A stretch of 64,000 nt of DNA, taken from NCBI GenBank assembly GCA_014360565.1, contig JACIXH010000001.1, forward strand, positions 1 to 64,000, read 5' to 3'. Both the position numbers and the translations under genes were made by a program. The notes under the pieces were generated by a model. It saw nothing but the letters and a program-made list of their open reading frames with translations. It was not told where the DNA came from and did no database searches. Origin of the DNA: Nocardia sp. (GTDB lineage Bacteria; Actinomycetota; Actinomycetes; Mycobacteriales; Mycobacteriaceae). Shown piece by piece: positions 1-64,000 of this stretch; within the stretch, counting starts at the first letter, position 1; the number at the start of each line of letters is the position of its first letter.

Positions 1-1
1 C

Positions 2-1193
2 CTGCACTCCCACGCCGACCACGACCTCGCCCAGATCCTCGAAGCCAGGGCCAAAGCAAATTCCGACCCCGATGCCACCGCGGCCGACGAGTTCGCCAAG
101 CTCCACGTCCAACTCCTCGCCGCCGAGATGCCGCGTCAGTCGATCCGTATGTGGCGCAACCCGTTGCCCCGCCTGACGATGCCCGCCTCCCGCGCGGTTG
201 ATGCTTCCAGGCTGCGGCCCGAGCAGATCCGTGCCCGTGTCGGTGCGCGCGGCAAACGACGCCCCGCCGAAGCCGAACCGTTCGAGGTGACCGACTACGT
301 CGCCGAGTCGTTGTTCGTCGACACCGAAAATCGACAACCAAGCCCGGCTGCGGCAACGCATGGCCGAACTGGTCGCGCGTGGTGTCCGGTTCACCGGGAC
401 CGCGCCGGGCTGGACACCGCGCCGCCCTGGCGAGCGTGCACCGCTGCCCACCGAAGTCTCCGACGCGATCTGGGATCACCAGTACTGTGCGTTCGTCGCC
501 GACCAACACGATCTCGACCGCGCCGAGGCCGGCGCTCCGGTGAAATCGCACGAGCACTCGTTGCTGTGGGCCGAGCGACGCACCGGACTGGGCTCGCGCT
601 CGGACCGCCGCGACTCCTACCTGTTCCAGGGCAACGGGCTCGATGACTTCCGCACCGCCATGAACCCGGTCGCCGGGTGGCGGTGCGTGTCGTGCTTCGT
701 CGAACGCGCCGCCACCGACCAACGCCCCCTCCACACCCGTAACGCACTGCTGCGCTCCGACGACGGACTGTGTGACTACTGCCGCAGCGACAACCGCACA
801 GGGTTGCCCACACTCGCGAACGGCTTCGAACTGTCCGAACTCGCGACCGCGTACTGCACCTACTTCGCCGAGCACTACCCCGACGCAGCACGGGCGCTGA
901 TCGCCGAGGTACGCCAGCGGGCACCCGAATGGCTGATCCACGTCGTCGACGGATTCCTCGCCACGCATCCGGACCTGCCCGGCGCACCGACCCTCACCGA
1001 CACCGACGACGAGCCCGCGTCGGTGCAGTCCACGCCGCGCCGACGAGCTCAGGTGCTGCCGCCCGGCCAACGTGCGGGCAAGTGCGAGGGCTGCACCCAG
1101 TACCTGCCCGTCCACGACGACGGGTTCTGCACCCAGTGCCGGGTCTACCTCGGCCTGTACGTGCCCGCGGCGCGGAACAGTACCGCTGCCTGA
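2..1193 (+). pseudogene. Frameshifted or frame-disrupted protein, 5'-truncated by window edge; C-terminal half carries two zinc-ribbon-like CxxC modules
   Basis: Frame 2 is open from the window start (LHSHADHDLAQILEARAKANSD...EVTDYVAESLFVDTE) and continues sensibly in frame 3 (IDNQARLRQRMAELVARGVRF...) after the AAAA run at 327-330. Cys motifs: CVSC...SDDGLCDYCR and CEGC...HDDGFCTQCR. Confidence 0.6.
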
Positions 1194-1230
1194 CCTCGCC
1201 CCTGACCCACTCGCTTTCCCATTCCCGTAG

Positions 1231-1269
1231 TCGGCTGGGGCACCACGCAACTTGGGGTGCCCCAGCCGA
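1231..1269. terminator. Perfect 14-bp stem hairpin (TCGGCTGGGGCACC / GGTGCCCCAGCCGA), likely terminator or attenuator
   Basis: Direct inverted repeat with an 11-nt loop, 38 bp after the stop at 1193; no U-tract. Confidence 0.6.
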
Positions 1270-1371
1270 TCGTCCACTCATGGAGGCGCTCATGTTCGGC
1301 CGTGCCCATCACGCTCGTGTCCGCCGCCGATCCGACAACAACCGATCGTCTCCGCGCTGCGGCAACTCTGT

Positions 1372-1710
1372 GTGACCGTGTATCTGGCTACCGAACCGCA
1401 CGCCATGCTTCGCGGGTGCCCGCCCGGCATGACCCTGGTCCTCACCGACCGTTTCGTCATCAACGTCTCAGCGCGCGATACCGACGTCGAGATCCTGCAC
1501 AACATCTTCGAGCCCAGCTTCGACGATCGGGCGGTGTCCGAGCACGCCAATGCTGCACGCGACGGACTGCCCGGCACCTACGACCATCGCACCCGCCGCG
1601 GCTACAGCCCCGAGCGCCGCCGCCTGATGGTCGGAGACATCGTCGCCCTGGGCCCACGCCACTACGCCTGCACCGCGCTCGGGTGGCTGCACGTCCTACC
1701 GCCCGGCTGA
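1372..1710 (+). CDS. Small conjugative-element accessory protein, YodL-like C-terminal motif (paralog of 2422-2769)
   Basis: GTG start giving VTVYLATEPHAMLRG...; C-term LMVGDIVALGPRHYACTALGWLHV parallels the 2422 ORF and the YodL-like 'SVGDVV...Y.v..fG' pattern. Confidence 0.65.
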   Translation: MTVYLATEPHAMLRGCPPGMTLVLTDRFVINVSARDTDVEILHNIFEPSFDDRAVSEHANAARDGLPGTYDHRTRRGYSPERRRLMVGDIVALGPRHYACTALGWLHVLPPG

Positions 1711-1760
1711 CGCCCAGCTCTCACCACTGCATCCACGCGCGATCCGAAAGGCGAACCACC

Positions 1761-2252
1761 ATGGGCCAACACTTCAAACCCGTCTTCCTTGCCGCGGATT
1801 CCGACACAGTTATCGGCCACCTCGGTCCAGGGATCTTCTACAAACTCGCCGAGCACGCCGCCCGACGAGACCTCTGGTTCGTCTCCGACGTCGCACAAAT
1901 CCTCATGACGCCGACTCGCATCGTCTGGGTGGGCGAGTACGCCGATCCTGAACCTGGCACCGAGCCACCCGCCAACCTCCACGAGCTCTCCAACTCGCTA
2001 CCGGAGACGCCGGTCCCCGATGTCGCGCTCGGCACGTACCTGATCAACCACGACCGGCGCGTGTACCTCCAAGACGAGTCCGTGACCGAGGACGAGGCCC
2101 ATCCCCTGGCCGCCCTCACCGTCGAAGGTGGTGAGGGCTACCTCGAAGACGAGCACGGCTTGATCGGGTCCTGGGCGCGCCAACGCATCAGCGTCGCTGA
2201 CACCGCGCCCACCGGATACACCGAAATCCAGTTCCGCGCTTGGTTCGTCTGA
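1761..2252 (+). CDS. Hypothetical protein of conjugative element
   Basis: ATG at 1761 preceded by GAAAGGCGAACCACC; 163-aa ORF between the two YodL-like paralogs, same strand. Confidence 0.55.
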   Translation: MGQHFKPVFLAADSDTVIGHLGPGIFYKLAEHAARRDLWFVSDVAQILMTPTRIVWVGEYADPEPGTEPPANLHELSNSLPETPVPDVALGTYLINHDRRVYLQDESVTEDEAHPLAALTVEGGEGYLEDEHGLIGSWARQRISVADTAPTGYTEIQFRAWFV

Positions 2253-2421
2253 CCCAGCGCAGCCTCCCACCGCACACGCCCGCACCGTCGCCGGACAGCG
2301 AGGTGGTGTCCCACCCATTCCACTCCCACCGGAGGTATTCGTGTTCCACCGATCCCGCCGCTGTCTCACACGACTCGGCCTCGTCGCTGCCCGTGCACGA
2401 CACCCGCAGCGATCGGTTCTC

Positions 2422-2769
2422 GTGACCGTCTATCTCGCCAACGACCCACTCGCGATGCTCACCGGCTACACCCGCGGTACCGCAGTGACTCTCGCCGATC
2501 GGTTCGATCTCGACCTCACACCTCGCCTCGCTGACACCGCCTTGTTGGAGCGAGTCTTCGCCCGCGACACCGGCGGTCCCGACGACGTCGTGCTCGGCCG
2601 GATCTTCGACGCACTCAACGACCACCCCGAACCCGGCGACGAACACCTCACCGACCGCTGGTACCGCGGCGGGCGTCGTTCTCTGTCGGTCGGCGACGTG
2701 GTCGCGCTCGGGCCCCGCCACTCCGCCTGCGCGGCGATCGGCTGGGCGCCGATCGCCCGGCCGGACTGA
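2422..2769 (+). CDS. Small conjugative-element accessory protein, YodL-like C-terminal motif
   Basis: GTG start VTVYLANDPLAMLTGYTRGTAVTLADRF...RRSLSVGDVVALGPRHSACAAIGWAPI; paralog of 1372-1710. Confidence 0.65.
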   Translation: MTVYLANDPLAMLTGYTRGTAVTLADRFDLDLTPRLADTALLERVFARDTGGPDDVVLGRIFDALNDHPEPGDEHLTDRWYRGGRRSLSVGDVVALGPRHSACAAIGWAPIARPD

Positions 2770-2781
2770 GCTGCCCGGCGG

Positions 2782-2823
2782 CGGGTGGGATCAACCCTGT
2801 TCCACAGGGTTTCATCCCACCCG
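2782..2823. terminator. Strong hairpin (17 bp with one small internal loop) downstream of 2769
   Basis: CGGGTGGGAT-C-AACCCTG TTCCA CAGGGTT-TC-ATCCCACCCG; begins 12 bp after the stop. Confidence 0.65.
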
Positions 2824-3015
2824 AATCGCTCTTCCGTAGCCCGCCGCACCCGCCTCTGCTTCATCACCCCCTTGCTCGCCCTCAGCCGCACCTCTCAGCG
2901 AACAACTCACACTCCCTCTTTCGCGCTCCCACACACCTCCCCTCGCTTCTCTTTGCCCCTTTAACAAGCAGACATCTGGCATCTCGGTACCGATCCGATA
3001 ACGCCCGTGTCGATA

Positions 3016-3045
3016 GTTGTCCAGCGTTGTCCAGCGTAGTCCAAC
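3016..3045. repeat. Three tandem 10-bp direct repeats (GTTGTCCAGC, GTTGTCCAGC, GTAGTCCAAC) just upstream of the relaxase
   Basis: Seen directly; candidate iteron/oriT/relaxase-operator element. Confidence 0.6.
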
Positions 3046-3096
3046 CGAATTAATTGCCCCTTGCGCCAAGAGAATTCATTGGTGCTTCATGGAGGC

Positions 3097-6000
3097 ATGG
3101 TCGCGACCATTCATCGAGTCGCCGCAGGAAACGGCTACCAATATTATCTGCGGAAAACCGCCGCGAACGACAGAACCGCTCGTGGGCGGTCATCGCTGTC
3201 GCAGTACTACTCCGATCACGGCGAAGCACCCGGACGTTGGCACGGCACCGGACTGACCGCGCTCGGCATCGCCGCTGGTACGGAAGTGACCGAGGCTCAG
3301 ATGAAGTCGCTGTTCGGTCAGGGCCTTCATCCGAACGCCGAACAGATCAAGACTGAGGTCTACGAACGCCAGATCGCGCTCGGCGCCGACGACCGCGACG
3401 CCACCCGTGCGGCAGAGAAGGCAACCAAATTGGGCAACAAATTCGCCGTCTACAAGGTTCGTTCGGAGTACCGCAAGCGCTGTACCGATGCCTACCGTGC
3501 GCACAATTCGGAACGGAATATAGAGCCGACCACCGCAATTCCCGACGACGAACGCGCACATATTCGCTCGCGAGTCGCGACCGAAATGTTCACCACCGAG
3601 TACGGCCGCCCACCTCTGAACGCACGAGAGTTGTCGGGATGGGTCGCCAAAAACTCGCGCGTGAACCAGGCCGCGCTGGCCGGTCTCGAGATCGCCTTCT
3701 CCCCGGTGAAGAGTGTGTCGGTGCTGTGGGCGTTGGCCCCACCGGACATGGCAGCCCGGATCGAGGCCGCCCACCAGCGTGCGATCGGTGATGCGTTGAC
3801 GTGGTTGGAGCGCAACGGCTTGTTCACCCGGCTCGGCCGTAACGGGGTCCGACACGTCGAAGTCGAGGGGATCGTCGCGGCCTGTTTCACCCATCGCGAC
3901 AGCCGCGCAGGCGATCCCGACCTACACACCCACGTCCTGATCGCCAACAAGGTCCGCACCCTGGACGGGAAATGGCGCACGATCGACTCCCGGCTGTTCC
4001 ACGAAGCCGCCGTCACGGTCTCGGAGATCTACGACTCCCGCCTCGAGCACCATCTCGAACTCGCACTCAATCTGCAGTTCGAAACCCGCCCCGACCGCAA
4101 CATCCACCAAGTCCCCGTCCGTGAGGTCATCGGCGTCCCGCTGGAACTGATCCACGCCTGGTCGCAGCGAGGCACCGCGATCAACGCGCGCCTGGACCAA
4201 CTCACCGCCGATTTCCAGACAACCTTCGGCCGCGAACCCACCCCGGAAGAGGTCTACGGTCTCGCCGACCGGGCGACGTTGGATACCCGTCCGGCCAAAC
4301 ACCTTCCGGAGTCGCACACCCAGCAAAGTGAGACCTGGCTGGCCCAGGCCACCACGCTGCTCGGTGGCCGTGAGCCGGTTGAAGCGGTAGCGATACGCGT
4401 GGTGGCGGTGCCGCGGATACCTCGCCCGGACCCGGACGCCGTATTCATCGCCGCGACCGCCGAGCGTGCGCTGGCCGCAGCGTCGCAGCGACGCTCGACG
4501 TGGCGGCCGTTCAATCTGCGTGCCGAGGTCGAACGCCAACTGCGCGGCCAGATCAGCCCGGCCGACTGGGCCTGGGTTCCCGACAAAGTTGTCGCCGACG
4601 CGCTCTCACCACGGTCTGCGGTCGCGCGTGGTGATCCCGACCTCACCGACGAGCGCGGGCTGCGGGCGGTGCCCGCCTGGTTGCGCCACCGCGACAGCAG
4701 CCCCGTTCATGTACGCCCGAACTCCCAGATCTACACCACCGAAGCCACTCTCGATGTCGAAGCTGCGCTCATCGAGCTGTCGATCGAGCCCGGCGCCCGC
4801 ATCCTGGATCCCGCACTGCTGACCAGCGCGGTCACGGACTACAACACCGCGCATCCTGATCGGCCGCTCAATGCCGGCCAGGTCGGTGTCATCTCTTCTT
4901 TCGCCACGTCCGGGTTGCGTGTGCATACCGCCAACGCCCCTGCCGGAACCGGCAAGACCACCGCCATGCAAGTTCTCACCAGCGCATGGCATTCCAGCGG
5001 CGGCACCGTCCTCGGGATGGCGCCCACCGCTGCGGCGGCTGCTGTGCTCGGGGAGTCGATCAATACCCGCGCCGAGACCGTGGACAAGCTTCTCGACGTC
5101 ATCAACCGCCACTCCCCGCGCACGGATTCGCCCACGATCGTGCGGGATCATCCGCCGTCGTTGCCGCAATGGGTCCTCGACATCGACGACCGAACGCTGG
5201 TGATCGTCGACGAGCACGTCAAACTCGGCAACACCAAACGTCTCCAGCTGCTGCAGTTCCTCTCCCGACGCGGCGCGACGGTGCGCTGCATCGGCGACGA
5301 CCGGCAACTGCCCGCGATCGAAGCCGGTGGCGCCGATGCCGACATGAACGCCGCCTCCCCCGAGCAAACGTTGACGCTTTCGCACGTGGTCCGGTTCGCA
5401 TCCACCGGCGAAGCAACGGCTTCGATCGGGCTGCGCGAGGGCGACCCGGCCGCGCTGGCCTGGTATCTGGACAACGACCGCATCCACGCCGGGCACACCG
5501 GATCGGTCTACGACGACACCTACACAGCGTGGGCCGCTGACAACGTCGCCGGTCGCGACGCGGTCATGTTGGCACCCACACACAAGGTCGTGAGCGCGCT
5601 CAACGCACGCGCCCGCGCCGACAGACTCACCCGAACCGGCACGAAAACCGGTACCGAAGTGGCCCTCGTGGACGGTCTTTCCGGCTCGGTCGGTGACACT
5701 GTGCGCACCCGACGCAACAACCCGAAGCTGCGTTTCGGCGACACCGATTGGGTCCGCAACGGCTACTCCTGGACTATCACCGACGTCCATGAGGACGGTT
5801 CACTGACGGTTTCGCATCGACGCGGAGGCACCGACACCGACAAAACGGTGCGGCTTCCGGTCGAGTATGTGCGCGTCCATGTGCACCTCGGGTACGCCGC
5901 GACGATCGATTCCGCGCAAGGAATCACCGCCGACGCCTGCCACGTCGCACTGTCCGGGCGCGAATCCCGCCAACAGTTCTACGTCGCGATGACCCGCGGA

Positions 6001-9000
6001 ATCCACGCCAACCACGCCTACATCGCCACCGCCCTCGACGGCGCCGAAGGCTCGATCTACACCGAACCCGCCGTCTACCCGCGCACCGCAGTCGAAGTTT
6101 TACAGCGAGTGTTGGCTCGCGACGGGGCACAGAAGTCAGCGCACACCGAACTCCGTGACGCCCTCGACCCGGCTTTGCGAATCGGGCGGGCGGTCGATAT
6201 ATACCTCGACACCCTCGGCCTGGCCGCCGAACACGCCCTCGGCTCCGACCGTCTCGCAGAACTCGACCGTGCCGCCGACACCATTCACCCCGACTTGACC
6301 GAGAGCCCCGCCTACCCGGTGCTCCGCCAACACCTGGCCCTGATCGCACTCACCGGCGCCGATCCAGTAGCCGCACTTCGCTCTGCGGCGGCTGCCCGCG
6401 AGCTCGACACCGCCGACGATCCTGCCGCGGTGCTGGACTGGCGTCTGGATCCCTCTGGAGCGCATTCCACCGGCAGAGGACCTCTGTCCTGGACGCCAGG
6501 ACTCCCCACCGGTGTTGCCGATGAAGCTCTCGCTGAACCTGTTCGGGCACGCGAACGGATCGTGTCTGCCCTCGTCGAACAGATCCGTGATGCCGCGGCA
6601 GGGTGGACACCGGCCACCGCACCCGCGTGGGCGCGACCACTGCTGGGCACCGATCCTGCGTTGATCGGCGAGCTCGCGGTGTGGCGGGCCGGACTCCACG
6701 TCCCCGACACCGACACCCGGCCCACCGGCCCCGCCCGCTACACCGACCTCGAACGCCTACACCAGAAACGTCTGCAACAACGCGTCATCGACGCCTACGG
6801 TGACCCGGCACTCCCCCGCAATCGATGGGCCGACGTCGTCGATAACCTCGATTCTCGTATCAGCACCGATGCGTTGTGGCCGGTCGTGGCTGACAAGATC
6901 GACCTCGCCGCGCGTTCCGGACTCGACATCACCGGCCTGCTGACAGATGCGGCAACACAGCGGCCGTTACCCGATGAGATGCCCGCCGCGGCATTGTGGG
7001 CGCGCCTGGAACTGGAACCTTCCGCCCTCGACACCACCGGCACCGACCTACTCCGCCCCGACTGGCTACCCGACCTCGAAGCCGTTCTGGGCACCGACAT
7101 GTCCGAACAAGTCACGTCCGAACCGGCCTGGCCTCGTGTCGTCGCCGCCGTCGAGCGGGCCACCAGTACCTGGTCGCCTCGCGATCTACTCGTCACTGCC
7201 TACGAACTTCTCCAAGGCGCGCAACCCGACGACGCTGCACCGCTGCGCGCCGACCAACTCGCCGCCGCACTGGCCTGGCGCATCGACGCACTGCACCACC
7301 ACACCCCGACACCGCAACCACCCACCCAGGAGACAGAACCCCCAGCGCCTGAACCGACCACCCCAGACGCCGAGAGGGAGCCCTCGGCCAGTTCTGCTAC
7401 AGCCGCGCCGACCGCAAATGAACCCGACGACGCTACTGTCGTCACCGTTATCAGCGACCCCCTTGAGGAAGACCTCGTCACTGGTATCGAAGGCATCGCC
7501 CGATTGTTCGCGACAGGGCGAGTCGCTGACGCTGTCGCCGCATTCCGGGGCTTCAGCACCGAGCTGTCCGACGACGAACAAGCGGTCCTCACCGCAGTCT
7601 CGGAAACCCTCTACCAGTACAGCTTCCCCGTCGCGCTGGCTCGACTGCGCTGGGCCGAGCAACAATTCCCGCAACACCGTGCGCTGATCCACGCGTGCAC
7701 CCCCTCGACCGATCCGCATACCTTCCACCGCGATACCGAACCGGAGCGTGGCCGACCCCATCCTGTCTACGACCACCGCGAACACGTCGACCCCACGATC
7801 ACACCGGCAGTGTTCGACCCGATTCAGGCCGCCGGCAACGACGCCTTCGACACCTACCTCGACGACGCCGAACGTTTCGACAGCCGCTATATGGCACTAA
7901 CGGGAGAGCGGCACAGCCCGTCAGGCGCTGGTTACCCGATCGACTACGACTTGGCCGCAATGCCCGCCATCGTTGGCCTGCCGTGCGTCGACTGCAGCAC
8001 CGAGCGTCCCCGCAACGCCAGCTCCCCCGTACCTCCACGACACTCCGACGACGGTCTTTGCCACGACTGCCGAGACAACGAACGGCCAGGTATCCCCGAC
8101 CACAACCCTGCCGATCACTTGGTCGCGCGATGCGCGCACATCGCCGAAACACAGCCTGCGCCTGCGGCGCTAGCGATGCTGCGCCGCGACTGGCGCACAC
8201 TCGACCAACCCGGGCGCGCTGTCATCCAGCAGTGGCTGACCAACAATCCGCTCACCGAACAGCCATTCCCGGTCCTCGAGCCGCTGCAGCGTTTGACCGA
8301 TCGCGACCTCGCCGACGCGATCGACGGACTGGCCCAACGGCTCGGCAACTCCGCCACCGAGGCTGAATTCTTCGCACCCATCCGACACGACGGCTTCGAC
8401 TCCGAACCCGACCCGTTCGTGGTCGCACACCAGGATGCTGCCGACACTGCCCGCGACACCGCACAAATGCGCGCCGACGAACTCGACAGCGCCATCCGGC
8501 GACTCCGCGTTACCAGCGACGCGCTCGATACTGCCCGCGAAGCGCTCGACGCGCTGCCCCTGATCAGGCGTGCGGCACGCCACTCCATGCAGAGCCGTAT
8601 CAACGACTTGTCTCGAGAACATCGCGAGCGTGGCGCGGAACATCAACAGGCCCGCGACATCGCCCGTGCGGCGAACCGACACGCCAACGAACTGATTGCC
8701 CAGGCCGAGCGCTCCGCTGCCGACGACGAGACGCGCCGAAGCGGTGAACAATCTCGAGCTGCCGCCGAAAGCACTGTCGCACGCGATGCCACCGTCGCGG
8801 CGCTCCACCAAGGGCTCGAATCCGAGCTCGCTGCTCATCGCGCAGAACACAACAGGCGACAGAATCTGACCAATCCTCAACGGCGGCTGGAAGAACGCGC
8901 GCGCCAACAACATGCGGCCACCGCCGATGAGTTCACGGTTGAGGAACGCTCTGCAGTAGAGGGCACCGGGCCTGACTACCGATCGGGCATGGGTCTCTAG
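3097..9000 (+). CDS. traA: MobF-type conjugative relaxase/helicase (TraA/TrwC-like)
   Basis: N-term MVATIHRVAAGNGYQYYLRK, relaxase His cluster 'DPDLHTHVLIANKV', Walker A 'NAPAGTGKTTAM', Walker B-like 'LVIVDEH', helicase motif 'GYAATIDSAQGITADACHVALS'. Exact start uncertain (TTG 3061 or ATG 3097). Confidence 0.9.
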   Translation: MVATIHRVAAGNGYQYYLRKTAANDRTARGRSSLSQYYSDHGEAPGRWHGTGLTALGIAAGTEVTEAQMKSLFGQGLHPNAEQIKTEVYERQIALGADDRDATRAAEKATKLGNKFAVYKVRSEYRKRCTDAYRAHNSERNIEPTTAIPDDERAHIRSRVATEMFTTEYGRPPLNARELSGWVAKNSRVNQAALAGLEIAFSPVKSVSVLWALAPPDMAARIEAAHQRAIGDALTWLERNGLFTRLGRNGVRHVEVEGIVAACFTHRDSRAGDPDLHTHVLIANKVRTLDGKWRTIDSRLFHEAAVTVSEIYDSRLEHHLELALNLQFETRPDRNIHQVPVREVIGVPLELIHAWSQRGTAINARLDQLTADFQTTFGREPTPEEVYGLADRATLDTRPAKHLPESHTQQSETWLAQATTLLGGREPVEAVAIRVVAVPRIPRPDPDAVFIAATAERALAAASQRRSTWRPFNLRAEVERQLRGQISPADWAWVPDKVVADALSPRSAVARGDPDLTDERGLRAVPAWLRHRDSSPVHVRPNSQIYTTEATLDVEAALIELSIEPGARILDPALLTSAVTDYNTAHPDRPLNAGQVGVISSFATSGLRVHTANAPAGTGKTTAMQVLTSAWHSSGGTVLGMAPTAAAAAVLGESINTRAETVDKLLDVINRHSPRTDSPTIVRDHPPSLPQWVLDIDDRTLVIVDEHVKLGNTKRLQLLQFLSRRGATVRCIGDDRQLPAIEAGGADADMNAASPEQTLTLSHVVRFASTGEATASIGLREGDPAALAWYLDNDRIHAGHTGSVYDDTYTAWAADNVAGRDAVMLAPTHKVVSALNARARADRLTRTGTKTGTEVALVDGLSGSVGDTVRTRRNNPKLRFGDTDWVRNGYSWTITDVHEDGSLTVSHRRGGTDTDKTVRLPVEYVRVHVHLGYAATIDSAQGITADACHVALSGRESRQQFYVAMTRGIHANHAYIATALDGAEGSIYTEPAVYPRTAVEVLQRVLARDGAQKSAHTELRDALDPALRIGRAVDIYLDTLGLAAEHALGSDRLAELDRAADTIHPDLTESPAYPVLRQHLALIALTGADPVAALRSAAAARELDTADDPAAVLDWRLDPSGAHSTGRGPLSWTPGLPTGVADEALAEPVRARERIVSALVEQIRDAAAGWTPATAPAWARPLLGTDPALIGELAVWRAGLHVPDTDTRPTGPARYTDLERLHQKRLQQRVIDAYGDPALPRNRWADVVDNLDSRISTDALWPVVADKIDLAARSGLDITGLLTDAATQRPLPDEMPAAALWARLELEPSALDTTGTDLLRPDWLPDLEAVLGTDMSEQVTSEPAWPRVVAAVERATSTWSPRDLLVTAYELLQGAQPDDAAPLRADQLAAALAWRIDALHHHTPTPQPPTQETEPPAPEPTTPDAEREPSASSATAAPTANEPDDATVVTVISDPLEEDLVTGIEGIARLFATGRVADAVAAFRGFSTELSDDEQAVLTAVSETLYQYSFPVALARLRWAEQQFPQHRALIHACTPSTDPHTFHRDTEPERGRPHPVYDHREHVDPTITPAVFDPIQAAGNDAFDTYLDDAERFDSRYMALTGERHSPSGAGYPIDYDLAAMPAIVGLPCVDCSTERPRNASSPVPPRHSDDGLCHDCRDNERPGIPDHNPADHLVARCAHIAETQPAPAALAMLRRDWRTLDQPGRAVIQQWLTNNPLTEQPFPVLEPLQRLTDRDLADAIDGLAQRLGNSATEAEFFAPIRHDGFDSEPDPFVVAHQDAADTARDTAQMRADELDSAIRRLRVTSDALDTAREALDALPLIRRAARHSMQSRINDLSREHRERGAEHQQARDIARAANRHANELIAQAERSAADDETRRSGEQSRAAAESTVARDATVAALHQGLESELAAHRAEHNRRQNLTNPQRRLEERARQQHAATADEFTVEERSAVEGTGPDYRSGMGL

Positions 9001-9490
9001 TCGTCAAACCAGGAGCCTGGACTGCCCTGGGTATCGTTCGCGCGAGTGACAGTCCAGGCCGATTCATGCTGTCGGGCACACTGGATCCACCCGCGGGAAC
9101 CAGCCAAGACAACACCTCGGGCCAGATCGTCGAGCGGAACAATCGCGCTCTGCGTCCCACCCAGACAGACAGCCAGCGGCGGGGTTTCACGTGCCAACGA
9201 AGGCGCCGAGCGGTCTGTCTGACAACGATGCAATGTTCTCCAGTTTGTGTCCATAGCCACGTCGATACAGCACATGACCCGCGCGAACACTCGACTTGGG
9301 ACTTTTCCAGCTCCAAGCCACGCCAACCCTTGATTCTGAATCATATTGGGTCACAATGATTTCCGCGGCGCGCTGCGGTCGGCACGGGGAATGGACCACG
9401 ATTCGGCGTAGCTGGGCAGACGCTTGACAAGACTTCGCAAGGCCGCTGAGGATTCGCGCTGTTGAATCTCGCTGAGCTACATTGCCCGCC

Positions 9491-9637
9491 GTGATTATTG
9501 TGCGACCAGAGCCTGCAGCAGCCGATATTCGGGAATTGATGCTCCACCCGAACACGGTGTGGCCGAAAAGATATCAAAGCAAGGCTGCACGCAGGGATGC
9601 GGCATCCAAGATTGCCGATCCGTGGCCGCGCCAATGA
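9491..9637 (+). pseudogene. 5' remnant (48 codons) of an Mrr-like endonuclease gene, paralogous to 55154-56212
   Basis: VIIVRPEPAAADIRELMLHPNTVWPKRYQSKAARRDAASKIADPWPRQ* aligns with VIIVRPGTRGTDPHQLCLHPEAVWPSRYRSREARKDIAAWIAAANS of the intact gene; also identical TACATT-N7-GTG start context. Confidence 0.7.
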
Positions 9638-9743
9638 CGCAGGGCGGGGCCGAACCTAACGATCAGGCCTTATATCGTCTGTATGGGTCGGCCGCGGGCT
9701 GACCCCACCGTCCCCGATCTACTCCGCAGGAGCCATACCCACG

Positions 9744-10679
9744 ATGGAACCGGAACAGGCCCTCGGACCTCAGAACCCAGGCGATGGGCCACTCCTCCGC
9801 CGAGTCCGACTCCACCAATCATGGTATCGAGCAACGGTGCTCGGGCTTCCGCGGTGGGGCACGACGCGAGGCCGCTCTCCCCGGCAACTCGGTAGCGTGC
9901 TGTGCGAACAGGACGCCGCCGCCGGTCTGAACTTTGTCTCCCTCGCCGTCAAACAGCTGTACGATGCCCGGCATGCGGCAGGGTGGGGAATCGACCCGTC
10001 TTCCATGGCCTACATGACCTCCAGCCAGGCACTGACCATCAACCTGTTCGGCCTCCTGAGCCAGGACGACGCATGGCTCCTCAGGTGCTTGAACGAGTGG
10101 CTCGGCCGGGTCGACCTCACGAGCATCGACACCGTTGAGCTGGAGTTCGCTCCTGCGCGCCGCAGCCAGCACCTCAATGATCAGACCCGCATCGACGTCC
10201 TCGTCGTCGTCGCGGGCGCCCGTGGCACGGAGGTCGTCGCGATCGAGATCAAGTATACGGACCGCTTCAACAGCCGGTACGTGGACATTTCCACACCCTC
10301 CTATCGCGAGCTGGCCATGAATAGCGGTATCTGGGCGGACCCCACGCACGTGCTGACAGATCGGCGCGTGAATCAGCTCACACGCATCCACGCATTGGCG
10401 ACATCGCACGGCCTATCACTCAACATCCGCACACCCGTCTCTCTACTCGTGTTGGCCCACGAGCTGGATACCTCAGCTGGCCAAATCGTCAACAAGTACA
10501 GGGAATGTGTCACCACATCAGTGGTGCAATTGATATCGCTCCGCACCGCCTGCGAATCAATCGCGACTACGGCCCCACCAAGTCAGCGAACCACTGCTCG
10601 GCTATTGCAACTCCGCTATGGGGACGAGCATGTGAGCGCGTGGCCACAACCGAGCCCGCGCTCAAGCAGCCTTCGGTAG
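9744..10679 (+). CDS. PD-(D/E)XK nuclease-like protein, PGN_0703-type
   Basis: VRLHQSWYRATVLGLP, GLNF, TSSQALTINLFGLL, then 'TRIDVLVVV...VVAIEIKYTD', matching the D...ExK core of this family. Confidence 0.75.
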   Translation: MEPEQALGPQNPGDGPLLRRVRLHQSWYRATVLGLPRWGTTRGRSPRQLGSVLCEQDAAAGLNFVSLAVKQLYDARHAAGWGIDPSSMAYMTSSQALTINLFGLLSQDDAWLLRCLNEWLGRVDLTSIDTVELEFAPARRSQHLNDQTRIDVLVVVAGARGTEVVAIEIKYTDRFNSRYVDISTPSYRELAMNSGIWADPTHVLTDRRVNQLTRIHALATSHGLSLNIRTPVSLLVLAHELDTSAGQIVNKYRECVTTSVVQLISLRTACESIATTAPPSQRTTARLLQLRYGDEHVSAWPQPSPRSSSLR

Positions 10680-10739
10680 CCGGGCAACGAGAATTGGCGA
10701 CCCACGCTGCGATGGAGTAGCGCCTCACCCGATCGGTTC

Positions 10740-12854
10740 CTAGGCGAACCGCACCCGATCCGCCAAGACCTCCTCTGCGCTACGGATGTCGGCGACTCGT
10801 GCCCCCAACGTAGCCATCGCCAGCTCGGTCGGCAAGGCTGCGCTGAACTTCAAACCAGTCAGCGCCTTCTCACTCACCTCCGGCATCCGCAGTTGCTGGT
10901 CTCGGTCCGGCACGGCTGCCTTCCATATCGCGGGATCGACACCGTCCCGCAGCCGGATGAAGCGGTCGTCGAAACGCTGGAACGGATCGACCAGGCCGCC
11001 CATATTGGCCACCAACGTGGCATTGGCCCGGAATCCTGCCCAGGTCCACCACCGCACATCGTCGCCGTCGTCACCTCGAACGATCAGCGTCGCATCGGAA
11101 TGGACCCTGCCAGCATGCTCCTGGCGTAAGACCGCGAGCTGACTCACCGCGCGGTGTGTCAACCGGACCGGCGGATCCTCCCCAAGCAGCACATCCCGCA
11201 TCGACCGTGCCAGCTCGAATCCCAGACCTTGCGTCCCGAGACTGGTCCACCGCGCCTTGCCACCCCCATCCGCCGGCTCGACGAAGCACCGCCGCCGCTG
11301 CCAATCGATATGGGTGACGCGCCAACTGCGCCCGCCAAGCAGTAGCCGCCGATCCCCGCGAACCTCCTCGGTCAGCACGCTCGGACCGATCCGCCCCAGC
11401 TCGACGCGGCCGGTGAGGACCGTGAATTCGGGTGGTCCGGTGAACACCGCGGTCATGTCCATGAAGTGGCGGCGACCGAATTTCCGCTCGGCTTCCGGAC
11501 CGATGTGCAGCATCCCGCCGTCGCTGTCGAGGAATCCCCGGTCGATGAGGTGCCGCAGGATGGGTTCGGCGGTGGAGTCGAAGGGCGCCAACCCGTTCCA
11601 CTCGCGCACCCATTGCCGGTCACCGATCCGGTTCTGCTGCAAGCACAACGCGAGGATCTGCTGGGCGACGATGTGGAGTGGTTGCGGTGGCGCGACGACC
11701 GGTTCGACCCAGCCTCTCCCCCACAGCAACAGCAACCCCGCAGCCTTGAGTAACCCGTCGGGCTCGGTGGCGAGGAACAGACAGTTTCTGGTGCTGCCGG
11801 TCCGCCGGCCGGTCCGTCCGATCCGCTGCAGGAACGACGCGACAGTGGAGGGCGCGTTGATCTGGATCACCCGGTCGAGGTCGCCGACGTCGATGCCGAG
11901 TTCCAGGGTGCTGGTGGACACGATGACGCAGTCACGCGCGTCAGCGAACGCCTCCTCAGATCGGCGCCGCTCGTCCGCGGACAGCGACGCGTGGGACAGG
12001 AACGTCGTGATCCCCTTCTCCCGCAACAGATGCCCGAGTTGTTCCACGGTTTGCCGGGATTCACAGAACACGAGCCGTTTCTGGTCGCCGTGCAGCGACG
12101 CGATCACCGTCGCCGCGTTGGCGAGTGTCCCGACGTAATCGAGTTCGACTTCACCCTGCGGCGGCCCCGACACGGCACCGGACCGCCCGGACTCCGGTGC
12201 GACGACAATCCCAGGGCGGGTGCCCACCCCTGCGCCTTGCAGCCAGGTGAGCAGCTGATCCGGGTTTCCGACGGTGGCCGAAAGTCCCACACGTTGAATC
12301 GGCCGCCCGACGAGGTGGGTCAGCCGCTCCAGTACGGCCAGCAGGTGCCAGCCGCGGTCATCACCGGCGAACGCATGGACTTCGTCGATAACGACGGCCC
12401 GCAGCCCGGAGAACAGGTCGCGATGGTCGACTTTCGCGCTCACCAGCATCGCTTCGAGCGATTCCGGTGTGGTGAGCAGGATGTCGGGCCGCTCACCCAG
12501 TACCGCGCGCCGACCGGACTGTCCGATGTCGCCGTGCCACACCGCGGCTCGCCGCCCGACCCAGCCCGCGTACCGATCCAGGCGGGGTGCGAGGTTGTTC
12601 AACAGCGCCTTCAACGGGCACAGGTACAGCACTGACACCCCCTGCCAGCTGTCCGAGGTCATCCGCGACAGCAGCGGGAACATCGCGGCCTCGGTCTTGC
12701 CGCCCGCGGTCGGCGCGAGCAGCAAAGCGTCGGATCCCGCGGTCAACGGTTCGATGGCCGCACGTTGCAGCGGCCGCAGTTCCTGCCAGCCCAACGTGTT
12801 GACGATGTGGTGCACGAGCACCGGGTCCAGCTTGTCGAGTGCGCGCTCGCTCAC
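10740..12854 (-). CDS. brxHI: BREX-2 Lhr-like DEAD/DEAH helicase BrxHI
   Basis: APTAGGKTEA, DEVHAF, SATVGNP, QRIGRTGRRTG helicase motifs; last gene of the pgl operon. Confidence 0.9.
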   Translation of the reverse strand: MSERALDKLDPVLVHHIVNTLGWQELRPLQRAAIEPLTAGSDALLLAPTAGGKTEAAMFPLLSRMTSDSWQGVSVLYLCPLKALLNNLAPRLDRYAGWVGRRAAVWHGDIGQSGRRAVLGERPDILLTTPESLEAMLVSAKVDHRDLFSGLRAVVIDEVHAFAGDDRGWHLLAVLERLTHLVGRPIQRVGLSATVGNPDQLLTWLQGAGVGTRPGIVVAPESGRSGAVSGPPQGEVELDYVGTLANAATVIASLHGDQKRLVFCESRQTVEQLGHLLREKGITTFLSHASLSADERRRSEEAFADARDCVIVSTSTLELGIDVGDLDRVIQINAPSTVASFLQRIGRTGRRTGSTRNCLFLATEPDGLLKAAGLLLLWGRGWVEPVVAPPQPLHIVAQQILALCLQQNRIGDRQWVREWNGLAPFDSTAEPILRHLIDRGFLDSDGGMLHIGPEAERKFGRRHFMDMTAVFTGPPEFTVLTGRVELGRIGPSVLTEEVRGDRRLLLGGRSWRVTHIDWQRRRCFVEPADGGGKARWTSLGTQGLGFELARSMRDVLLGEDPPVRLTHRAVSQLAVLRQEHAGRVHSDATLIVRGDDGDDVRWWTWAGFRANATLVANMGGLVDPFQRFDDRFIRLRDGVDPAIWKAAVPDRDQQLRMPEVSEKALTGLKFSAALPTELAMATLGARVADIRSAEEVLADRVRFA

Positions 12855-14164
12855 AGCGGCAGATCGATGTCGTCGGCCGAGACCGCGTTCCGTTCGACCT
12901 CGGTCAGTTCATCGCCACGCAGCGTCAACGCGTAATGCTTGCGCGGATCCCACTCGGGGAACTGCTCGACCCGGTCGAGCACGTCCGACACCAGCTTCTT
13001 CAGGAACACCCGCGGCGCGATCCCGACGTTGCCGCCGAGCCGGCCCGTCACCGCGCGCGCCAAGTCCTCGATGTAGGCGGCGTCGACGGTTTCGGACACT
13101 CGGGGGCAGTCGTAGGCCGCGGTGTACAGGTCGGTGACCTTCCCGCCGAGTTCGACCAGTGCCTCGATCGTGAAGCCGGGCAACCGGATCTGCGTCGCCC
13201 GGGGGTTGTCCCAGCGCGGGTCGGGGCCGAAGTCGGTGGCCAGTCGCTGCGCCAACGGCGCCAATCGTTGGACACCCTGCTGCCCGTCGTAGAACGCTGG
13301 TGTTCCCGTGATCACCAGGTACAGGCCGGGGAATCGGCCGCCGTGAACGTCGTCGACGAGCTGCCGCAACGCGTTCAACGCCTTGTCCCTGGCGTCGGAG
13401 CGAACCCGCTGCAAGGTCTCGACCTCATCGAGCACGACAAGCAGCCCGTCGTGCCCGCTGTCACGCAGAACGGTCAGCAGTCCCTGAACGAAACTCAACG
13501 CACCGAAGTGGTCCAGGTCGCCTTTGACGCCAGCCTCACGCCGGACACCCGCGGCGACATGCGGTTGCCCGCCGAGCCACGCCGCGAGCCCGTCCGCGCC
13601 CGCGTGGTCACCGGCCGCGCCAGCCGCACGGTAGCCGCGTAGGGCGGCCGCGAAACCTGGTGTGCTGCGGGAGATGTCAGCGAGGCGCTGTTCCAGCAGT
13701 TTCCCGACCGCCGCGTCGAGGGCTTCCGCGTCGTTTTCTGACACGGTGCCGTCGGCGAGAACGTCTTCCTCGAGCGCGAAGATCCACCCGTCGAGAATGG
13801 GCCGCAGCGCGCTGGGCGGGAACTGTTCCGTCGAGAGTTGTTCCACCAGTCGCCGATACACCGTCTCCATCCGATGCAGCGGCGTCTCGGTCTCCGAGAT
13901 CTGCACCTCGGCGACCGCGAAGCCCCGCCGCTTGGCCCGTTCAGCCAACCAGCGGGTGAAAAACGTTTTACCTGCACCGTATTCACCGCGGACCGCCTTG
14001 AACACGCTGCCGCCGCTGGCGACTCGGTCCAGGTCCGCGTCGAGGGCCTCGGTGAACCGGTCGAGCCCGACCGCCAGCACATCGAGTCCGTTGACCGGCA
14101 CCGCACCCCGGCGCAGTGCCTCGATGATGTCGTGGCGGCGCCGGGCAGACACGTTCCCGATCAC
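12851..14164 (-). CDS. brxD: BREX system ATP-binding protein BrxD
   Basis: Walker A GEYGAGKTFF, Walker B LLVVLDEVE; between pglZ and brxHI. Confidence 0.88.
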   Translation of the reverse strand: MIGNVSARRRHDIIEALRRGAVPVNGLDVLAVGLDRFTEALDADLDRVASGGSVFKAVRGEYGAGKTFFTRWLAERAKRRGFAVAEVQISETETPLHRMETVYRRLVEQLSTEQFPPSALRPILDGWIFALEEDVLADGTVSENDAEALDAAVGKLLEQRLADISRSTPGFAAALRGYRAAGAAGDHAGADGLAAWLGGQPHVAAGVRREAGVKGDLDHFGALSFVQGLLTVLRDSGHDGLLVVLDEVETLQRVRSDARDKALNALRQLVDDVHGGRFPGLYLVITGTPAFYDGQQGVQRLAPLAQRLATDFGPDPRWDNPRATQIRLPGFTIEALVELGGKVTDLYTAAYDCPRVSETVDAAYIEDLARAVTGRLGGNVGIAPRVFLKKLVSDVLDRVEQFPEWDPRKHYALTLRGDELTEVERNAVSADDIDLPL

Positions 14165-16872
14165 GGCTGCCCCAGCTGGAACTGCTCACACAGCAGCGCG
14201 GTGTCCAGCTTCACGGTCTGACCGTCCGCGTCGATGTCCAAGACTGGATAGCCCTCCACCTGCAACAACTTTCGTAGCGCGGTGACAGTGCCGGTGATCC
14301 GGTGCGCGGGCACTCCCGCGTGTGCGGCCATGGTATCCATCGTGGCCCGCCCACCACCGGCCAGCAACGCGGCCAGCAACGCCGCGACCCGGTCATCGGG
14401 CAGCAATCCGCGAGGGTTCCCCTTCTTACGCTGGGCGTAGACATCGCTCACCAGTAGCGCCTCGATCATCGCCGGACGCGCCACCTGCTGCGCAGCCTCG
14501 GCAGGGCTGGCGTCGACGTCGTCGAACAAGCTCGGTTCCGGCGTGGACCGTTTGCCGGTCTTCGTCTCGAGCACCAACGGGGTGTCGGGCAGCGCCTCGC
14601 GCCACCAGTCGGGGCCGGCGACCGGCGCACCGGCCCACCCGGGTACATCCTTGTCGTCGCCGGCGGTGAACACGAGCAGCGGGATCACCGCTTCGGCGGG
14701 TGCGGCCCCACCGTGATAGCCCTCCTTGCGCGGCCCGTACCGCAACTCCTCGCGCCACGGCAACACCACCGCGCCGCCGCCCTTACCGACCCGCGACCCG
14801 TGCACGGCGACCTCCCCGTCACCAGCAGGGGGTTGCGCTGGGCGCCAACGGTTTTCGCTCGACGGCGACGCCACGACCTTCGCGTCGGGACCGCGGTCGA
14901 TCACATGACCGTGGTCGGAGATCATGACCACGACCCGGTTCCGCGCGTAGGTCATCAAATCCCGTACGGCGGCGACCGTGTCGGTGCTCCACACCGTGAT
15001 GCCCGGCGTGCTGCGGTCCAGCGCGTCATCGATGGTGTTCACCACGGCGGCGACCAGCCGGACCCGGTCATCGGCCACCGCGTCGGTCACCGCCGCATCA
15101 AGGACCGACCCGGCTCCTGATCGCTGGCCACCTTTGTGCACCAACATCCCGTCCGGGTACCGCCCAGCGAACGCGGCCCGTTCCGCGTCCGCCTGCCCGA
15201 CCGCGATCCGCCCCGACAGCAGGCTGCACCGGCTGACCTCGGTGATCGTCGGCAACGCCGCGAGCACACCCGCACGCGGACCACCGCCGGGTGTGAGCTC
15301 AAGCCAAGTCCCGGTGCGGGTCACTGATTCGGCGAGTTCGGTCGCCGCGGCCACGCTCATCCCGTCGAGCACGATCAGCAGGACCGGTTTGCGCCGCAGG
15401 ATCGGCGCGACCACCCGATCCAGCACGTCCTCGACCCGCAGCATCGCGCCCGGCTGCGCTTCCGCGGCGGTGTCGGCGGCCAGCAGGACCGCGAACTGTT
15501 CGTCGTGGCGTGCCCGCCGCGCGTCGACCCGGCGGTACAGCTCCTTGTACGCCTCGGCGATGTCGACGTCACCGGCGAACACATCCAGGCGGGCACGGTC
15601 CACCCAGCCGTCGACCAGGATCTGCCGCTGCAACGCCTCGAGCAGCGTGCGTGGCGCAGCGGACTCCGGGAGGGCGAGCCACCGCAACAACCGCACCGCC
15701 ATCCGCGCGGTCTCGACCCGGTGGTGGTCCTCTGTCGCGGTCCGGTGTCCTTCGACGACGTCGAGCTTCGTCTGCGCGGCAGCGACCTTGTCGACTGTCA
15801 CGGTCTTCGACGACAACGCGGCCTGAACCGCAATACCGAAGTCCCGCATCCGCATCGCGAAACCGGTCGGCAGCAGGTCTGAAGCACCCAGCGTGGCGAC
15901 AGCGTCGATGTCGACAGCCAGTTTCTCCGCGCGGTGGAACATTCTGGCCACCGCGTGCGGGTCGGTGTCGGAAGCGCGGACCACCCAGGCTTCCGCGGTG
16001 GCCCGCAGCGCGTTGGCCTGCGCATCAGTCAGGCGGTTGCCACCGAAGAATGGTTCGAGCCGGGCCCGCGTGACCGCGACCACCGTCCCGACATCGGCCA
16101 CTGCGGCTGCCCGCCCAGCGGCAGGACCAATCGACGCTGTTGACGTGGGCCAGGCGGCGGCGGCGAGCAGACCCAGCGGAATCGCGTCGCTGCCGTACCC
16201 GGCACGGACCGCCGCCATGATCGGCACCGCCGCCGGACCGGCGATGTCGGTGAGATAGCTGGCGATTCCTTCGAGCAGGTCGCCGGGTAGTTTGCTGAAC
16301 CGCAACACTTTCGCCGCGTCGCTGCTCCAGTCCAGCAGGCCACCGGCGTCGAGCTGGTCGGGTGCCAGACCCGACAATTGCGCGGTCAGACACCGCAACA
16401 CGTGGTCGCGGGTGACGATCACGCCGGGCGGCGCCGGCCAACCCGATTCGGGCGCGTACTGAGCGAGGGCGTCGGCGATCCAGCTGCCGCCGCCGTAGCG
16501 GCTGTCCACGATGCTGGGGTCCAGATTGTTGGTCTCGAACATCTGCCGGACCAGGTCCCACCGGTCGACACTGCGCACCTGCGCGCGACTCAAATGTGCG
16601 AGCAGGCCGTCGCCGAGCTCACTGTCGCTGAGTTCGGTGAGCAGCACCAGCCGCTCATCACCGGACCGGTCATGCAACGCGGCCCGCACCGCCAGCGGAG
16701 TGGGACACGGGACGACACGGGCCGTGGTCTCACCGATCCGCAGCACCGGATCACCCGGCCACTGCGGGATCGCGCGCAACGCGATGACCCGGCGGGTGTC
16801 TTCCTTCTCCCCCAGCCAGGACTCGACTTTCCGGCGAATCACCGCCGGCCGCACCGGTTCCCGGCTCATCAC
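14161..16872 (-). CDS. pglZ: BREX-2 phosphatase PglZ
   Basis: Alkaline-phosphatase-fold signatures VLLIVLDGMSVAAATELAES and MISDHGHVID; operon position. Confidence 0.9.
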   Translation of the reverse strand: MMSREPVRPAVIRRKVESWLGEKEDTRRVIALRAIPQWPGDPVLRIGETTARVVPCPTPLAVRAALHDRSGDERLVLLTELSDSELGDGLLAHLSRAQVRSVDRWDLVRQMFETNNLDPSIVDSRYGGGSWIADALAQYAPESGWPAPPGVIVTRDHVLRCLTAQLSGLAPDQLDAGGLLDWSSDAAKVLRFSKLPGDLLEGIASYLTDIAGPAAVPIMAAVRAGYGSDAIPLGLLAAAAWPTSTASIGPAAGRAAAVADVGTVVAVTRARLEPFFGGNRLTDAQANALRATAEAWVVRASDTDPHAVARMFHRAEKLAVDIDAVATLGASDLLPTGFAMRMRDFGIAVQAALSSKTVTVDKVAAAQTKLDVVEGHRTATEDHHRVETARMAVRLLRWLALPESAAPRTLLEALQRQILVDGWVDRARLDVFAGDVDIAEAYKELYRRVDARRARHDEQFAVLLAADTAAEAQPGAMLRVEDVLDRVVAPILRRKPVLLIVLDGMSVAAATELAESVTRTGTWLELTPGGGPRAGVLAALPTITEVSRCSLLSGRIAVGQADAERAAFAGRYPDGMLVHKGGQRSGAGSVLDAAVTDAVADDRVRLVAAVVNTIDDALDRSTPGITVWSTDTVAAVRDLMTYARNRVVVMISDHGHVIDRGPDAKVVASPSSENRWRPAQPPAGDGEVAVHGSRVGKGGGAVVLPWREELRYGPRKEGYHGGAAPAEAVIPLLVFTAGDDKDVPGWAGAPVAGPDWWREALPDTPLVLETKTGKRSTPEPSLFDDVDASPAEAAQQVARPAMIEALLVSDVYAQRKKGNPRGLLPDDRVAALLAALLAGGGRATMDTMAAHAGVPAHRITGTVTALRKLLQVEGYPVLDIDADGQTVKLDTALLCEQFQLGQP

Positions 16873-19800
16873 GGCAGCACCTCCCAGGAGATCCGCACCC
16901 TGGCGCCCGCCGCGATGAGCGACTCGATCTCACCGAGGACCGCCTGCGCGGCCACCTTGTCGGTCACCTCACGTGACCGGCCAACCGCCGGCTGGGTACC
17001 TCCGCCCGACTGCTTCGGGTGTTCTTCAGGGTCGCTGACAGCCTTACCGGAGTCGGAGGGCACCAGGGGTTCGATCGGCTGGGCCGGGTTGGTGGTCGGC
17101 AGTGTGATCGATGGTGGCGGCTGCATAGCGAGCAGCTGTTCGGTCGAGGTCACCGCACGCTCGAGCGCCCCCGACAGTTCAGCGACGTTCTGTTCCCGCC
17201 GCGCGGCGTCGCGCAGTTCGGTGACGATCAGCGCCGCCCGCTCGTCAGCGGCAGCCTTGTCGACCATCGCCGACAACAGCGTCCACCGAGCGCGCCCGAG
17301 AGCCTCACACACCCGCTGGGCCTGTTTGAACGCCGTGCTCGCGGCGATGTCGTCGGCGGAACCGAAGTCGGCTTCAGCGACCAAACCCACCACGACGACA
17401 TCGTCGGACTCGCCGTTGATGTCGCGCAGCACCCGCGCCACCCGCTTCGCGGTGGCCAGTCGCCCGGTCCGCGCGTCCGCGTCGATCCCGAGGATCGCGG
17501 CATGCTCGGTCAGTTGCTCGATCAACCGCACCGTCGGATCGTGATATTGCGCGGCGATCCGCCGGATCGTGGTCCCGAACTCGGCCAGCGTGGTGGGGTT
17601 CAGGTAACCGGGCAACGCCTCCCCGAAAATCGGTTTGGCCCGCTCGACCGCCCGCGCCCAGGACGCGGGTTCCGGCATCGCCGGCCGCCGCAGCACCAAG
17701 GCGTCGGTCACCTGCTGCACTGCCTGCACCGCGAACCGTGAAGTCCCCTGATACCAGGCCAAGCCCTGTTCGAGCGCGAACACCGCGAGAATCAGATTCT
17801 GCAGGTCACGGTCGAACCCCCGGGCCGGCCGCTCCAGCAGATCGCGCAACACCTGGACTGGATAGTCGTCGGTGTAGCCCGCCCGCGCCGCCGCCTGCAA
17901 CAAGTGATTGCTCCACCAGCAGGTGTTGTTGTTCAGGACGTAGATGTTCTCCGTCAGCTCACCGAGCCGCAGGTGATTGCTGATCCGCTTCACCGTCGAC
18001 TTGTCGCTCGTGGTCTCGACCTTCGCGCGACGCGCCTCGTCCGCCGCCGCGCCGCGCGCGTATTCGAGGACCTTGTTCAATTCGGCCCGGGTGACCGGTC
18101 TCTCGTCCTCCGGCAGGTTCGGCTCGCCAGGATAGGACCACTTCAGCAGGTCAGCCGTCAGATTGGCGAACGCGGCGTCGAACGTGCCGCCCCGCAGATC
18201 GCCGAGCGCGGCGCCCTCAGCGAGAGTGTGGAGCACTCCGACGTCGTCGGGTTCGACATCGGTGTCAGTGGCCTGCGCCCGCACCACCCCGTAGGCCCGC
18301 CGCAGCCCGTCCGACAACGCCGCACGCAGGTGCCGCTGACGGTCCTGCAAGTAGGTTTTGCCCGCCTGCCGGTCAGCCACCGACCAGTCGGTGGCCAGGT
18401 TCGACAACCGGTCCCCATTGCCACCGCTACCGAGGAGGTAGTTGATCCGCGCCAGCTGCGTCAGCCTGGTGTGCAGTTCCTCGGTAATGAAGTACGGCAA
18501 CCAAAACACCGTCCGCGAGCCACGATCGAGCTGCTCGATCCGCGCCAAGTCGTCGCGCCGGTTCCCCCCGATATCGAACGGATAGTCGACCACCACCCGC
18601 CAGGTCTCCCCCGTCGCATACAGCGCACTGTCAGGAAAATTGACGTTGTCGCGCACGTTGGCGAACGTCACGATCACCTGCTGGCGCCGACCCCGCCAGT
18701 CCCGCTGATAGGTCAGGTCGCCGAACGTCCCTTCGCCGCTGGGAATCCCGATCCCCGCGCACACCATGTCACGCACCAGCGACTGCAACACCCCGGTCGT
18801 GGTCTCCCGGTCCGGGACCAGATCCAGCAACCGGTCATAATTCACCGTCGATAACTTCAGCGAGAACACCGGATCCGGACCGTCGGTTCTCTGCAGTTCA
18901 CCGGCATCAGCGGCGAGCTTCGTCAACTGACCGATCACGATCTGCGCTTCCCAGCCCGGCACCGGCGCCTTAATGCTGCCGAAGTTCAACGCATGCAACC
19001 GCGACGCCGTGAGAGTGTGCAGCGCAGGCACTTCCGGCACCAACGCACCCAGCAGCAGTGTGCGGACCAACCTGTCATCACGCTGGAAATCCTCGCTCGT
19101 CGCGGATTGCGCCTCGGTGACGTTGTTGAGCGCCAACACCAGCGGCCGCAACTTCTGCAAATACGTGTCGCGCGCGGCTTGGAACTGCTGCTTCAGCTTT
19201 GCCCGGTCCGGCAGTTCCCCACGCAACACCAGCGGCTCGAACAGCTCCGCCACACCGATCAAGTCGTTGACCGCCAACCTGTCGCGGCGTTGGACCAGCA
19301 GTTCGGTCATCACCCGCAGCGCGGTCCGCTCCCGCTGCAACGCCTGCGACAACGCGACCAGGCTGGCGACCAAAGCCGGCGAGAACGGATACAGCCGCCG
19401 GAACGTCAACCGGTCCGACCCGACACCGGCGTCGTCGTACTGCGCACCCGACAGCAGCACATCCCACACCTCACGGTTGTTCCGAACCGCCTCGAACGCC
19501 TGATCGATGATCCCGCGTGCCTGTTCCGCCGGGACCTCGGCGGTGCCCGGGCGCAGCAACCGGCGTTCGGTGATTTCCGGAAGGTTCGTGTCGGCGAGCA
19601 CGATGTCGGAGCCGAATCTGCCCTGCACACTTCGCATCACCGCGGCGAGCACATCTCGCTCAGTGCCGCCGACCTGCGGACCGAGGAATTCCTCGAGGTC
19701 ACGCTGGCGCGACACGAACGACACCAGCGGCAACGGCCGTGCGGTGTCAGACGACTCGACCAGCTTGTTCAGCTTCGCACCCTCGGTGGTGACGAACGTC

Positions 19801-20624
19801 GTGTCCGAGATTCGAGTCGACAACCACAGGATCAGCTCGTCGAGGAACAACACCACCACGTCGTAGCTCAGGCTCTGCGCGTGCCGGGTGATGACCTGCA
19901 GACCAGTGTCGAGATCCAAGTACTCACCGCTACGCACCGAGCCCTTGTAGAACGCGGTGGTCAACGCGCTCACGAGGCTGTCACGTTCCTTGGTCCCCGG
20001 CGGGCTCGCGACAGCCGCGTCATAGCGCTCCGGAGTCCACCCATGTTGTTTCGCAACGGCAGCGGCCAGCCCGGTACCCGGCGCGTTCGGCGCACCTCCC
20101 CCAGCGAGCTTCGCGAAGAACTTCTCGTCCCCGAGGTCTTTACGGTGCTCCGCCGCGTTGACGAGCATCGAGTCAGACTGATGCACCGCGGGGAGCTCGG
20201 CTTCCGGGTGCAGCGCGGTTATCTGATTCAGATATCCCTCGAGCACAGCCTGTTCGACCGATCTCGCACTGAGCATGTGGAAGGTCAGACACAGCACCTT
20301 CCGCCCCTGCAGCCAGTCGTCGGCGTCAGCGATCGGCTCCGCCAATCCCGGCACCTCACGCGCGGCAGTGTTGTGCCGCAGGATCTCCCGCAGCACCGAC
20401 ATGAAATGCGACTTACCGGAACCGAACGAACCGTGCAGGAACTTCGCCTGCGACCGCCGCGTGTTCACCGCATGCCCGACCATGGTCAGCGCCTCACCGA
20501 AACTCAATCTCAGCTGGTCGGTGACCACATAGTTGGTCAGGTCCGCTCCCTCGGACGCCTTGACCACGAAGTCGCTGTCCCCGACCGAGGTCGGGATGCT
20601 GATCAGCTTCCGCAGCAACGTCAT
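16869..20624 (-). CDS. pglY: BREX-2 ATPase PglY
   Basis: LHGSFGSGKSHFMSVL Walker A, VVLFLDELILWL Walker B; about 1250 aa; operon position. Confidence 0.9.
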   Translation of the reverse strand: MTLLRKLISIPTSVGDSDFVVKASEGADLTNYVVTDQLRLSFGEALTMVGHAVNTRRSQAKFLHGSFGSGKSHFMSVLREILRHNTAAREVPGLAEPIADADDWLQGRKVLCLTFHMLSARSVEQAVLEGYLNQITALHPEAELPAVHQSDSMLVNAAEHRKDLGDEKFFAKLAGGGAPNAPGTGLAAAVAKQHGWTPERYDAAVASPPGTKERDSLVSALTTAFYKGSVRSGEYLDLDTGLQVITRHAQSLSYDVVVLFLDELILWLSTRISDTTFVTTEGAKLNKLVESSDTARPLPLVSFVSRQRDLEEFLGPQVGGTERDVLAAVMRSVQGRFGSDIVLADTNLPEITERRLLRPGTAEVPAEQARGIIDQAFEAVRNNREVWDVLLSGAQYDDAGVGSDRLTFRRLYPFSPALVASLVALSQALQRERTALRVMTELLVQRRDRLAVNDLIGVAELFEPLVLRGELPDRAKLKQQFQAARDTYLQKLRPLVLALNNVTEAQSATSEDFQRDDRLVRTLLLGALVPEVPALHTLTASRLHALNFGSIKAPVPGWEAQIVIGQLTKLAADAGELQRTDGPDPVFSLKLSTVNYDRLLDLVPDRETTTGVLQSLVRDMVCAGIGIPSGEGTFGDLTYQRDWRGRRQQVIVTFANVRDNVNFPDSALYATGETWRVVVDYPFDIGGNRRDDLARIEQLDRGSRTVFWLPYFITEELHTRLTQLARINYLLGSGGNGDRLSNLATDWSVADRQAGKTYLQDRQRHLRAALSDGLRRAYGVVRAQATDTDVEPDDVGVLHTLAEGAALGDLRGGTFDAAFANLTADLLKWSYPGEPNLPEDERPVTRAELNKVLEYARGAAADEARRAKVETTSDKSTVKRISNHLRLGELTENIYVLNNNTCWWSNHLLQAAARAGYTDDYPVQVLRDLLERPARGFDRDLQNLILAVFALEQGLAWYQGTSRFAVQAVQQVTDALVLRRPAMPEPASWARAVERAKPIFGEALPGYLNPTTLAEFGTTIRRIAAQYHDPTVRLIEQLTEHAAILGIDADARTGRLATAKRVARVLRDINGESDDVVVVGLVAEADFGSADDIAASTAFKQAQRVCEALGRARWTLLSAMVDKAAADERAALIVTELRDAARREQNVAELSGALERAVTSTEQLLAMQPPPSITLPTTNPAQPIEPLVPSDSGKAVSDPEEHPKQSGGGTQPAVGRSREVTDKVAAQAVLGEIESLIAAGARVRISWEVLP

Positions 20625-23600
20625 GCCAGTTCCTCCACGCCACGCAGTTCAGTCAGCTTGTTGCGATCCGACCCCAGGCCGGACAACTCCCCATCGATGA
20701 GCCCAGTGAAGAACTCCGCCGGCGTCCCTGGATACCCGGCCTTCGGTTCACCGTGCCACTGGCGCAGCCACGGCTCCAACTCGGCCAAACCCGCCAGAAT
20801 CGGCAGCAGCCGCTCGGCCGGCCAGCCACCAGCGGTCTTGCGATCCATGTACATCGCAGCCAGCGCCCGCGCCTGATCCAGGTGATCCCAACCGGCCCAA
20901 CCGAGCAACAGGGTCGGGTCACCGTCCCTGCCGACGCTCGGGTAGGAGATGAAACGCTCCTTCGGCACATCCAATCTGCCGCGGTTCCGCCAATAGCTGG
21001 ACTTGGTGAAGTCAGTCGACGAATACCTCGGCGGCGCTGCAATATCGACCACCTCGCCGACATCCTCGCGCCGCTGCGAAGCCCACGTCCGCTCCCACTG
21101 AGCTCGTTTACGCAACCCTGTCGGCTTGTAGCGGGCGGACGGCAGGAACGGTACATGCTCGTCAGCTATCAGCTTGCCAAGGGACTTGACCAGGTCGTGC
21201 TGATCAGTGCCTACCCATAGGTCCAGAACCGATCGGAAGTCCTCGTCGTGCCGCACCCGGTCCGCCAACTGTGCGACCGACAGCGATGTCGGGTTGCCGC
21301 CCCACATCTCGGGTGCTTCCAGACGGTCCAGCAGCCAATCGCGCAGAGCAACAGCCTGCATCGCATCCCAACCGTCAGTTGCCCACCGCCGCTTGAACTC
21401 CGGGCGCTCAATCAAACCGATGTTCCGGTCACTCTCAATCACAGCGATGCGCCGCTCCACCACAGCCCGGTAGTCTGCCAGCCAGTGGTCGGGAAGTTCG
21501 GTGATTGGTATCGAGTTGTGCCGGGCGAACCACTGGGTCTCTGATCCACCCGCAGATAACTTACGGGCCAGCATGATCTCGAAAGCACGTTGCCCGAGTT
21601 CCAGTTCTGGAGGCTTCACCGCAGTGAGATCCTCATCGAGGAGACCGTAGAGTCGGTACACCTCCCAGTCGAGCTCCTCCTGGGCCGCGATCATCTTGGC
21701 ACGAGTCGACTCGTACTCGGCGCGGGCTGATGCCAAGCAGCCCTGGTTCGGGACCTCGGAGACCGCGATCACGGCGGGCGTACATGCAGCGAGTACCCGT
21801 GCCAGGGTGTCTAATTCGAGGCTGAGTACAGCTGGATACGACGACGGCAGCGGGAACTGCTCCAGCTTTGTGCCGGTGAATTCATAGAACCGCTCCCATT
21901 CATCGTGCATGAATCCGCCCGTGCCGGACTGGCTCCCCTTGTCGTGACTGACCTGCTTCAACCAGAAGCATGCAGTCGAAGAATTCAATACGCCGAGCAG
22001 CCCCAGATGATCGTCCTCCGTTGCCCCCGCCGGTAATTTGATCACCGGCGCAGTTCTATTGAACAGACGGCGACCCCTATCCAGCGAAAAGTGATTGTGG
22101 GTGGAAACAAACGAGAATCCAATTCCGAGCTCGACCTGCAACTTGCTTGTGTAGTTCTCCAAATGGGAGTACCACGGTCTCCCATTGTCGGTTATCGTCT
22201 GCCCGAAGATCATACGCTTAGCAAGTAGCGCACGGTGAGGCCACAAACTCACGGAAACCAGGCGTGCATCCTCAGCAACAACTGAACGATTCAGGTTGTC
22301 CGAGTATGGGTTTCTCACTTGAATCGATCCACCGAACCCGTAATCTCGAACATATTCACCGATCACAAGCTCACGAGTGAAGTCCTCATCACCAACGCGA
22401 CGAGCTGTCGAGATGTCCGGCAGGAAGTATACGTCATCTGCTCCCGTTGCCGTAGTTCTACCGACGCTGTCAACCATCTCTGACAGTCGGCTGCATCCGT
22501 CCTCGATTTCAGCCACAAGATCGCCCGATCCACCTCCAGCCAGGCTCCAAGGGTGCGAATCAAATCGTTCCCGAGCGAGGTTCGCAACATTGACCCAGTT
22601 GGAATCCAGGCCAGGATGATCAATGCCCGTCACGATTGCCGTCCAGACCAGCCCATCAGAAGGATCGTCAGGCTGAGATGGCTCGCCACGCACGCCCAAG
22701 ACCGCGAGGATAGGCCCGGAGTAGCGCGGACTCACGAGCCTGTTACGCCCGACAAGAATGACGGTCGGCGTCCCATGCCCTGGAATATATGCGGCAGACG
22801 TATCGATTATCTCCGCAAGGTCTACCTTTGCCGCAAAATATTCATTGATCAGCTTCTTTCCGAACTCTCGCTTCATGAAGGCATTCCCCGTAATCTGCCC
22901 CACAAATCCAGCGCCCCTACCATCTTGCGAGCTGCCCTTTATTGCGAGATCGAAGAAGCGTTTCGCAAAAGGTACCGTAAGGGCGTATTGGCGATAACAA
23001 ACTTCGCCGTAGAGGCTACGATACAATTCGTTTACCTTGGGGTCCTTAACGGTGATATAAGGCGGATTTCCAACAACTACCGTGTAGGCCCCAGGCCTGA
23101 GGTACTCAGCTAACAGGTCACCGTCTTCAGCGTGGTAAGCAAAGACCGGCCTGCCCTCTGATTCAGCAAATAGGTCACCTTGAAACCGGCTGTCTTCACG
23201 AGTCCACCCCAGCAATGAGTCCCCCGTCGCAACACGCACTGGATAGGCGGTATTCAGGTCTCGCCGTCCGGTCGCACGCAACGCAGCAACCAATAACCGG
23301 AAACGCGCGATCGCGACGGCTATCGGATTCAGGTCGACGCCGGTTACCTGGCCCAACGCTCGTTCGACGATCGTATCGATAGACGTACCAGGCTCCCGCT
23401 GCCGCCATAGCCGCAGTAGCCGGTCAAAGGACCCAAGTAGGAAGTGTCCGGATCCACAAGTGGGGTCGATCACGGACATCTCGGCGAGCCCGAACTCCTT
23501 CAGTGCTGGATCGAAGGTTCGGTCGAGAATGAACTCCTCTACGAAGTCTGGCGTCTGCAGTAGCGCGTACTTCTTCTGCGCATGAATGGATAGATTCTGA

Positions 23601-24139
23601 TAGAGGTCTCCCAGGAATCGGGTCTCTATCGTCTCCGACTTAAGCGACCGGTGCCCTGCTCCCCGCCGGAAGAATTCCGACAGCTTCTCAGCTGCCTCAG
23701 CGGAGATATCGAACCGCCACACATCGTTATGCTCATCGAAAATTTTACTGGTCGCACGCAAACCTTTCAAGTGCGAGAACGCTCCCCGCAACCAGTGCCG
23801 ATCGTTGTGCGTTGGGTTGGCGACGAGGTAGCCCTGCAATGCTTGCAGCGCCCGCTCAGTGGAGGCACCGGATTCGGGGCCTCCCAACCAGATCTCCTTG
23901 ATGAGTTCGTTGTCCTCGCAGAACCGCACGAAAACGCATCCCAAGACCCACGCCACGGCGGCTTGGTCAAGCTCGTCCTCAAGCCAGGTTTCGAAGGTGA
24001 CCCCAAGCCTCTCAGCGGACCGAGCTTCGGCGTACTCCGACTGGAGGTCCACCGCCAGCTCGCCGCTTGCCGCTACCTGCGTACGCAGGTCATCGACCAG
24101 GTACTTGACCTGGCCTTGCAGCGCTTTCAGCTCGATCAT
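20621..24139 (-). CDS. pglX: BREX-2 adenine-specific DNA methyltransferase PglX
   Basis: VIDPTCGSGHFLLGSFD, GVDLNPIAVAIARFRLLV, VVGNPPYITV motifs. Start moved from 24190 to the ATG at 24139 (MIELKALQGQVKYLVDDLR), which gives an ATGA overlap with pglW. Confidence 0.92.
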   Translation of the reverse strand: MIELKALQGQVKYLVDDLRTQVAASGELAVDLQSEYAEARSAERLGVTFETWLEDELDQAAVAWVLGCVFVRFCEDNELIKEIWLGGPESGASTERALQALQGYLVANPTHNDRHWLRGAFSHLKGLRATSKIFDEHNDVWRFDISAEAAEKLSEFFRRGAGHRSLKSETIETRFLGDLYQNLSIHAQKKYALLQTPDFVEEFILDRTFDPALKEFGLAEMSVIDPTCGSGHFLLGSFDRLLRLWRQREPGTSIDTIVERALGQVTGVDLNPIAVAIARFRLLVAALRATGRRDLNTAYPVRVATGDSLLGWTREDSRFQGDLFAESEGRPVFAYHAEDGDLLAEYLRPGAYTVVVGNPPYITVKDPKVNELYRSLYGEVCYRQYALTVPFAKRFFDLAIKGSSQDGRGAGFVGQITGNAFMKREFGKKLINEYFAAKVDLAEIIDTSAAYIPGHGTPTVILVGRNRLVSPRYSGPILAVLGVRGEPSQPDDPSDGLVWTAIVTGIDHPGLDSNWVNVANLARERFDSHPWSLAGGGSGDLVAEIEDGCSRLSEMVDSVGRTTATGADDVYFLPDISTARRVGDEDFTRELVIGEYVRDYGFGGSIQVRNPYSDNLNRSVVAEDARLVSVSLWPHRALLAKRMIFGQTITDNGRPWYSHLENYTSKLQVELGIGFSFVSTHNHFSLDRGRRLFNRTAPVIKLPAGATEDDHLGLLGVLNSSTACFWLKQVSHDKGSQSGTGGFMHDEWERFYEFTGTKLEQFPLPSSYPAVLSLELDTLARVLAACTPAVIAVSEVPNQGCLASARAEYESTRAKMIAAQEELDWEVYRLYGLLDEDLTAVKPPELELGQRAFEIMLARKLSAGGSETQWFARHNSIPITELPDHWLADYRAVVERRIAVIESDRNIGLIERPEFKRRWATDGWDAMQAVALRDWLLDRLEAPEMWGGNPTSLSVAQLADRVRHDEDFRSVLDLWVGTDQHDLVKSLGKLIADEHVPFLPSARYKPTGLRKRAQWERTWASQRREDVGEVVDIAAPPRYSSTDFTKSSYWRNRGRLDVPKERFISYPSVGRDGDPTLLLGWAGWDHLDQARALAAMYMDRKTAGGWPAERLLPILAGLAELEPWLRQWHGEPKAGYPGTPAEFFTGLIDGELSGLGSDRNKLTELRGVEELA

Positions 24140-27100
24140 CGGGCGGTCGACCTTCCTGACGGTGAATTGATCCACGGTGTGGGCAGCCACAGCGACTGGC
24201 TTCGCGGGGACGCCAACGGCAGCTGCGCGTTGTCGAGCATGGCGGGCTCCGGTCGGCGAGCCGGCACCAGTATCAGCCGTGCCGCGGGTCGAACCGTTGT
24301 GTGGTCGGCCAGCTGTTGGAACACGGAGAGCTGACCGTAACGGGCCAGTGGCGCAGCCTCGGTGATCAGTACCGGTTTCGGCATCGCGAGTTCTGCGGTG
24401 ATCACCGGTACCACCTCATGCTGCACCAGCTCGGTCAACGTACGGAAGTCCGGGTCGCCAGGCTGTCCGCTATCGGCCGCGACGATCATGTCCCATTCGA
24501 ATCCCAAGGCGCGCAACCGGTCCAGCAGGATGCTGGTCACGTTCACCTCGGTCAGCTCGAACCGGGCCAGCAGGCAACGCCGAGCCGACTCGACCGAACT
24601 GATGCCGGCCAGGACCGCCAAGAACCCGCCGCGGTCGATAGTGTCGGTGATTTTGTCGTCCACCGCGGCCACTTCCGCAGGTGCCACCAGCCGCCCGACC
24701 GAGGTCTGCATCCTGGTGCCGGTGAGCGACCGAACGGTGGGTTGGGCGTAGGTGCTGGTCTTGTCGTCCCACTCCAGACCGAGCTCTTCGAGCAGGTCGG
24801 TGAGTTTGGGGCGGCCCGGCAGTGGCTCAGCGGCCGGGAACCTGGACCGGACACGTGCGACGACCGCGTCCTGCGACAATCGCTGACCCAGCAGGGAGCC
24901 GGCCGACAGCCGCAGCGCCCGTTCGGCGGACATCCCGACCGGGTAGAGCTGTGCCTGCGCGCTCAACGCTACTTCGCCGTTGCTCGCAGTCGCCGCGAGC
25001 TGCAGTAGCCGCTGGTCACTCAAGCGCGGCATCCCGTCCGGCACCGGCACCGTACGCAGCAGTTCGACGCCACGCTGGCGGGTCGGCAACGGGTCAGTCG
25101 CGGCCAGCTTGATCGCGCGCTGTCCGAGCGTCACCGCGTAACCGAGCAGATCCGCCGCCTGCACCATCGATTCAGCGTCGTCGGGCTCACGCCCGATGAG
25201 AACGGTGTCGCAACTGCGGGATCGGCGGATCGTGACCCGGGAGTCACCACCGCGCGCCTGCTCCACCTCGACCGCCGCCCGGACCAGGCCGATGGCTTGC
25301 GACAGCCGGCGCGGTCCTGAGGTGAACGAGCCGCGCGCGGCGATCAACTCCGAGGCGAGTTCCGCGGCGCTCATCACGAGGCCACGCGTATCGAGGACCG
25401 CGACGATCTCGTCACGGATCGTGGCCAGCGCGGCCATGTCCTGCCATTTCTTCAGGTGCTTACGCTGCCAGGTGGAGATCTGGGGTTGGGTATGGCCCGT
25501 GGTCTCAGCGGTCTGTGCCTGCGACGGCCAGGACAGGAAGGTGCCCGCGTCGGTCGCGGCTTGACCGAGGGCGACCCGCATCGCCGTGATCTCCTTGCTG
25601 TTGCGGGCGTTGACTTCCGGCAGGAGCAGCCCGCACACAGCGTCGATGCCTTGCGGCACAGGAACATCCGGCTGCTCGTCGGTGGCCGGTGCGATCTCGG
25701 CGCGCAACGCGCGCACCCGCGTGCTGATCTCCTTACGCGTCGCGGGAGTGACTCCACGGACCCCGATCAACGCCGAGAGGTCCATAGCCAGCAGCTCGCC
25801 GACGGTGTGCACACCGAGTCGCTCCAGCACCGAACGTGCCCGAGCCGTCAATTCCGCAGCGGTCACCGGCGATTCGGGGGTGATCGGCACCGCGACCGGA
25901 CCGACCATCGCCGGACCCGCCGGTTCCACCGTCGCTGGCTCGTCGGGGATGTCGAGGAAGATCTGGCGCCACGCCTCCCGCATCTCCTCCACGCCGCCGA
26001 ACCGTTCGGCCGCGTCCCGTGCGAGCGCCTGAGCGAAGAAGTCGACGAATCGTTCCGCGACAGCCGAATCGAACAGCTCCGCGGTGAGAGTGACCTCGTC
26101 GGTCACCGCCGCCGGGTTCGCGTTGTGACCCCACTGCGGCAACGTCCCCGTCGCCATCTCATACAGGGTCACCGCCGCCGCGAACCGCTCGGCGTCCGCG
26201 TCATAACGCATCCGCCGTGGCGGCCCGAGAAACGGATCCAGGTAGTGCACCGTCCCGGCGTTGATCTGCTCGGCGGGGGTCGTGGCCAGCGAGAAGTCGA
26301 ACACGCACAGGTGTCGTTGATTGTTCTTCCCGAGTGGGCGCACCGCGAGGTTGGCCGGCTTGATGTCTCGATGCCACACCCCCTCGTCCTCGAGGTAGGC
26401 GACAATGTCGAGCAGGTCGCGGCCGTACCGCTCGAGCAGCTCCAAAGCCAGTCGGCCGCTGCGCAATTCCTCGATCAGGGTGACCGGACCGGCGCTCTCC
26501 ATCAGTATCGCGGTGCGGCCGCCCACCACGATCGGGCCGTTGACCAGCGCGGCGACCCGCCTGTCACGCAGGGTCTCCAACACTCTGGCTTCGGAGGCGA
26601 AGCGGTCCGCGTGCTGCTCGTCCCGCGCGACCTTGAGGACCCGCTCCTTGCCGTCGACCTGAACCAGTAGCGCGATCGCAGTCGCACCCGAACCGAGGCG
26701 CTGCACGACAGTCAAACCACCCTCGAGGACATCGCCTTTCTTGGCTTCCAGCGGGTCGGTGACCGGCTCGGGCTCGGGTGCGGTGAGTTCGTCCCACACC
26801 TCCTCGAGCCCCTGCCGGAAAGCCTTGACGCTGTCGAGTCGTTGCTGCGGGTCGCCGTGGGTGGCCCGATACACCAGGTCCACAAGGCTTGCAGGCATGC
26901 CGTCGACCACCGCGCCGACATCGAGGCCTTGGCCGTGCACCGCCGTGACGAGCTGCTGGGCGCTGTCAGCGGGGGCGCGGCCGGTGAGGATGTGGAACGC
27001 GATCGCGCCCAACGAGAACACGTCGAGCTGAGTGCCAGGAATCTGCGCGTTCAGAGCGCTTTCCGGGGCGTGGTAGCGGCGCGCCTCGTCATCGATGAAG

Positions 27101-28260
27101 ATGCCCAGGTCGATACCGTCACCGCTGGATCCGAGACGCCCCAGCAACGTCGCACCGGCGAGACGTCCGCCGGTCTGCCAGTCGGTGACGACCAGCGACG
27201 GATTGCCCCGCTCGTGTGCGGTGACGAAGATCGCCTGCGGATGCAGCGCCCGATGCGACAACCGCCGCGAGTGCGCATAATCGATGATCTCCGCGAGATC
27301 CTGCACCAGCTGCAGCCTTTGAGCCAAGGTGGTGGCTCGGCCCTGCAGCAACCATCGGTCCAGCCGCACCGAACTCTCGGAGTGGTCGAAAATCACCGCG
27401 GGACCGAATGAATGCTCCACCAGATCCACCGGGTGCGCGATGCCCGGATGGTGAATACCTTGCAGCAGCCGGAACTCTCGCTCAGCGGCCCGTTTGATGA
27501 TCGGCACGTCGGCCTCGGTGGCCCGGCTCGTCAGATAGAACCGCACCCGGCGCACCAGGTTGGCGTCCATCGCGTGGCCGGCCAGGAAGTCCTGCCAGCC
27601 AGTTCCTTCGGCGAAAGGCTTCGGATGCAGAATCAGCTGCCCGATCCGCCGATCAGCCACCGACGGCCGAATGTTGGCGCCCTTCACCAACTCCACGAGC
27701 TGGCGTCCGACGGACGCGTCGATCATTGCCCGCCCTTGCCCAGGACCGGCGAGCAGGAAGCCCTTCAGGCTCGGCAGCCCGGATTGTCCACCGTCGAGTC
27801 CATAGACGTGCTGGCGGCCTATCGCGTCGAGTGTGGAGCTGAAGTTCCGGGCGTGCAGGAAGACCGCTGCGTCCACGAAGATATTCGGTGATTTACCTGG
27901 GCGCTTCGCCGTGTAGTGCCGGATAACACCGGCCAGTCGCTTCGCCTTGCGGTTGGCGAGAATGTAGGGGTTGTCTGTCGGCGCGAGCCGACCGCCCGGC
28001 ATGCGGCGAACCCACTGCTGCCCGTCGCCGCTGAGCGATCCTTGCCAATGCTTGAGCTCAAGCAGGATCAGCCCTCGCGTGGTGAGTACCAGGGCGTCGA
28101 CCTCGTTGATAGAGCCATCCGAGGCGACGAACTCGACATTGGTCCACACGTGGTATGGATCCCTGTCGGGCAGGTATTTTGCCAGTTCGCGAAGACCGTC
28201 CTGTTCATGTGCGAACGGGCTGGGATTGATCTGCTCCCACCGCCGCGAGTCCTCGCGCAC
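24136..28260 (-). CDS. pglW: BREX-2 serine/threonine kinase PglW (NERD domain plus two kinase-like domains)
   Basis: NERD-like N-term (EVDALVLTTRGLILLELKHWQG); kinase signature VWHRDIKPANLAV...CVFDFSLA. Confidence 0.9.
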   Translation of the reverse strand: MREDSRRWEQINPSPFAHEQDGLRELAKYLPDRDPYHVWTNVEFVASDGSINEVDALVLTTRGLILLELKHWQGSLSGDGQQWVRRMPGGRLAPTDNPYILANRKAKRLAGVIRHYTAKRPGKSPNIFVDAAVFLHARNFSSTLDAIGRQHVYGLDGGQSGLPSLKGFLLAGPGQGRAMIDASVGRQLVELVKGANIRPSVADRRIGQLILHPKPFAEGTGWQDFLAGHAMDANLVRRVRFYLTSRATEADVPIIKRAAEREFRLLQGIHHPGIAHPVDLVEHSFGPAVIFDHSESSVRLDRWLLQGRATTLAQRLQLVQDLAEIIDYAHSRRLSHRALHPQAIFVTAHERGNPSLVVTDWQTGGRLAGATLLGRLGSSGDGIDLGIFIDDEARRYHAPESALNAQIPGTQLDVFSLGAIAFHILTGRAPADSAQQLVTAVHGQGLDVGAVVDGMPASLVDLVYRATHGDPQQRLDSVKAFRQGLEEVWDELTAPEPEPVTDPLEAKKGDVLEGGLTVVQRLGSGATAIALLVQVDGKERVLKVARDEQHADRFASEARVLETLRDRRVAALVNGPIVVGGRTAILMESAGPVTLIEELRSGRLALELLERYGRDLLDIVAYLEDEGVWHRDIKPANLAVRPLGKNNQRHLCVFDFSLATTPAEQINAGTVHYLDPFLGPPRRMRYDADAERFAAAVTLYEMATGTLPQWGHNANPAAVTDEVTLTAELFDSAVAERFVDFFAQALARDAAERFGGVEEMREAWRQIFLDIPDEPATVEPAGPAMVGPVAVPITPESPVTAAELTARARSVLERLGVHTVGELLAMDLSALIGVRGVTPATRKEISTRVRALRAEIAPATDEQPDVPVPQGIDAVCGLLLPEVNARNSKEITAMRVALGQAATDAGTFLSWPSQAQTAETTGHTQPQISTWQRKHLKKWQDMAALATIRDEIVAVLDTRGLVMSAAELASELIAARGSFTSGPRRLSQAIGLVRAAVEVEQARGGDSRVTIRRSRSCDTVLIGREPDDAESMVQAADLLGYAVTLGQRAIKLAATDPLPTRQRGVELLRTVPVPDGMPRLSDQRLLQLAATASNGEVALSAQAQLYPVGMSAERALRLSAGSLLGQRLSQDAVVARVRSRFPAAEPLPGRPKLTDLLEELGLEWDDKTSTYAQPTVRSLTGTRMQTSVGRLVAPAEVAAVDDKITDTIDRGGFLAVLAGISSVESARRCLLARFELTEVNVTSILLDRLRALGFEWDMIVAADSGQPGDPDFRTLTELVQHEVVPVITAELAMPKPVLITEAAPLARYGQLSVFQQLADHTTVRPAARLILVPARRPEPAMLDNAQLPLASPRSQSLWLPTPWINSPSGRSTAR

Positions 28261-28665
28261 TAGCCGTCCTTCCTGCCCCCACCACCAGTAAAACTAGATA
28301 CGTTCTCGGCTGTGTCCAGCGCCGATCGACCGCCCGGACGATCCTACAAGGTGGCGCTGACATGGATCGCGCCTCACCTACCTGATACACACCCCGTTCG
28401 CATGCTGATTCGAGCTGACGAGGGGATGCGCGCCGTGCATCTCGGCACCGACCCGACGGGGTTCGGCTTACCACCCGCGCCCGGACGGCACCGTCTGAAC
28501 TACGCGTGACCAACAGCGAAATGTTGTCAGGCACCCTCTAGTCTGGCGTGGCATATCCAGAACAGCCCTGCTGCCGTGCCGCGCGGATCGACCGCCTGTG
28601 GATCTACTGCTGGTCGTTCGCTAACGTGGATGGCTGATGTGTCCGAGGGGAAGTTGGGAGCGGAC

Positions 28666-29067
28666 ATGACAGTGATCGAAGTTGAGTCTGCCCGCCTCCG
28701 GGCGGAGATTGCGGCGTTCTACGCCGGATTCGGAGTGCCAGGCGAGTTGGCGGCAGCGTTCGAGGCCTCAGCGCTGTTGGTGCCCTTGGCCGGGCCCGAG
28801 GATCGGGTGTTCACGCTGGAGTCCGGTGGTGCGGGCTGGCTGTGTGCGTTCACCAGCATCAACGAATACGCGCATTTCATGGCCGCTCGCGGCGTTGTAG
28901 CTGATCAGACCTACCGCTTTCATACCTTCCTGGGCAAGCGTCTGCGTGAGTTCGCCGCAGCACAGCCGGAGCCGACCGGGGTAGCCGTCGACATGCTCGG
29001 TGCGGCCCCCATGGCGTTCCCGCCGGAACTCGACGAGGCACCGTCGACCGATGGAGTACGCGGCTAA
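28666..29067 (+). CDS. SseB-like / hypothetical protein upstream of WXG-Rhs locus
   Basis: ATG after GAGGGGAAGTTGGGAG; stop TAA overlaps start of 29067 ORF (TAATGG). Confidence 0.6.
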   Translation: MTVIEVESARLRAEIAAFYAGFGVPGELAAAFEASALLVPLAGPEDRVFTLESGGAGWLCAFTSINEYAHFMAARGVVADQTYRFHTFLGKRLREFAAAQPEPTGVAVDMLGAAPMAFPPELDEAPSTDGVRG

Positions 29068-29690
29068 TGGCGGATTTGAATGTAGATCCTGCCCTCTTGA
29101 CGCAAGCCGCGACCGGGATCAACGGGATCATCAGCGAACTCTCCGAGCTCGGCGTCGGCGAGACCGGCGCCGTCGGACGCGGGTTCGCGCAGCTGACGAT
29201 GTCGGCGATGGAAGCAGGCACGGCGAACGTACAAACCAGCTTCGAGACCTTCGCCGAACGCTGGTCATGGGGCGTGCGCGCACTGGTCCAGTCCGGAAAC
29301 GAGATCGCCGAAGTCCTCGACCTGTCGGCGGGCCGCTACTACGAGATGGACGAGCAGATCTCGAACACGTTCAAGCAGATGTTCACCCACCTGGCAGGCA
29401 ACCCGCACCTGAGCAAGGCCGATCTCGAGAAGATGGACTGGGGTCAGGTCTGGGACAACAGCAACTTCAACACCGCCAGAAATCCCGAATACAGTGCGTC
29501 GTCGTTCGGTGACGCATTCTCGCATATGGGTGACAACGTCTCGACATTGGGGCAGGTCGGACAGTACCTGGTCTCCGATGACGTGCCCGACCGCGACAGC
29601 CTCGGCGACATGTTCTTGCCCGATACAGGGGCGGCTGCGAAGGTCGCCGAGATCCAGCAAGCACAACAAGCAGCTCGTGGGGGGAAGTAG
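29067..29690 (+). CDS. WXG100-like (type VII secretion-associated) protein
   Basis: All-helical protein with WSWG turn region and downstream YYEMD (YxxxD) motif; directly precedes WXG-Rhs toxin. Confidence 0.6.
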   Translation: MADLNVDPALLTQAATGINGIISELSELGVGETGAVGRGFAQLTMSAMEAGTANVQTSFETFAERWSWGVRALVQSGNEIAEVLDLSAGRYYEMDEQISNTFKQMFTHLAGNPHLSKADLEKMDWGQVWDNSNFNTARNPEYSASSFGDAFSHMGDNVSTLGQVGQYLVSDDVPDRDSLGDMFLPDTGAAAKVAEIQQAQQAARGGK

Positions 29691-29693
29691 TCC

Positions 29694-32600
29694 GTGGGTA
29701 TCGGGGACTTCGTCAACAGCCTCGGCGACAAGATCGAAGACGGGCTCGAATCAGCCACCGAGAAGGTCGGCCAGGCCTACAACACCGTCCTCGACGCCGA
29801 GTCCAAAGTCGCGAAAGCTGTCGGCGCCGACGGCCTGTCGAACTGGCTCGACGATCTCGGCGACAAGGTCGTCGACGCGACCGGTGGCGCGGTCCCGGAG
29901 AAACAACTCGGCCAAACCACCGATCCGAAGGAACTGATCCGCGGGGACCCCGCCAAGATCTCCGAAGTCGCCGAGCACGTCGCCAAGATCGGGACCGCGA
30001 TCGACCAAACTGGTGACGCATTGCGCAAGATCGATGTCGCGGAGTGGTCCGGTGAGGCCTCCTCGGCCTTCCATGACGAGTACGCGAAACAGCCGAAACT
30101 GTGGTGGGACGGCGCCGACGCGATGGGCAAAGCCAAAACCGCGTTGGACGCCTGGTACCACGAAGTCACCGCCGCCCAGGCTAAAGCCGCCGACGCGATC
30201 GCGAAATGGGAAGCCGCCGACCGTGAAGAGCGCGACCGCAAGAACGCCTGGAACGCCCAAACCGACGAACAACGCAAAGGCAAGAACCTCACCGACACCT
30301 GGACCGACATCCGCAACGAGGCCCGCGCGATCCTAAACGGTGCCCGCACTCAACGAGACAACGCTGCCAACTCGGCGGTCACCGCGATCACCGCGGCCAC
30401 CGAGACCGCGCCGACCGAACCGCCGTTCCTCTCGCGGTGGGGTAGCAACTTCGAGGATCTGGGCGCGGCGATCGAGCACGCGAAGATCAACTTCTCGTCC
30501 GGTCTGTTGACCTCGCTGACCGGTATGGTGCAGTTCGTCCGATCGGTCACCCCGTTCGACATCTACAACATGACTCACCCCGCCGAGTACATGTCGAAGA
30601 TGTCGGACATGGGCACCGGCATGGTGATCGCCGCAGCCGACCCGAAAGCTACTGCTGCGGCGATGCTGTCGACTTTCAAGACCAACCCGTCGGAAGCGTT
30701 GGGCGCGCTCACCGGCGATGTATTGACCACCGTCGCGACCGGTGGCGCTGGTGGCGTCGCGAAAGGTGCTGCCACCACGGTCAACCGTGCCTCCGAGGTT
30801 GTGGACGCGGCGAACACCGGCCGCAACGTCCTTGACAATGCCGCGGGAGCGGCCGGTAGGCACGCGCCCGAGACGCCCAGCGCCCCGACTCAGCCTGCCG
30901 CCCACGTGCCGGATAATCCGTCGACACCAAGCTCGAATCCTGCGGGGAACACCGGTGATTCGCCAGCCACGAACCCGGCAGGCGCCGCATCGGACAGCGC
31001 GGGACCCAATGCGGCTGGGCAGGCAGGTGACCCTCCGTCTACGAATCCGGCTGATACCCCGAATACGAACCCCAACGCTGCGGCTGATGATTCGGTACCA
31101 GCCAACAACGGCGACGGGACGAATCCCGAAACCGCCGCACCCACCAACCCGCGAGACACCGAGCCTGGTTCACCGACGCCGGACACGGGGTCGCCTGAGA
31201 ATGGGTCAGCGTCACCGAACGGCACCGATGAATCGCCGACCGGCAAACCCACTCCTGATTCCGATGGTGGCAGCCCGAACCAGGATTCGCCCACCCCAGC
31301 TCACAACGATTCCAGCCCCGACCAGCACGACAACTCACCGACCCCGGACGGGGACAACACACCAGGCGACCAGGACTCCGGCTCGCCGACCACGAATCCT
31401 GACAACGACGCAAGCCCTGGCGACACCGACGATGTCACCAACCCCGGTAGCCACGACGGGGACGGCAACACCCCCGATCCGAACAACAACCCCGAGCTTC
31501 GCGCCGGCCACGACAACGGTGGCAACGGCCAGGACAGCGCTGGTCAGGCTGGCCAGGACAAGCCGCCCGAGACCGACTCAACAGATGACCAGACCACCAA
31601 AGTCGGTGACCCGGTCAATGCCGCGAACGGCGAGTTCTTGCTCCCGATCACCGATCTCGAGCTGCCCGGCATCCTTCGCCTGGCACTCAAGCGATCGCAT
31701 CACTCGAACTACCGATTCGGGCGGTGGTTCGGCCCATCGTGGTCGGCCACTCTTGATATGCGAGTGGTCGTCGAAGCTGACTGCGTCACAGTCATTTTCG
31801 AAGACGGCATGCTACTGCCCTACCCGCATGCCGAGGTCGGTGTCGGTGTCGAGCCGATCACCGGCGGGCAGCGATGGAAACTGACCCGCACCGACATCGG
31901 CGGCTACCGCCTGTGGGATCCAGAGCGAGAACTGGTGTGGCACTTCGCCCCAGAACCAACCCTTGCAGGTGTGGACACTCTCCTCGGGAACTACGCGATC
32001 TCCGCGATCACCGACCGACACCACAACCGAATCAGATTCCACTACAACAGCAACGGCGACCCGACCGAAGTCACGCACTCCGGCGGCTACCGAGTCGTGC
32101 TCGATTGCGCAGATGCCCGCGTGACCGCAATCTCAGTTGCTGATCAATCCGGTGAGTTCGAAACCCTCACCCGTATACGTGAATTCGGCTACACCCGCGG
32201 GGATCTGACCAGCGTGGTCAACGGCGTCGGCGGCACCACTCGCTTCACCTACGACGATCACCATCGCATGCTGTCGTGGACCGACTCCAACGGCAGCTCG
32301 GTCACCAACACCTTCGACGAATCCGGCCGAGTCATCGCTCAGCGCGGCACCGACGGCGTCATGAACGCCGACTTCGAATACCTCGAACTCGGTGACGGCA
32401 CCGGCCGCCTCACCCGCATCACCGATTCCCGTGGCGGCGTCACCGGCTTCGGATTCGACAACGACCTCCGCTTGCGCGATCTGCTCGCACCCGATGGCGG
32501 CCACCGCCATATCGAGTACAACGCCGCCCGCAAACCCCTCAAAATCATCGAACCCGATGGTGCGATCACACGCTTCGAGTACACCGCCGAGGGTGACGTC

Positions 32601-35231
32601 GCGAGGAAGATACGTGCGGACGGCACCGATATCAGCATCGAATACGCCTACCCGAACCGTCCTTCGACCATCACGAACCCTGACGGTACGACCTCGCACC
32701 GAGAGTGGGACAAAGCAGGCAACCTCGTGGCGGTCACCAACCCTGCCGGCGCCCGCACCCAATACAGCCACAATGCATGCGGCGCCGTCGCCGAAGTGCG
32801 CGACCCTGACGGCGCGATCACTCGCATCGAGACCGATCTCGCCGGACTGCCAGTGGCAATGATCGACCCGTACGGCGCGAGAACCACCATCCGTCGCGAC
32901 CCATTCGGCCGCCCCGCGGAGGTGACCGATCCGCTCGGTGGCATTACGCACTACAAGTGGACCCCAGAAGGTCGCCCTGCCCGTCGCACCGACCCCGACG
33001 GCTTCGCCGAATCCTGGACCTACGACGGCGAAAACAACCTCCTCGCCCACACCAACCGCAACGGCGCCATCACCCGCTACACCTACTGCGGCTTCGACAG
33101 AGTCGCGAGCCGAACCGACCCCGACGGATCCACCACCCGATACCTCTACGACACCGAATCTCGCCTGATCGCCGTCATCAACCCCCTCGGCCAACGCTGG
33201 ACCTACGAATACGACCTGGCCGGACGACTGGTGTCAGAATCCAACTACACCGGCGCTACGACCACCTACACGCGCACCTCCACCGGCAAAATTGGCAGTG
33301 TCACCCCCGCGACCGGCATCACCCGCCACCACCGCTACGACGCGCTCGGGAACCTCACCTCCATCACCGCAGACTCCGGCGAATACCTGGCCTATACCTA
33401 CGACGCGGCTGGGCGCATCCTCACCGCCAGCAACGGCACCGACGAAATCTGCACCCACAAGCTCGAATTCACCTACACCGCCACCGGCGAGATCGCGACT
33501 CAAACGCTCGACGACCAACCCGCCCTGGTCAACGACTACGACCACCGTGGACGACGGATCCGACGCACGACCCCGACACGCACCGTCACCACCTGGCGTC
33601 ACAACGCACTCAGCCAGGTCACAGCGCTCAACGCTGACGGCACCGACATCACCTTCACCCATGACCCGATGGGTCGCCTGACCCAATGGTGCATAGGCGA
33701 GCTCCAGATCGACCGCACTTTCACACCCAGTGGCGACGTCGCGGCACAGGAAGTCACCGGTTTCCCCAGCACCGCCTTCTCCCTCGACTTCGGCGACACC
33801 CCTCTCGCCCGGCCCGCGCCGTTCGCTCTCCGCCGAGACGACTACTCCTACCGCGCCGACGGGTACCTCACCAACCACACCATCACCCGCCCGAACGCCC
33901 CCACCGTCCGCAAAACCTACGCCCTCGATCCGATCGGCCGGGTCAGCACCATCACTCGCGACAGCACCGTCTCGGAGGCATACGAGTACGACCCGCTCAG
34001 CAACATCACCGCCAGCTTCTCCGACGATGCCGACGATGCCGACGATGCCGACGATGCGGGACCTGACCACACGGCACACGCCGCGATGGACGGTCGCGAG
34101 TACCACAACAACCTTCTCGTTCGAGATGGCCGCAATCACTACTATTACGACCCCGCTGGCCGACTCATACGCAAAGTCACCACTCGCATTTCCCGCAAAC
34201 CAGCTGTATGGCACTACCGCTACAATGCTTTCGACCAACTCACCGACGTCTACACACCCGACCAACAATGGTGGCGGTATACCTTCGATCCGCTCGGCCG
34301 CAGAGTCTCCAAACAGCTGACCCTCGCAGGCGAGCAGTCCCCCACGACGACATCGAGATATACCTGGGACGGTACCCACCTCATCGAGGAATCCACCGAG
34401 GACGGCGTCTACGCATGGCAATATCAGCCCGGTAGCTTCACACCACTCCTGCAACGCCGACCAAAAGCCGGTTCCCCCCAATGGAATTCGATGGCGATAC
34501 TGACAGATCTCGTCGGCAGCCCCATCGGGTTGGTGGACCCGAAAACAGGCGCCAGGGATTCCGAAGTCACGGCATCCAACCTGTGGGGCAAAACGGTCTG
34601 GTCGCAACCGGCATCGACACCACTGCGATTCCCCGGGCAGTACTTCGACCCCGAAACCGGCTTCCACTACAACTACCAACGCACATTCGACCCCGCCGTC
34701 GGCCGATACCTGACCTCCGACCCCCTCGGTCTGGCACCCTCGCCCAACTCCTACCTCTACCCCCACAACCCCACCCGCTACATCGATCCACTCGGCCTGC
34801 AGCCCTACGATCCGCGCAATCAACCCGGGACCGCCACCGGCGGTGAGGACCTTCCCAGCGTGGGCCCCGGAGACCAGTGGCTCCGCGGATCGGAAGGCAA
34901 CGCAGGATGGGTACCCGGCCAGGTCGCCGATGCGCTGCGGGGACAAAGTTTCGACAGCTTCTCCGACTTCAGGCAGCAGTTCTGGAGAACAGTGGCCGAC
35001 GACCCAGATTTGATGTCGCAATTCAGCCGCAACAACCAGAACCTGATGGCCAACGGCAATGCACCCTTCGCCGCAGAGGGCCAGCATGTCGGCGGGGCAG
35101 GCAGATACAATCTGCACCACGTCAACCCGATACACAACGGAGGCGGAGTGTACGACCTCGACAACCTGGCAGTGGTGACACCCAGGTTCCACGCCGAAGT
35201 CCTCGATCCAACATTCCACTACAACCGCTGA
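29694..35231 (+). CDS. RHS-repeat polymorphic toxin with WXG-like N-terminus and C-terminal HNH nuclease
   Basis: 'VAEWSGEASSAFHDEY' (WxG), N/P/S/T/D-rich linker, many YDxxGR/YD repeats, core end 'FPGQYFDPETGFHYNYQRTFDPAVGRYLTSDPLGL', tip 'YNLHHVNPIHNGGGVYDLDNLAVVTPRFHAEVL'. Confidence 0.92.
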   Translation: MGIGDFVNSLGDKIEDGLESATEKVGQAYNTVLDAESKVAKAVGADGLSNWLDDLGDKVVDATGGAVPEKQLGQTTDPKELIRGDPAKISEVAEHVAKIGTAIDQTGDALRKIDVAEWSGEASSAFHDEYAKQPKLWWDGADAMGKAKTALDAWYHEVTAAQAKAADAIAKWEAADREERDRKNAWNAQTDEQRKGKNLTDTWTDIRNEARAILNGARTQRDNAANSAVTAITAATETAPTEPPFLSRWGSNFEDLGAAIEHAKINFSSGLLTSLTGMVQFVRSVTPFDIYNMTHPAEYMSKMSDMGTGMVIAAADPKATAAAMLSTFKTNPSEALGALTGDVLTTVATGGAGGVAKGAATTVNRASEVVDAANTGRNVLDNAAGAAGRHAPETPSAPTQPAAHVPDNPSTPSSNPAGNTGDSPATNPAGAASDSAGPNAAGQAGDPPSTNPADTPNTNPNAAADDSVPANNGDGTNPETAAPTNPRDTEPGSPTPDTGSPENGSASPNGTDESPTGKPTPDSDGGSPNQDSPTPAHNDSSPDQHDNSPTPDGDNTPGDQDSGSPTTNPDNDASPGDTDDVTNPGSHDGDGNTPDPNNNPELRAGHDNGGNGQDSAGQAGQDKPPETDSTDDQTTKVGDPVNAANGEFLLPITDLELPGILRLALKRSHHSNYRFGRWFGPSWSATLDMRVVVEADCVTVIFEDGMLLPYPHAEVGVGVEPITGGQRWKLTRTDIGGYRLWDPERELVWHFAPEPTLAGVDTLLGNYAISAITDRHHNRIRFHYNSNGDPTEVTHSGGYRVVLDCADARVTAISVADQSGEFETLTRIREFGYTRGDLTSVVNGVGGTTRFTYDDHHRMLSWTDSNGSSVTNTFDESGRVIAQRGTDGVMNADFEYLELGDGTGRLTRITDSRGGVTGFGFDNDLRLRDLLAPDGGHRHIEYNAARKPLKIIEPDGAITRFEYTAEGDVARKIRADGTDISIEYAYPNRPSTITNPDGTTSHREWDKAGNLVAVTNPAGARTQYSHNACGAVAEVRDPDGAITRIETDLAGLPVAMIDPYGARTTIRRDPFGRPAEVTDPLGGITHYKWTPEGRPARRTDPDGFAESWTYDGENNLLAHTNRNGAITRYTYCGFDRVASRTDPDGSTTRYLYDTESRLIAVINPLGQRWTYEYDLAGRLVSESNYTGATTTYTRTSTGKIGSVTPATGITRHHRYDALGNLTSITADSGEYLAYTYDAAGRILTASNGTDEICTHKLEFTYTATGEIATQTLDDQPALVNDYDHRGRRIRRTTPTRTVTTWRHNALSQVTALNADGTDITFTHDPMGRLTQWCIGELQIDRTFTPSGDVAAQEVTGFPSTAFSLDFGDTPLARPAPFALRRDDYSYRADGYLTNHTITRPNAPTVRKTYALDPIGRVSTITRDSTVSEAYEYDPLSNITASFSDDADDADDADDAGPDHTAHAAMDGREYHNNLLVRDGRNHYYYDPAGRLIRKVTTRISRKPAVWHYRYNAFDQLTDVYTPDQQWWRYTFDPLGRRVSKQLTLAGEQSPTTTSRYTWDGTHLIEESTEDGVYAWQYQPGSFTPLLQRRPKAGSPQWNSMAILTDLVGSPIGLVDPKTGARDSEVTASNLWGKTVWSQPASTPLRFPGQYFDPETGFHYNYQRTFDPAVGRYLTSDPLGLAPSPNSYLYPHNPTRYIDPLGLQPYDPRNQPGTATGGEDLPSVGPGDQWLRGSEGNAGWVPGQVADALRGQSFDSFSDFRQQFWRTVADDPDLMSQFSRNNQNLMANGNAPFAAEGQHVGGAGRYNLHHVNPIHNGGGVYDLDNLAVVTPRFHAEVLDPTFHYNR
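34022..34057 (+). repeat. 9-bp x4 tandem repeat (CGACGATGC) encoding (DDA)n within the Rhs gene
   Basis: cgacgatgc repeated; translation DDADDADDADDA. Confidence 0.85.
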
Positions 35232-35241
35232 GGAGACGAAT

Positions 35242-35472
35242 ATGCCGCAACTAGATCGCCAACAACTGATTGATCTCGTCACCCGACTCTCCGAAGGCCA
35301 GGGCACTGAAGAGGAACAGGATCAATGGATGACGACCCTGAAAGAATCGGTATCCGATCCGAAAATCAGCGACTACATCTTCTGGGATAACTCGAATCCG
35401 CCCCTCACCCCCGAACAGATCGTCGACAAAGCCCTGGCATATCAACCAATTGCGCTCGGGGGTCCCGAGTAA
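35242..35472 (+). CDS. Colicin/pyocin-type bacteriocin immunity protein
   Basis: 76 aa, 'DPKISDYIFWDNSNPPLTPEQIVDKALAYQPI' Im-like pattern; starts 10 bp after the HNH toxin gene. Confidence 0.8.
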   Translation: MPQLDRQQLIDLVTRLSEGQGTEEEQDQWMTTLKESVSDPKISDYIFWDNSNPPLTPEQIVDKALAYQPIALGGPE

Positions 35473-35653
35473 CTTGGTACCTCACAACGCCATGAAGTCC
35501 ACGACATGGACGTCCTCGGCCAGCCCAGAATCGAGCGCCGTAGGTTCGTGTTACCGGGTCGAACAGCCGCACTGTCCCCCGTGTTGACCCGCCAACCACT
35601 GTCCCGAACCGAACCGCGATCCGGTGTGCCTCGGCTACCGGTAGCGTAGGTGA

Positions 35654-36319
35654 ATGGTCGATCCGCCGCGCACTATCGTTCACCGCGAATGGACTGTCTA
35701 CGACGGGCAACCATGGCTTCACGTCACCTGCAACGAGATCACCACGCCTGATGGCATCAGCAGATCCCATCACGCGATCCGACTGAACACCGTCGTGACC
35801 GTCATCGCAGTCGACGATCATGCCCGCGTCCTTTTGATGCGCCGGCATCGCTGGATCGTCGACACCATCGGTCTCGAGTCGCCTGGCGGGATCGTCGATG
35901 ACGGCGAAGACCCTCACGCGTGCGCGCGCCGAGAGTTGTTGGAGGAAACAGGATTCGAGATCGGGCCGCTGGAATTGATCGCTGATCTCGAACCTATGCC
36001 CGGCCTGGTCCACACTCGCCATCTGGTCTTCCTCGGCCGTGATCCACGCCAGGCCGCGGAACCAACCGATGGCGAAGAGGCCAGTCAGTTGATGTGGATC
36101 CCGCTGAGCCACACCGCAGACCTGCTCGCCCACGGCGAGCTCCTCGGCACCGGGACCGCGGTCGGAATGCTCACCGCCGCCGCGATACTCGCCAGACCCG
36201 TCGCCGCTGACTCCGAACGAAGTCGCGACACCACGAACACCGAGCTCGTAACGACCCGGAAGTCATCCCCGGCCCTGGTGCGCTCCTCGAGTCCGGGGAC
36301 TGATTCGTCTGTTCGGTGA
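35654..36319 (+). CDS. NUDIX hydrolase
   Basis: Nudix box GGIVDDGEDPHACARRELLEETGFEIG. Confidence 0.9.
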   Translation: MVDPPRTIVHREWTVYDGQPWLHVTCNEITTPDGISRSHHAIRLNTVVTVIAVDDHARVLLMRRHRWIVDTIGLESPGGIVDDGEDPHACARRELLEETGFEIGPLELIADLEPMPGLVHTRHLVFLGRDPRQAAEPTDGEEASQLMWIPLSHTADLLAHGELLGTGTAVGMLTAAAILARPVAADSERSRDTTNTELVTTRKSSPALVRSSSPGTDSSVR

Positions 36320-36350
36320 TGGGATGCGCTGGTTCTGCGACGATTGATCG

Positions 36351-36968
36351 ATGACGAATCCGATCAATTCTGCAGGGGCTCTTGCCTTCTCCGCTACCGG
36401 GGCTCGGGAGTTGGAGCAGTTGGCCAGCATCCACACCGATGGCGTGACCGTCGTGTGCGGTTTTCCCGCGGCGGGCAAGAGCACTGCCACCGGCGTGCTG
36501 GCGAGGTTGCTCAACGCTGTCGTGCTCGACAAGGACAAGTTCGCACCCCGGCTCGAGGAATCGGTGATGGCCGAGTTGACCGGCAACCCCTACGACCGCG
36601 ACAGCGACCTCTACCGCCGCATCGTCTCACCGCACCTCTACCAGGCCCTGGTCCAGCAGGCGATCACTATCGCCGAACAGTGCCCCGTCGTGGTCGACGC
36701 CCCGTTCCTGGGATACATCAACACCGCAACCCAACAGGGCATCCGGTTGGCCGACTACCTCCGGTCGCTCACCGACACCGCCGACATCCCGATCCGTACC
36801 GTGTGGGTGAGCACAGACACCGACCGGATCCGTGACCGTATGAAGCAGCGTGGAGCCGAGCGTGACGAACCGAAACTCGCCGACTGGAACAGCTACCGCG
36901 ACTCGGTCCTGCACTCCGGTCTCGCCGAGGCGGGCCCGGCTGTCACCGACCACGTCATCGTGAACTGA
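36351..36968 (+). CDS. P-loop kinase / zeta-toxin-like AAA protein
   Basis: VVCGFPAAGKSTATGVLARLL...LDKDKF. Confidence 0.8.
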   Translation: MTNPINSAGALAFSATGARELEQLASIHTDGVTVVCGFPAAGKSTATGVLARLLNAVVLDKDKFAPRLEESVMAELTGNPYDRDSDLYRRIVSPHLYQALVQQAITIAEQCPVVVDAPFLGYINTATQQGIRLADYLRSLTDTADIPIRTVWVSTDTDRIRDRMKQRGAERDEPKLADWNSYRDSVLHSGLAEAGPAVTDHVIVN

Positions 36969-37006
36969 ACCGCGAACCCCCACCACGTCACGAAAGACCC
37001 TGTTCA

Positions 37007-37858
37007 GTGCTCAACGATGCCCACCTGTCGGACCTGCTCGGCACCTCAATAGAGACCGTCGTCGACCTCTGCGCACGACACTCCTGGACCCTGCACCGCG
37101 CTCTCACGAGCGACGGTCAGCAGATCTTCGTCAAGACCGCCGCCGACTGCGCGCCCGTTTTCGCTGCGGAGGCGGCCGGGCTGCGCTGGCTCGCGGCCGA
37201 GACCGAATCGAGCCCGGTGGCCGAAGTTCTCGCGGTCGACGACCGGATAATCGTGTTGCCCTGGCTGGCCCCGCAGGCGCCCACGGTCGATGCCGCACGA
37301 CGATTCGGCCGCGAACTGGCGACCATGCACTCCCGCTCGGCTGAGTTCTTCGGTGCTGGCTGGAACGGCTACATTGCCGACATCCCCCTCGACAACACGC
37401 GCTCCGGCCAACGGTGGGGACAGTGGTATGCCGAACGCCGATTGCTGCCATACCTTCGCATCGGCCACCAACACCTCGACCCTGCCGAGGTGCGGTTGGT
37501 CGAGAAGATCATCGCCAGCATCGATGCTCTCGCAGGTCCGGAGGAACCACCGGCCCGCATCCATGGCGACTTGTGGTCGGGCAACCTGTTGTGGAGCGCT
37601 GGGCGCGGTGTCCTGATCGACCCGGCGGCCCATGCTGGTCACCGCGAAACCGACCTCGCGATGCTCGCGTTGTTCGGCAACGACCACCTCGACAACATCC
37701 TCGACGGCTACACCGAGACCGTACCGTTGGCCGAGGGCTGGCGCGCCCGTATCCCCCTGCACCAACTCCATCCCCTGCTCGTGCACCTCGTGCTGTTCGG
37801 TGGCCGTTACCGACGCGCTCTAGTCAGGGCCGCGAATGCTGCTCTACGCGCTGGGTAG
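37007..37858 (+). CDS. Fructosamine/ketosamine-3-kinase family protein
   Basis: FVKT, RIHGDLWSGNLLWS, GVLIDPAAHAGHRETDLAML. Confidence 0.88.
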   Translation: MLNDAHLSDLLGTSIETVVDLCARHSWTLHRALTSDGQQIFVKTAADCAPVFAAEAAGLRWLAAETESSPVAEVLAVDDRIIVLPWLAPQAPTVDAARRFGRELATMHSRSAEFFGAGWNGYIADIPLDNTRSGQRWGQWYAERRLLPYLRIGHQHLDPAEVRLVEKIIASIDALAGPEEPPARIHGDLWSGNLLWSAGRGVLIDPAAHAGHRETDLAMLALFGNDHLDNILDGYTETVPLAEGWRARIPLHQLHPLLVHLVLFGGRYRRALVRAANAALRAG

Positions 37859-37938
37859 CCGGGCACTCGTCCGGCCGCCTGCGCGCCGACCGCGAAAATC
37901 AGTGGCAGCCAGATGATGCGCGGCACCAGGATGCTGGC

Positions 37939-38076
37939 ATGGCCAACGAGATGATCACCGACCACCGGATCATCTGGCGCGACCTTCCCGAACCGACGCG
38001 CGACGCTGTCGAAGAATGTGGCGGTGCGTGGCGCGCGAGCGACAACCCTTGGACAACTTCGCAGTCGAGTCGGTGA
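37939..38076 (+). pseudogene. Possible 5' remnant of a phosphotransferase gene
   Basis: 45-aa ORF with IIWRDLPEPTRDAVEECGG resembling the N-terminus of APH-family proteins, then loss of similarity. Confidence 0.35.
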
Positions 38077-38312
38077 ACATTCACAGGTCCAATCAGCTGA
38101 TCCAGCACCGGCGAATGTCGCCGTCATCGGTCCAGGGTTCGATCGCTTCCAAGGTCCCCCCGCAAGATTCGATGACGTATTGACTGAACTACCTTCATAA
38201 TCCTTGCAGGTCATCACAGGTTTCTGCTAGCTTTCCCCGCCATGCACGAAGAGGGTCCCGAGCGAGGTCTGTCGAGACTCGTTGTGCCCCCAGCGAAGCC
38301 CGCGTCGTGCTC

Positions 38313-39419
38313 CTAGCCAGTGGTCCATCGGGATAAGGGCCACTGGGGCGAATGGGGCGCGTCGGTCCATCGGGTCGGCAGGAGAACGGCGCGAGCGAAC
38401 TCCGGCGCGGAGGTGATGTTACTTGGCCAGTCCTGCGCCTCTGGGTAGGTGGGTATCCGAATCTGCGATGCGATCGAGGTTTCTCTTTTTTCGAAAACCA
38501 GCCGATTGCAGTTGTAGCAGAATTCGCGATTTAGGAACTTTGTCTCAGTCGAAGATAGTTCGAACGGGGGCTTGATCTTCACATTCTTGCGGCTCAAAAT
38601 TAAGAGTCGATTAGGGTTGATCGGAAATACGATTATCTCCGAGTTTCTAATCGAGACTGGAAACTGGCGAGTGTTTCGCTTCATTGGAATTCCGAGTACG
38701 GGTTCATCACAGGTCAATAGATCGTCTGTGGAGCTTGCCAGCCAGTAGTCTCGGTCGTTTTCAATCACCGGGGCGATAACGTTCTTCCAGGCACCGATGG
38801 CTGCATCGATTGCCTTGGGCTTAGTTTCGCTACTGACGGCCTGTTTGGCGAGTATCTGATTCACGATAGCCTGGTGTCTCGCTACTGAGTACTCAATGCC
38901 GTACTCGCGGCACAAGATCGGAAGCAGGCCGGGAATGTTCAGAAGATGGCGGGCTCCGTAGCGATTCACTGCCGCGTCGATGCCCAAGTCGGTCTGCCGC
39001 CCACGCTGGGTGCGCTGGCTTTGTAGACTGATGTATACGGCTAGGTTGGAGATAAGGTCTCTATGGTTGATTCTGCCGTCGGGCTGATCGTCCAGCGTGC
39101 GGAGCCAGCTCGCGGCCCGGTTTTCTATGCGTCCCATGTGGGTCTCGAACCACATATCTGGATTTGCGTCGGCATCGATGTCGGGTGCCGATATTTGATA
39201 GAAGTTGTCCTCGACGGCGGTCGATTCAATGGGTACGCACGTTGATTCTTTGGTGTCAACGTTTGTGACCTGAATTTCCCTGATTCCGTCGGTAGTCCAC
39301 CGCTTTAGGTACATTCTTGGCACGTAGTGGTGTCGGAATGTGGTTTGGGCGTTCTTACGGGTCTCTTCTTTGGATTTTTCGATCTCGACATCGGTTAGCC
39401 AACGATTGACTGTAGTCAC
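38313..39419 (-). CDS. DUF4238 domain-containing protein
   Basis: TFRHHYVPRMYLKRWTTDG N-term; DYWLASSTDDLLTCDEPVLGIP core. Confidence 0.8.
   Translation of the reverse strand: MTTVNRWLTDVEIEKSKEETRKNAQTTFRHHYVPRMYLKRWTTDGIREIQVTNVDTKESTCVPIESTAVEDNFYQISAPDIDADANPDMWFETHMGRIENRAASWLRTLDDQPDGRINHRDLISNLAVYISLQSQRTQRGRQTDLGIDAAVNRYGARHLLNIPGLLPILCREYGIEYSVARHQAIVNQILAKQAVSSETKPKAIDAAIGAWKNVIAPVIENDRDYWLASSTDDLLTCDEPVLGIPMKRNTRQFPVSIRNSEIIVFPINPNRLLILSRKNVKIKPPFELSSTETKFLNREFCYNCNRLVFEKRETSIASQIRIPTYPEAQDWPSNITSAPEFARAVLLPTRWTDAPHSPQWPLSRWTTG
38317..38346. terminator. Hairpin at the 3' end of the DUF4238 gene
   Basis: CCAGTGGTCC / GGGCCACTGG inverted repeat, 10-nt loop; overlaps the last codons. 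Confidence 0.4.
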
Positions 39420-39464
39420 AGTCTGTAGTGTAGGTGTAGGTCACGCAGCCGCGGGGAAGTCGAT

Positions 39465-40004
39465 TCAGCAGGGCGACGAACTCTGGCAGTCAGTTGAAGC
39501 CAGTTCAGAGAAGATCCGCCGCGATCCGATGTTCTTGTCGTCACAGGTGACCAGGATCCGGTCGATGCCGATCGACCGGGCAACAACGACGCTCTGCTGA
39601 AGAATGACGGTGCCGAGCCCACGGCGCCGGTACGCAGGTAGCACCCCGTACCCGATGTGCCCACCGCGGCGACGCAGGCCCTCGTTGAGGGTATGCCTGA
39701 TCGAGGTGCGCCCGACGATCCGACCGTCCACCGTCGCCACCAAGTACGTCGTGGCGACGATCCCCTCCCTCAATTTCATTCCGCGCCGTTCCTCCTCGCG
39801 GACAGTGTGGTAGTCCGACCAGCTCAAATCTGGTGCCAAATCCAGCGCGAAAGTGAAGCAGTCTTGCGCATCCATCACCTGGTGCGCTGGACGCACTTCC
39901 CCTTCGTCAGCAGTCTGCAACGGCCGTAGGCGAACCGACTCAAAAGTCGCAGGCAGTCCCGGCGCGGTCCGCTGGTGACCGTCTGACCTCATCTCATCGT
40001 TCAT
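39465..40004 (-). pseudogene. GNAT N-acetyltransferase, 3'-truncated
   Basis: GHIGYGVLPAYRRRGLGTVILQQSVVVARSIGIDRILVTCDDKNIGSRRI then abrupt loss of family sequence. Confidence 0.65.
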
Positions 40005-40104
40005 GAACCTGATCGTGACACTGCGACCCCGCTGGTGCCCACCGGTTTTCCGTGTGATCGGGCAGGCAGAACTGGTTCGGCGACCAACTCGCTGGGTCAG
40101 ACCA

Positions 40105-40602
40105 CTAGCGATCCCCGATGTCTCGGTAGATCCGGTCCGAAACAGCGTCGAGAGTCCAGCTCGCATCGATGCGGACTTCGTCGACGAACGGCAGCGGCTG
40201 CCATCCGTGATACCAGGAAGCCATCTGCTCCGGCGGAATCGTCGCCGCCTGAGGGCGCCCCGCGTGGCGGGTCAGGGTCTGCGCGAAGGTGAGATCGAAA
40301 CTGTAGAACAGCGACGTTCCGGCCGAGTCCGCGAGGCGTTCCAGCATGGTCCCGTACCGCTGGACGTGCAGGATTCCCTCGACGATCACCACCATCCCCC
40401 GCCCCAAACACGAACGGGCGATCTCCTCGATCAGATCGATGTTGAACGCGCCCGGCTCGTCCGCCTCGCGGATCATGTTCCGCCGCACCAGATCCTGGGA
40501 AACCACCGCGCACTGGCCCTGTTCGAATCGGCGCTGAACAGCGATCGCGGTGGTCGATTTACCCGATGCCGAGTTTCCACGGATCACTACCAACGGTGTC
40601 AT
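40105..40602 (-). CDS. P-loop kinase (zeta-toxin/AAA-like)
   Basis: VVIRGNSASGKSTTAIAVQRRF; ATGA overlap with the NUDIX gene. Confidence 0.82.
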   Translation of the reverse strand: MTPLVVIRGNSASGKSTTAIAVQRRFEQGQCAVVSQDLVRRNMIREADEPGAFNIDLIEEIARSCLGRGMVVIVEGILHVQRYGTMLERLADSAGTSLFYSFDLTFAQTLTRHAGRPQAATIPPEQMASWYHGWQPLPFVDEVRIDASWTLDAVSDRIYRDIGDR

Positions 40603-41174
40603 CGCACGGTCGTCGGCTGCAGGACGGTGTCGAGCTTGCGGATGAACCGGCCGAGGTGCGGGTCCGAATCAGGTAGCCCGTGGGGGTCGAGATCCCACCA
40701 CTCACCACCGTCGAATTCGCCCGGGTCGAGTTCATGACGACGGGCCCGCTCGCCACGGGCGACGAACCACAGCGAAACGTCCACGTGTCCGGTGGTGGGG
40801 CCGATGGTCGAAGTCACGGTCAGAAGCAGTGGCCGTTGGCCGACGACATCGAAGCTCGCGTCGATGCCCAGTTCCTCACGGGCTTCTCGGCGCGCTGCGG
40901 CGAACGGATGCTCGAAGGGATCTAGATGCCCGCCCATCGGGAGGTGAAGGCCGGACTTGCGGTGCCGACCGAGGTAAAGGCCACGCTCGGTGGGGTCGAC
41001 CAGGACCACATAGGCCACCAGGTGGGGCGAGGGCGTCGCAGGCGGAATGCGACGGTAGACATCGGTCGTCGCGGCGAGCCAGTCCAGGGTCTGTTCGATG
41101 TGTTGCTGCTCGAGATCGTCGAACGGGGTCATCGCGGAAATCAGTTCGGCGACGGCTGCGGTAGATGGATCCAT
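40599..41174 (-). CDS. NUDIX hydrolase
   Basis: GGHLDPFEHPFAAARREAREELGID Nudix box. Confidence 0.88.
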   Translation of the reverse strand: MDPSTAAVAELISAMTPFDDLEQQHIEQTLDWLAATTDVYRRIPPATPSPHLVAYVVLVDPTERGLYLGRHRKSGLHLPMGGHLDPFEHPFAAARREAREELGIDASFDVVGQRPLLLTVTSTIGPTTGHVDVSLWFVARGERARRHELDPGEFDGGEWWDLDPHGLPDSDPHLGRFIRKLDTVLQPTTVR

Positions 41175-41382
41175 GGCGCGCGAGGATAGTCGCGGCCTCC
41201 GACACAGATCCGGGTCCCGTCAGCACCTGACGCGTCCTACTCGGTTCAAGCCGGGTTCGGCAGATTCTCCCGCTCTGAGTGTTGAGGTGACTGCGCAACA
41301 GGGCATCCTCTGTCGACCAACGGCCCTCCGACAAGGCATACAATGCGCTGTCACACTGTCGACCCGAGGATGGATTCCCGGC

Positions 41383-42645
41383 ATGTTGGATAAGCGATTT
41401 GTCCGCGAGAACCCCGACGCGGTGAAGGAAGCCGCCAGTTCGAAGGGAGTCGCTGTCGATGTCGACGCACTCCTCTCTCTCGATGAGTCCGGGCGTTCCC
41501 TCCAGCATGATCTAGACAACGCCCAGGCCCGGCGCAACTCGATCTCCAAAGAGTTCGGCAAGGCCGACGCTGCAGGCAAAGACCAGCTCAGGGCGGAGAG
41601 CACCAAACTCGGCGACGAGATCTCGAAGCTCAAGGCCGACCTAGAGGTGAATCTGGCCGATCAGCGCGAGATCCTCCTGCGTCTGCCACAGATCCCTTGG
41701 TCGGGTGCGCCTATCGGTGCCGACGAATCAGCCAACACGGTCGTCCGGACTTGGGGCGCGCCACCTGAATTCGATTTCGAACCGCGTGATCATGTTGATC
41801 TGGCCGAGTCCCGGGGCTGGGTAGAGTTCGCGCGGGCGCGCAAGGTCGCTGGTGAGCGCGCCTATGCGCTGCGTGGTGATCTGATGCTGCTCGAGCGCGC
41901 GGTGCACTCCTACGCCCTGGATCTGCTCGTGCGGCAGGACTTCGTCCCGATCAGTGTTCCGGCTCTTGTTCGTGAGCAGGCACTTGTCGGGACGGGGATG
42001 TTCCCAGGCCATCGCGCCGAAACCTACGAGCTGCCAGCCGATGACACGTTCCTGGCTGGGACAGCGGAGGTGGCCTTGGTGGGCCTTCATTCCGACGAGA
42101 TCCTCGAGTTGCGTGACCTTCCGTTGAAGTATGCGGGGATGTCGCCGTGCTTCCGCCGCGAAGCGGGTTCCGCGGGCCGCGACGTGCGAGGCCTGCTGCG
42201 GGTGCACCAGTTCGAGAAGGTCGAGCAGTTCGTGATCTGCGAGGCTGACCCCGAGGAATCGGCGCGCTGGCACGCAGCGCTGCTGGCGAGTGCCGAGACT
42301 GTTCTCCAGGAACTGGGGCTTGCTTATGAGGTCGTCGAGTGCGCGACCGGAGACATGGGTTTGGGCAAGGTCAGGATGAACGACATCAACACCTGGTTGC
42401 CGAGCCTTGGCCAATACCGCGAAACGCACTCGTGCTCGACTCTGGGGACCTGGCAGGGTCGCCGCGCGAATCTGCGCTACCGCGACGCCGAGGGCAAGGT
42501 GCAGTTCGCCGCCACGCTCAACAACACCGCCGTGGCCACGCCGCGACTGCTGGCGGCACTGTTGGAGAACTTCCAGACCGCCGACGGCAAGATTGCGGTG
42601 CCGACGGTCCTTCAGCCCTACATGGGTGGCAGGGAACTGATCTGA
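41383..42645 (+). CDS. serS: Seryl-tRNA synthetase (probably accessory paralog)
   Basis: MLDKRFVRENPDAVKEA coiled-coil N-term; class II motif 2 SPCFRREAGSAGRDVRGLLRVHQFEKVE; motif 3 region LNNTAVATPRLLAALLENFQ. Confidence 0.93.
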   Translation: MLDKRFVRENPDAVKEAASSKGVAVDVDALLSLDESGRSLQHDLDNAQARRNSISKEFGKADAAGKDQLRAESTKLGDEISKLKADLEVNLADQREILLRLPQIPWSGAPIGADESANTVVRTWGAPPEFDFEPRDHVDLAESRGWVEFARARKVAGERAYALRGDLMLLERAVHSYALDLLVRQDFVPISVPALVREQALVGTGMFPGHRAETYELPADDTFLAGTAEVALVGLHSDEILELRDLPLKYAGMSPCFRREAGSAGRDVRGLLRVHQFEKVEQFVICEADPEESARWHAALLASAETVLQELGLAYEVVECATGDMGLGKVRMNDINTWLPSLGQYRETHSCSTLGTWQGRRANLRYRDAEGKVQFAATLNNTAVATPRLLAALLENFQTADGKIAVPTVLQPYMGGRELI

Positions 42646-43784
42646 AAAATCTGCTCTAGCACCACGCCCACTTGCCCGGTTGCGAGGACGAGTTCGGCGA
42701 TCGGAACGAACTCATTCGGTGAGTGGGCGTGGCGCAGGCTTCCGGGTCCGAATACGACAGCCGGAGTACCTGCGGGGCCGAAGAATCGGGCGTCTGAACC
42801 ACCCAGAAACTGCTCGGTGGCGACTTGCTGGCCGGTCTCCCGCTGTGCGTGCGCAAACGCGCGTGCCAGGTCGGTGTCGGTACCGATGAAATGGGAGTGA
42901 CAGCCTCCTCCTTGGTAGGCAGCGACAGCAATGCGTACTTTGTCGCTGCTCAAGCTGGCTGCCGCCGTGCGGTAGAGCTCGGCGATGTGATCGCGATCTT
43001 GGCTGGGCAGCACCCTGATGTCGGCACGCAGGACGCATTCGCCAGCGACAGTGCCGGGGTGACCTGGGATCTGCATATAGCCGACGTTGACGCGGGGATG
43101 GCCCGGAAAGTCGGGGTCGGTCGGCAGTTTCGCCACTAGTTCGTCGAGGGCGTCGATGTAGCTGGTCGCGGCGCGGAATGCGTCCGCGCCGTGTAGGGGG
43201 GTGCCGGCATGGGTCGTCCGCCCGGTGATGGTGACTTCGGCCCACGCGAGCCCGAGTTGCGCCAGCGAGGGTCTGCATCCGGTCGGCTCGCCGACGATTG
43301 CAGCGTCGGCGGTGAGTAGGCCGTGCTCGGCCAGTAGCTGTGCACCCCAGACGCTCCCGTCTTCTTCGTCAGCGACGCACTGCACGATCAATGTGCCGGA
43401 CCAGTCAGAGCGCGCGGCGAGAGTAGTTGCCGCGCAAAGGAACACCGCCATCGCGCCTTTGGTGTCGCAGGCGCCGACTCCGTAGAGGCGGTCTCCATCG
43501 ATGGCGGCAGCGAAGGGATCTGTATTCCACAGGTTGGTGCCGCCGACTGCGGTGGCGGGTTTGGTGTCGGCGTGTGCTTGCAGGATGACGCGCGGGCCTG
43601 GCCCGCGGCAGAGTGTGGCGATCAGGTTGGCCCGCAGTGGATCTTGTCCGATCCACTCGATGTCGAATCCGTGTGCGGTGAGCAGTTCTGCGACGTAGGC
43701 ACCGAGGATGGCTTCGTTGCCGGGCGGGTTTTGGGTGTCGATGCCGATCAGCGCACTGCACACGGCGGTGACGTCGAGGTTCAC
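42618..43784 (-). CDS. M20 family metallopeptidase (ArgE/DapE-like)
   Basis: VILQAHADTKPA, GVGACDTKGAMAVFL, QCVADEEDGS, IVGEPTG motifs. Confidence 0.9.
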   Translation of the reverse strand: MNLDVTAVCSALIGIDTQNPPGNEAILGAYVAELLTAHGFDIEWIGQDPLRANLIATLCRGPGPRVILQAHADTKPATAVGGTNLWNTDPFAAAIDGDRLYGVGACDTKGAMAVFLCAATTLAARSDWSGTLIVQCVADEEDGSVWGAQLLAEHGLLTADAAIVGEPTGCRPSLAQLGLAWAEVTITGRTTHAGTPLHGADAFRAATSYIDALDELVAKLPTDPDFPGHPRVNVGYMQIPGHPGTVAGECVLRADIRVLPSQDRDHIAELYRTAAASLSSDKVRIAVAAYQGGGCHSHFIGTDTDLARAFAHAQRETGQQVATEQFLGGSDARFFGPAGTPAVVFGPGSLRHAHSPNEFVPIAELVLATGQVGVVLEQIFQISSLPPM

Positions 43785-44065
43785 GTGTTCTCCTGGTCGA
43801 CGTGGGCATGGCGGTGTTCACGGCGCAGATCGGCGACGGGAACACCGGTCGGGCACACGCTGTGGCAGTCGCCGCATTCGAGGCATCGCGCCAGGTACGT
43901 GGCTGCAACAGGGTCGGGTGTTGATGTTGGGTTGGCCATGAGGTTTATACGGCCGCGGGGGGAATCGCCCTCGTCGTGGGTTTCGAGCCAGGTGGGGCAG
44001 CTCGGAAGGCAGAGTCCGCAGTTGGTGCACTGGGCGATCGTTTTCCACCAGGTGGCGTCGGTCAT
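43781..44065 (-). CDS. Short (Fe-S)-binding protein, GlcF N-terminal-like, 2x[4Fe-4S]
   Basis: CTNCGLCLPSCP and CLECGDCHSVCP; ATGA overlap with the upstream gene. Confidence 0.8.
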   Translation of the reverse strand: MTDATWWKTIAQCTNCGLCLPSCPTWLETHDEGDSPRGRINLMANPTSTPDPVAATYLARCLECGDCHSVCPTGVPVADLRREHRHAHVDQENT

Positions 44066-46290
44066 GGTCTTCCACAGGGGGTGTGGAGCGCTTCGGAGAG
44101 GGCGCGGCCCATGGGTGTTGTTGTGGCGGTCGACGGCGCGGTCGTCCACAGACGGCGTTGCCCTATCGACAGGTACTGCGGAGTTGTCGAGTCGGTGCGC
44201 AGTGCGTGGTCTAGGTCGGCCCACCGGTGGATGCGTCGGCCGGTGATGTCGGCGCCCGCGAAGGCGAACATGGGTGGGTCTGCCCAGATCGGTTCGGTTT
44301 TCGCCTGCATGGTCGGGGCGAGCTCGGACATTGTTGCCACCGCGCGTGCGACGGTGTGCCCGCGGACTTCCAATCGCCCGACGAGTTGGACCACGCCATC
44401 GGTGCCGACGAGGATCCCCAGGTGTGCGAACGGCAGCGCTGCAGCGCGTAGCCGGGTCAATACCGCTAACGCGTCGGTGACCGACCTCGTTGGCACGACG
44501 ACGCTGCAGGCATCGGTGACAGCGGGTAAGAGTCGTAACCGCGCGCCGGTTAACCTCGCTCTGCCTCGGTTGCCGAAAGCCAATGCACGCAAGGGATATC
44601 CGGCAACGTCCTTGGTGACCGCGCCGCCGAAGAGTTCGCCGTCGAGTTCGGCGGCGATGATGAGGTCGCGGGCTCGGAAGGGGTGCGGTTCGCGGAGTCC
44701 TGGCCGCGCGGTGTCGATCGCGGCCAGGATCGGCTCGTCTGGACGGCCGCCGAGAGGTTCGTAGGTCAGCTCGTAAGGGCTGTTCGCCAGCAGTTTCTCC
44801 GCGTCGGCGAAAGTGGTGTGTGGCCCGATATCGAGGTAGGCGTCGATGCGGTGGACCTGTCCGGGGTGCAGCGGGAGCACATCGGTTACCGTCTGTGGGT
44901 GGTGGTCGTCGGGTGGGCGTGGTGGGAGTAGCTTTCCGGGGTTGGACAGCCCGCGCGGGTCGAACACCGCCTTGATCGTGTGCATCGCCTCGAGGGCTGC
45001 GGGGGTGTAGAACTCGGTCATCAGGTCCCGTTTTTCCGACCCGATGCCGTGTTCGCCCGACAGAGCCCCGCCCAAGGCTGCGCAGTCGCGCAGGATCCGG
45101 GTAGAGAACGCGGCGAGCACTTCGTCCATTCCGGGTCCGGGCGTGAAAAAGGGTGTGGGATGGACGTTTCCGTCTCCGGCGTGGAATGTGTTGAGGACCG
45201 GCAGCCCGAAGTGGTCGGCGGCCTCGGTGATCGCGTTCATGAGTTCGGGTAGTCGTGAGCGGGGTGCGGTGGCGTCGAACAGGTAGTAGCGAGGATGTCC
45301 ACTGTCTGCGACCATCCGTCGAACTTTGCCTTTGACGAGTTCGGCTCGGCGGCCAAGGTATTCGGCCGCTCGGAATTGGCTGTAGTCGCCGCCGGTGGCT
45401 TCGATGCAGGTCTGCAGGATTTGTAGTCCGGTGTCGACCTCCTCGGGTTGGCCTTGAAGGTGCACGAACAGCAAGGACGGGTCCGTGTGATCGGGGCGGC
45501 CGGGGATGTAGGCGCCGGTGAGCATGTCCATCGCCGAGGGCAGCATCCCGGCGTCGAATACGTTCATCACCGCGGCGACTGCGGCCTGCGGGTCGTCGAA
45601 GCGTGCGATCACCGCGTGCTGGCTCGGCGAAGCAGGCAGCAGTCGCAGTGTGACTGCTGCGACCACACCGAGGGTGGCTTCGGAGCCGACGACCAGCGCG
45701 ACGAGATCGAGGTTGCCGTCATAGACGTCGTGCTCGTCGAGGATCGCGACGCTGCCGTCGGGACCGATCAGTTCGACGCTGATGACGTGGTTGGCTGTCG
45801 ATCCACCTCCGAGTGCGTGTGGGCCACCAGCGTTTTCGGCGATGTTGCCTCCGATCGTGCACACCTGATGCGAGGACGGATCGGGCACGTACCGCCAGCC
45901 CGCCGCTGCGGCGCGTTCGTGGATGCGGGCCAGGGTGACGCCTGGTTCGCACCGAATCCACCCAACGTCGAAGTCCTCGTCGAGGATGCGGTTGAGGTCG
46001 CGTGTCAAGATCACCATCCCGCCGTTCGCGGGCAACGCCCCGCCGCTGTAACCGGTACCCGCTCCTCGTGGCACGAACGCCACGCCGTGCTGGTACGCGG
46101 CGGCGACGAGGGCGGCGAGCTGATCGCGATTCGACGGGGCGGCAACGAGATCGGCGGATCCGACCTCCATGGATGCGTCGTATCCGTGGAGCAGGCGGTG
46201 TGTGGCGTCGGTTGCTACCCGGTCGGGGCCCACGATGGACACGGCGTGCTCGCGCAGTGCTGCAAGGGCGCTGCGATCGGCCCAGCTCAT
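44062..46290 (-). CDS. FAD-linked oxidase, GlcD-GlcE-type fusion
   Basis: PRGAGTGYSGGALP, VCTIGGNIAENAGGPHALGGGST, SGEHGIGSEKRDLM, FDPRGLSNPGKLLP (GlcD), followed by a GlcE-like region (AELDGELFGGAVTKDVAGYPLRALAFG). Start set at MSWADRS (46290). Confidence 0.85.
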   Translation of the reverse strand: MSWADRSALAALREHAVSIVGPDRVATDATHRLLHGYDASMEVGSADLVAAPSNRDQLAALVAAAYQHGVAFVPRGAGTGYSGGALPANGGMVILTRDLNRILDEDFDVGWIRCEPGVTLARIHERAAAAGWRYVPDPSSHQVCTIGGNIAENAGGPHALGGGSTANHVISVELIGPDGSVAILDEHDVYDGNLDLVALVVGSEATLGVVAAVTLRLLPASPSQHAVIARFDDPQAAVAAVMNVFDAGMLPSAMDMLTGAYIPGRPDHTDPSLLFVHLQGQPEEVDTGLQILQTCIEATGGDYSQFRAAEYLGRRAELVKGKVRRMVADSGHPRYYLFDATAPRSRLPELMNAITEAADHFGLPVLNTFHAGDGNVHPTPFFTPGPGMDEVLAAFSTRILRDCAALGGALSGEHGIGSEKRDLMTEFYTPAALEAMHTIKAVFDPRGLSNPGKLLPPRPPDDHHPQTVTDVLPLHPGQVHRIDAYLDIGPHTTFADAEKLLANSPYELTYEPLGGRPDEPILAAIDTARPGLREPHPFRARDLIIAAELDGELFGGAVTKDVAGYPLRALAFGNRGRARLTGARLRLLPAVTDACSVVVPTRSVTDALAVLTRLRAAALPFAHLGILVGTDGVVQLVGRLEVRGHTVARAVATMSELAPTMQAKTEPIWADPPMFAFAGADITGRRIHRWADLDHALRTDSTTPQYLSIGQRRLWTTAPSTATTTPMGRALSEALHTPCGRP

Positions 46291-47348
46291 GGCATGGCCT
46301 TGGTGAGGGTTTGTGGTTGGCCGCTGGACAGTGCGGTGATGGCGGCGTGGCAGGTTTCCATCACATCGAGGACCTGCGACAGCGGTACTCGGTCGCTGTC
46401 GCGTCCGTCGGCGACGCAGTCGGTGATGTGTTGCAGTTCGCTGACGAGGGCACCCTGGCGAGCACCGCCGTACCGGGGCCACAGCCACATTTCAGGCGCG
46501 CTGGCCTGCGCGGTGGTCCATGCGTGGATCACCGGTTCGCTGCGCAATGTCCATGTGCCCTCGGCTGCTTGGATCGTTGCGTCGAAGGTGAATCCGAACG
46601 GGCATGTGGACGCGAGGTGCCACGAGTTCTGGATGACCGCCCGCAGTGGGCCCCATTCCAAGACGAGGTCGATGCAGTCGGGATGCTCGTGGCCCAGCAG
46701 GTGGGATCCGTAGGCACTGACTCGCTCTGGTGCGCGCCCGACAAGCCAGACGGCGATGTCGATGTCGTGCACGGCCGCGTTGAGCACGGGGTGTGTGCGC
46801 CCGTAGACCTGGTGCGCCACGCTCTGGAAGGTCCGCGCGAACGACAGATGTCGCAGCGTCGACCCGGCGACCATCTCTGACAACGCTATGTAGCGGGGGT
46901 CGAAACGCAGCACTTGTGCCACGTAGAGGTGTCGGTCCCGGGCTCGGGCCAATTCGACAAGCTCGTGTGCGGCGGCGGGGTCGAGGGCGATCGGCTTCTC
47001 GACCACAACGTCGGCACCAGCTTCGAGTGCGGTGCGGATACACCACTCGTGCTCGGACTCGGTGGTTACCACGTCGACGAGGTCCACCCCTGCCGCGAGC
47101 ATGTCCTGCAGTTTCTCGTAGCGGGCGACGCCAGCTGGGATCGGGCGGCGACCGCCACTTCCGGCGTCGCTGTGAAACGCTTCCTGCGGCGCATCACCGA
47201 CATCGGCCATCGCGGCAGGATCACGATCGCACACCGCGACCACGGTGGCGCCGCGTACCGACGACCACGCGTCGAGGTGGGTGCGGCCGAACCATCCCAT
47301 CCCGACCACGCCGACACGCAACGGTCGCGGGGCGTTGTTGTTGATCAT
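46287..47348 (-). CDS. Gfo/Idh/MocA family oxidoreductase
   Basis: VGVVGMGWFGRTHLDAW Rossmann motif; VVVEKPIALD; HDIDIAVWLVG. Confidence 0.88.
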   Translation of the reverse strand: MINNNAPRPLRVGVVGMGWFGRTHLDAWSSVRGATVVAVCDRDPAAMADVGDAPQEAFHSDAGSGGRRPIPAGVARYEKLQDMLAAGVDLVDVVTTESEHEWCIRTALEAGADVVVEKPIALDPAAAHELVELARARDRHLYVAQVLRFDPRYIALSEMVAGSTLRHLSFARTFQSVAHQVYGRTHPVLNAAVHDIDIAVWLVGRAPERVSAYGSHLLGHEHPDCIDLVLEWGPLRAVIQNSWHLASTCPFGFTFDATIQAAEGTWTLRSEPVIHAWTTAQASAPEMWLWPRYGGARQGALVSELQHITDCVADGRDSDRVPLSQVLDVMETCHAAITALSSGQPQTLTKAMP

Positions 47349-47375
47349 GGTGCCTCCGGAGGGTGCTCGGTAAGG

Positions 47376-48314
47376 TCAGACGAAGGCATCGACGCGGGTG
47401 AAGTCGTTGTCGGGCAGCAGTTCACGCGCAATCGGCAGATATTGTTCCCATGCCCATTGCCAGACTTGCTGGGCTTGCAACCATGCCTGCTCGGCCTCGC
47501 CGACGCTCAGGAGGTCCTGGTTGCGCAAATCTTTGAGGTCGGTGACGGTGTCGGCGACTGCGACGGCGTCCGGGCCGAAACGGTCGTTCAAGAACTCGCG
47601 GGCCGCGACTGCCCAATCGGCGAGCAGTTCCATGTGCATGCCTGCGCTGAGTTCGCTGTCGGTCAGCTTCAGGGCCAAAGCGTCCTTGATGGCTTCTTCG
47701 GCGTAGCGCGCCGACTCCTCGACGAGTATCTGCGGCCGTTCGTACCAGGCCAGCGCCCAGGGCAGGTGATCTAGGATGTTGCGGTAGTGCGAGAGCGCTC
47801 GGTGCACGGTGCGCGCCCATTCACCGGTCCGGCGAGGATGCGGTGCGAGGAGAAGTACATCGGCTGGGTCGCCGTTGAGCATGCGGAATGCCCTGCACCA
47901 GCCCGGTCCGATGGTCGGGGGCAGCCGATAGCGGTTGGTGTCATGGTCGCCCTCGAGGACTTTGGTGGTCAAGGAGACCAGCCGCTGCGCAGCCTCGGTG
48001 GTGGGGCGATGAGACACCGTGTACGGGTGGCAGTCCACCAGCAACTCCCACCCTTGTTCGGCCAAGGCCTCGCGTTGGGTCTGCCAGCTTCGCGCCAGTT
48101 CCAGCCGCAACGCATTGCCACGATCGCCGACGGCGATGAAGTAGAGGTTCAGGCTGGGGCGTTGGCGGTTCCAGTGTCCTGCGACGAAGGACCCGGTGAC
48201 GAAACTGGCGCGCACCAGGTCTGGGTGGGTGCGGGCGAGTTGTTCTGCTGTGGTGCACAAGTCGGTGAGGACTTGCTCGGATTCCTGCTCGAGCTGGGTG
48301 TTGTCGAGATTCAT
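47376..48314 (-). CDS. Uncharacterised protein, weakly nucleotidyltransferase-like
   Basis: ASFVTGSFVAGHWNRQRPSLNLYFI resembles a degenerate GS..G..D.DL motif; 312 aa in operon. Confidence 0.55.
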   Translation of the reverse strand: MNLDNTQLEQESEQVLTDLCTTAEQLARTHPDLVRASFVTGSFVAGHWNRQRPSLNLYFIAVGDRGNALRLELARSWQTQREALAEQGWELLVDCHPYTVSHRPTTEAAQRLVSLTTKVLEGDHDTNRYRLPPTIGPGWCRAFRMLNGDPADVLLLAPHPRRTGEWARTVHRALSHYRNILDHLPWALAWYERPQILVEESARYAEEAIKDALALKLTDSELSAGMHMELLADWAVAAREFLNDRFGPDAVAVADTVTDLKDLRNQDLLSVGEAEQAWLQAQQVWQWAWEQYLPIARELLPDNDFTRVDAFV

Positions 48315-48342
48315 GGTGTCCCCTTCGCTGAAATGGTGGTGT

Positions 48343-49245
48343 CTAGCCGTGCTGTGCGCGGGTGAGGTAGTAGGAGGGCGCTCGTGTGCGGCGGCGGGTG
48401 GTGATGTCGTCGAATTCGGGTAAGTCGGCCCATCCGGTCGCCGGGCTCGCTCCGATCAGCTCCGCCAATTGCGGTGCCATCGTCTTGATCTCGTCGGCGG
48501 TAAACACCCGCGCGTAATCCTCCTGCGGGCGCATGTACATCCGTGCGAACAGCGTCGAGATCGTCAGGCGCACACCGGGTTCGGTGCGTGGGTAGGCGCC
48601 GTGCCAGGTGTTGCCGTGGAAGATGATCGCCGCGCCTGCCGGAGCGAGTACGGGGATGGCGTCCCGGGTTCCCTGCCCCTCGCGGGGTCGGTGGCAGAAC
48701 CTGTGACTGCCCGGCACGATCGACAAACACCCGTTGGCTTCGGTGTAGTCCGTGAGGCAGTAGTTGATGTTGGCGATCTGGGCATAGGGCGGAAGTGGAT
48801 CGGGGACGTAGGCGGTGTCGGAGTGGATTCCCAGCGCGCACAGGCCGGGACCTTTCACGTATCCGGTGACGCTGCTGAGCTGGCGCTGTGCGCCGAGTAG
48901 GTAGGTGATCAGCAGCAGGGTGCGCGTGCCAAGCACCAGTTCCTGGAACGGTGCGCCTCCGCGCGACAACAGCAATGGAACCTCTTGTGTGCGGTCACGG
49001 TGGCAACCGCCGGACTCGGTGTCGACCGGCGCGTCGTCGGCTGCGGCGCAGGCGAGGAGTTGTTCGGTCAGCTCGGAGCGCAGGTCTGGTTCGAGTGCGT
49101 CGGGAATGACGGTGTAGCCCAAAGCTTCCAGTTCCAGCGCGTGGGAGAGTAAGCCGTGATCGGTGAGCTGTTGGTGCATCTCTGCCACGCCGGCGGTGAT
49201 GAACGGATAGTGCGCTCCCCCTGGTGATGACGTGGCATCAGACAC
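48343..49245 (-). CDS. Phytanoyl-CoA dioxygenase (PhyH) family Fe(II)/2OG oxygenase
   Basis: GIHSDTAYVPDPLPPYAQIANINYCLTDYTEANGCLSIVPGSH ... WHGAYPRTEPGVRLTI. GTG start at 49245 preceded by GGAGG. Confidence 0.85.
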   Translation of the reverse strand: MSDATSSPGGAHYPFITAGVAEMHQQLTDHGLLSHALELEALGYTVIPDALEPDLRSELTEQLLACAAADDAPVDTESGGCHRDRTQEVPLLLSRGGAPFQELVLGTRTLLLITYLLGAQRQLSSVTGYVKGPGLCALGIHSDTAYVPDPLPPYAQIANINYCLTDYTEANGCLSIVPGSHRFCHRPREGQGTRDAIPVLAPAGAAIIFHGNTWHGAYPRTEPGVRLTISTLFARMYMRPQEDYARVFTADEIKTMAPQLAELIGASPATGWADLPEFDDITTRRRTRAPSYYLTRAQHG

Positions 49246-50108
49246 TTTGAGCCTCCGGTGTCGAGGAGTTCGGCCGGTCCGGTATCCATGCGCCATCGCC
49301 CCACGCGTTGCGGTTGGTCGCTGCGGCGCGCAGCGCCAGGTCTTGCGCGCGCATCAGCGCCCCGACGGCGCTGGCGCCACCACAGCGCCGCCGGTGCCAA
49401 GTCAGGGCGTTGTCCAGCGCCGCAGCTTCGACTGGGCGAAGCTGTCGCAGCCGATTCCATCCCGCGCGTGCGTAGCTTCTGGCCCCGCCACTGCGCGTAG
49501 CTCGTTGGCGATGCCACCTGCACCTGTGCGTCGGCGACGTAGTCGATGCGAGCCCCGTGATCGTGGGCAGACAGGCCCACTGAGACGTCGTCGAGCACCG
49601 GTATCAGCGGGTTCTCGGCAGGGAATATGTTGCGGCGCAGACCGTACATTGCTCCTGGCAGCGCCCACCGCAGCTCGGGGTGCGCGCTGCGGCAGGCGTG
49701 CCACGTGTCGAAAGTGATCTCGGACCACCGATGCAGTAACGCCGGATCGCCCGGCCTCGGCGGGGACAGAATCAGGTGGCCTGCTGCGACGTCTGCGCCG
49801 TCGTCCAGGGCCGAAACCAGATATCCGAACGCAGACGGGGCAACTAGGACGTCGGCGTCGAGGAATACCAGATAGTCGCTGTGGGACGCCCTCACGCCAC
49901 GGCGCAGGGCAGTGTATTTGCCCGCAACCGCAACAGTCGCCCATCGGATTCTGCCCGGCGGCAGCGCGAGTCCGGTGAAGTCAGATCCCTCGGGGACGAC
50001 AACGACCAATTCTGCGTTGACGCATTCTGCGGCGGCGATGGTGTGCGGCAAAGTGATCGGCAAGGTCGATTCCTCACCTCGCGCGGGCACGACGACGGTC
50101 ACGGTCAT
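49238..50108 (-). pseudogene. Family 2 glycosyltransferase with apparent frameshift (around 49461-49475)
   Basis: MTVTVVVPARGEESTLPITL...DYLVFLDADVLV...VLDDVSVGL in one frame; shifting +1 restores RAGWNRLRQLRPVEAAALDNALTWHRR...STPEAQSV* ending at the PhyH start. Confidence 0.75.
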
Positions 50109-50275
50109 GATGCACTCCGTTCGGGAAAGCGAACCGGCAGCACCCGCTGCCCCAATGTGTGTTTGCTCCAGCAGATCCGCGAAACTGCTGAACAAATTAT
50201 GTTGTCGGACAACCTTTTTGGGACCCGCGGCGTACCCTGCTGAGAATTCTGAATTGTTGACGAAAGGTGATCGGC

Positions 50276-51214
50276 ATGGAAGTTGCGCTCCTCATCGACA
50301 GCGAAACGGGCACCACAGCCAAGGACTGGCTTCGCGTGGCCGCCCATATCGACGGCACCGCCGTGACGGCTCTGCTGCGTTCGGACCACCTCACAGGCCC
50401 TGCCCCGTCTGGCCAGGACTGCCTGGACGCATGGACTGCCTGTACTGCGGCCGCAGCCACCACACACACCGTCGGGTTGGGAACACTGGTGTCGCCGATC
50501 ACCTTCCGGCATCCTGCGATCCTGGCAAAGACCGTCGCCAGCACGAGCGCGTTCGCTGGCGATCGCCGCTTGGACGTCGGAATCGGCATCGGGTGGAACA
50601 CATACGAGCACCGCAGCGTGGGCCTCGCGCTCCTCGACACGACCACTCGCTACCGGATGATGGTCGAGTACATCGCCGTGCTGCGAGGCCTCTGGAGTGG
50701 GTTGCCGTTCTCCTACGACGGCGAATTCTTCACCGCCGATGACGCGCAACTTCACCCCGTCCCAGCCCGTCCGCCGCGGATCATCGTCGGCAAGCGAGGC
50801 CGTCAACGCTCCCTCGAACTGGCGGTACGCACGGCAGACGAATACAACTTCGTGTTCCAGCCACCTGCGGCGTGCGCGAGAGTCCACCAGCGCTTGACCG
50901 AGATCGCCGACAAATGCGATCAAGCACCACCACGGCTGTCGGTGATGACCGACTGCATCATCGGAGCAGACGCGCGCCACATCAACGCCCAGCTTGCAGA
51001 CGCCGCCACCCGATACCCGATGCTGCGCGGCGCAACCCACTCCACGCTGCCCGCGCCGTACCTGGCGACTACACCGGAAGCGCTCGTCGACACCATCGAG
51101 GCATACGCGAATGCCGGCGTGGACCGGATGATCCTCAAGCACCCCAATCCCGCAGACCTGAGCAGCATCGACCTGCTCATCAATTCCGTGCTGCCCTACG
51201 TGAAGAAAGGCTGA
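50276..51214 (+). CDS. LLM-class (luciferase-like) flavin-dependent oxidoreductase
   Basis: VGLGTLVSPITFRHPAILAKTVAS, RLDVGIGIGWN, YRMMVEYIAVLRGLW. Confidence 0.88.
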   Translation: MEVALLIDSETGTTAKDWLRVAAHIDGTAVTALLRSDHLTGPAPSGQDCLDAWTACTAAAATTHTVGLGTLVSPITFRHPAILAKTVASTSAFAGDRRLDVGIGIGWNTYEHRSVGLALLDTTTRYRMMVEYIAVLRGLWSGLPFSYDGEFFTADDAQLHPVPARPPRIIVGKRGRQRSLELAVRTADEYNFVFQPPAACARVHQRLTEIADKCDQAPPRLSVMTDCIIGADARHINAQLADAATRYPMLRGATHSTLPAPYLATTPEALVDTIEAYANAGVDRMILKHPNPADLSSIDLLINSVLPYVKKG

Positions 51215-51218
51215 GACC

Positions 51219-52142
51219 ATGGCACATGTTCTCGTTACCGGCGCACTGGGCACCCTCGGTCGCGCCACGACCGCACAGCTGATCCGAGACGGACACAAGG
51301 TCACCTCCCTCGACAACCGGCCCGCCCCAGACGCGTGGGCGCCACACCATGTCGTCGCCGACATCAGAGACCCCCAGCAATATCGGACCACGCTCGCCGA
51401 CTGCGAAGCGCTGGTCCACCTGGCCAGCCTGCACGGGCGAGACCATATGGCGCGCTTCGGATTCAACGACTTCTGGTCGGTCAACGTCGACGGCACGCTG
51501 GCGCTGTACCGGGCCCTGAAAGAGTCCGCCGTGTCGCAGGTCGTACTGGCCAGCTCGATGGCGGTGTACGGACCGATCCCCTCAGCCCCACGCTCTGCAT
51601 GGGAGATTCGCGACGAATCCATGTCAACGACCTCCTACGATGCCTACTCGCTGACCAAGCTGACCAGCGAATCCATCGCCGAATACACCCTGGCCGACGC
51701 CGGAATCCTCACCACAGTGCTGAGACTTGGGCATTTCACCCCTGCCGGGCTGTTGCACCACGGCTTTCGCCTGCTGTTCGGTGGCCTCGACATCCGCGAC
51801 GCTGCGGCAGCAGTGGCAGCCGCGCTCTCGCGGCCACCGGTCGGGACCAACCGCCATCTCAACATCCACGCCGCGTCGCCGCTGCCAAACCGCATCGACA
51901 CGCTTCGCGACGCACCGACAGCGGTACTCGAAGAGTTGTTCCCGCAGTTCATGTCGACGCTCGCCGAGCGCGGCGAAGACCCGGTGGCACACCTGTGGGG
52001 CCGATCGGCGTGGCCAATCGTGCACGCTGCGAACGAGATTGGATATGCCCCCGCCTATGACTTCGACAGATTCGCCAGCGACTTCCTGCGGGGGGACCTC
52101 TCCGGCTACCGATGGCTGGAGTTGCCTCGATGGGGAATCTGA
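51219..52142 (+). CDS. NAD-dependent epimerase/dehydratase (extended SDR)
   Basis: VLVTGALGTLGRATTAQL; SSMAVYG; YDAYSLTK. Confidence 0.9.
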   Translation: MAHVLVTGALGTLGRATTAQLIRDGHKVTSLDNRPAPDAWAPHHVVADIRDPQQYRTTLADCEALVHLASLHGRDHMARFGFNDFWSVNVDGTLALYRALKESAVSQVVLASSMAVYGPIPSAPRSAWEIRDESMSTTSYDAYSLTKLTSESIAEYTLADAGILTTVLRLGHFTPAGLLHHGFRLLFGGLDIRDAAAAVAAALSRPPVGTNRHLNIHAASPLPNRIDTLRDAPTAVLEELFPQFMSTLAERGEDPVAHLWGRSAWPIVHAANEIGYAPAYDFDRFASDFLRGDLSGYRWLELPRWGI

Positions 52143-52409
52143 TCGCAAGTTCGCATAGGTCCTCGTCGCCGACAATGCCTGCATCCGCGCGACCTCCCAT
52201 GTAGCTGGACGCGGGCCCAATTACTAAGGGCCACATCGTTGTTGGTTTGCCCAGGGTCACCGATCCGGGCACACCGAAGTAAGACGCGTCACAGGTTGGC
52301 TCGGCTAGGGCAGGACCGACTAGCCGAGCTAGTCGGTTCTCGCGGTCTTCACCGCGATCGTTAGCGAACCCAGGCTCGCCGGTCCTATCGTCGATCTGAC
52401 CGTGCCTCG

Positions 52410-53834
52410 ATGTGCGACCAGGAGTCGATGATGAACGTCGATGACAACCCGAAAATGCCGATAGCAGCGGAGGTCTGGGAGCGCCCGGATATGCGCACGG
52501 CCTTGGCCAACCACGACTTCGCGACGGTCTACTTCCTGCTGCACAGACAACTCAAGGTCTCGCAGCGTGATATCAGCCGACGGACCGGCCAGAGTGGCTC
52601 CGAGATATACGAGATCATGAAGGAAGGCCGCCAGGTCAACTCCTACAAACTCCTCATCCGCATCGCAGACGGACTCGGAATCCCTCGCGGCTACGTAGGA
52701 CTGGCCAGTGACCCGCTCCCGAAACCGAGCACACCGGGCAGCAGTGACGACGAGCACCACGACATTCAAGCCTTCCTCGACTACGCCGCCCAGCTCACAG
52801 TCGCACCCAACGACGGCCTGCCAGCGCAGGCTGCGGCGCCCCCGGAGCTCATCACCGCGCCGGCGCCCCGCCACGTCGGCGGAAGTGATGTCGCTCAACT
52901 GGTCGTCATGACAGCGGCGATGCGTCGTCTCGACTATCAGTTCGGTGGCGGTGCGTATCGCGACGCTGTCGCTGCCCAAGCACAGTGGGCTGAACAGTTG
53001 GTGCACGCACAAAGCGACGACAACACCGAACGGGCGCTACTCACCGCAGTCGCCGACCTACACAACCTTGCAGGGTGGGTTTCTTTCGACGTCGGCATGC
53101 ACCGTGCCGCGCGCAGCCACTTCCGGCGAGCGTTGGCCGTAGCTCACGGGGCGGACGACCCCACGCTCTCGGCGAACATCCTCTACCGCGCCGGACGATT
53201 GCACCTGCACCGCGGAACTCAACGCGTTGACCGGGGCCCCACTGAACGAAATGGACCGGACTACTTTCGTGTGGCCCTGAGGCTGTTCCAGCTCGGACAA
53301 GTACAGGCCCAAGACGCTGGTTGCGCACTCACCAGCGCGGTGCTCTGTGCCAATGCTGGATGGGCCTATGCGCTATTGGGGGAACGCCAACCCATGTTGC
53401 GGGCACTCGGACGGGCTGAAGACGAATTTGCCCGCGCAGACCCCGGGCGGGCGCCAGGTTGGGTCCGATTCTTCGGCGAGGCAGACCTCAGCGCATCTCA
53501 AGGCGTAGCGCTCACCGCACAGCCGACACCCACACCTGACGACCTCCGAATCGGAATCGCGCGCCTCGGTGACGCGATCGGCCGACGCGGAGCAGACTCC
53601 CAACGCTCTCGCTGCTTTGAACTAACAGCGCTCGCCGTTGCGCACCTGCAGGATGGCCCCAACGAGATCGCTATCCACACCGCCCGGATTGCGGTCGAGA
53701 CTGCGCAAATGGTCAGGTCCTCACGCATCATCGACCGGCTCACACCCATTCTGCGTTACGCCCACAAACACCCGAAGAATTCAGACCTTCAGCAGGTCGC
53801 CAACGACATCCGCTTCATGAGGCAAACGACATGA
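52410..53834 (+). CDS. XRE-family regulator with TPR-like C-terminal region
   Basis: VSQRDISRRTGQSGSEIYEIMKEGRQVNSYKLLIRIADGLGIPRGYVGLA HTH; helical-repeat C-term. Confidence 0.85.
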   Translation: MCDQESMMNVDDNPKMPIAAEVWERPDMRTALANHDFATVYFLLHRQLKVSQRDISRRTGQSGSEIYEIMKEGRQVNSYKLLIRIADGLGIPRGYVGLASDPLPKPSTPGSSDDEHHDIQAFLDYAAQLTVAPNDGLPAQAAAPPELITAPAPRHVGGSDVAQLVVMTAAMRRLDYQFGGGAYRDAVAAQAQWAEQLVHAQSDDNTERALLTAVADLHNLAGWVSFDVGMHRAARSHFRRALAVAHGADDPTLSANILYRAGRLHLHRGTQRVDRGPTERNGPDYFRVALRLFQLGQVQAQDAGCALTSAVLCANAGWAYALLGERQPMLRALGRAEDEFARADPGRAPGWVRFFGEADLSASQGVALTAQPTPTPDDLRIGIARLGDAIGRRGADSQRSRCFELTALAVAHLQDGPNEIAIHTARIAVETAQMVRSSRIIDRLTPILRYAHKHPKNSDLQQVANDIRFMRQTT

Positions 53835-54745
53835 CAAAGTCAGCGAACCCCACCCCGCCAGCCACCGCCGAGCAGAGCTGGGCGCACACGATCCTCCGCA
53901 CCGCGTGCGACAGTGTCGGACTGGACAGCCACGGCGCTCACCTGATCAAATTCACCAACAACGCGGTCTTCCAACTGGCCAAGGACCCATTCGTCGTCCG
54001 CATCGCCGGTTCACAAGCAGTGAACGCCAGGGCCACCAAAGTTGTGCAAGTCGCGCGATGGTTCGCCAAACAGGAGGTGCCGGCCGTCCGCCTAGTCGAC
54101 TCGCTCCCCCAACCGCACACTATCGACAAGCATGCAGTGACCTTCTGGCACACCGTCGCAAGCATTCGCGGCGCTCCAGCGCCCAACGGTCAAGACCTCG
54201 GCAAAATCCTGTCCTGTATCCACCAGCTCCCACGAACGGAGCTGCCGATGTGGGACCCGTTCACCGAGATTCAGCGCAGACTCGACCAGCAGTCGATCCT
54301 GGCAGTCGACGAGCTCGCCTTCCTCCGTGACGAATGCGCCGAGTTGTTCTCGGCTGTAGGTGAACTCGACTATGCCCTGCCGGGCGGACTCATCCACGGA
54401 GACGCGTTCGTCGGCAACCTCGTGCAGGGCCGAGGAGATCCAGTGATCTGCGATTTCGATTCGACATGTATCGGGCCACGCGAATGGGACCTCACGCCGG
54501 TCGCTGTAGGTGCCCTCCGCTTCACCTATCCCGAGAACTACCACAACCAGCTAGTTCATACCTACGGATGGGACGTGACACGATGGTCCGGATTCGCGAC
54601 ACTGCGTCGGCTACGTGAACTACAGCTCGTGACGAGCGTCCTTCCCGTTCTCGATATGAACCCGTCTTTGAAGGAGCAGTGGCAGTGGCGATTCTCCTCT
54701 TATCGGCACCGCGACATGTCGGCACGCTGGCAGCCGTACCAGTGA
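53831..54745 (+). CDS. Aminoglycoside phosphotransferase-family protein
   Basis: GGLIHGDAFVGNLVQGRGDPVICDFDSTCIGPREWDLTPVA; ATGA overlap with the regulator. Confidence 0.87.
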   Translation: MTKSANPTPPATAEQSWAHTILRTACDSVGLDSHGAHLIKFTNNAVFQLAKDPFVVRIAGSQAVNARATKVVQVARWFAKQEVPAVRLVDSLPQPHTIDKHAVTFWHTVASIRGAPAPNGQDLGKILSCIHQLPRTELPMWDPFTEIQRRLDQQSILAVDELAFLRDECAELFSAVGELDYALPGGLIHGDAFVGNLVQGRGDPVICDFDSTCIGPREWDLTPVAVGALRFTYPENYHNQLVHTYGWDVTRWSGFATLRRLRELQLVTSVLPVLDMNPSLKEQWQWRFSSYRHRDMSARWQPYQ

Positions 54746-55140
54746 ACGACACCGAATCGGTTATCGCGGTCTCGTCCCGGTTACCGGAGACGAGATCCAG
54801 CACCCCACCGACTGCCTTCATCCGTCGCTCCGACTGCAGACGAATTCGGCGCCAACATAGCCCCTTCGATGTCATGCACAGGATCGAGCGCTGTGGCCAG
54901 GCCCACCTCGGCCCCCTTTCGTTGGGAGAACCAGAACCATCTGAATCTGAGCGAATATGGGGCAAAGCTCTCGCAGCAAATGCCGCGAGTCCCTCTGAGC
55001 CACAACGAATTACCGCTCTGTTCCTGGTCTCCAAGTCACCAACGACATCTCTCGGACAGAGGGGCAGGTCCCACCTGGCCAGGATTTGCAGTGAGAGTCG
55101 AGGCCCTAAGAAGGGTTTAGTCGGCGTGGCCTGGGTGAGC

Positions 55141-55156
55141 TACATTTCTCGCCGTG
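55141..55156 (+). promoter_or_regulatory. Candidate leaderless promoter (-10 TACATT, 7 nt, GTG start)
   Basis: TACATT-TCTCGCC-GTG; same arrangement at 9478-9493 (TACATT-GCCCGCC-GTG). Confidence 0.5.
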
Positions 55157-56212
55157 ATCATCGTTCGACCCGGAACACGAGGTACTGACCCTCACCAGCT
55201 CTGCCTACACCCAGAAGCGGTGTGGCCGAGTAGGTATCGATCCAGAGAGGCTCGCAAGGACATCGCGGCCTGGATCGCTGCCGCCAACAGCGACGACGTG
55301 CTCTCAGCGTTCCTCTGGGCCGTCGAAGGCCATTTCGTGAAGGAAGCGCTCGATGGCGTCAATGGTGAGGTCAAGTGGATCGAGGACGTGCGAGACGAGC
55401 TGGCCGATCTTCAACGTTCCTCCAAGCCTTTCGACTTGGAGTGGCAGTACACCCGCCGAGAGATCGACACCGCAATGCGCAGCTTGATGGTCACCGTTGC
55501 GCAGGCTCTCAAACGATGCCGCGAGATCGCCACCAAAGTATCGGAGAACTTCCGCGAGCTGGCCGACCGTTTCGGCATGCCTCCGGGGGATTGCTTCCAG
55601 GCCGCTCTTGACGGAGAGTCTCCGACACAGTCGGCGTACAACCAAATGGATGAATGTCTCAAACTGACTGACGAACTCAAAAGAACCATCAAAGAATTCA
55701 AAGCCACGCAGGCTACCGTGCGCGACATCGACAGCAGGCGAGCGGCCTTCGCTTCGTCAAATAATAGCATCGATGACCGGGAGCTGCAGCGCTGTGACGG
55801 GTCAGGCTTCGAAGAAATCACGGCCTGGGTACTACAACGGGATGGACTCACCATCCTCCGGCGCGGCGGCGGCGCTCGCGACCATGGTGCCGACATTATC
55901 GCCTTGACACCTGCTGGCCGCCGGGTCGTCGTGCAATGCAAGTTTCGGCAAGGCAAGCCGATCGGCCCCGACGTCGTCTATCAGGTCAACGGTACAGCCC
56001 GTCCATTCCACAAGGCCGACATTCCTATCATTGTCACGACAACCTCATTCTCGGCGCAGGCGACCGAATTTGCATTGTCGCAAGACATTTACCTCGTCGA
56101 CGAATGGCGCCTCCGCAAGTGGGCGACATGGGGTGAGAGCATATTCGACGTTCTGGGAATCGCAGAACCAGTCGAAGGTAACGACCCAGCCGTAGAACCA
56201 GGTGCAGCCTGA
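55154..56212 (+). CDS. Mrr-like restriction endonuclease with coiled-coil N-terminal region
   Basis: GSGFEEITAWVLQRDGLTILRRGGGARDHGADIIALTPAGRRVVVQCKFR (PD-(D/E)XK with QxK). Confidence 0.88.
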   Translation: MIIVRPGTRGTDPHQLCLHPEAVWPSRYRSREARKDIAAWIAAANSDDVLSAFLWAVEGHFVKEALDGVNGEVKWIEDVRDELADLQRSSKPFDLEWQYTRREIDTAMRSLMVTVAQALKRCREIATKVSENFRELADRFGMPPGDCFQAALDGESPTQSAYNQMDECLKLTDELKRTIKEFKATQATVRDIDSRRAAFASSNNSIDDRELQRCDGSGFEEITAWVLQRDGLTILRRGGGARDHGADIIALTPAGRRVVVQCKFRQGKPIGPDVVYQVNGTARPFHKADIPIIVTTTSFSAQATEFALSQDIYLVDEWRLRKWATWGESIFDVLGIAEPVEGNDPAVEPGAA

Positions 56213-57032
56213 CATGCTGAAGGTGCGTCCGGTCCCGCATCAGGCCGCGCTATTCGACCTACGGTCGGGTCTGTCTCTGTCGTCACCGAGACCTCACGAG
56301 ATCTGCTCCGCCACATCGTGGCTGTGCTGCTCGGACTCGACCTCACGGTCGGAGCGGGTGGTCGACTGACGGCAGATCTAGGTTATGGCTTCCGAAGGAA
56401 GCTCGTAGAGGCTGACACTGAGCACGTTCGCCTTGAGGGCCTCGTGCACAACGACTCATGGTTGAGACGCTGCCTGTCCGTATCTCGCAGCCAGTCTGCG
56501 CGTCCCGTGAAAGTTTGGCTTCGGAGGGCGCGTGAGCGCATCGGCGATGCCATCCCAAGCTGAAGTGAGCGATGCCGCCGGGCGAAGGGGGGAGTTGGCT
56601 CGGCGGCATCGACGGCGGCCACCGACCCACAAGGGGTCCAACATACCGCCGAACTGGGCGACAAACCTTGGGGGGGATTAAGGCTGCCAGCCCGCGCTTC
56701 ATCCTAATCGGGAAGCCCTCGCATGCAACACGGCGAATGGCGCCGAAATCGCATTGAACGACAGCGCACCTGGCAGGCGCGCGGAATGCCGGGCACTGTT
56801 GGCGGCGCGTTCGTCGCAGACGCTGTCGCGGCGACGGCCGTCAGCGTACCAAAGCGATCTAGCTGGTTGTTGCGAACCTCGCAGCGCCGCAAGCAAATTC
56901 GAATACCGATGCCGAGATGCAACGCTGAAGCCACTCCACGAATGCGGCTGCCCCAAGTCTCTGCGATCGTCGAACTCCAAGGCGTCAGCTCGGGCGATCG
57001 GCGCTCGGCGAGTCGAGTTCGGGTGTGGTTGG

Positions 57033-57527
57033 ATGGTGGGCGTGTTCAACGGATCGGCGGTCAATTCGGCGGTCGATCGCATTTTCACCATGGCGACGGC
57101 GGGGCAGTCTCAGTCACTGGATGGGTTGGTGGAGGCGGTTTCTCGGCTCCGGGGGCGACCGTTGCGGGTGGTTGAGGATTCGGTGCTACCGACGGGGGTG
57201 TTCGGGCAGTGGGTTCACTATCGGGATCACGATGAGGTGAGTGTCGCGTCCTGGGTACAGACTCGAGACCGGACCATTGCCCACGAGCTGGGTCACATCG
57301 TGCTGGGGCATCAGGGACTACCGGTGCTGGAGCTGGCGCAGTCGGTGCTGCCGACAGGGATGCACGAGATGGCTGCGCTGATGTTGCGCCGGGAGTGCGG
57401 GAATGCAGCTGCGGCCGAGGAGGAATTGGCTGCCGAGCAGTTCGCGAGCTTGCTGCTGAATCGCTTGCAGCGGATCGGTCGCAAAGAGCCGCGGTTGCGG
57501 TCTCGCTGGGGTGAGGCGCTGGGATGA
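57033..57527 (+). CDS. ImmA/IrrE family metallo-endopeptidase
   Basis: TIAHELGHIVLGH; C-terminal EEELAAEQFASLLL. Start approximate. Confidence 0.85.
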   Translation: MVGVFNGSAVNSAVDRIFTMATAGQSQSLDGLVEAVSRLRGRPLRVVEDSVLPTGVFGQWVHYRDHDEVSVASWVQTRDRTIAHELGHIVLGHQGLPVLELAQSVLPTGMHEMAALMLRRECGNAAAAEEELAAEQFASLLLNRLQRIGRKEPRLRSRWGEALG

Positions 57528-58603
57528 ACGCAATGGTTCTGGCGCCCCTGATGTGGATCGCGGTGGCGAGCAGGGCGTGGCGGTGGTGGTGGTCGCGCAG
57601 TTGGGTGCTGGGGAGCATGGTCGTGGCATTGGGTGTTGTCGCCGTGCATTTGAGTTTGAACATCCCGGCGGTGGAGACACTGGTGCAAACCGTCGTGCCG
57701 ATCCCCAATTTTTCGACCGGATTGCGCATGGTGCTGTTCAACTTGATGGCGGCCTCCTCGGGGGTCCTGGCGTTGGCCGTGACGAGCGACCCGGAGAAGG
57801 TCGCGCGTGGGGCGCGGGTACTCGGCCTGATCGCGGTGGTCGGTTCCGTGGTGGCGATGGCGATTTTCGTCTGCGCGCCAACGGTTCCGCAAGCGGCAGA
57901 TGGATTCGAGTTCGACATCTCCTTCAGTCATCTGCCTGGATATGCTGAGGCCGGCATCGCCGGTGCGCTGTTCCCGGCGCTGCTGTGCCCTGCGCTGATG
58001 GTGATGACCTCTCGTGCCGCGGATGTGCGTAGCCTGACCGGCTGGAGTTTGACTCTCCTGTCGGTGGGGTTGGCCTCGGCGACGGCGTGGGCGTGGATTC
58101 GGTTGAGCTACTTCGTGGCGGTGCGTTATCTCAGTGCGCCTCAGCTGCCCGTGGTTTTCGAGGTGACCCGGGCGGTTTCCGCTGTGGGTGTGCTGGTGAT
58201 CTTCGTGGGCATGATGTTGTCGCCGGTCGTGTCGCGGGTGCGTGCGCAGCGGATTCTGTGGGCGATCGGCCCACTGCATCGGGAGCTGGTGTCGCGCTGG
58301 CCGGGAGTTCGCCGACCGTCCCGACGGGGCAGCAGCACCGAAGAGCGGGCCAGTGACCGGGTCACCGAGTTGCTGGACGCATTGAGCATGGAAGCCCAGC
58401 GCGCCGCACAACCCAACGTTTACGTCGCACACTCCTCGGAAGTGGCTGCGGCAGCATCAGATTGGCTGTTGCATGCGCGACCGTCGCCAGCGTTCAACAG
58501 CGCCGGTATTCGATCGGCGGCGCTCGAGGCGGAACTCGACCGCAGGTGGGCGTTGACCTTGGCACGGAAATATCGGGATGGACAACGGGAGGTTTCGGCG
58601 TGA
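57524..58603 (+). CDS. Multi-pass membrane protein, MAB_1171c-like putative transporter
   Basis: About 7 hydrophobic segments then cytosolic tail; overlaps ImmA/IrrE gene by 4 nt. Confidence 0.65.
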   Translation: MNAMVLAPLMWIAVASRAWRWWWSRSWVLGSMVVALGVVAVHLSLNIPAVETLVQTVVPIPNFSTGLRMVLFNLMAASSGVLALAVTSDPEKVARGARVLGLIAVVGSVVAMAIFVCAPTVPQAADGFEFDISFSHLPGYAEAGIAGALFPALLCPALMVMTSRAADVRSLTGWSLTLLSVGLASATAWAWIRLSYFVAVRYLSAPQLPVVFEVTRAVSAVGVLVIFVGMMLSPVVSRVRAQRILWAIGPLHRELVSRWPGVRRPSRRGSSTEERASDRVTELLDALSMEAQRAAQPNVYVAHSSEVAAAASDWLLHARPSPAFNSAGIRSAALEAELDRRWALTLARKYRDGQREVSA

Positions 58604-59187
58604 CGGAAACGATGGCACCGCAAGCGCGCGCGGCTCGGGTGATCACTGAACTCGGGGCGCCCTGGGTGATCAATATCGTGACCGGGACGATCGCCGGGTT
58701 CGCTGTGGGGGCTCCCGGGTGGGGGCTTTTCGTCGCCGCGATTACGGGCGGGATCCCGATGATCATCATCTTGGCCGGGGTGCGGGGCGGTATCGCCAGC
58801 GATCACCATGTGACCGATATCGACGGTCGGCGTTGGGTGATTCCGGCGATTCTGGGCATCGTGGGGGTGGGCCTGATCGTCGAGATCGTGCAGGGCGCCC
58901 CGCGCGCTCTGATCGCGTGGACGGTGGCGGGGCTGGTTGTCCTGTTCGGCATCGGAATCGTGACCGTGATCGGCAAATGGAAGGTCAGTGTCCATACCGC
59001 CGTGAGTGCGGGAACCACGGTCCTGCTGGCGTTGATCGCCTCACCGTGGTTTCTTGCCGCGTTGCCACTGACTGTCGTGAATGGATGGTCGCGAGTGTGG
59101 CTAGGTGACCACACTCGCGGACAGGTTGTTGTCGGCTCCTTCGTGGGCGCGGCGCTCGCCGCTGCCGCCTATCTGCTGGTGTCCTGA
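58600..59187 (+). CDS. PAP2-like membrane protein
   Basis: KWKVSVHTAVSAGTTVLL ... WSRVWLGDHTRGQVVVGSFVGA resembles PAP2 motifs; GTGA overlap with upstream gene. Confidence 0.6.
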   Translation: MTETMAPQARAARVITELGAPWVINIVTGTIAGFAVGAPGWGLFVAAITGGIPMIIILAGVRGGIASDHHVTDIDGRRWVIPAILGIVGVGLIVEIVQGAPRALIAWTVAGLVVLFGIGIVTVIGKWKVSVHTAVSAGTTVLLALIASPWFLAALPLTVVNGWSRVWLGDHTRGQVVVGSFVGAALAAAAYLLVS

Positions 59188-59189
59188 AA

Positions 59190-59627
59190 TCAGCCGTCCG
59201 CGTCGCCTTCGGCAGTGCTGCGGCGGAGCTCCCGGAACCCGACCTCGAACACCTTGGCAGGGTCGTAGCTGCGGGCCGCGACCTGTTCGGCACCCGAATC
59301 GCGGATCGTGCTGATCCACTCGATATGACGCCGGATCTCAGCATAGGACTCCGGTGACCCGAAATAGTCGATCGGGACGCGGAACACGGTGGCGATGTCG
59401 CTCACCGTCGGCAACGTGGGTGACCGCCGCTTACCTGACAACAGTTGTGACATAAGGCCGGTGGTCATCCCGCCACCGTTGGCCCTGATCATGTCGACCA
59501 CCTCGGTCTGACTGTAGGGACCCCGTCCGCGCGGATACACCGTCTCGAAGAGAAACCTCAGTCGTTGAGCAAACGCAGGACCGCTCTCGGATTCCGTTGG
59601 CGCGTCATAATTTTCGAGGTTCGACAT
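59190..59627 (-). CDS. XRE family transcriptional regulator
   Basis: FAQRLRFLFETVYPRGRGPYSQTEVVDMIRANGGGMTTGLMSQLLSGKRRSPTLPTVSDIATVFRVPIDYF. Confidence 0.85.
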   Translation of the reverse strand: MSNLENYDAPTESESGPAFAQRLRFLFETVYPRGRGPYSQTEVVDMIRANGGGMTTGLMSQLLSGKRRSPTLPTVSDIATVFRVPIDYFGSPESYAEIRRHIEWISTIRDSGAEQVAARSYDPAKVFEVGFRELRRSTAEGDADG

Positions 59628-60178
59628 ACCTCGGACCTCCTTTTTCACCGCCAGTCAGCGCACCCTCCCGACGCAACTCCATGGCTACCTTATCCATAAT
59701 CACAACTTGCTTCTGCAACTTGCACTAGCAAGCCACCCCCGCTTAAGGTCACCGTAGCCGACCTGACCGGTCGGCATGGGGCTGCCCTGACCATTGGGGA
59801 GTCCCGGTTCGCTCGAGAAGGGGGCAAGCGAACCGAACAAGGATGGCAGGTACCGCGCGGTACACACTGGCGTGCATCCCGCGGTACCTCCTTCTATCGC
59901 TCTAGGCCGATCTGCTCGCGATCGGCGCCCCATAGAGGTCACCGAATGGCGAATTGACGTGTCGGCTATGGATCCCGAGATAGGCGGCAACTCCCGACCC
60001 GGCCTAATCAAGCTCTCGACAGACTGCGCAGTCAGCATGTTCTCCGACTGCGTCAACTCGAACCGCTGCATCATCTACCTGCGCGACCTCGCCGCCCACA
60101 ATCGGCAACCAGCAGTGCGGGCGCTCGCCGAACAGGTCCCGCCGCGTCGCCTGGTGCGGAGTCCTGCGAGTTCGGACC

Positions 60179-60466
60179 CTACAGTCGTGGATCGTGCACG
60201 AGCCGGAAGTCGTGCAATGGCTCGCCCCGGCCGCCGGCGGCGGTGAACTCGCGGCCGATGACTTCGCCGTCCGGGATGGTGCAGTCGCGGCCGATCACCG
60301 CGGCTGACAGGATCAGCGGGGCCTGGTGCGTGTGCCGTGGCGTCACGCAGTGAGCGTCATCGCCCACGGTCAGCATCACCCACAACGGCACCCGACCGTC
60401 AGGGAGAGCGCAATAGTCGTCGCCGGTACTGGCACTATTGAAGTCGATGCCGTCCTGATCACCCAT
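60179..60466 (-). CDS. Hypothetical protein
   Basis: ORF with consistent frame; start at MGDQDGIDFNSAS; no family recognised. Confidence 0.4.
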   Translation of the reverse strand: MGDQDGIDFNSASTGDDYCALPDGRVPLWVMLTVGDDAHCVTPRHTHQAPLILSAAVIGRDCTIPDGEVIGREFTAAGGRGEPLHDFRLVHDPRL

Positions 60467-60544
60467 GCGGCTGCGCCTTTCTGGCATTCGTCTGCGACCA
60501 GCGACCCCTCAGCGTGGCTGCCGTGTCGGGAGCAGATCGCACGG

Positions 60545-61015
60545 TCAGAAGTAGTCCCTGAGCATCTCGGTCGACCACGGCGCCTGCTCGACGTCGCCGC
60601 GAGGCCCGAACTCGGCGAACCACGGCTTGATATCGAACACAGGAGTGCCGTCAACGGCGTCCAGCTCAGCCACGTGGAGATTGAGACCGTCGACGCGAAG
60701 AAGTCTGGCGCGGGAGACTCCGAGCCAGTTGACGCGACGCATGTTGCGGTGCCCGAAGATCCCGACCTCGGGCCATTCGGGGTTGTCGCGTGCGCTGCGG
60801 GCACCGAAGTGGAGATCGGACTGATCGGCCAGATGGAAGCGGAACACGACCTCAACGTGGGAGAACTGTTCGAGCCCTTTGACGGAATCTTCGCTGAACC
60901 GCGGATCATCGATCCTGATGATCGTCTCAGTGCCGCCCCAATGATCGTCCGTGGGCTCACGGCGCCCACCGATCACGTGTGCGATCGGCACCACTTCGAA
61001 CTTCTCGTCAGTCAT
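60545..61015 (-). CDS. TrmO/TsaA-like SAM-dependent methyltransferase
   Basis: FSHVEVVFRFH, NPEWPEVGIFGHRNMRRVNWLGVSRARLLRVDGLNLHVAELDAVDGTPVFDIKPW. Confidence 0.85.
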   Translation of the reverse strand: MTDEKFEVVPIAHVIGGRREPTDDHWGGTETIIRIDDPRFSEDSVKGLEQFSHVEVVFRFHLADQSDLHFGARSARDNPEWPEVGIFGHRNMRRVNWLGVSRARLLRVDGLNLHVAELDAVDGTPVFDIKPWFAEFGPRGDVEQAPWSTEMLRDYF

Positions 61016-61025
61016 CGTTGCGTTC

Positions 61026-62300
61026 CTATATCCCTTGTGCTTGAAGGTATTCAGTGGCTCGGTCATCAACTTCGGCCAGTCCCGCCACCGCCGATCCACG
61101 ATGTGTTGCGACGGCGGCGCGGATGCCGTGCGCCACGGCGCGTGTGCGACCCGATTGAACCTGCCCCATCGACAGCAGCGCCGACTTCCACGTCGCGCAG
61201 GCTATTTCGAGGGCTCCGCGCTTTGCCTGCACCGCGCCCAGGTAGCCGAGGGTGACCGCGTGAGTTCGCGCGAACGCCTGCGCCTTGCGTTTGCGCACGC
61301 TGCGTTCGAACTGTTGAGCCGCGCCTTCAAGATCGCCGGAATCACGCAGAACACAAGCAGTTTCGTGGGCCAGGCTCGCCTCGGTGAAGAAGAACACCCG
61401 CGAGGGTTCAGCGATTGAGCTCGATGCCGATGCGAGATCCTGTTCGGCGACGATCACAGCCTTCGCGGCCTCCGAGGGATGGCCGGCAGCGCTGAGGGCT
61501 TTCGCGTGAACGATCTTGAGCAATGCGCGCTCGCGTGGCGTGGCGGTGCTGTATCGGGAGCCAGCGACGGAGGCTTCGGCCAATTCGAGCCCTTCCGTGG
61601 CGTGTCCGAGGTCGATGGCCTGGTGTGCCATCGCACGCAAGATGTGGCCGGTCAGCGGAGCGTCTTCCGCCTCGGCAGCGAGCTTGGTGGCTGTCGCGAA
61701 ATAGCGCTGAGCCGCGGAGTGCTCGTCGTTGTCGAAGGCCATCCATCCTGCCAAGTACGCCATCTCAGCCGCTGCCGCGAACATGTCATGGCGTACGACT
61801 TCGTCTGTGTAGGTGCCGTTGAGGTAGTCGACGACCTCACTGCTGAGGTACTGGACAACAGCGCGTCGCCCGTGGCCACCGCCCATGCGCTGTTCGATTT
61901 GGGAGAACAGCGTCATGACGTTGCGGACGTCGGTGACGTCGGAAGATCCGACGTGCCGGATCGTGCTCTGAGCTCTTGCCACTGGCGCAGCGGTGTCGAG
62001 CCATCCAGGCAGCAGTACCGAGGCACCCAATGCTGTCGAGTACCCGCCACGCAGAAACGCGCGTCTTTCCACGTCAGCCTTTCCAAGGTCGGCGAGGGTA
62101 GCGACTGGATCTCGAAGGCCACCGAATCGCGTCTCGTAACACGCTATGACATCCGGCGGGGGTGTGCGCTCGCCGGTCTCGTAGTAGGCCAGCGCGGACT
62201 TCCCGCGATGGATCTGGCCTGCCAACGCAGCCAACGACACGCCCGCGGCCTCGCGGGCGGCTCGAAGCTGCGCACCGACGATAGCGCCGTGACTGTCCAT
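61026..62300 (-). CDS. XRE-family regulator with TPR-like C-terminal region
   Basis: LRAAREAAGVSLAALAGQIHRGKSALAYYETGERTPPPDVIACYE HTH; VERRAFLRGGYS segment; helical repeats. Confidence 0.87.
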   Translation of the reverse strand: MDSHGAIVGAQLRAAREAAGVSLAALAGQIHRGKSALAYYETGERTPPPDVIACYETRFGGLRDPVATLADLGKADVERRAFLRGGYSTALGASVLLPGWLDTAAPVARAQSTIRHVGSSDVTDVRNVMTLFSQIEQRMGGGHGRRAVVQYLSSEVVDYLNGTYTDEVVRHDMFAAAAEMAYLAGWMAFDNDEHSAAQRYFATATKLAAEAEDAPLTGHILRAMAHQAIDLGHATEGLELAEASVAGSRYSTATPRERALLKIVHAKALSAAGHPSEAAKAVIVAEQDLASASSSIAEPSRVFFFTEASLAHETACVLRDSGDLEGAAQQFERSVRKRKAQAFARTHAVTLGYLGAVQAKRGALEIACATWKSALLSMGQVQSGRTRAVAHGIRAAVATHRGSAVAGLAEVDDRATEYLQAQGI

Positions 62301-62690
62301 GCTGTCGAATCATGCCAGCCTGTGGACACGTTGTGGACGGCAAATCTCGCTGAGAATCCACCAGCGTCGCCTGAACCTTGTCGGACAACCGCTGTGTTAC
62401 ATCGGCTTTAGTCCCACGAGCTGTACCGCCGCCACTAGGCAGGAGGTTACGTGCCAGCTGTCCATCGAATCGAACGGCTTCCGCTAGATGGCCGTCGTCA
62501 TCAGCTCCGCTCGGCTCCCATCGAGGATTGCTGGGCACAAGCGTCGCCGACAACGGCCGGACCGTCAGATGGCCTCGGGTTCAGGCACGATGTCGGTCAT
62601 TCCGGGCGCGCAGGTACACGGACATGGCATCACCTGTACCCACGCAACTGCTCGCGCGAACAATGCGGCGGGCCATGGGAATATGTGAGG

Positions 62691-64000
62691 CTAGGCGTTC
62701 AGGGCGGAATGTGCGAGCTCACCGAATTCCCGCACGAGCGGATGGTCGTGGCCGCCGACCCGGGCCATTCGCAGGTGGACGTCGCGAACTGCCTGAACGG
62801 ACCGGGTTGACTTCACCCTGTTGGAGAGGTTCAGGGTGCGGATGCCAGCCTCCCGTGCAGCCTCAAGGTCACCGCGATGGAGGTGAACAGCAGCCAGCGC
62901 AGCGTTCGACATCGCGCCGCGCCGCGCCCGCCCTTGCGACTTGGCGTAGTCGATGGATCGGTTCGCGTGCAACTCCGCTTCGTCGGGGTACCCGATGTCT
63001 CGGAAGGCGTTGGCGATCTCGCCGTGGACGTAGGCCGGGTCGATGAAGCGTGCCCACTCAGGCTCGATTTCTACGTCGACCCGTTCGAAGGCCTTTTCTG
63101 CTTGGGTTATCGCGGCGATCGTTGCACTTCGCTCGCCAGCTGCGGCCAGCGCACGTGCCTCCAGAGTCCACAGGTCCGCCATACAGGCATGGGAATCGCT
63201 CGCGCGGAGCCCGTGCCGACCTGCCTGTGCCAGGCGGCGACCCTCTGCAGGGTTCCCGAGAAGCGTGGCTTGATCTGCCAGACCTGCCAATACATGCGCT
63301 CCGATTGCGGGATCACGTGATTCTTCCGCCAGGCGCAGTGCCTGGATCAGGTAGCGCTGGGCGACACCGTGCTCGCCGTTGTCGAATGCCATCCACCCGA
63401 GCAGGTAGGTCTGTTCTGCCACCGCTCCGTAGAGCTGGTGTTGGACCTCTGCGGTTTGAGAGCGACGCAGCAGGGGGTAGACGTGATTGTTCATGTAGGC
63501 GGCCAAGACCAGGCGGCCCGATCCTCCACCTTGGAAGATGTCGATTTCCTGGAACTTGGAGAACATGTCACGAAGCGCGGCGACATCGTCAAGATGAACG
63601 CGCTGGCCCGCTTGAGGAAGCTGCTCGAGGGTATTGAGTAGCCAGTCGCGCGAAGGCCCGAGACCGGCCAACGCCACAAACGGCGCGGCGGTCAGGAAAC
63701 TACGTCGGTCCACGTCGGCTCTCCCAAGGTCTGCGACAGACTCGATGCTGTCGCTCACTGACGGATGGTAAATGAGCCCACGGTCGCTGTGAGGCTCTCC
63801 GAGTCCCAGATCGTACGTGGTAACCCGGTAGCCGAGTTTGTCCGAAATCAGGTCGGAGATCAGGTCCGGGACGGGCTGGCGAGGTTTACTGCCCTCTATC
63901 CAACGCCGGACAGTTGTGGCGTCCGGCACAACGTGATTATGCCCCCGAGCTGCAGCGCGAGTGGTGATCTCGCGCGCGAACTCCTTATTGCTCAGGCCCG
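62691..64000 (-). CDS. TPR-type transcriptional regulator, 5' end beyond window
   Basis: In-frame upstream of the listed start: GLSNKEFAREITTRAAARGHNHVVPDATTVRRWIEG; then VDRRSFLTAAP and helical repeats. Confidence 0.85.
   Translation of the reverse strand, partial: GLSNKEFAREITTRAAARGHNHVVPDATTVRRWIEGSKPRQPVPDLISDLISDKLGYRVTTYDLGLGEPHSDRGLIYHPSVSDSIESVADLGRADVDRRSFLTAAPFVALAGLGPSRDWLLNTLEQLPQAGQRVHLDDVAALRDMFSKFQEIDIFQGGGSGRLVLAAYMNNHVYPLLRRSQTAEVQHQLYGAVAEQTYLLGWMAFDNGEHGVAQRYLIQALRLAEESRDPAIGAHVLAGLADQATLLGNPAEGRRLAQAGRHGLRASDSHACMADLWTLEARALAAAGERSATIAAITQAEKAFERVDVEIEPEWARFIDPAYVHGEIANAFRDIGYPDEAELHANRSIDYAKSQGRARRGAMSNAALAAVHLHRGDLEAAREAGIRTLNLSNRVKSTRSVQAVRDVHLRMARVGGHDHPLVREFGELAHSALNA

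Follow-up and report, generated by a model that had tools for sequence, protein, structure and literature searches.

Gene content of the locus

The window, the whole 64,000-nucleotide stretch of Nocardia DNA that was analysed, encodes on its forward strand a seryl-tRNA synthetase (SerRS) of 420 residues with both domains complete. The gene is convergent with, and not part of, a leftward run encoding in order a family 2 glycosyltransferase (GT2), a PhyH-type oxygenase, a 312-residue nucleotidyltransferase (NTase)-like protein, a Gfo/Idh oxidoreductase, a GlcDE-like FAD dehydrogenase, an Fe-S protein and an M20 hydrolase; it overlaps the 3' end of the M20 gene by 28 bases. The features of the locus are as follows:

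41383-42645 (+): extra SerRS of the Thermus/Frankia type, 420 residues (TIGR00414, Pfam, trees)
42618-43784 (-): M20 metallo-hydrolase, ArgE/DapE family (PF01546/PF07687; TIGR01910 just below cut-off)
43781-44065 (-): short 4Fe-4S dicluster protein, similar to the N-terminal portion of GlcF (likely start 44065; listed ORF 43781-44224)
44062-46290 (-): FAD-linked 2-hydroxy-acid dehydrogenase, GlcD-like (PF01565/PF02913; likely start 46290; listed ORF 44062-46488)
46287-47348 (-): Gfo/Idh/MocA oxidoreductase (PF01408)
47376-48314 (-): 312-residue protein without a family; N terminus NTase-like, its catalytic motif degenerate (judged only by eye)
48343-49179 (-): PhyH-type Fe(II)/2-oxoglutarate oxygenase (PF05721; likely start 49179; listed ORF to 49296)
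49068-50108 (-): GT2 (PF13641/PF00535; likely start 50108)
50267-51214 (+): luciferase-like (F420-type, LLM) oxidoreductase, divergent from the GT2 operon (PF00296; TIGR03560 below cut-off)
51219-52142 (+): NAD-dependent epimerase/dehydratase, SDR (PF01370)
52410-53834 (+): helix-turn-helix (HTH) protein with weak TPR matches, a possible cluster regulator
53831-54745 (+): APH-type phosphotransferase (PF01636), overlapping the HTH gene

The GlcD-like dehydrogenase scores 305 bits against TIGR00387, which is below the cut-off; on inspection by eye, its long C-terminal extension resembles GlcE. The C-terminal part of GT2 overlaps PhyH out of frame. For the 312-residue protein, 194 further genomes from the order contained no relative, a search for plasmid relatives was equally negative, and an AlphaFold model made without an alignment was uninformative (pLDDT 41). 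None of the island genes is recognisable as specifying a nucleoside or adenylate mimic.

The DNA from about 41205 to 52900 (about 11.7 kb) matches none of 59 other Nocardia genomes except the complete chromosome G038, which is of the same strain. The left edge of this variable segment lies just upstream of the SerRS gene; further left, a DUF4238 gene and an AAA/NUDIX pair are common to other Nocardia and collinear in three of them. DUF4238 and NUDIX2/AAA2 were rejected as cluster members, since they also occur in Nocardia without a window-type SerRS. Foreign base composition was likewise rejected, the GC content of the island (65%) being the same as that of its flanks. The HTH and APH genes (52410-54745) count as uncertain members of the island. 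A reading made from the sequence alone had placed the synthetase outside any housekeeping context, at the edge of a biosynthetic-looking locus, and the strain-specific segment with its metabolic genes bears this out.

Elsewhere the window holds a TrwC-type relaxase/helicase of 1979 residues (3061-9000), suggestive of a conjugative or mobilisable element, and on the reverse strand a complete six-gene BREX type 2 (Pgl) locus (10740-28260; BrxHI, BrxD, PglZ, BrxC/PglY, PglX and PglW). A type VII secretion system (T7SS) polymorphic toxin (29067-35231), preceded by an EspC-like partner, combines a T7SS signal domain, RHS repeats and a colicin/pyocin-type DNase C terminus. An Mrr-like nuclease is also present.

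A second, complete SerRS beside the native enzyme

The window SerRS matches the NCBIfam family TIGR00414 (serS) over residues 1-414 with 429 bits, compared with a cut-off of 302, and yields the Pfam matches Seryl_tRNA_N and tRNA-synt_2b. Its tRNA-binding N-terminal arm is present (PF02403, residues 1-105), and T225, E227, R256, E258, F275, E279, E345, S348, N378, T380 and R386 (Thermus numbering) are identical. By sequence, the protein is a full-length, active-looking enzyme with intact catalytic residues. An RNA leader or T-box was looked for, and the window gave no Rfam match; a consensus scan found no sigma-70-like promoter upstream of the gene.

The genome contains two serS genes, the window copy and one on another contig (G000:C108:3321-4562) that is the orthologue of the serS present throughout Nocardia; the two enzymes are 41% identical. 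The chromosome G038 carries the same pair and, across those 53 kb of the window that were compared, is 99.99-100% identical, which excludes an assembly artefact as the source of the locus or of the second copy. The view that this is an accessory SerRS with a separate housekeeping serS is therefore upheld: the search for the latter located it both at C108 and in G038, and the window enzyme is not the only, housekeeping SerRS of its genome. Enzymes of the window type are rare. Among 100 genomes of the genus they occur in this strain (seen twice) and in N. amamiensis; they were found in 3 of 299 genomes in the order sample and in 1 of 398 in the phylum sample.

Origin of the extra SerRS

Motif 3 of the window SerRS reads LNNTAVATPR, as had been noted from the sequence, where it was set against LNGSGLAVGR as the common bacterial form. 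That comparison is not apt: the housekeeping motif is LNGTLATTR in Nocardia and LNGTLCAVPR in Streptomyces, while the SerRS of Thermus thermophilus, the sole housekeeping enzyme of a member of a distant phylum, has LNNTALATPR. Nor does the motif mark an accessory enzyme, LNNTAVATPR being normal for a Thermus/Frankia-type lineage whose members are usually the sole SerRS. The window SerRS falls inside the Thermus-type clade with 99-100% support in three trees, and its best match among solved structures is the T. thermophilus enzyme (PDB 1ser, 51% identical).

The nearest relatives, 65-72% identical, come from Frankiaceae, metagenome-assembled genomes (MAGs) of Streptosporangiaceae and a few other actinobacteria. 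The housekeeping SerRSs of Frankiaceae and related actinobacteria share with the window enzyme its clade, motif 3 and active site; in Frankiaceae, however, this type is mostly the only SerRS, whereas in the window it is an extra copy adjoining a metabolic island. Of 10 Frankiaceae genomes tested, 9, including the complete Frankia sp. QA3, have no other SerRS, and the same holds for several actinobacterial MAGs, Streptosporangiaceae among them, which indicates that enzymes of this type can sustain translation. Grouping with housekeeping enzymes had been named as an outcome that would speak against accessory status. Literally this grouping is observed, but the relatives belong to other genera and not to Nocardia, so the accessory status stands. 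Because its closest kin serve most of the tested Frankiaceae as their only SerRS, the window enzyme is a foreign housekeeping-type SerRS, which this Nocardia acquired horizontally and has kept beside its own.

A common acquisition of the window and N. amamiensis SerRSs was rejected (approximately unbiased (AU) test, p=0.005; p=0.034 for a wider group), and the two were thus acquired independently. Several other genomes deserve mention. Parafrankia colletiae has a second, unrelated SerRS besides its Frankia-type enzyme. In Nocardioides sp. 1609 (L062) the Frankia-type SerRS is the only serS and adjoins a leuS-like gene, an apparent housekeeping replacement. In Protofrankia coriariae (L064) and in one further genome (G072:C1:1404468-1405705), the reading frame of the only SerRS found is split in two pieces, probably by sequencing error.

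Linkage of the SerRS to biosynthetic-type genes

Searches with the window PhyH recovered no relative in either of two samples, 298 other genomes from the order (at E<1e-40) and 397 others from the phylum sample (at E<1e-35); the two overlap slightly and together cover about 695 other actinobacterial genomes. A contig of an Actinophytocola MAG (L036), by contrast, carries a PhyH 60% identical to that of the window together with a piece of GT2, abutting the same type of SerRS. There, GT2 residues 135-244 are fused directly to PhyH residues 74-316, and the remainder is absent. The adjoining SerRS carries the substitution R386H (Thermus numbering) and is alone in the clade in having lost the invariant arginine of motif 3; the MAG also has its own housekeeping SerRS. 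The locus reads as a decayed relative of the window locus in which the spare SerRS decayed along with the biosynthetic genes, as if it had become dispensable after the cluster broke, although this case is one MAG at a contig end. That a PhyH-GT2 remnant adjoins this SerRS type in a different family, when PhyH was otherwise absent from the genomes sampled, indicates a linkage beyond chance, seen at one independent locus only.

Looser counterparts were found around other extra SerRSs. In N. amamiensis (L039) the extra SerRS gene is convergent with genes for TauD, an epimerase, a methyltransferase, a beta-lactamase-fold protein and an NRPS condensation domain, and stands beside an extra AspRS (7709-9610) that is 42-44% identical to the Nocardia housekeeping AspRS. 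In a further Nocardia genome (G019, L200), an extra SerRS that is unrelated is surrounded by two Gfo/Idh proteins, an MR/MLE enzyme, an M20 hydrolase, an aminotransferase and an ATP-grasp enzyme containing an L-amino-acid ligase domain; adjoining it is a frame-broken remnant (699-1123) of the N. amamiensis-type AspRS (71-77%). In a genome that is probably of the genus Streptomyces (G970, L198 1877-11117), a deep-branching third kind of extra SerRS is accompanied by two Gfo/Idh proteins, PhyH, AroE, an NTase-like protein, a radical SAM enzyme and a TIM-barrel isomerase. These three loci have families in common with the window locus but are not close homologues of it; some of their extra SerRSs are of unrelated descent, and the Gfo/Idh, PhyH and M20 families are all common.

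The recurrent linkage supports the conclusion that the window SerRS belongs functionally to the adjoining small-molecule island, which comprises the leftward run and probably the divergent LLM/SDR pair. Two explanations dispense with such a bond. The SerRS could be resistance cargo, directed against the SerRS inhibitors of other organisms and independent of its metabolic neighbours, in a mobile, defence-rich region; the relaxase, BREX type 2 locus, polymorphic toxin and Mrr-like nuclease of the window fit this, as do the separate transcription unit of the SerRS, the edge of the variable segment just upstream of it, and the analogy of plasmid-borne, mupirocin-insensitive IleRS. Against it stand the PhyH-GT2 pair that adjoins the same SerRS type in another family and the biosynthetic-looking surroundings of other extra SerRSs, and we regard it as unlikely. 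Still harder to maintain is a neutral or transitional transfer, which would leave a spare housekeeping SerRS of no special role beside the island by chance. The window SerRS shows no sequence specialisation compared with its lineage, and the Frankia-type enzyme can replace a housekeeping gene, as in Nocardioides sp. 1609; yet its rarity in the order and phylum samples, and its biosynthetic-type neighbours in this strain, N. amamiensis and the Actinophytocola MAG, each of which retains a native copy, make this reading improbable.

Seryl-tRNA supply and the comparison with VlmL

The sequence-only reading had offered two roles for the enzyme, provision of Ser-tRNA for biosynthesis, as by VlmL of the valanimycin pathway, or self-resistance as in albomycin producers. 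VlmL and the VlmL-type SerRSs of azoxy clusters are likewise extra enzymes adjoining natural-product loci, but their motif 3 is NGSALPVGR, as opposed to NNTAVATPR, and the VlmA, VlmH and VlmB partners are missing at the window: phmmer searches with vlm-like protein queries detected none of these genes, whether in the window or in the 16 kb that follow it. In the phylogeny with VlmL-type SerRSs that had been proposed, the window enzyme occupies a separate clade, and a single clade uniting it with two SerRSs from vlm-like clusters was rejected (AU p=0.0002). Membership in the VlmL group is thus dismissed by both the tree and the absent partners, and the different clade together with the lack of a VlmA-like transferase renders a valanimycin-like role in seryl-tRNA delivery unlikely.

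Supply of seryl-tRNA to the island's biosynthesis by some other route also has little probability in our judgement. A biosynthetic role is equally compatible with the linkage and the co-decay (the L036 remnant with R386H), AbmK reportedly serves in both capacities (PMC9032320), and the 312-residue protein and GT2 are candidate users of seryl-tRNA. However, besides the separate clade of the VlmL-type enzymes and the want of any VlmA-like (DUF2156/PF09924), VlmH- or VlmB-like gene in the window, Pfam revealed no tRNA-dependent transferase, FemX, GNAT or class II aminoacyl-tRNA synthetase (aaRS)-like ligase among the island genes. Moreover, housekeeping aminoacyl-tRNA can suffice for such pathways, as in the azodyrecin cluster, which has no extra aaRS (PMC9379638).

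A candidate self-resistance enzyme

Second aaRSs that confer self-resistance have been reviewed, namely IleRS2 for mupirocin, TrpRS for indolmycin and ThrRS for borrelidin (PMC9437257, PMC9032320). Like the window SerRS beside what is possibly a producer cluster, these are distant second copies of the target; their inhibitors are known, whereas the window locus is seen from its genes alone. The closest parallel is AbmK (SerRS2) of the albomycin cluster in Streptomyces sp. ATCC 700974, likewise a strongly divergent second SerRS beside biosynthetic genes in a strain with a separate housekeeping serS. AbmK is reported to make E. coli immune to albomycin, with a presumed second role in providing the albomycin pathway with seryl-adenylate (PMC9032320). 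The partners of the albomycin type (a radical SAM enzyme, a PLP transaldolase and a class II aaRS-like ligase) differ from the window genes, none of them being found by Pfam in the island.

We give roughly even chances to the proposal that the window SerRS is an inhibitor-insensitive spare that protects the strain from the island's own product. Such a product, for instance a serine or seryl-adenylate mimic, would block the Nocardia housekeeping SerRS, and the foreign enzyme, with its different active-site surround (NNTAVATPR versus NGTLATTR), would escape the block and keep tRNA-Ser charged while the compound is made. The active site itself is of the ordinary Thermus type and bears no sequence sign of insensitivity; resistance through an active-site substitution was rejected, as the window SerRS shows none relative to its own lineage. 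Between resistance and supply, the choice leans to resistance. The albomycin-like route is accordingly the better of the two that had been put forward, though unproven.

Extra SerRSs in biosynthetic loci are an already known kind, but the literature searched held no description of a Frankia/Thermus-type extra SerRS with the partners seen here, and albomycin is the only natural SerRS inhibitor family discussed in the reviews covered. An intact SerRS of foreign lineage that is linked to a rare metabolic island is a concrete pointer to another SerRS inhibitor. The island is small and closed in a complete genome, and the prediction is that its product hits the native but not the window SerRS. More tentatively, small-molecule aaRS inhibitors of an unrecognised class might be the products both of the island and of the looser counterparts, in which other extra SerRSs accompany Gfo/Idh and either PhyH/TauD or M20 enzymes and, in some cases, an extra AspRS. 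Producers would then protect themselves with a whole housekeeping-type SerRS imported from another lineage; to this possibility we attach less than even weight. The recurrence of an extra SerRS, accompanied in two Nocardia by an extra or broken AspRS, beside similar genes offers a search handle for such clusters.

The survey also brought up other extra SerRSs in Streptomyces. A common one (L165-L184), with motif 3 NGSGLP[IV]GR and sister to the VlmL type, lies in a conserved operon, for example at L179 2324-9563, with APH and a second APH-like protein; the operon further encodes archaeal-type S-adenosylmethionine synthetase-like, histidine phosphatase-like and glycosyltransferase-like proteins, functions that were assigned by eye. 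On the Streptomyces plasmids NZ_CP108163.1 and NZ_CP108444.1 (L205, L206), VlmA/H/B/R-like azoxy genes occur with a VlmL-type SerRS and adjoin an NRPS with an annotated class I tRNA-ligase family protein.

Follow-up and report, generated by a model that had tools for sequence, protein, structure and literature searches.

The closest described parallels to the locus considered here come from two natural product clusters that encode a seryl-tRNA synthetase (SerRS) of their own and, for a part of its enzymatic content, from the glycolate oxidase GlcDEF. In the albomycin (abm) system, the cluster-borne SerRS2, AbmK, confers albomycin resistance and also contributes to the biosynthesis, while the defining enzymes are a PLP transaldolase and an epimerase, the radical SAM enzyme AbmJ and AbmF (PMC9032320). 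In the valanimycin (vlm) system, the SerRS VlmL has a seryl-donor role, and VlmA (PF09924) and VlmH constitute the defining pair (PMC9379638).

The locus analyzed here lies at 41383–54745 of a 64,000-nucleotide stretch of a Nocardia sp. genome (henceforth the window; assembly GCA_014360565.1, contig JACIXH010000001.1, positions 1 to 64,000), which is itself part of a 130.5-kb contig. Like the abm cluster, it carries a divergent second SerRS, with the housekeeping copy encoded elsewhere; however, the thionucleoside enzymes AbmH, AbmD, AbmF and AbmJ are absent from its core, which lacks PLP and radical SAM domains as well as a further domain of the aminoacyl-tRNA synthetase type. Like the vlm cluster, whose product is small and amino-acid-derived, it contains an extra SerRS, but a scan of ten of its proteins at E 0.01 turned up no VlmA (PF09924), and no VlmH/VlmR-type pair could be recognized. 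With GlcDEF it shares the GlcD and GlcE parts and a GlcF-like 4Fe-4S domain, the difference being that GlcD and GlcE here form one chain and that the Fe-S protein, at ~96 residues, covers the N-terminal ~75 residues of the GlcF model. The original prediction recognized no known cluster of this content, in keeping with the open literature searched (MIBiG and subscription papers fell outside its scope), where only work on albomycin and azoxy compounds was encountered.

Architecture of the locus and its surroundings

Based on open reading frames and profile matches, all the genes named in the original prediction are present at the positions given to them. Corrections concern the glycosyltransferase gene, which is frameshifted, the regulator, which belongs to the NsdA family, and, as detailed below, the nucleotidyltransferase-like label and the extent of the conserved unit. 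The plus-strand gene for the second SerRS (SerRS2, of the Frankia type; 41383–42645; TIGR00414, 429 bits) converges with that of an ArgE/DapE-like M20 metallohydrolase with metal and catalytic motifs (42618–43784, minus strand; PF01546), overlapping its end by 28 bases. Read along the minus strand from 50108 to 42618, the M20 gene is the last of a series whose members overlap or almost touch their neighbors. This series starts with a family 2 glycosyltransferase (GT2; ~49238–50108; PF13641), followed by a PhyH-type Fe(II)/2-oxoglutarate oxygenase of uncertain start (~48343–49245; PF05721, with an HxD motif at 140), an orphan protein whose weak fold matches hint at a possible nucleotidyltransferase-like fold (p47376; 47376–48314) and a Gfo/Idh/MocA NAD(P)-dependent dehydrogenase (46287–47348; PF01408). 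Then come a GlcD-GlcE fusion of the FAD-linked D-2-hydroxyacid dehydrogenase family (44062–46293; PF01565 and PF02913; 305 bits against TIGR00387, under that model's cut-off) and a short GlcF-like protein that matches Fer4 profiles and displays two 4Fe-4S motifs of the form CxxCxxCxxxC (~43781–44071, with the longest reading frame starting at 44224).

A gap at 50109–50275, assigned to neither strand and presumed from the gene layout to be the promoter region, separates the GT2 start at 50108 from plus-strand genes that begin at 50276. The first two of these code for an LLM flavin oxidoreductase (50276–51214; PF00296; 158 bits against TIGR03560, under that model's cut-off) and an SDR of the NAD-dependent epimerase/dehydratase family (51219–52142; PF01370), and are followed by an NsdA-family TPR-like regulator (52410–53834; NF053720, 238 bits versus a cut-off of 75) and an APH-type phosphotransferase whose gene overlaps that of the regulator (53831–54745; PF01636). 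The layout thus bears out the divergent start that had been proposed at 50108/50276. Profile searches of the encoded proteins revealed no NRPS/PKS gene within 41383–54745 and no recognizable exporter among the core genes.

The wider window offers observations of its own. A BREX-type phage-defense locus occupies 10740–28260, with strong PADLOC matches for BrxHI, BrxD, PglZ, BrxC/PglY and PglX, and a 1374-codon reading frame at 24136–28260 adjoins these genes. Next, 28576–35472 holds small reading frames and then one of 1845 codons ending near 35231, which together resemble, by sequence, a locus for a secreted polymorphic toxin. The interval 35654–41174, flanking the SerRS2 gene, codes for two Nudix proteins, two AAA-type kinases and a fructosamine-kinase-like protein. 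On the other side, a protein with an Mrr-type restriction endonuclease domain (55154–56212) adjoins the APH gene.

Conservation of the eight-gene unit and its orphan protein

The original prediction had staked itself beforehand on co-conservation of these genes, and for the core genes the comparison came out in its favor. All eight genes from 41383 to 50108 occur together, in the same order and orientation and at 49–72% protein identity, in the complete genome G1120 from a different family of the same order (f2, probably Pseudonocardiaceae), with the SerRS gene convergent there too. The individual identities are 70% for SerRS, 58% for M20, 59% for the Fe-S protein, 72% and 49% for two stretches of GlcDE, 62% for Gfo/Idh/MocA, about 60–61% for p47376, 59% for PhyH and 49% for GT2 (residues 1–215). 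Judged by the sequences, an eight-gene order kept across two families at such identities is not a matter of chance, and for the six genes with estimates, a dN of 0.25–0.48 against a dS of 0.93–1.13 points to purifying selection. A search with PhyH among 241 genomes of this family gave one match at 58%, that of G1120 itself, the next best being at 35% (E 2.6e-34). G1120 is the one intact independent relative of the cassette found; its GlcDE gene is frameshifted in that assembly, which may be a sequencing error. A further complete genome, G1045, is 99.94% identical to the window genome over 79 kb, evidently belongs to the same species, and was for this reason rejected as independent evidence.

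The LLM, SDR, regulator and APH genes (50276–54745) have no homolog in a 60-kb stretch of G1120. Thus, the notion of one compact cluster holds for 41383–50108, which constitutes the conserved unit, and the other four genes are best seen as neighbors outside this core. The description "without NRPS/PKS" likewise stands for the interval 41383–54745, but it is perhaps not true of the whole cluster family, because in G1120 the block has A, C-PCP and KS genes adjoining it upstream (the first A domain was identified by eye). This block is directly preceded by an AMP-ligase gene and a P450-like gene (the latter read by eye); further upstream are genes for a MupA-type LLM protein, a heme-oxygenase-family protein, an acyl-CoA dehydrogenase and a 3HCDH, along with KSIII-type genes. 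The stretch at 2734.5–2757.9 kb of G1120 contig C1 (L182-L183), with A, C-PCP, KS, 3HCDH and ACP among its components, looks like an uncharacterized NRPS/PKS-type cluster.

A partial counterpart is seen in an Actinophytocola MAG, on a contig (L077) that stops just past GT2: it has SerRS, most of PhyH (60–62%) and a part of GT2, with the PhyH and GT2 genes adjoining each other and converging with that of SerRS. This copy looks degraded, since GT2 runs directly into PhyH with the intervening stretch missing and a His replaces the SerRS Arg corresponding to position 386 of the Thermus thermophilus enzyme. The rest of the cassette was not found in this genome, where GlcDE-like matches reach 38% at most, save for one short stretch at 41%. 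Two further kinds of matches were set aside, namely PhyH homologs of ~30% identity in other Actinobacteria and plasmids, which have no cassette around them, and plasmid matches to GlcDE, Gfo and SDR, which are generic.

The distribution of p47376 is patchy, as with horizontally acquired clusters, and the cassette was probably acquired in this way. Among 152 genomes of the genus it is confined to this species, the other carrier (1/151) being the conspecific G1045. No true relative was recovered from the other genomes of the family and class samples, the genus-g52 sample, the 22 genomes of family f22 or plasmids, nor did genome contigs yield a match to exact 8-residue patterns, an insensitive scan. 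Weak matches at 25–31% to parts of residues 108–274, within reading frames of 2,500–4,600 codons, were judged to be chance. The protein fits no Pfam, NCBIfam or PADLOC family, and no PDB entry matches it by sequence. Its identification as VlmA was rejected, as VlmA is a PF09924 protein and p47376 has no match to that family; a role in defense likewise drew no support from PADLOC.

Structure prediction from the single sequence gave an unusable model (mean pLDDT 40), and a two-sequence AlphaFold model reached a mean pLDDT of 54, the first 120 residues faring better. The best Foldseek hit of the low-confidence model had an E-value of 0.027 and a probability of 0.41. The best matches (E 0.03 or worse) were MNT antitoxins and AadA-type adenylyltransferases, and a GS motif is present at 41–42; however, the usual Asp-x-Asp pair of nucleotidyltransferases is missing from both p47376 and its G1120 homolog, with PSLN following the GS. 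No profile backs the label "nucleotidyltransferase-like" given to p47376 in the original prediction; as the fold matches are weak and the GS motif lacks the Asp pair, it is to be treated as a lead rather than a result.

The second SerRS and the proposed role of the cassette

SerRS2 is one of two SerRS in the window genome and is 41% identical to the housekeeping copy, whose gene shows 85% DNA identity to that of N. farcinica. It also occurs as a second copy in G1045, G1120, the Actinophytocola MAG and N. amamiensis, and a scan of genome contigs yielded matches at 60–72% in Frankia and other actinomycetes. In a 54-row tree, SerRS2 falls within a Frankia-type clade (support 100/99) and is separated from the housekeeping enzymes of Pseudonocardiaceae and of the window genome itself. 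The copies associated with clusters are not monophyletic, that of the window standing apart from the others within the Frankia-type clade. In two Frankia genomes, one Nocardioides genome and one perhaps incomplete Pseudonocardiales MAG, no SerRS other than the Frankia type was found, and 13 of the 13 active-site positions checked in SerRS2 match the T. thermophilus enzyme. As far as can be read from phylogeny and active-site residues, SerRS2 looks as a functional replacement synthetase of foreign origin would be expected to look, and such a divergent second copy of foreign type, on which the original prediction did not remark, is the strongest functional clue at the locus.

The same type of synthetase turned up in other settings. 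In N. amamiensis (G1111 contig 80, L080 7709–15230), the second SerRS lies beside a TauD-like dioxygenase, an SDR and a methyltransferase (by eye), with an AspRS-like gene upstream, perhaps forming another SerRS2-bearing cluster; homologs of one Nudix protein (59%) and one kinase (50%) from the flank of the Nocardia cassette lie less than 27 kb from it. A Sphingomonas MAG (L111 10001–11260) has a SerRS that is 56% identical to SerRS2 and falls just outside the actinobacterial Frankia-type clade, possibly through transfer or a binning error.

We propose, with a probability of roughly 55%, that 41383–50108 is a biosynthetic cassette for a small oxidized metabolite, or a part thereof, that acts on SerRS, with SerRS2 providing self-resistance. 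From the gene content we infer the reactions, target, resistance role and product as follows. Oxidations would be carried out by the Gfo/Idh/MocA dehydrogenase, the FAD-dependent GlcD-GlcE protein together with the two-cluster ferredoxin, and the Fe(II)/2OG-dependent PhyH oxygenase; the M20 enzyme would remove an acyl group or cleave an amide, GT2 would attach a sugar, and p47376 may bind nucleotides or similar substrates. With the housekeeping SerRS blocked by the product, SerRS2 would keep up the supply of seryl-tRNA. Three oxidizing systems, combined with an enzyme for amide hydrolysis, a glycosyltransferase and a possible nucleotide binder, suggest a small oxidized product built on a sugar or hydroxyacid, and the neighboring NsdA-family regulator was counted in favor of a biosynthetic reading. 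The GT2 frameshift, the single intact relative (with its own GlcDE frameshift), the failure of the window's SerRS2 to group with the other cluster-associated copies and the want of a recognized exporter among the core genes count against this explanation.

Of the competing possibilities, the one that survives best, though we consider it unlikely, is that SerRS2 is mainly biosynthetic, supplying Ser-tRNA or Ser-AMP from which p47376 or another cassette protein would transfer the seryl group to an acceptor derived from a sugar or hydroxyacid. Published precedents exist in the pairing of VlmL with VlmA for valanimycin (PMC9379638) and of AbmK with AbmF for albomycin (PMC9032320). Moreover, both G1120 and the Actinophytocola MAG retain SerRS2 at the side of the cassette, and no role is assigned to the conserved orphan p47376. 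However, Ser-tRNA could come from the housekeeping SerRS, and neither a VlmA-type protein (PF09924) nor any other known aminoacyl-tRNA transferase is found in the ten scanned core and neighbor proteins. Self-resistance is ranked higher because SerRS2 is of a foreign type able to sustain translation, is encoded on its own strand apart from the operon, and has no known seryl transferase alongside it.

The frameshift raises the prospect, which we regard as rather doubtful, that a true biosynthetic cassette has become defunct in this Nocardia species. The GT2 frame changes near 49465, with the last ~70 codons lying in another frame; against the intact GT2 of G1120 as a reference, the protein aligns in one frame up to "RTR" and in another over its C-terminal part. 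Since there is no indel between the two assemblies at this point, the frameshift is present in both the window genome and G1045, and the Actinophytocola copy, being clearly degraded, would offer a parallel. Against this, the remaining seven core genes have open frames and retain their motifs, and GT2 itself is intact over residues 1–216, including the DxD motif. Finally, a catabolic cassette for the uptake or salvage of an acylated sugar acid or glycoside, beside which SerRS2 lies by accident, is improbable: the GlcD, Gfo/Idh/MocA and M20 families are frequent in catabolism and the nearest non-cassette PhyH homologs share operons with genes for SDR and CoA-transferase-like proteins, but SerRS2 stays with the block in three lineages, profile searches of the core revealed neither a transporter nor a CoA-linked enzyme, GT2 is ill-suited to degradation, and the G1120 block adjoins NRPS/PKS-type genes.

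Implications for putatively SerRS-directed metabolites

Natural SerRS inhibitors are, to our knowledge, few, and albomycin was the one to surface in the literature searched. A bolder extension of the self-resistance reading, to which we attach a low chance, is that the cassette produces, without NRPS/PKS, a SerRS inhibitor of a new structural class, with p47376 founding a new enzyme family, e.g., as a seryl transferase with a nucleotidyltransferase-like fold that would act as the partner of SerRS2. The cluster suits resistance-guided discovery, as its likely target is named beforehand and the cassette, at ~9 kb, could be expressed whole. Moreover, p47376 would represent a new protein family, whose role is open to testing.
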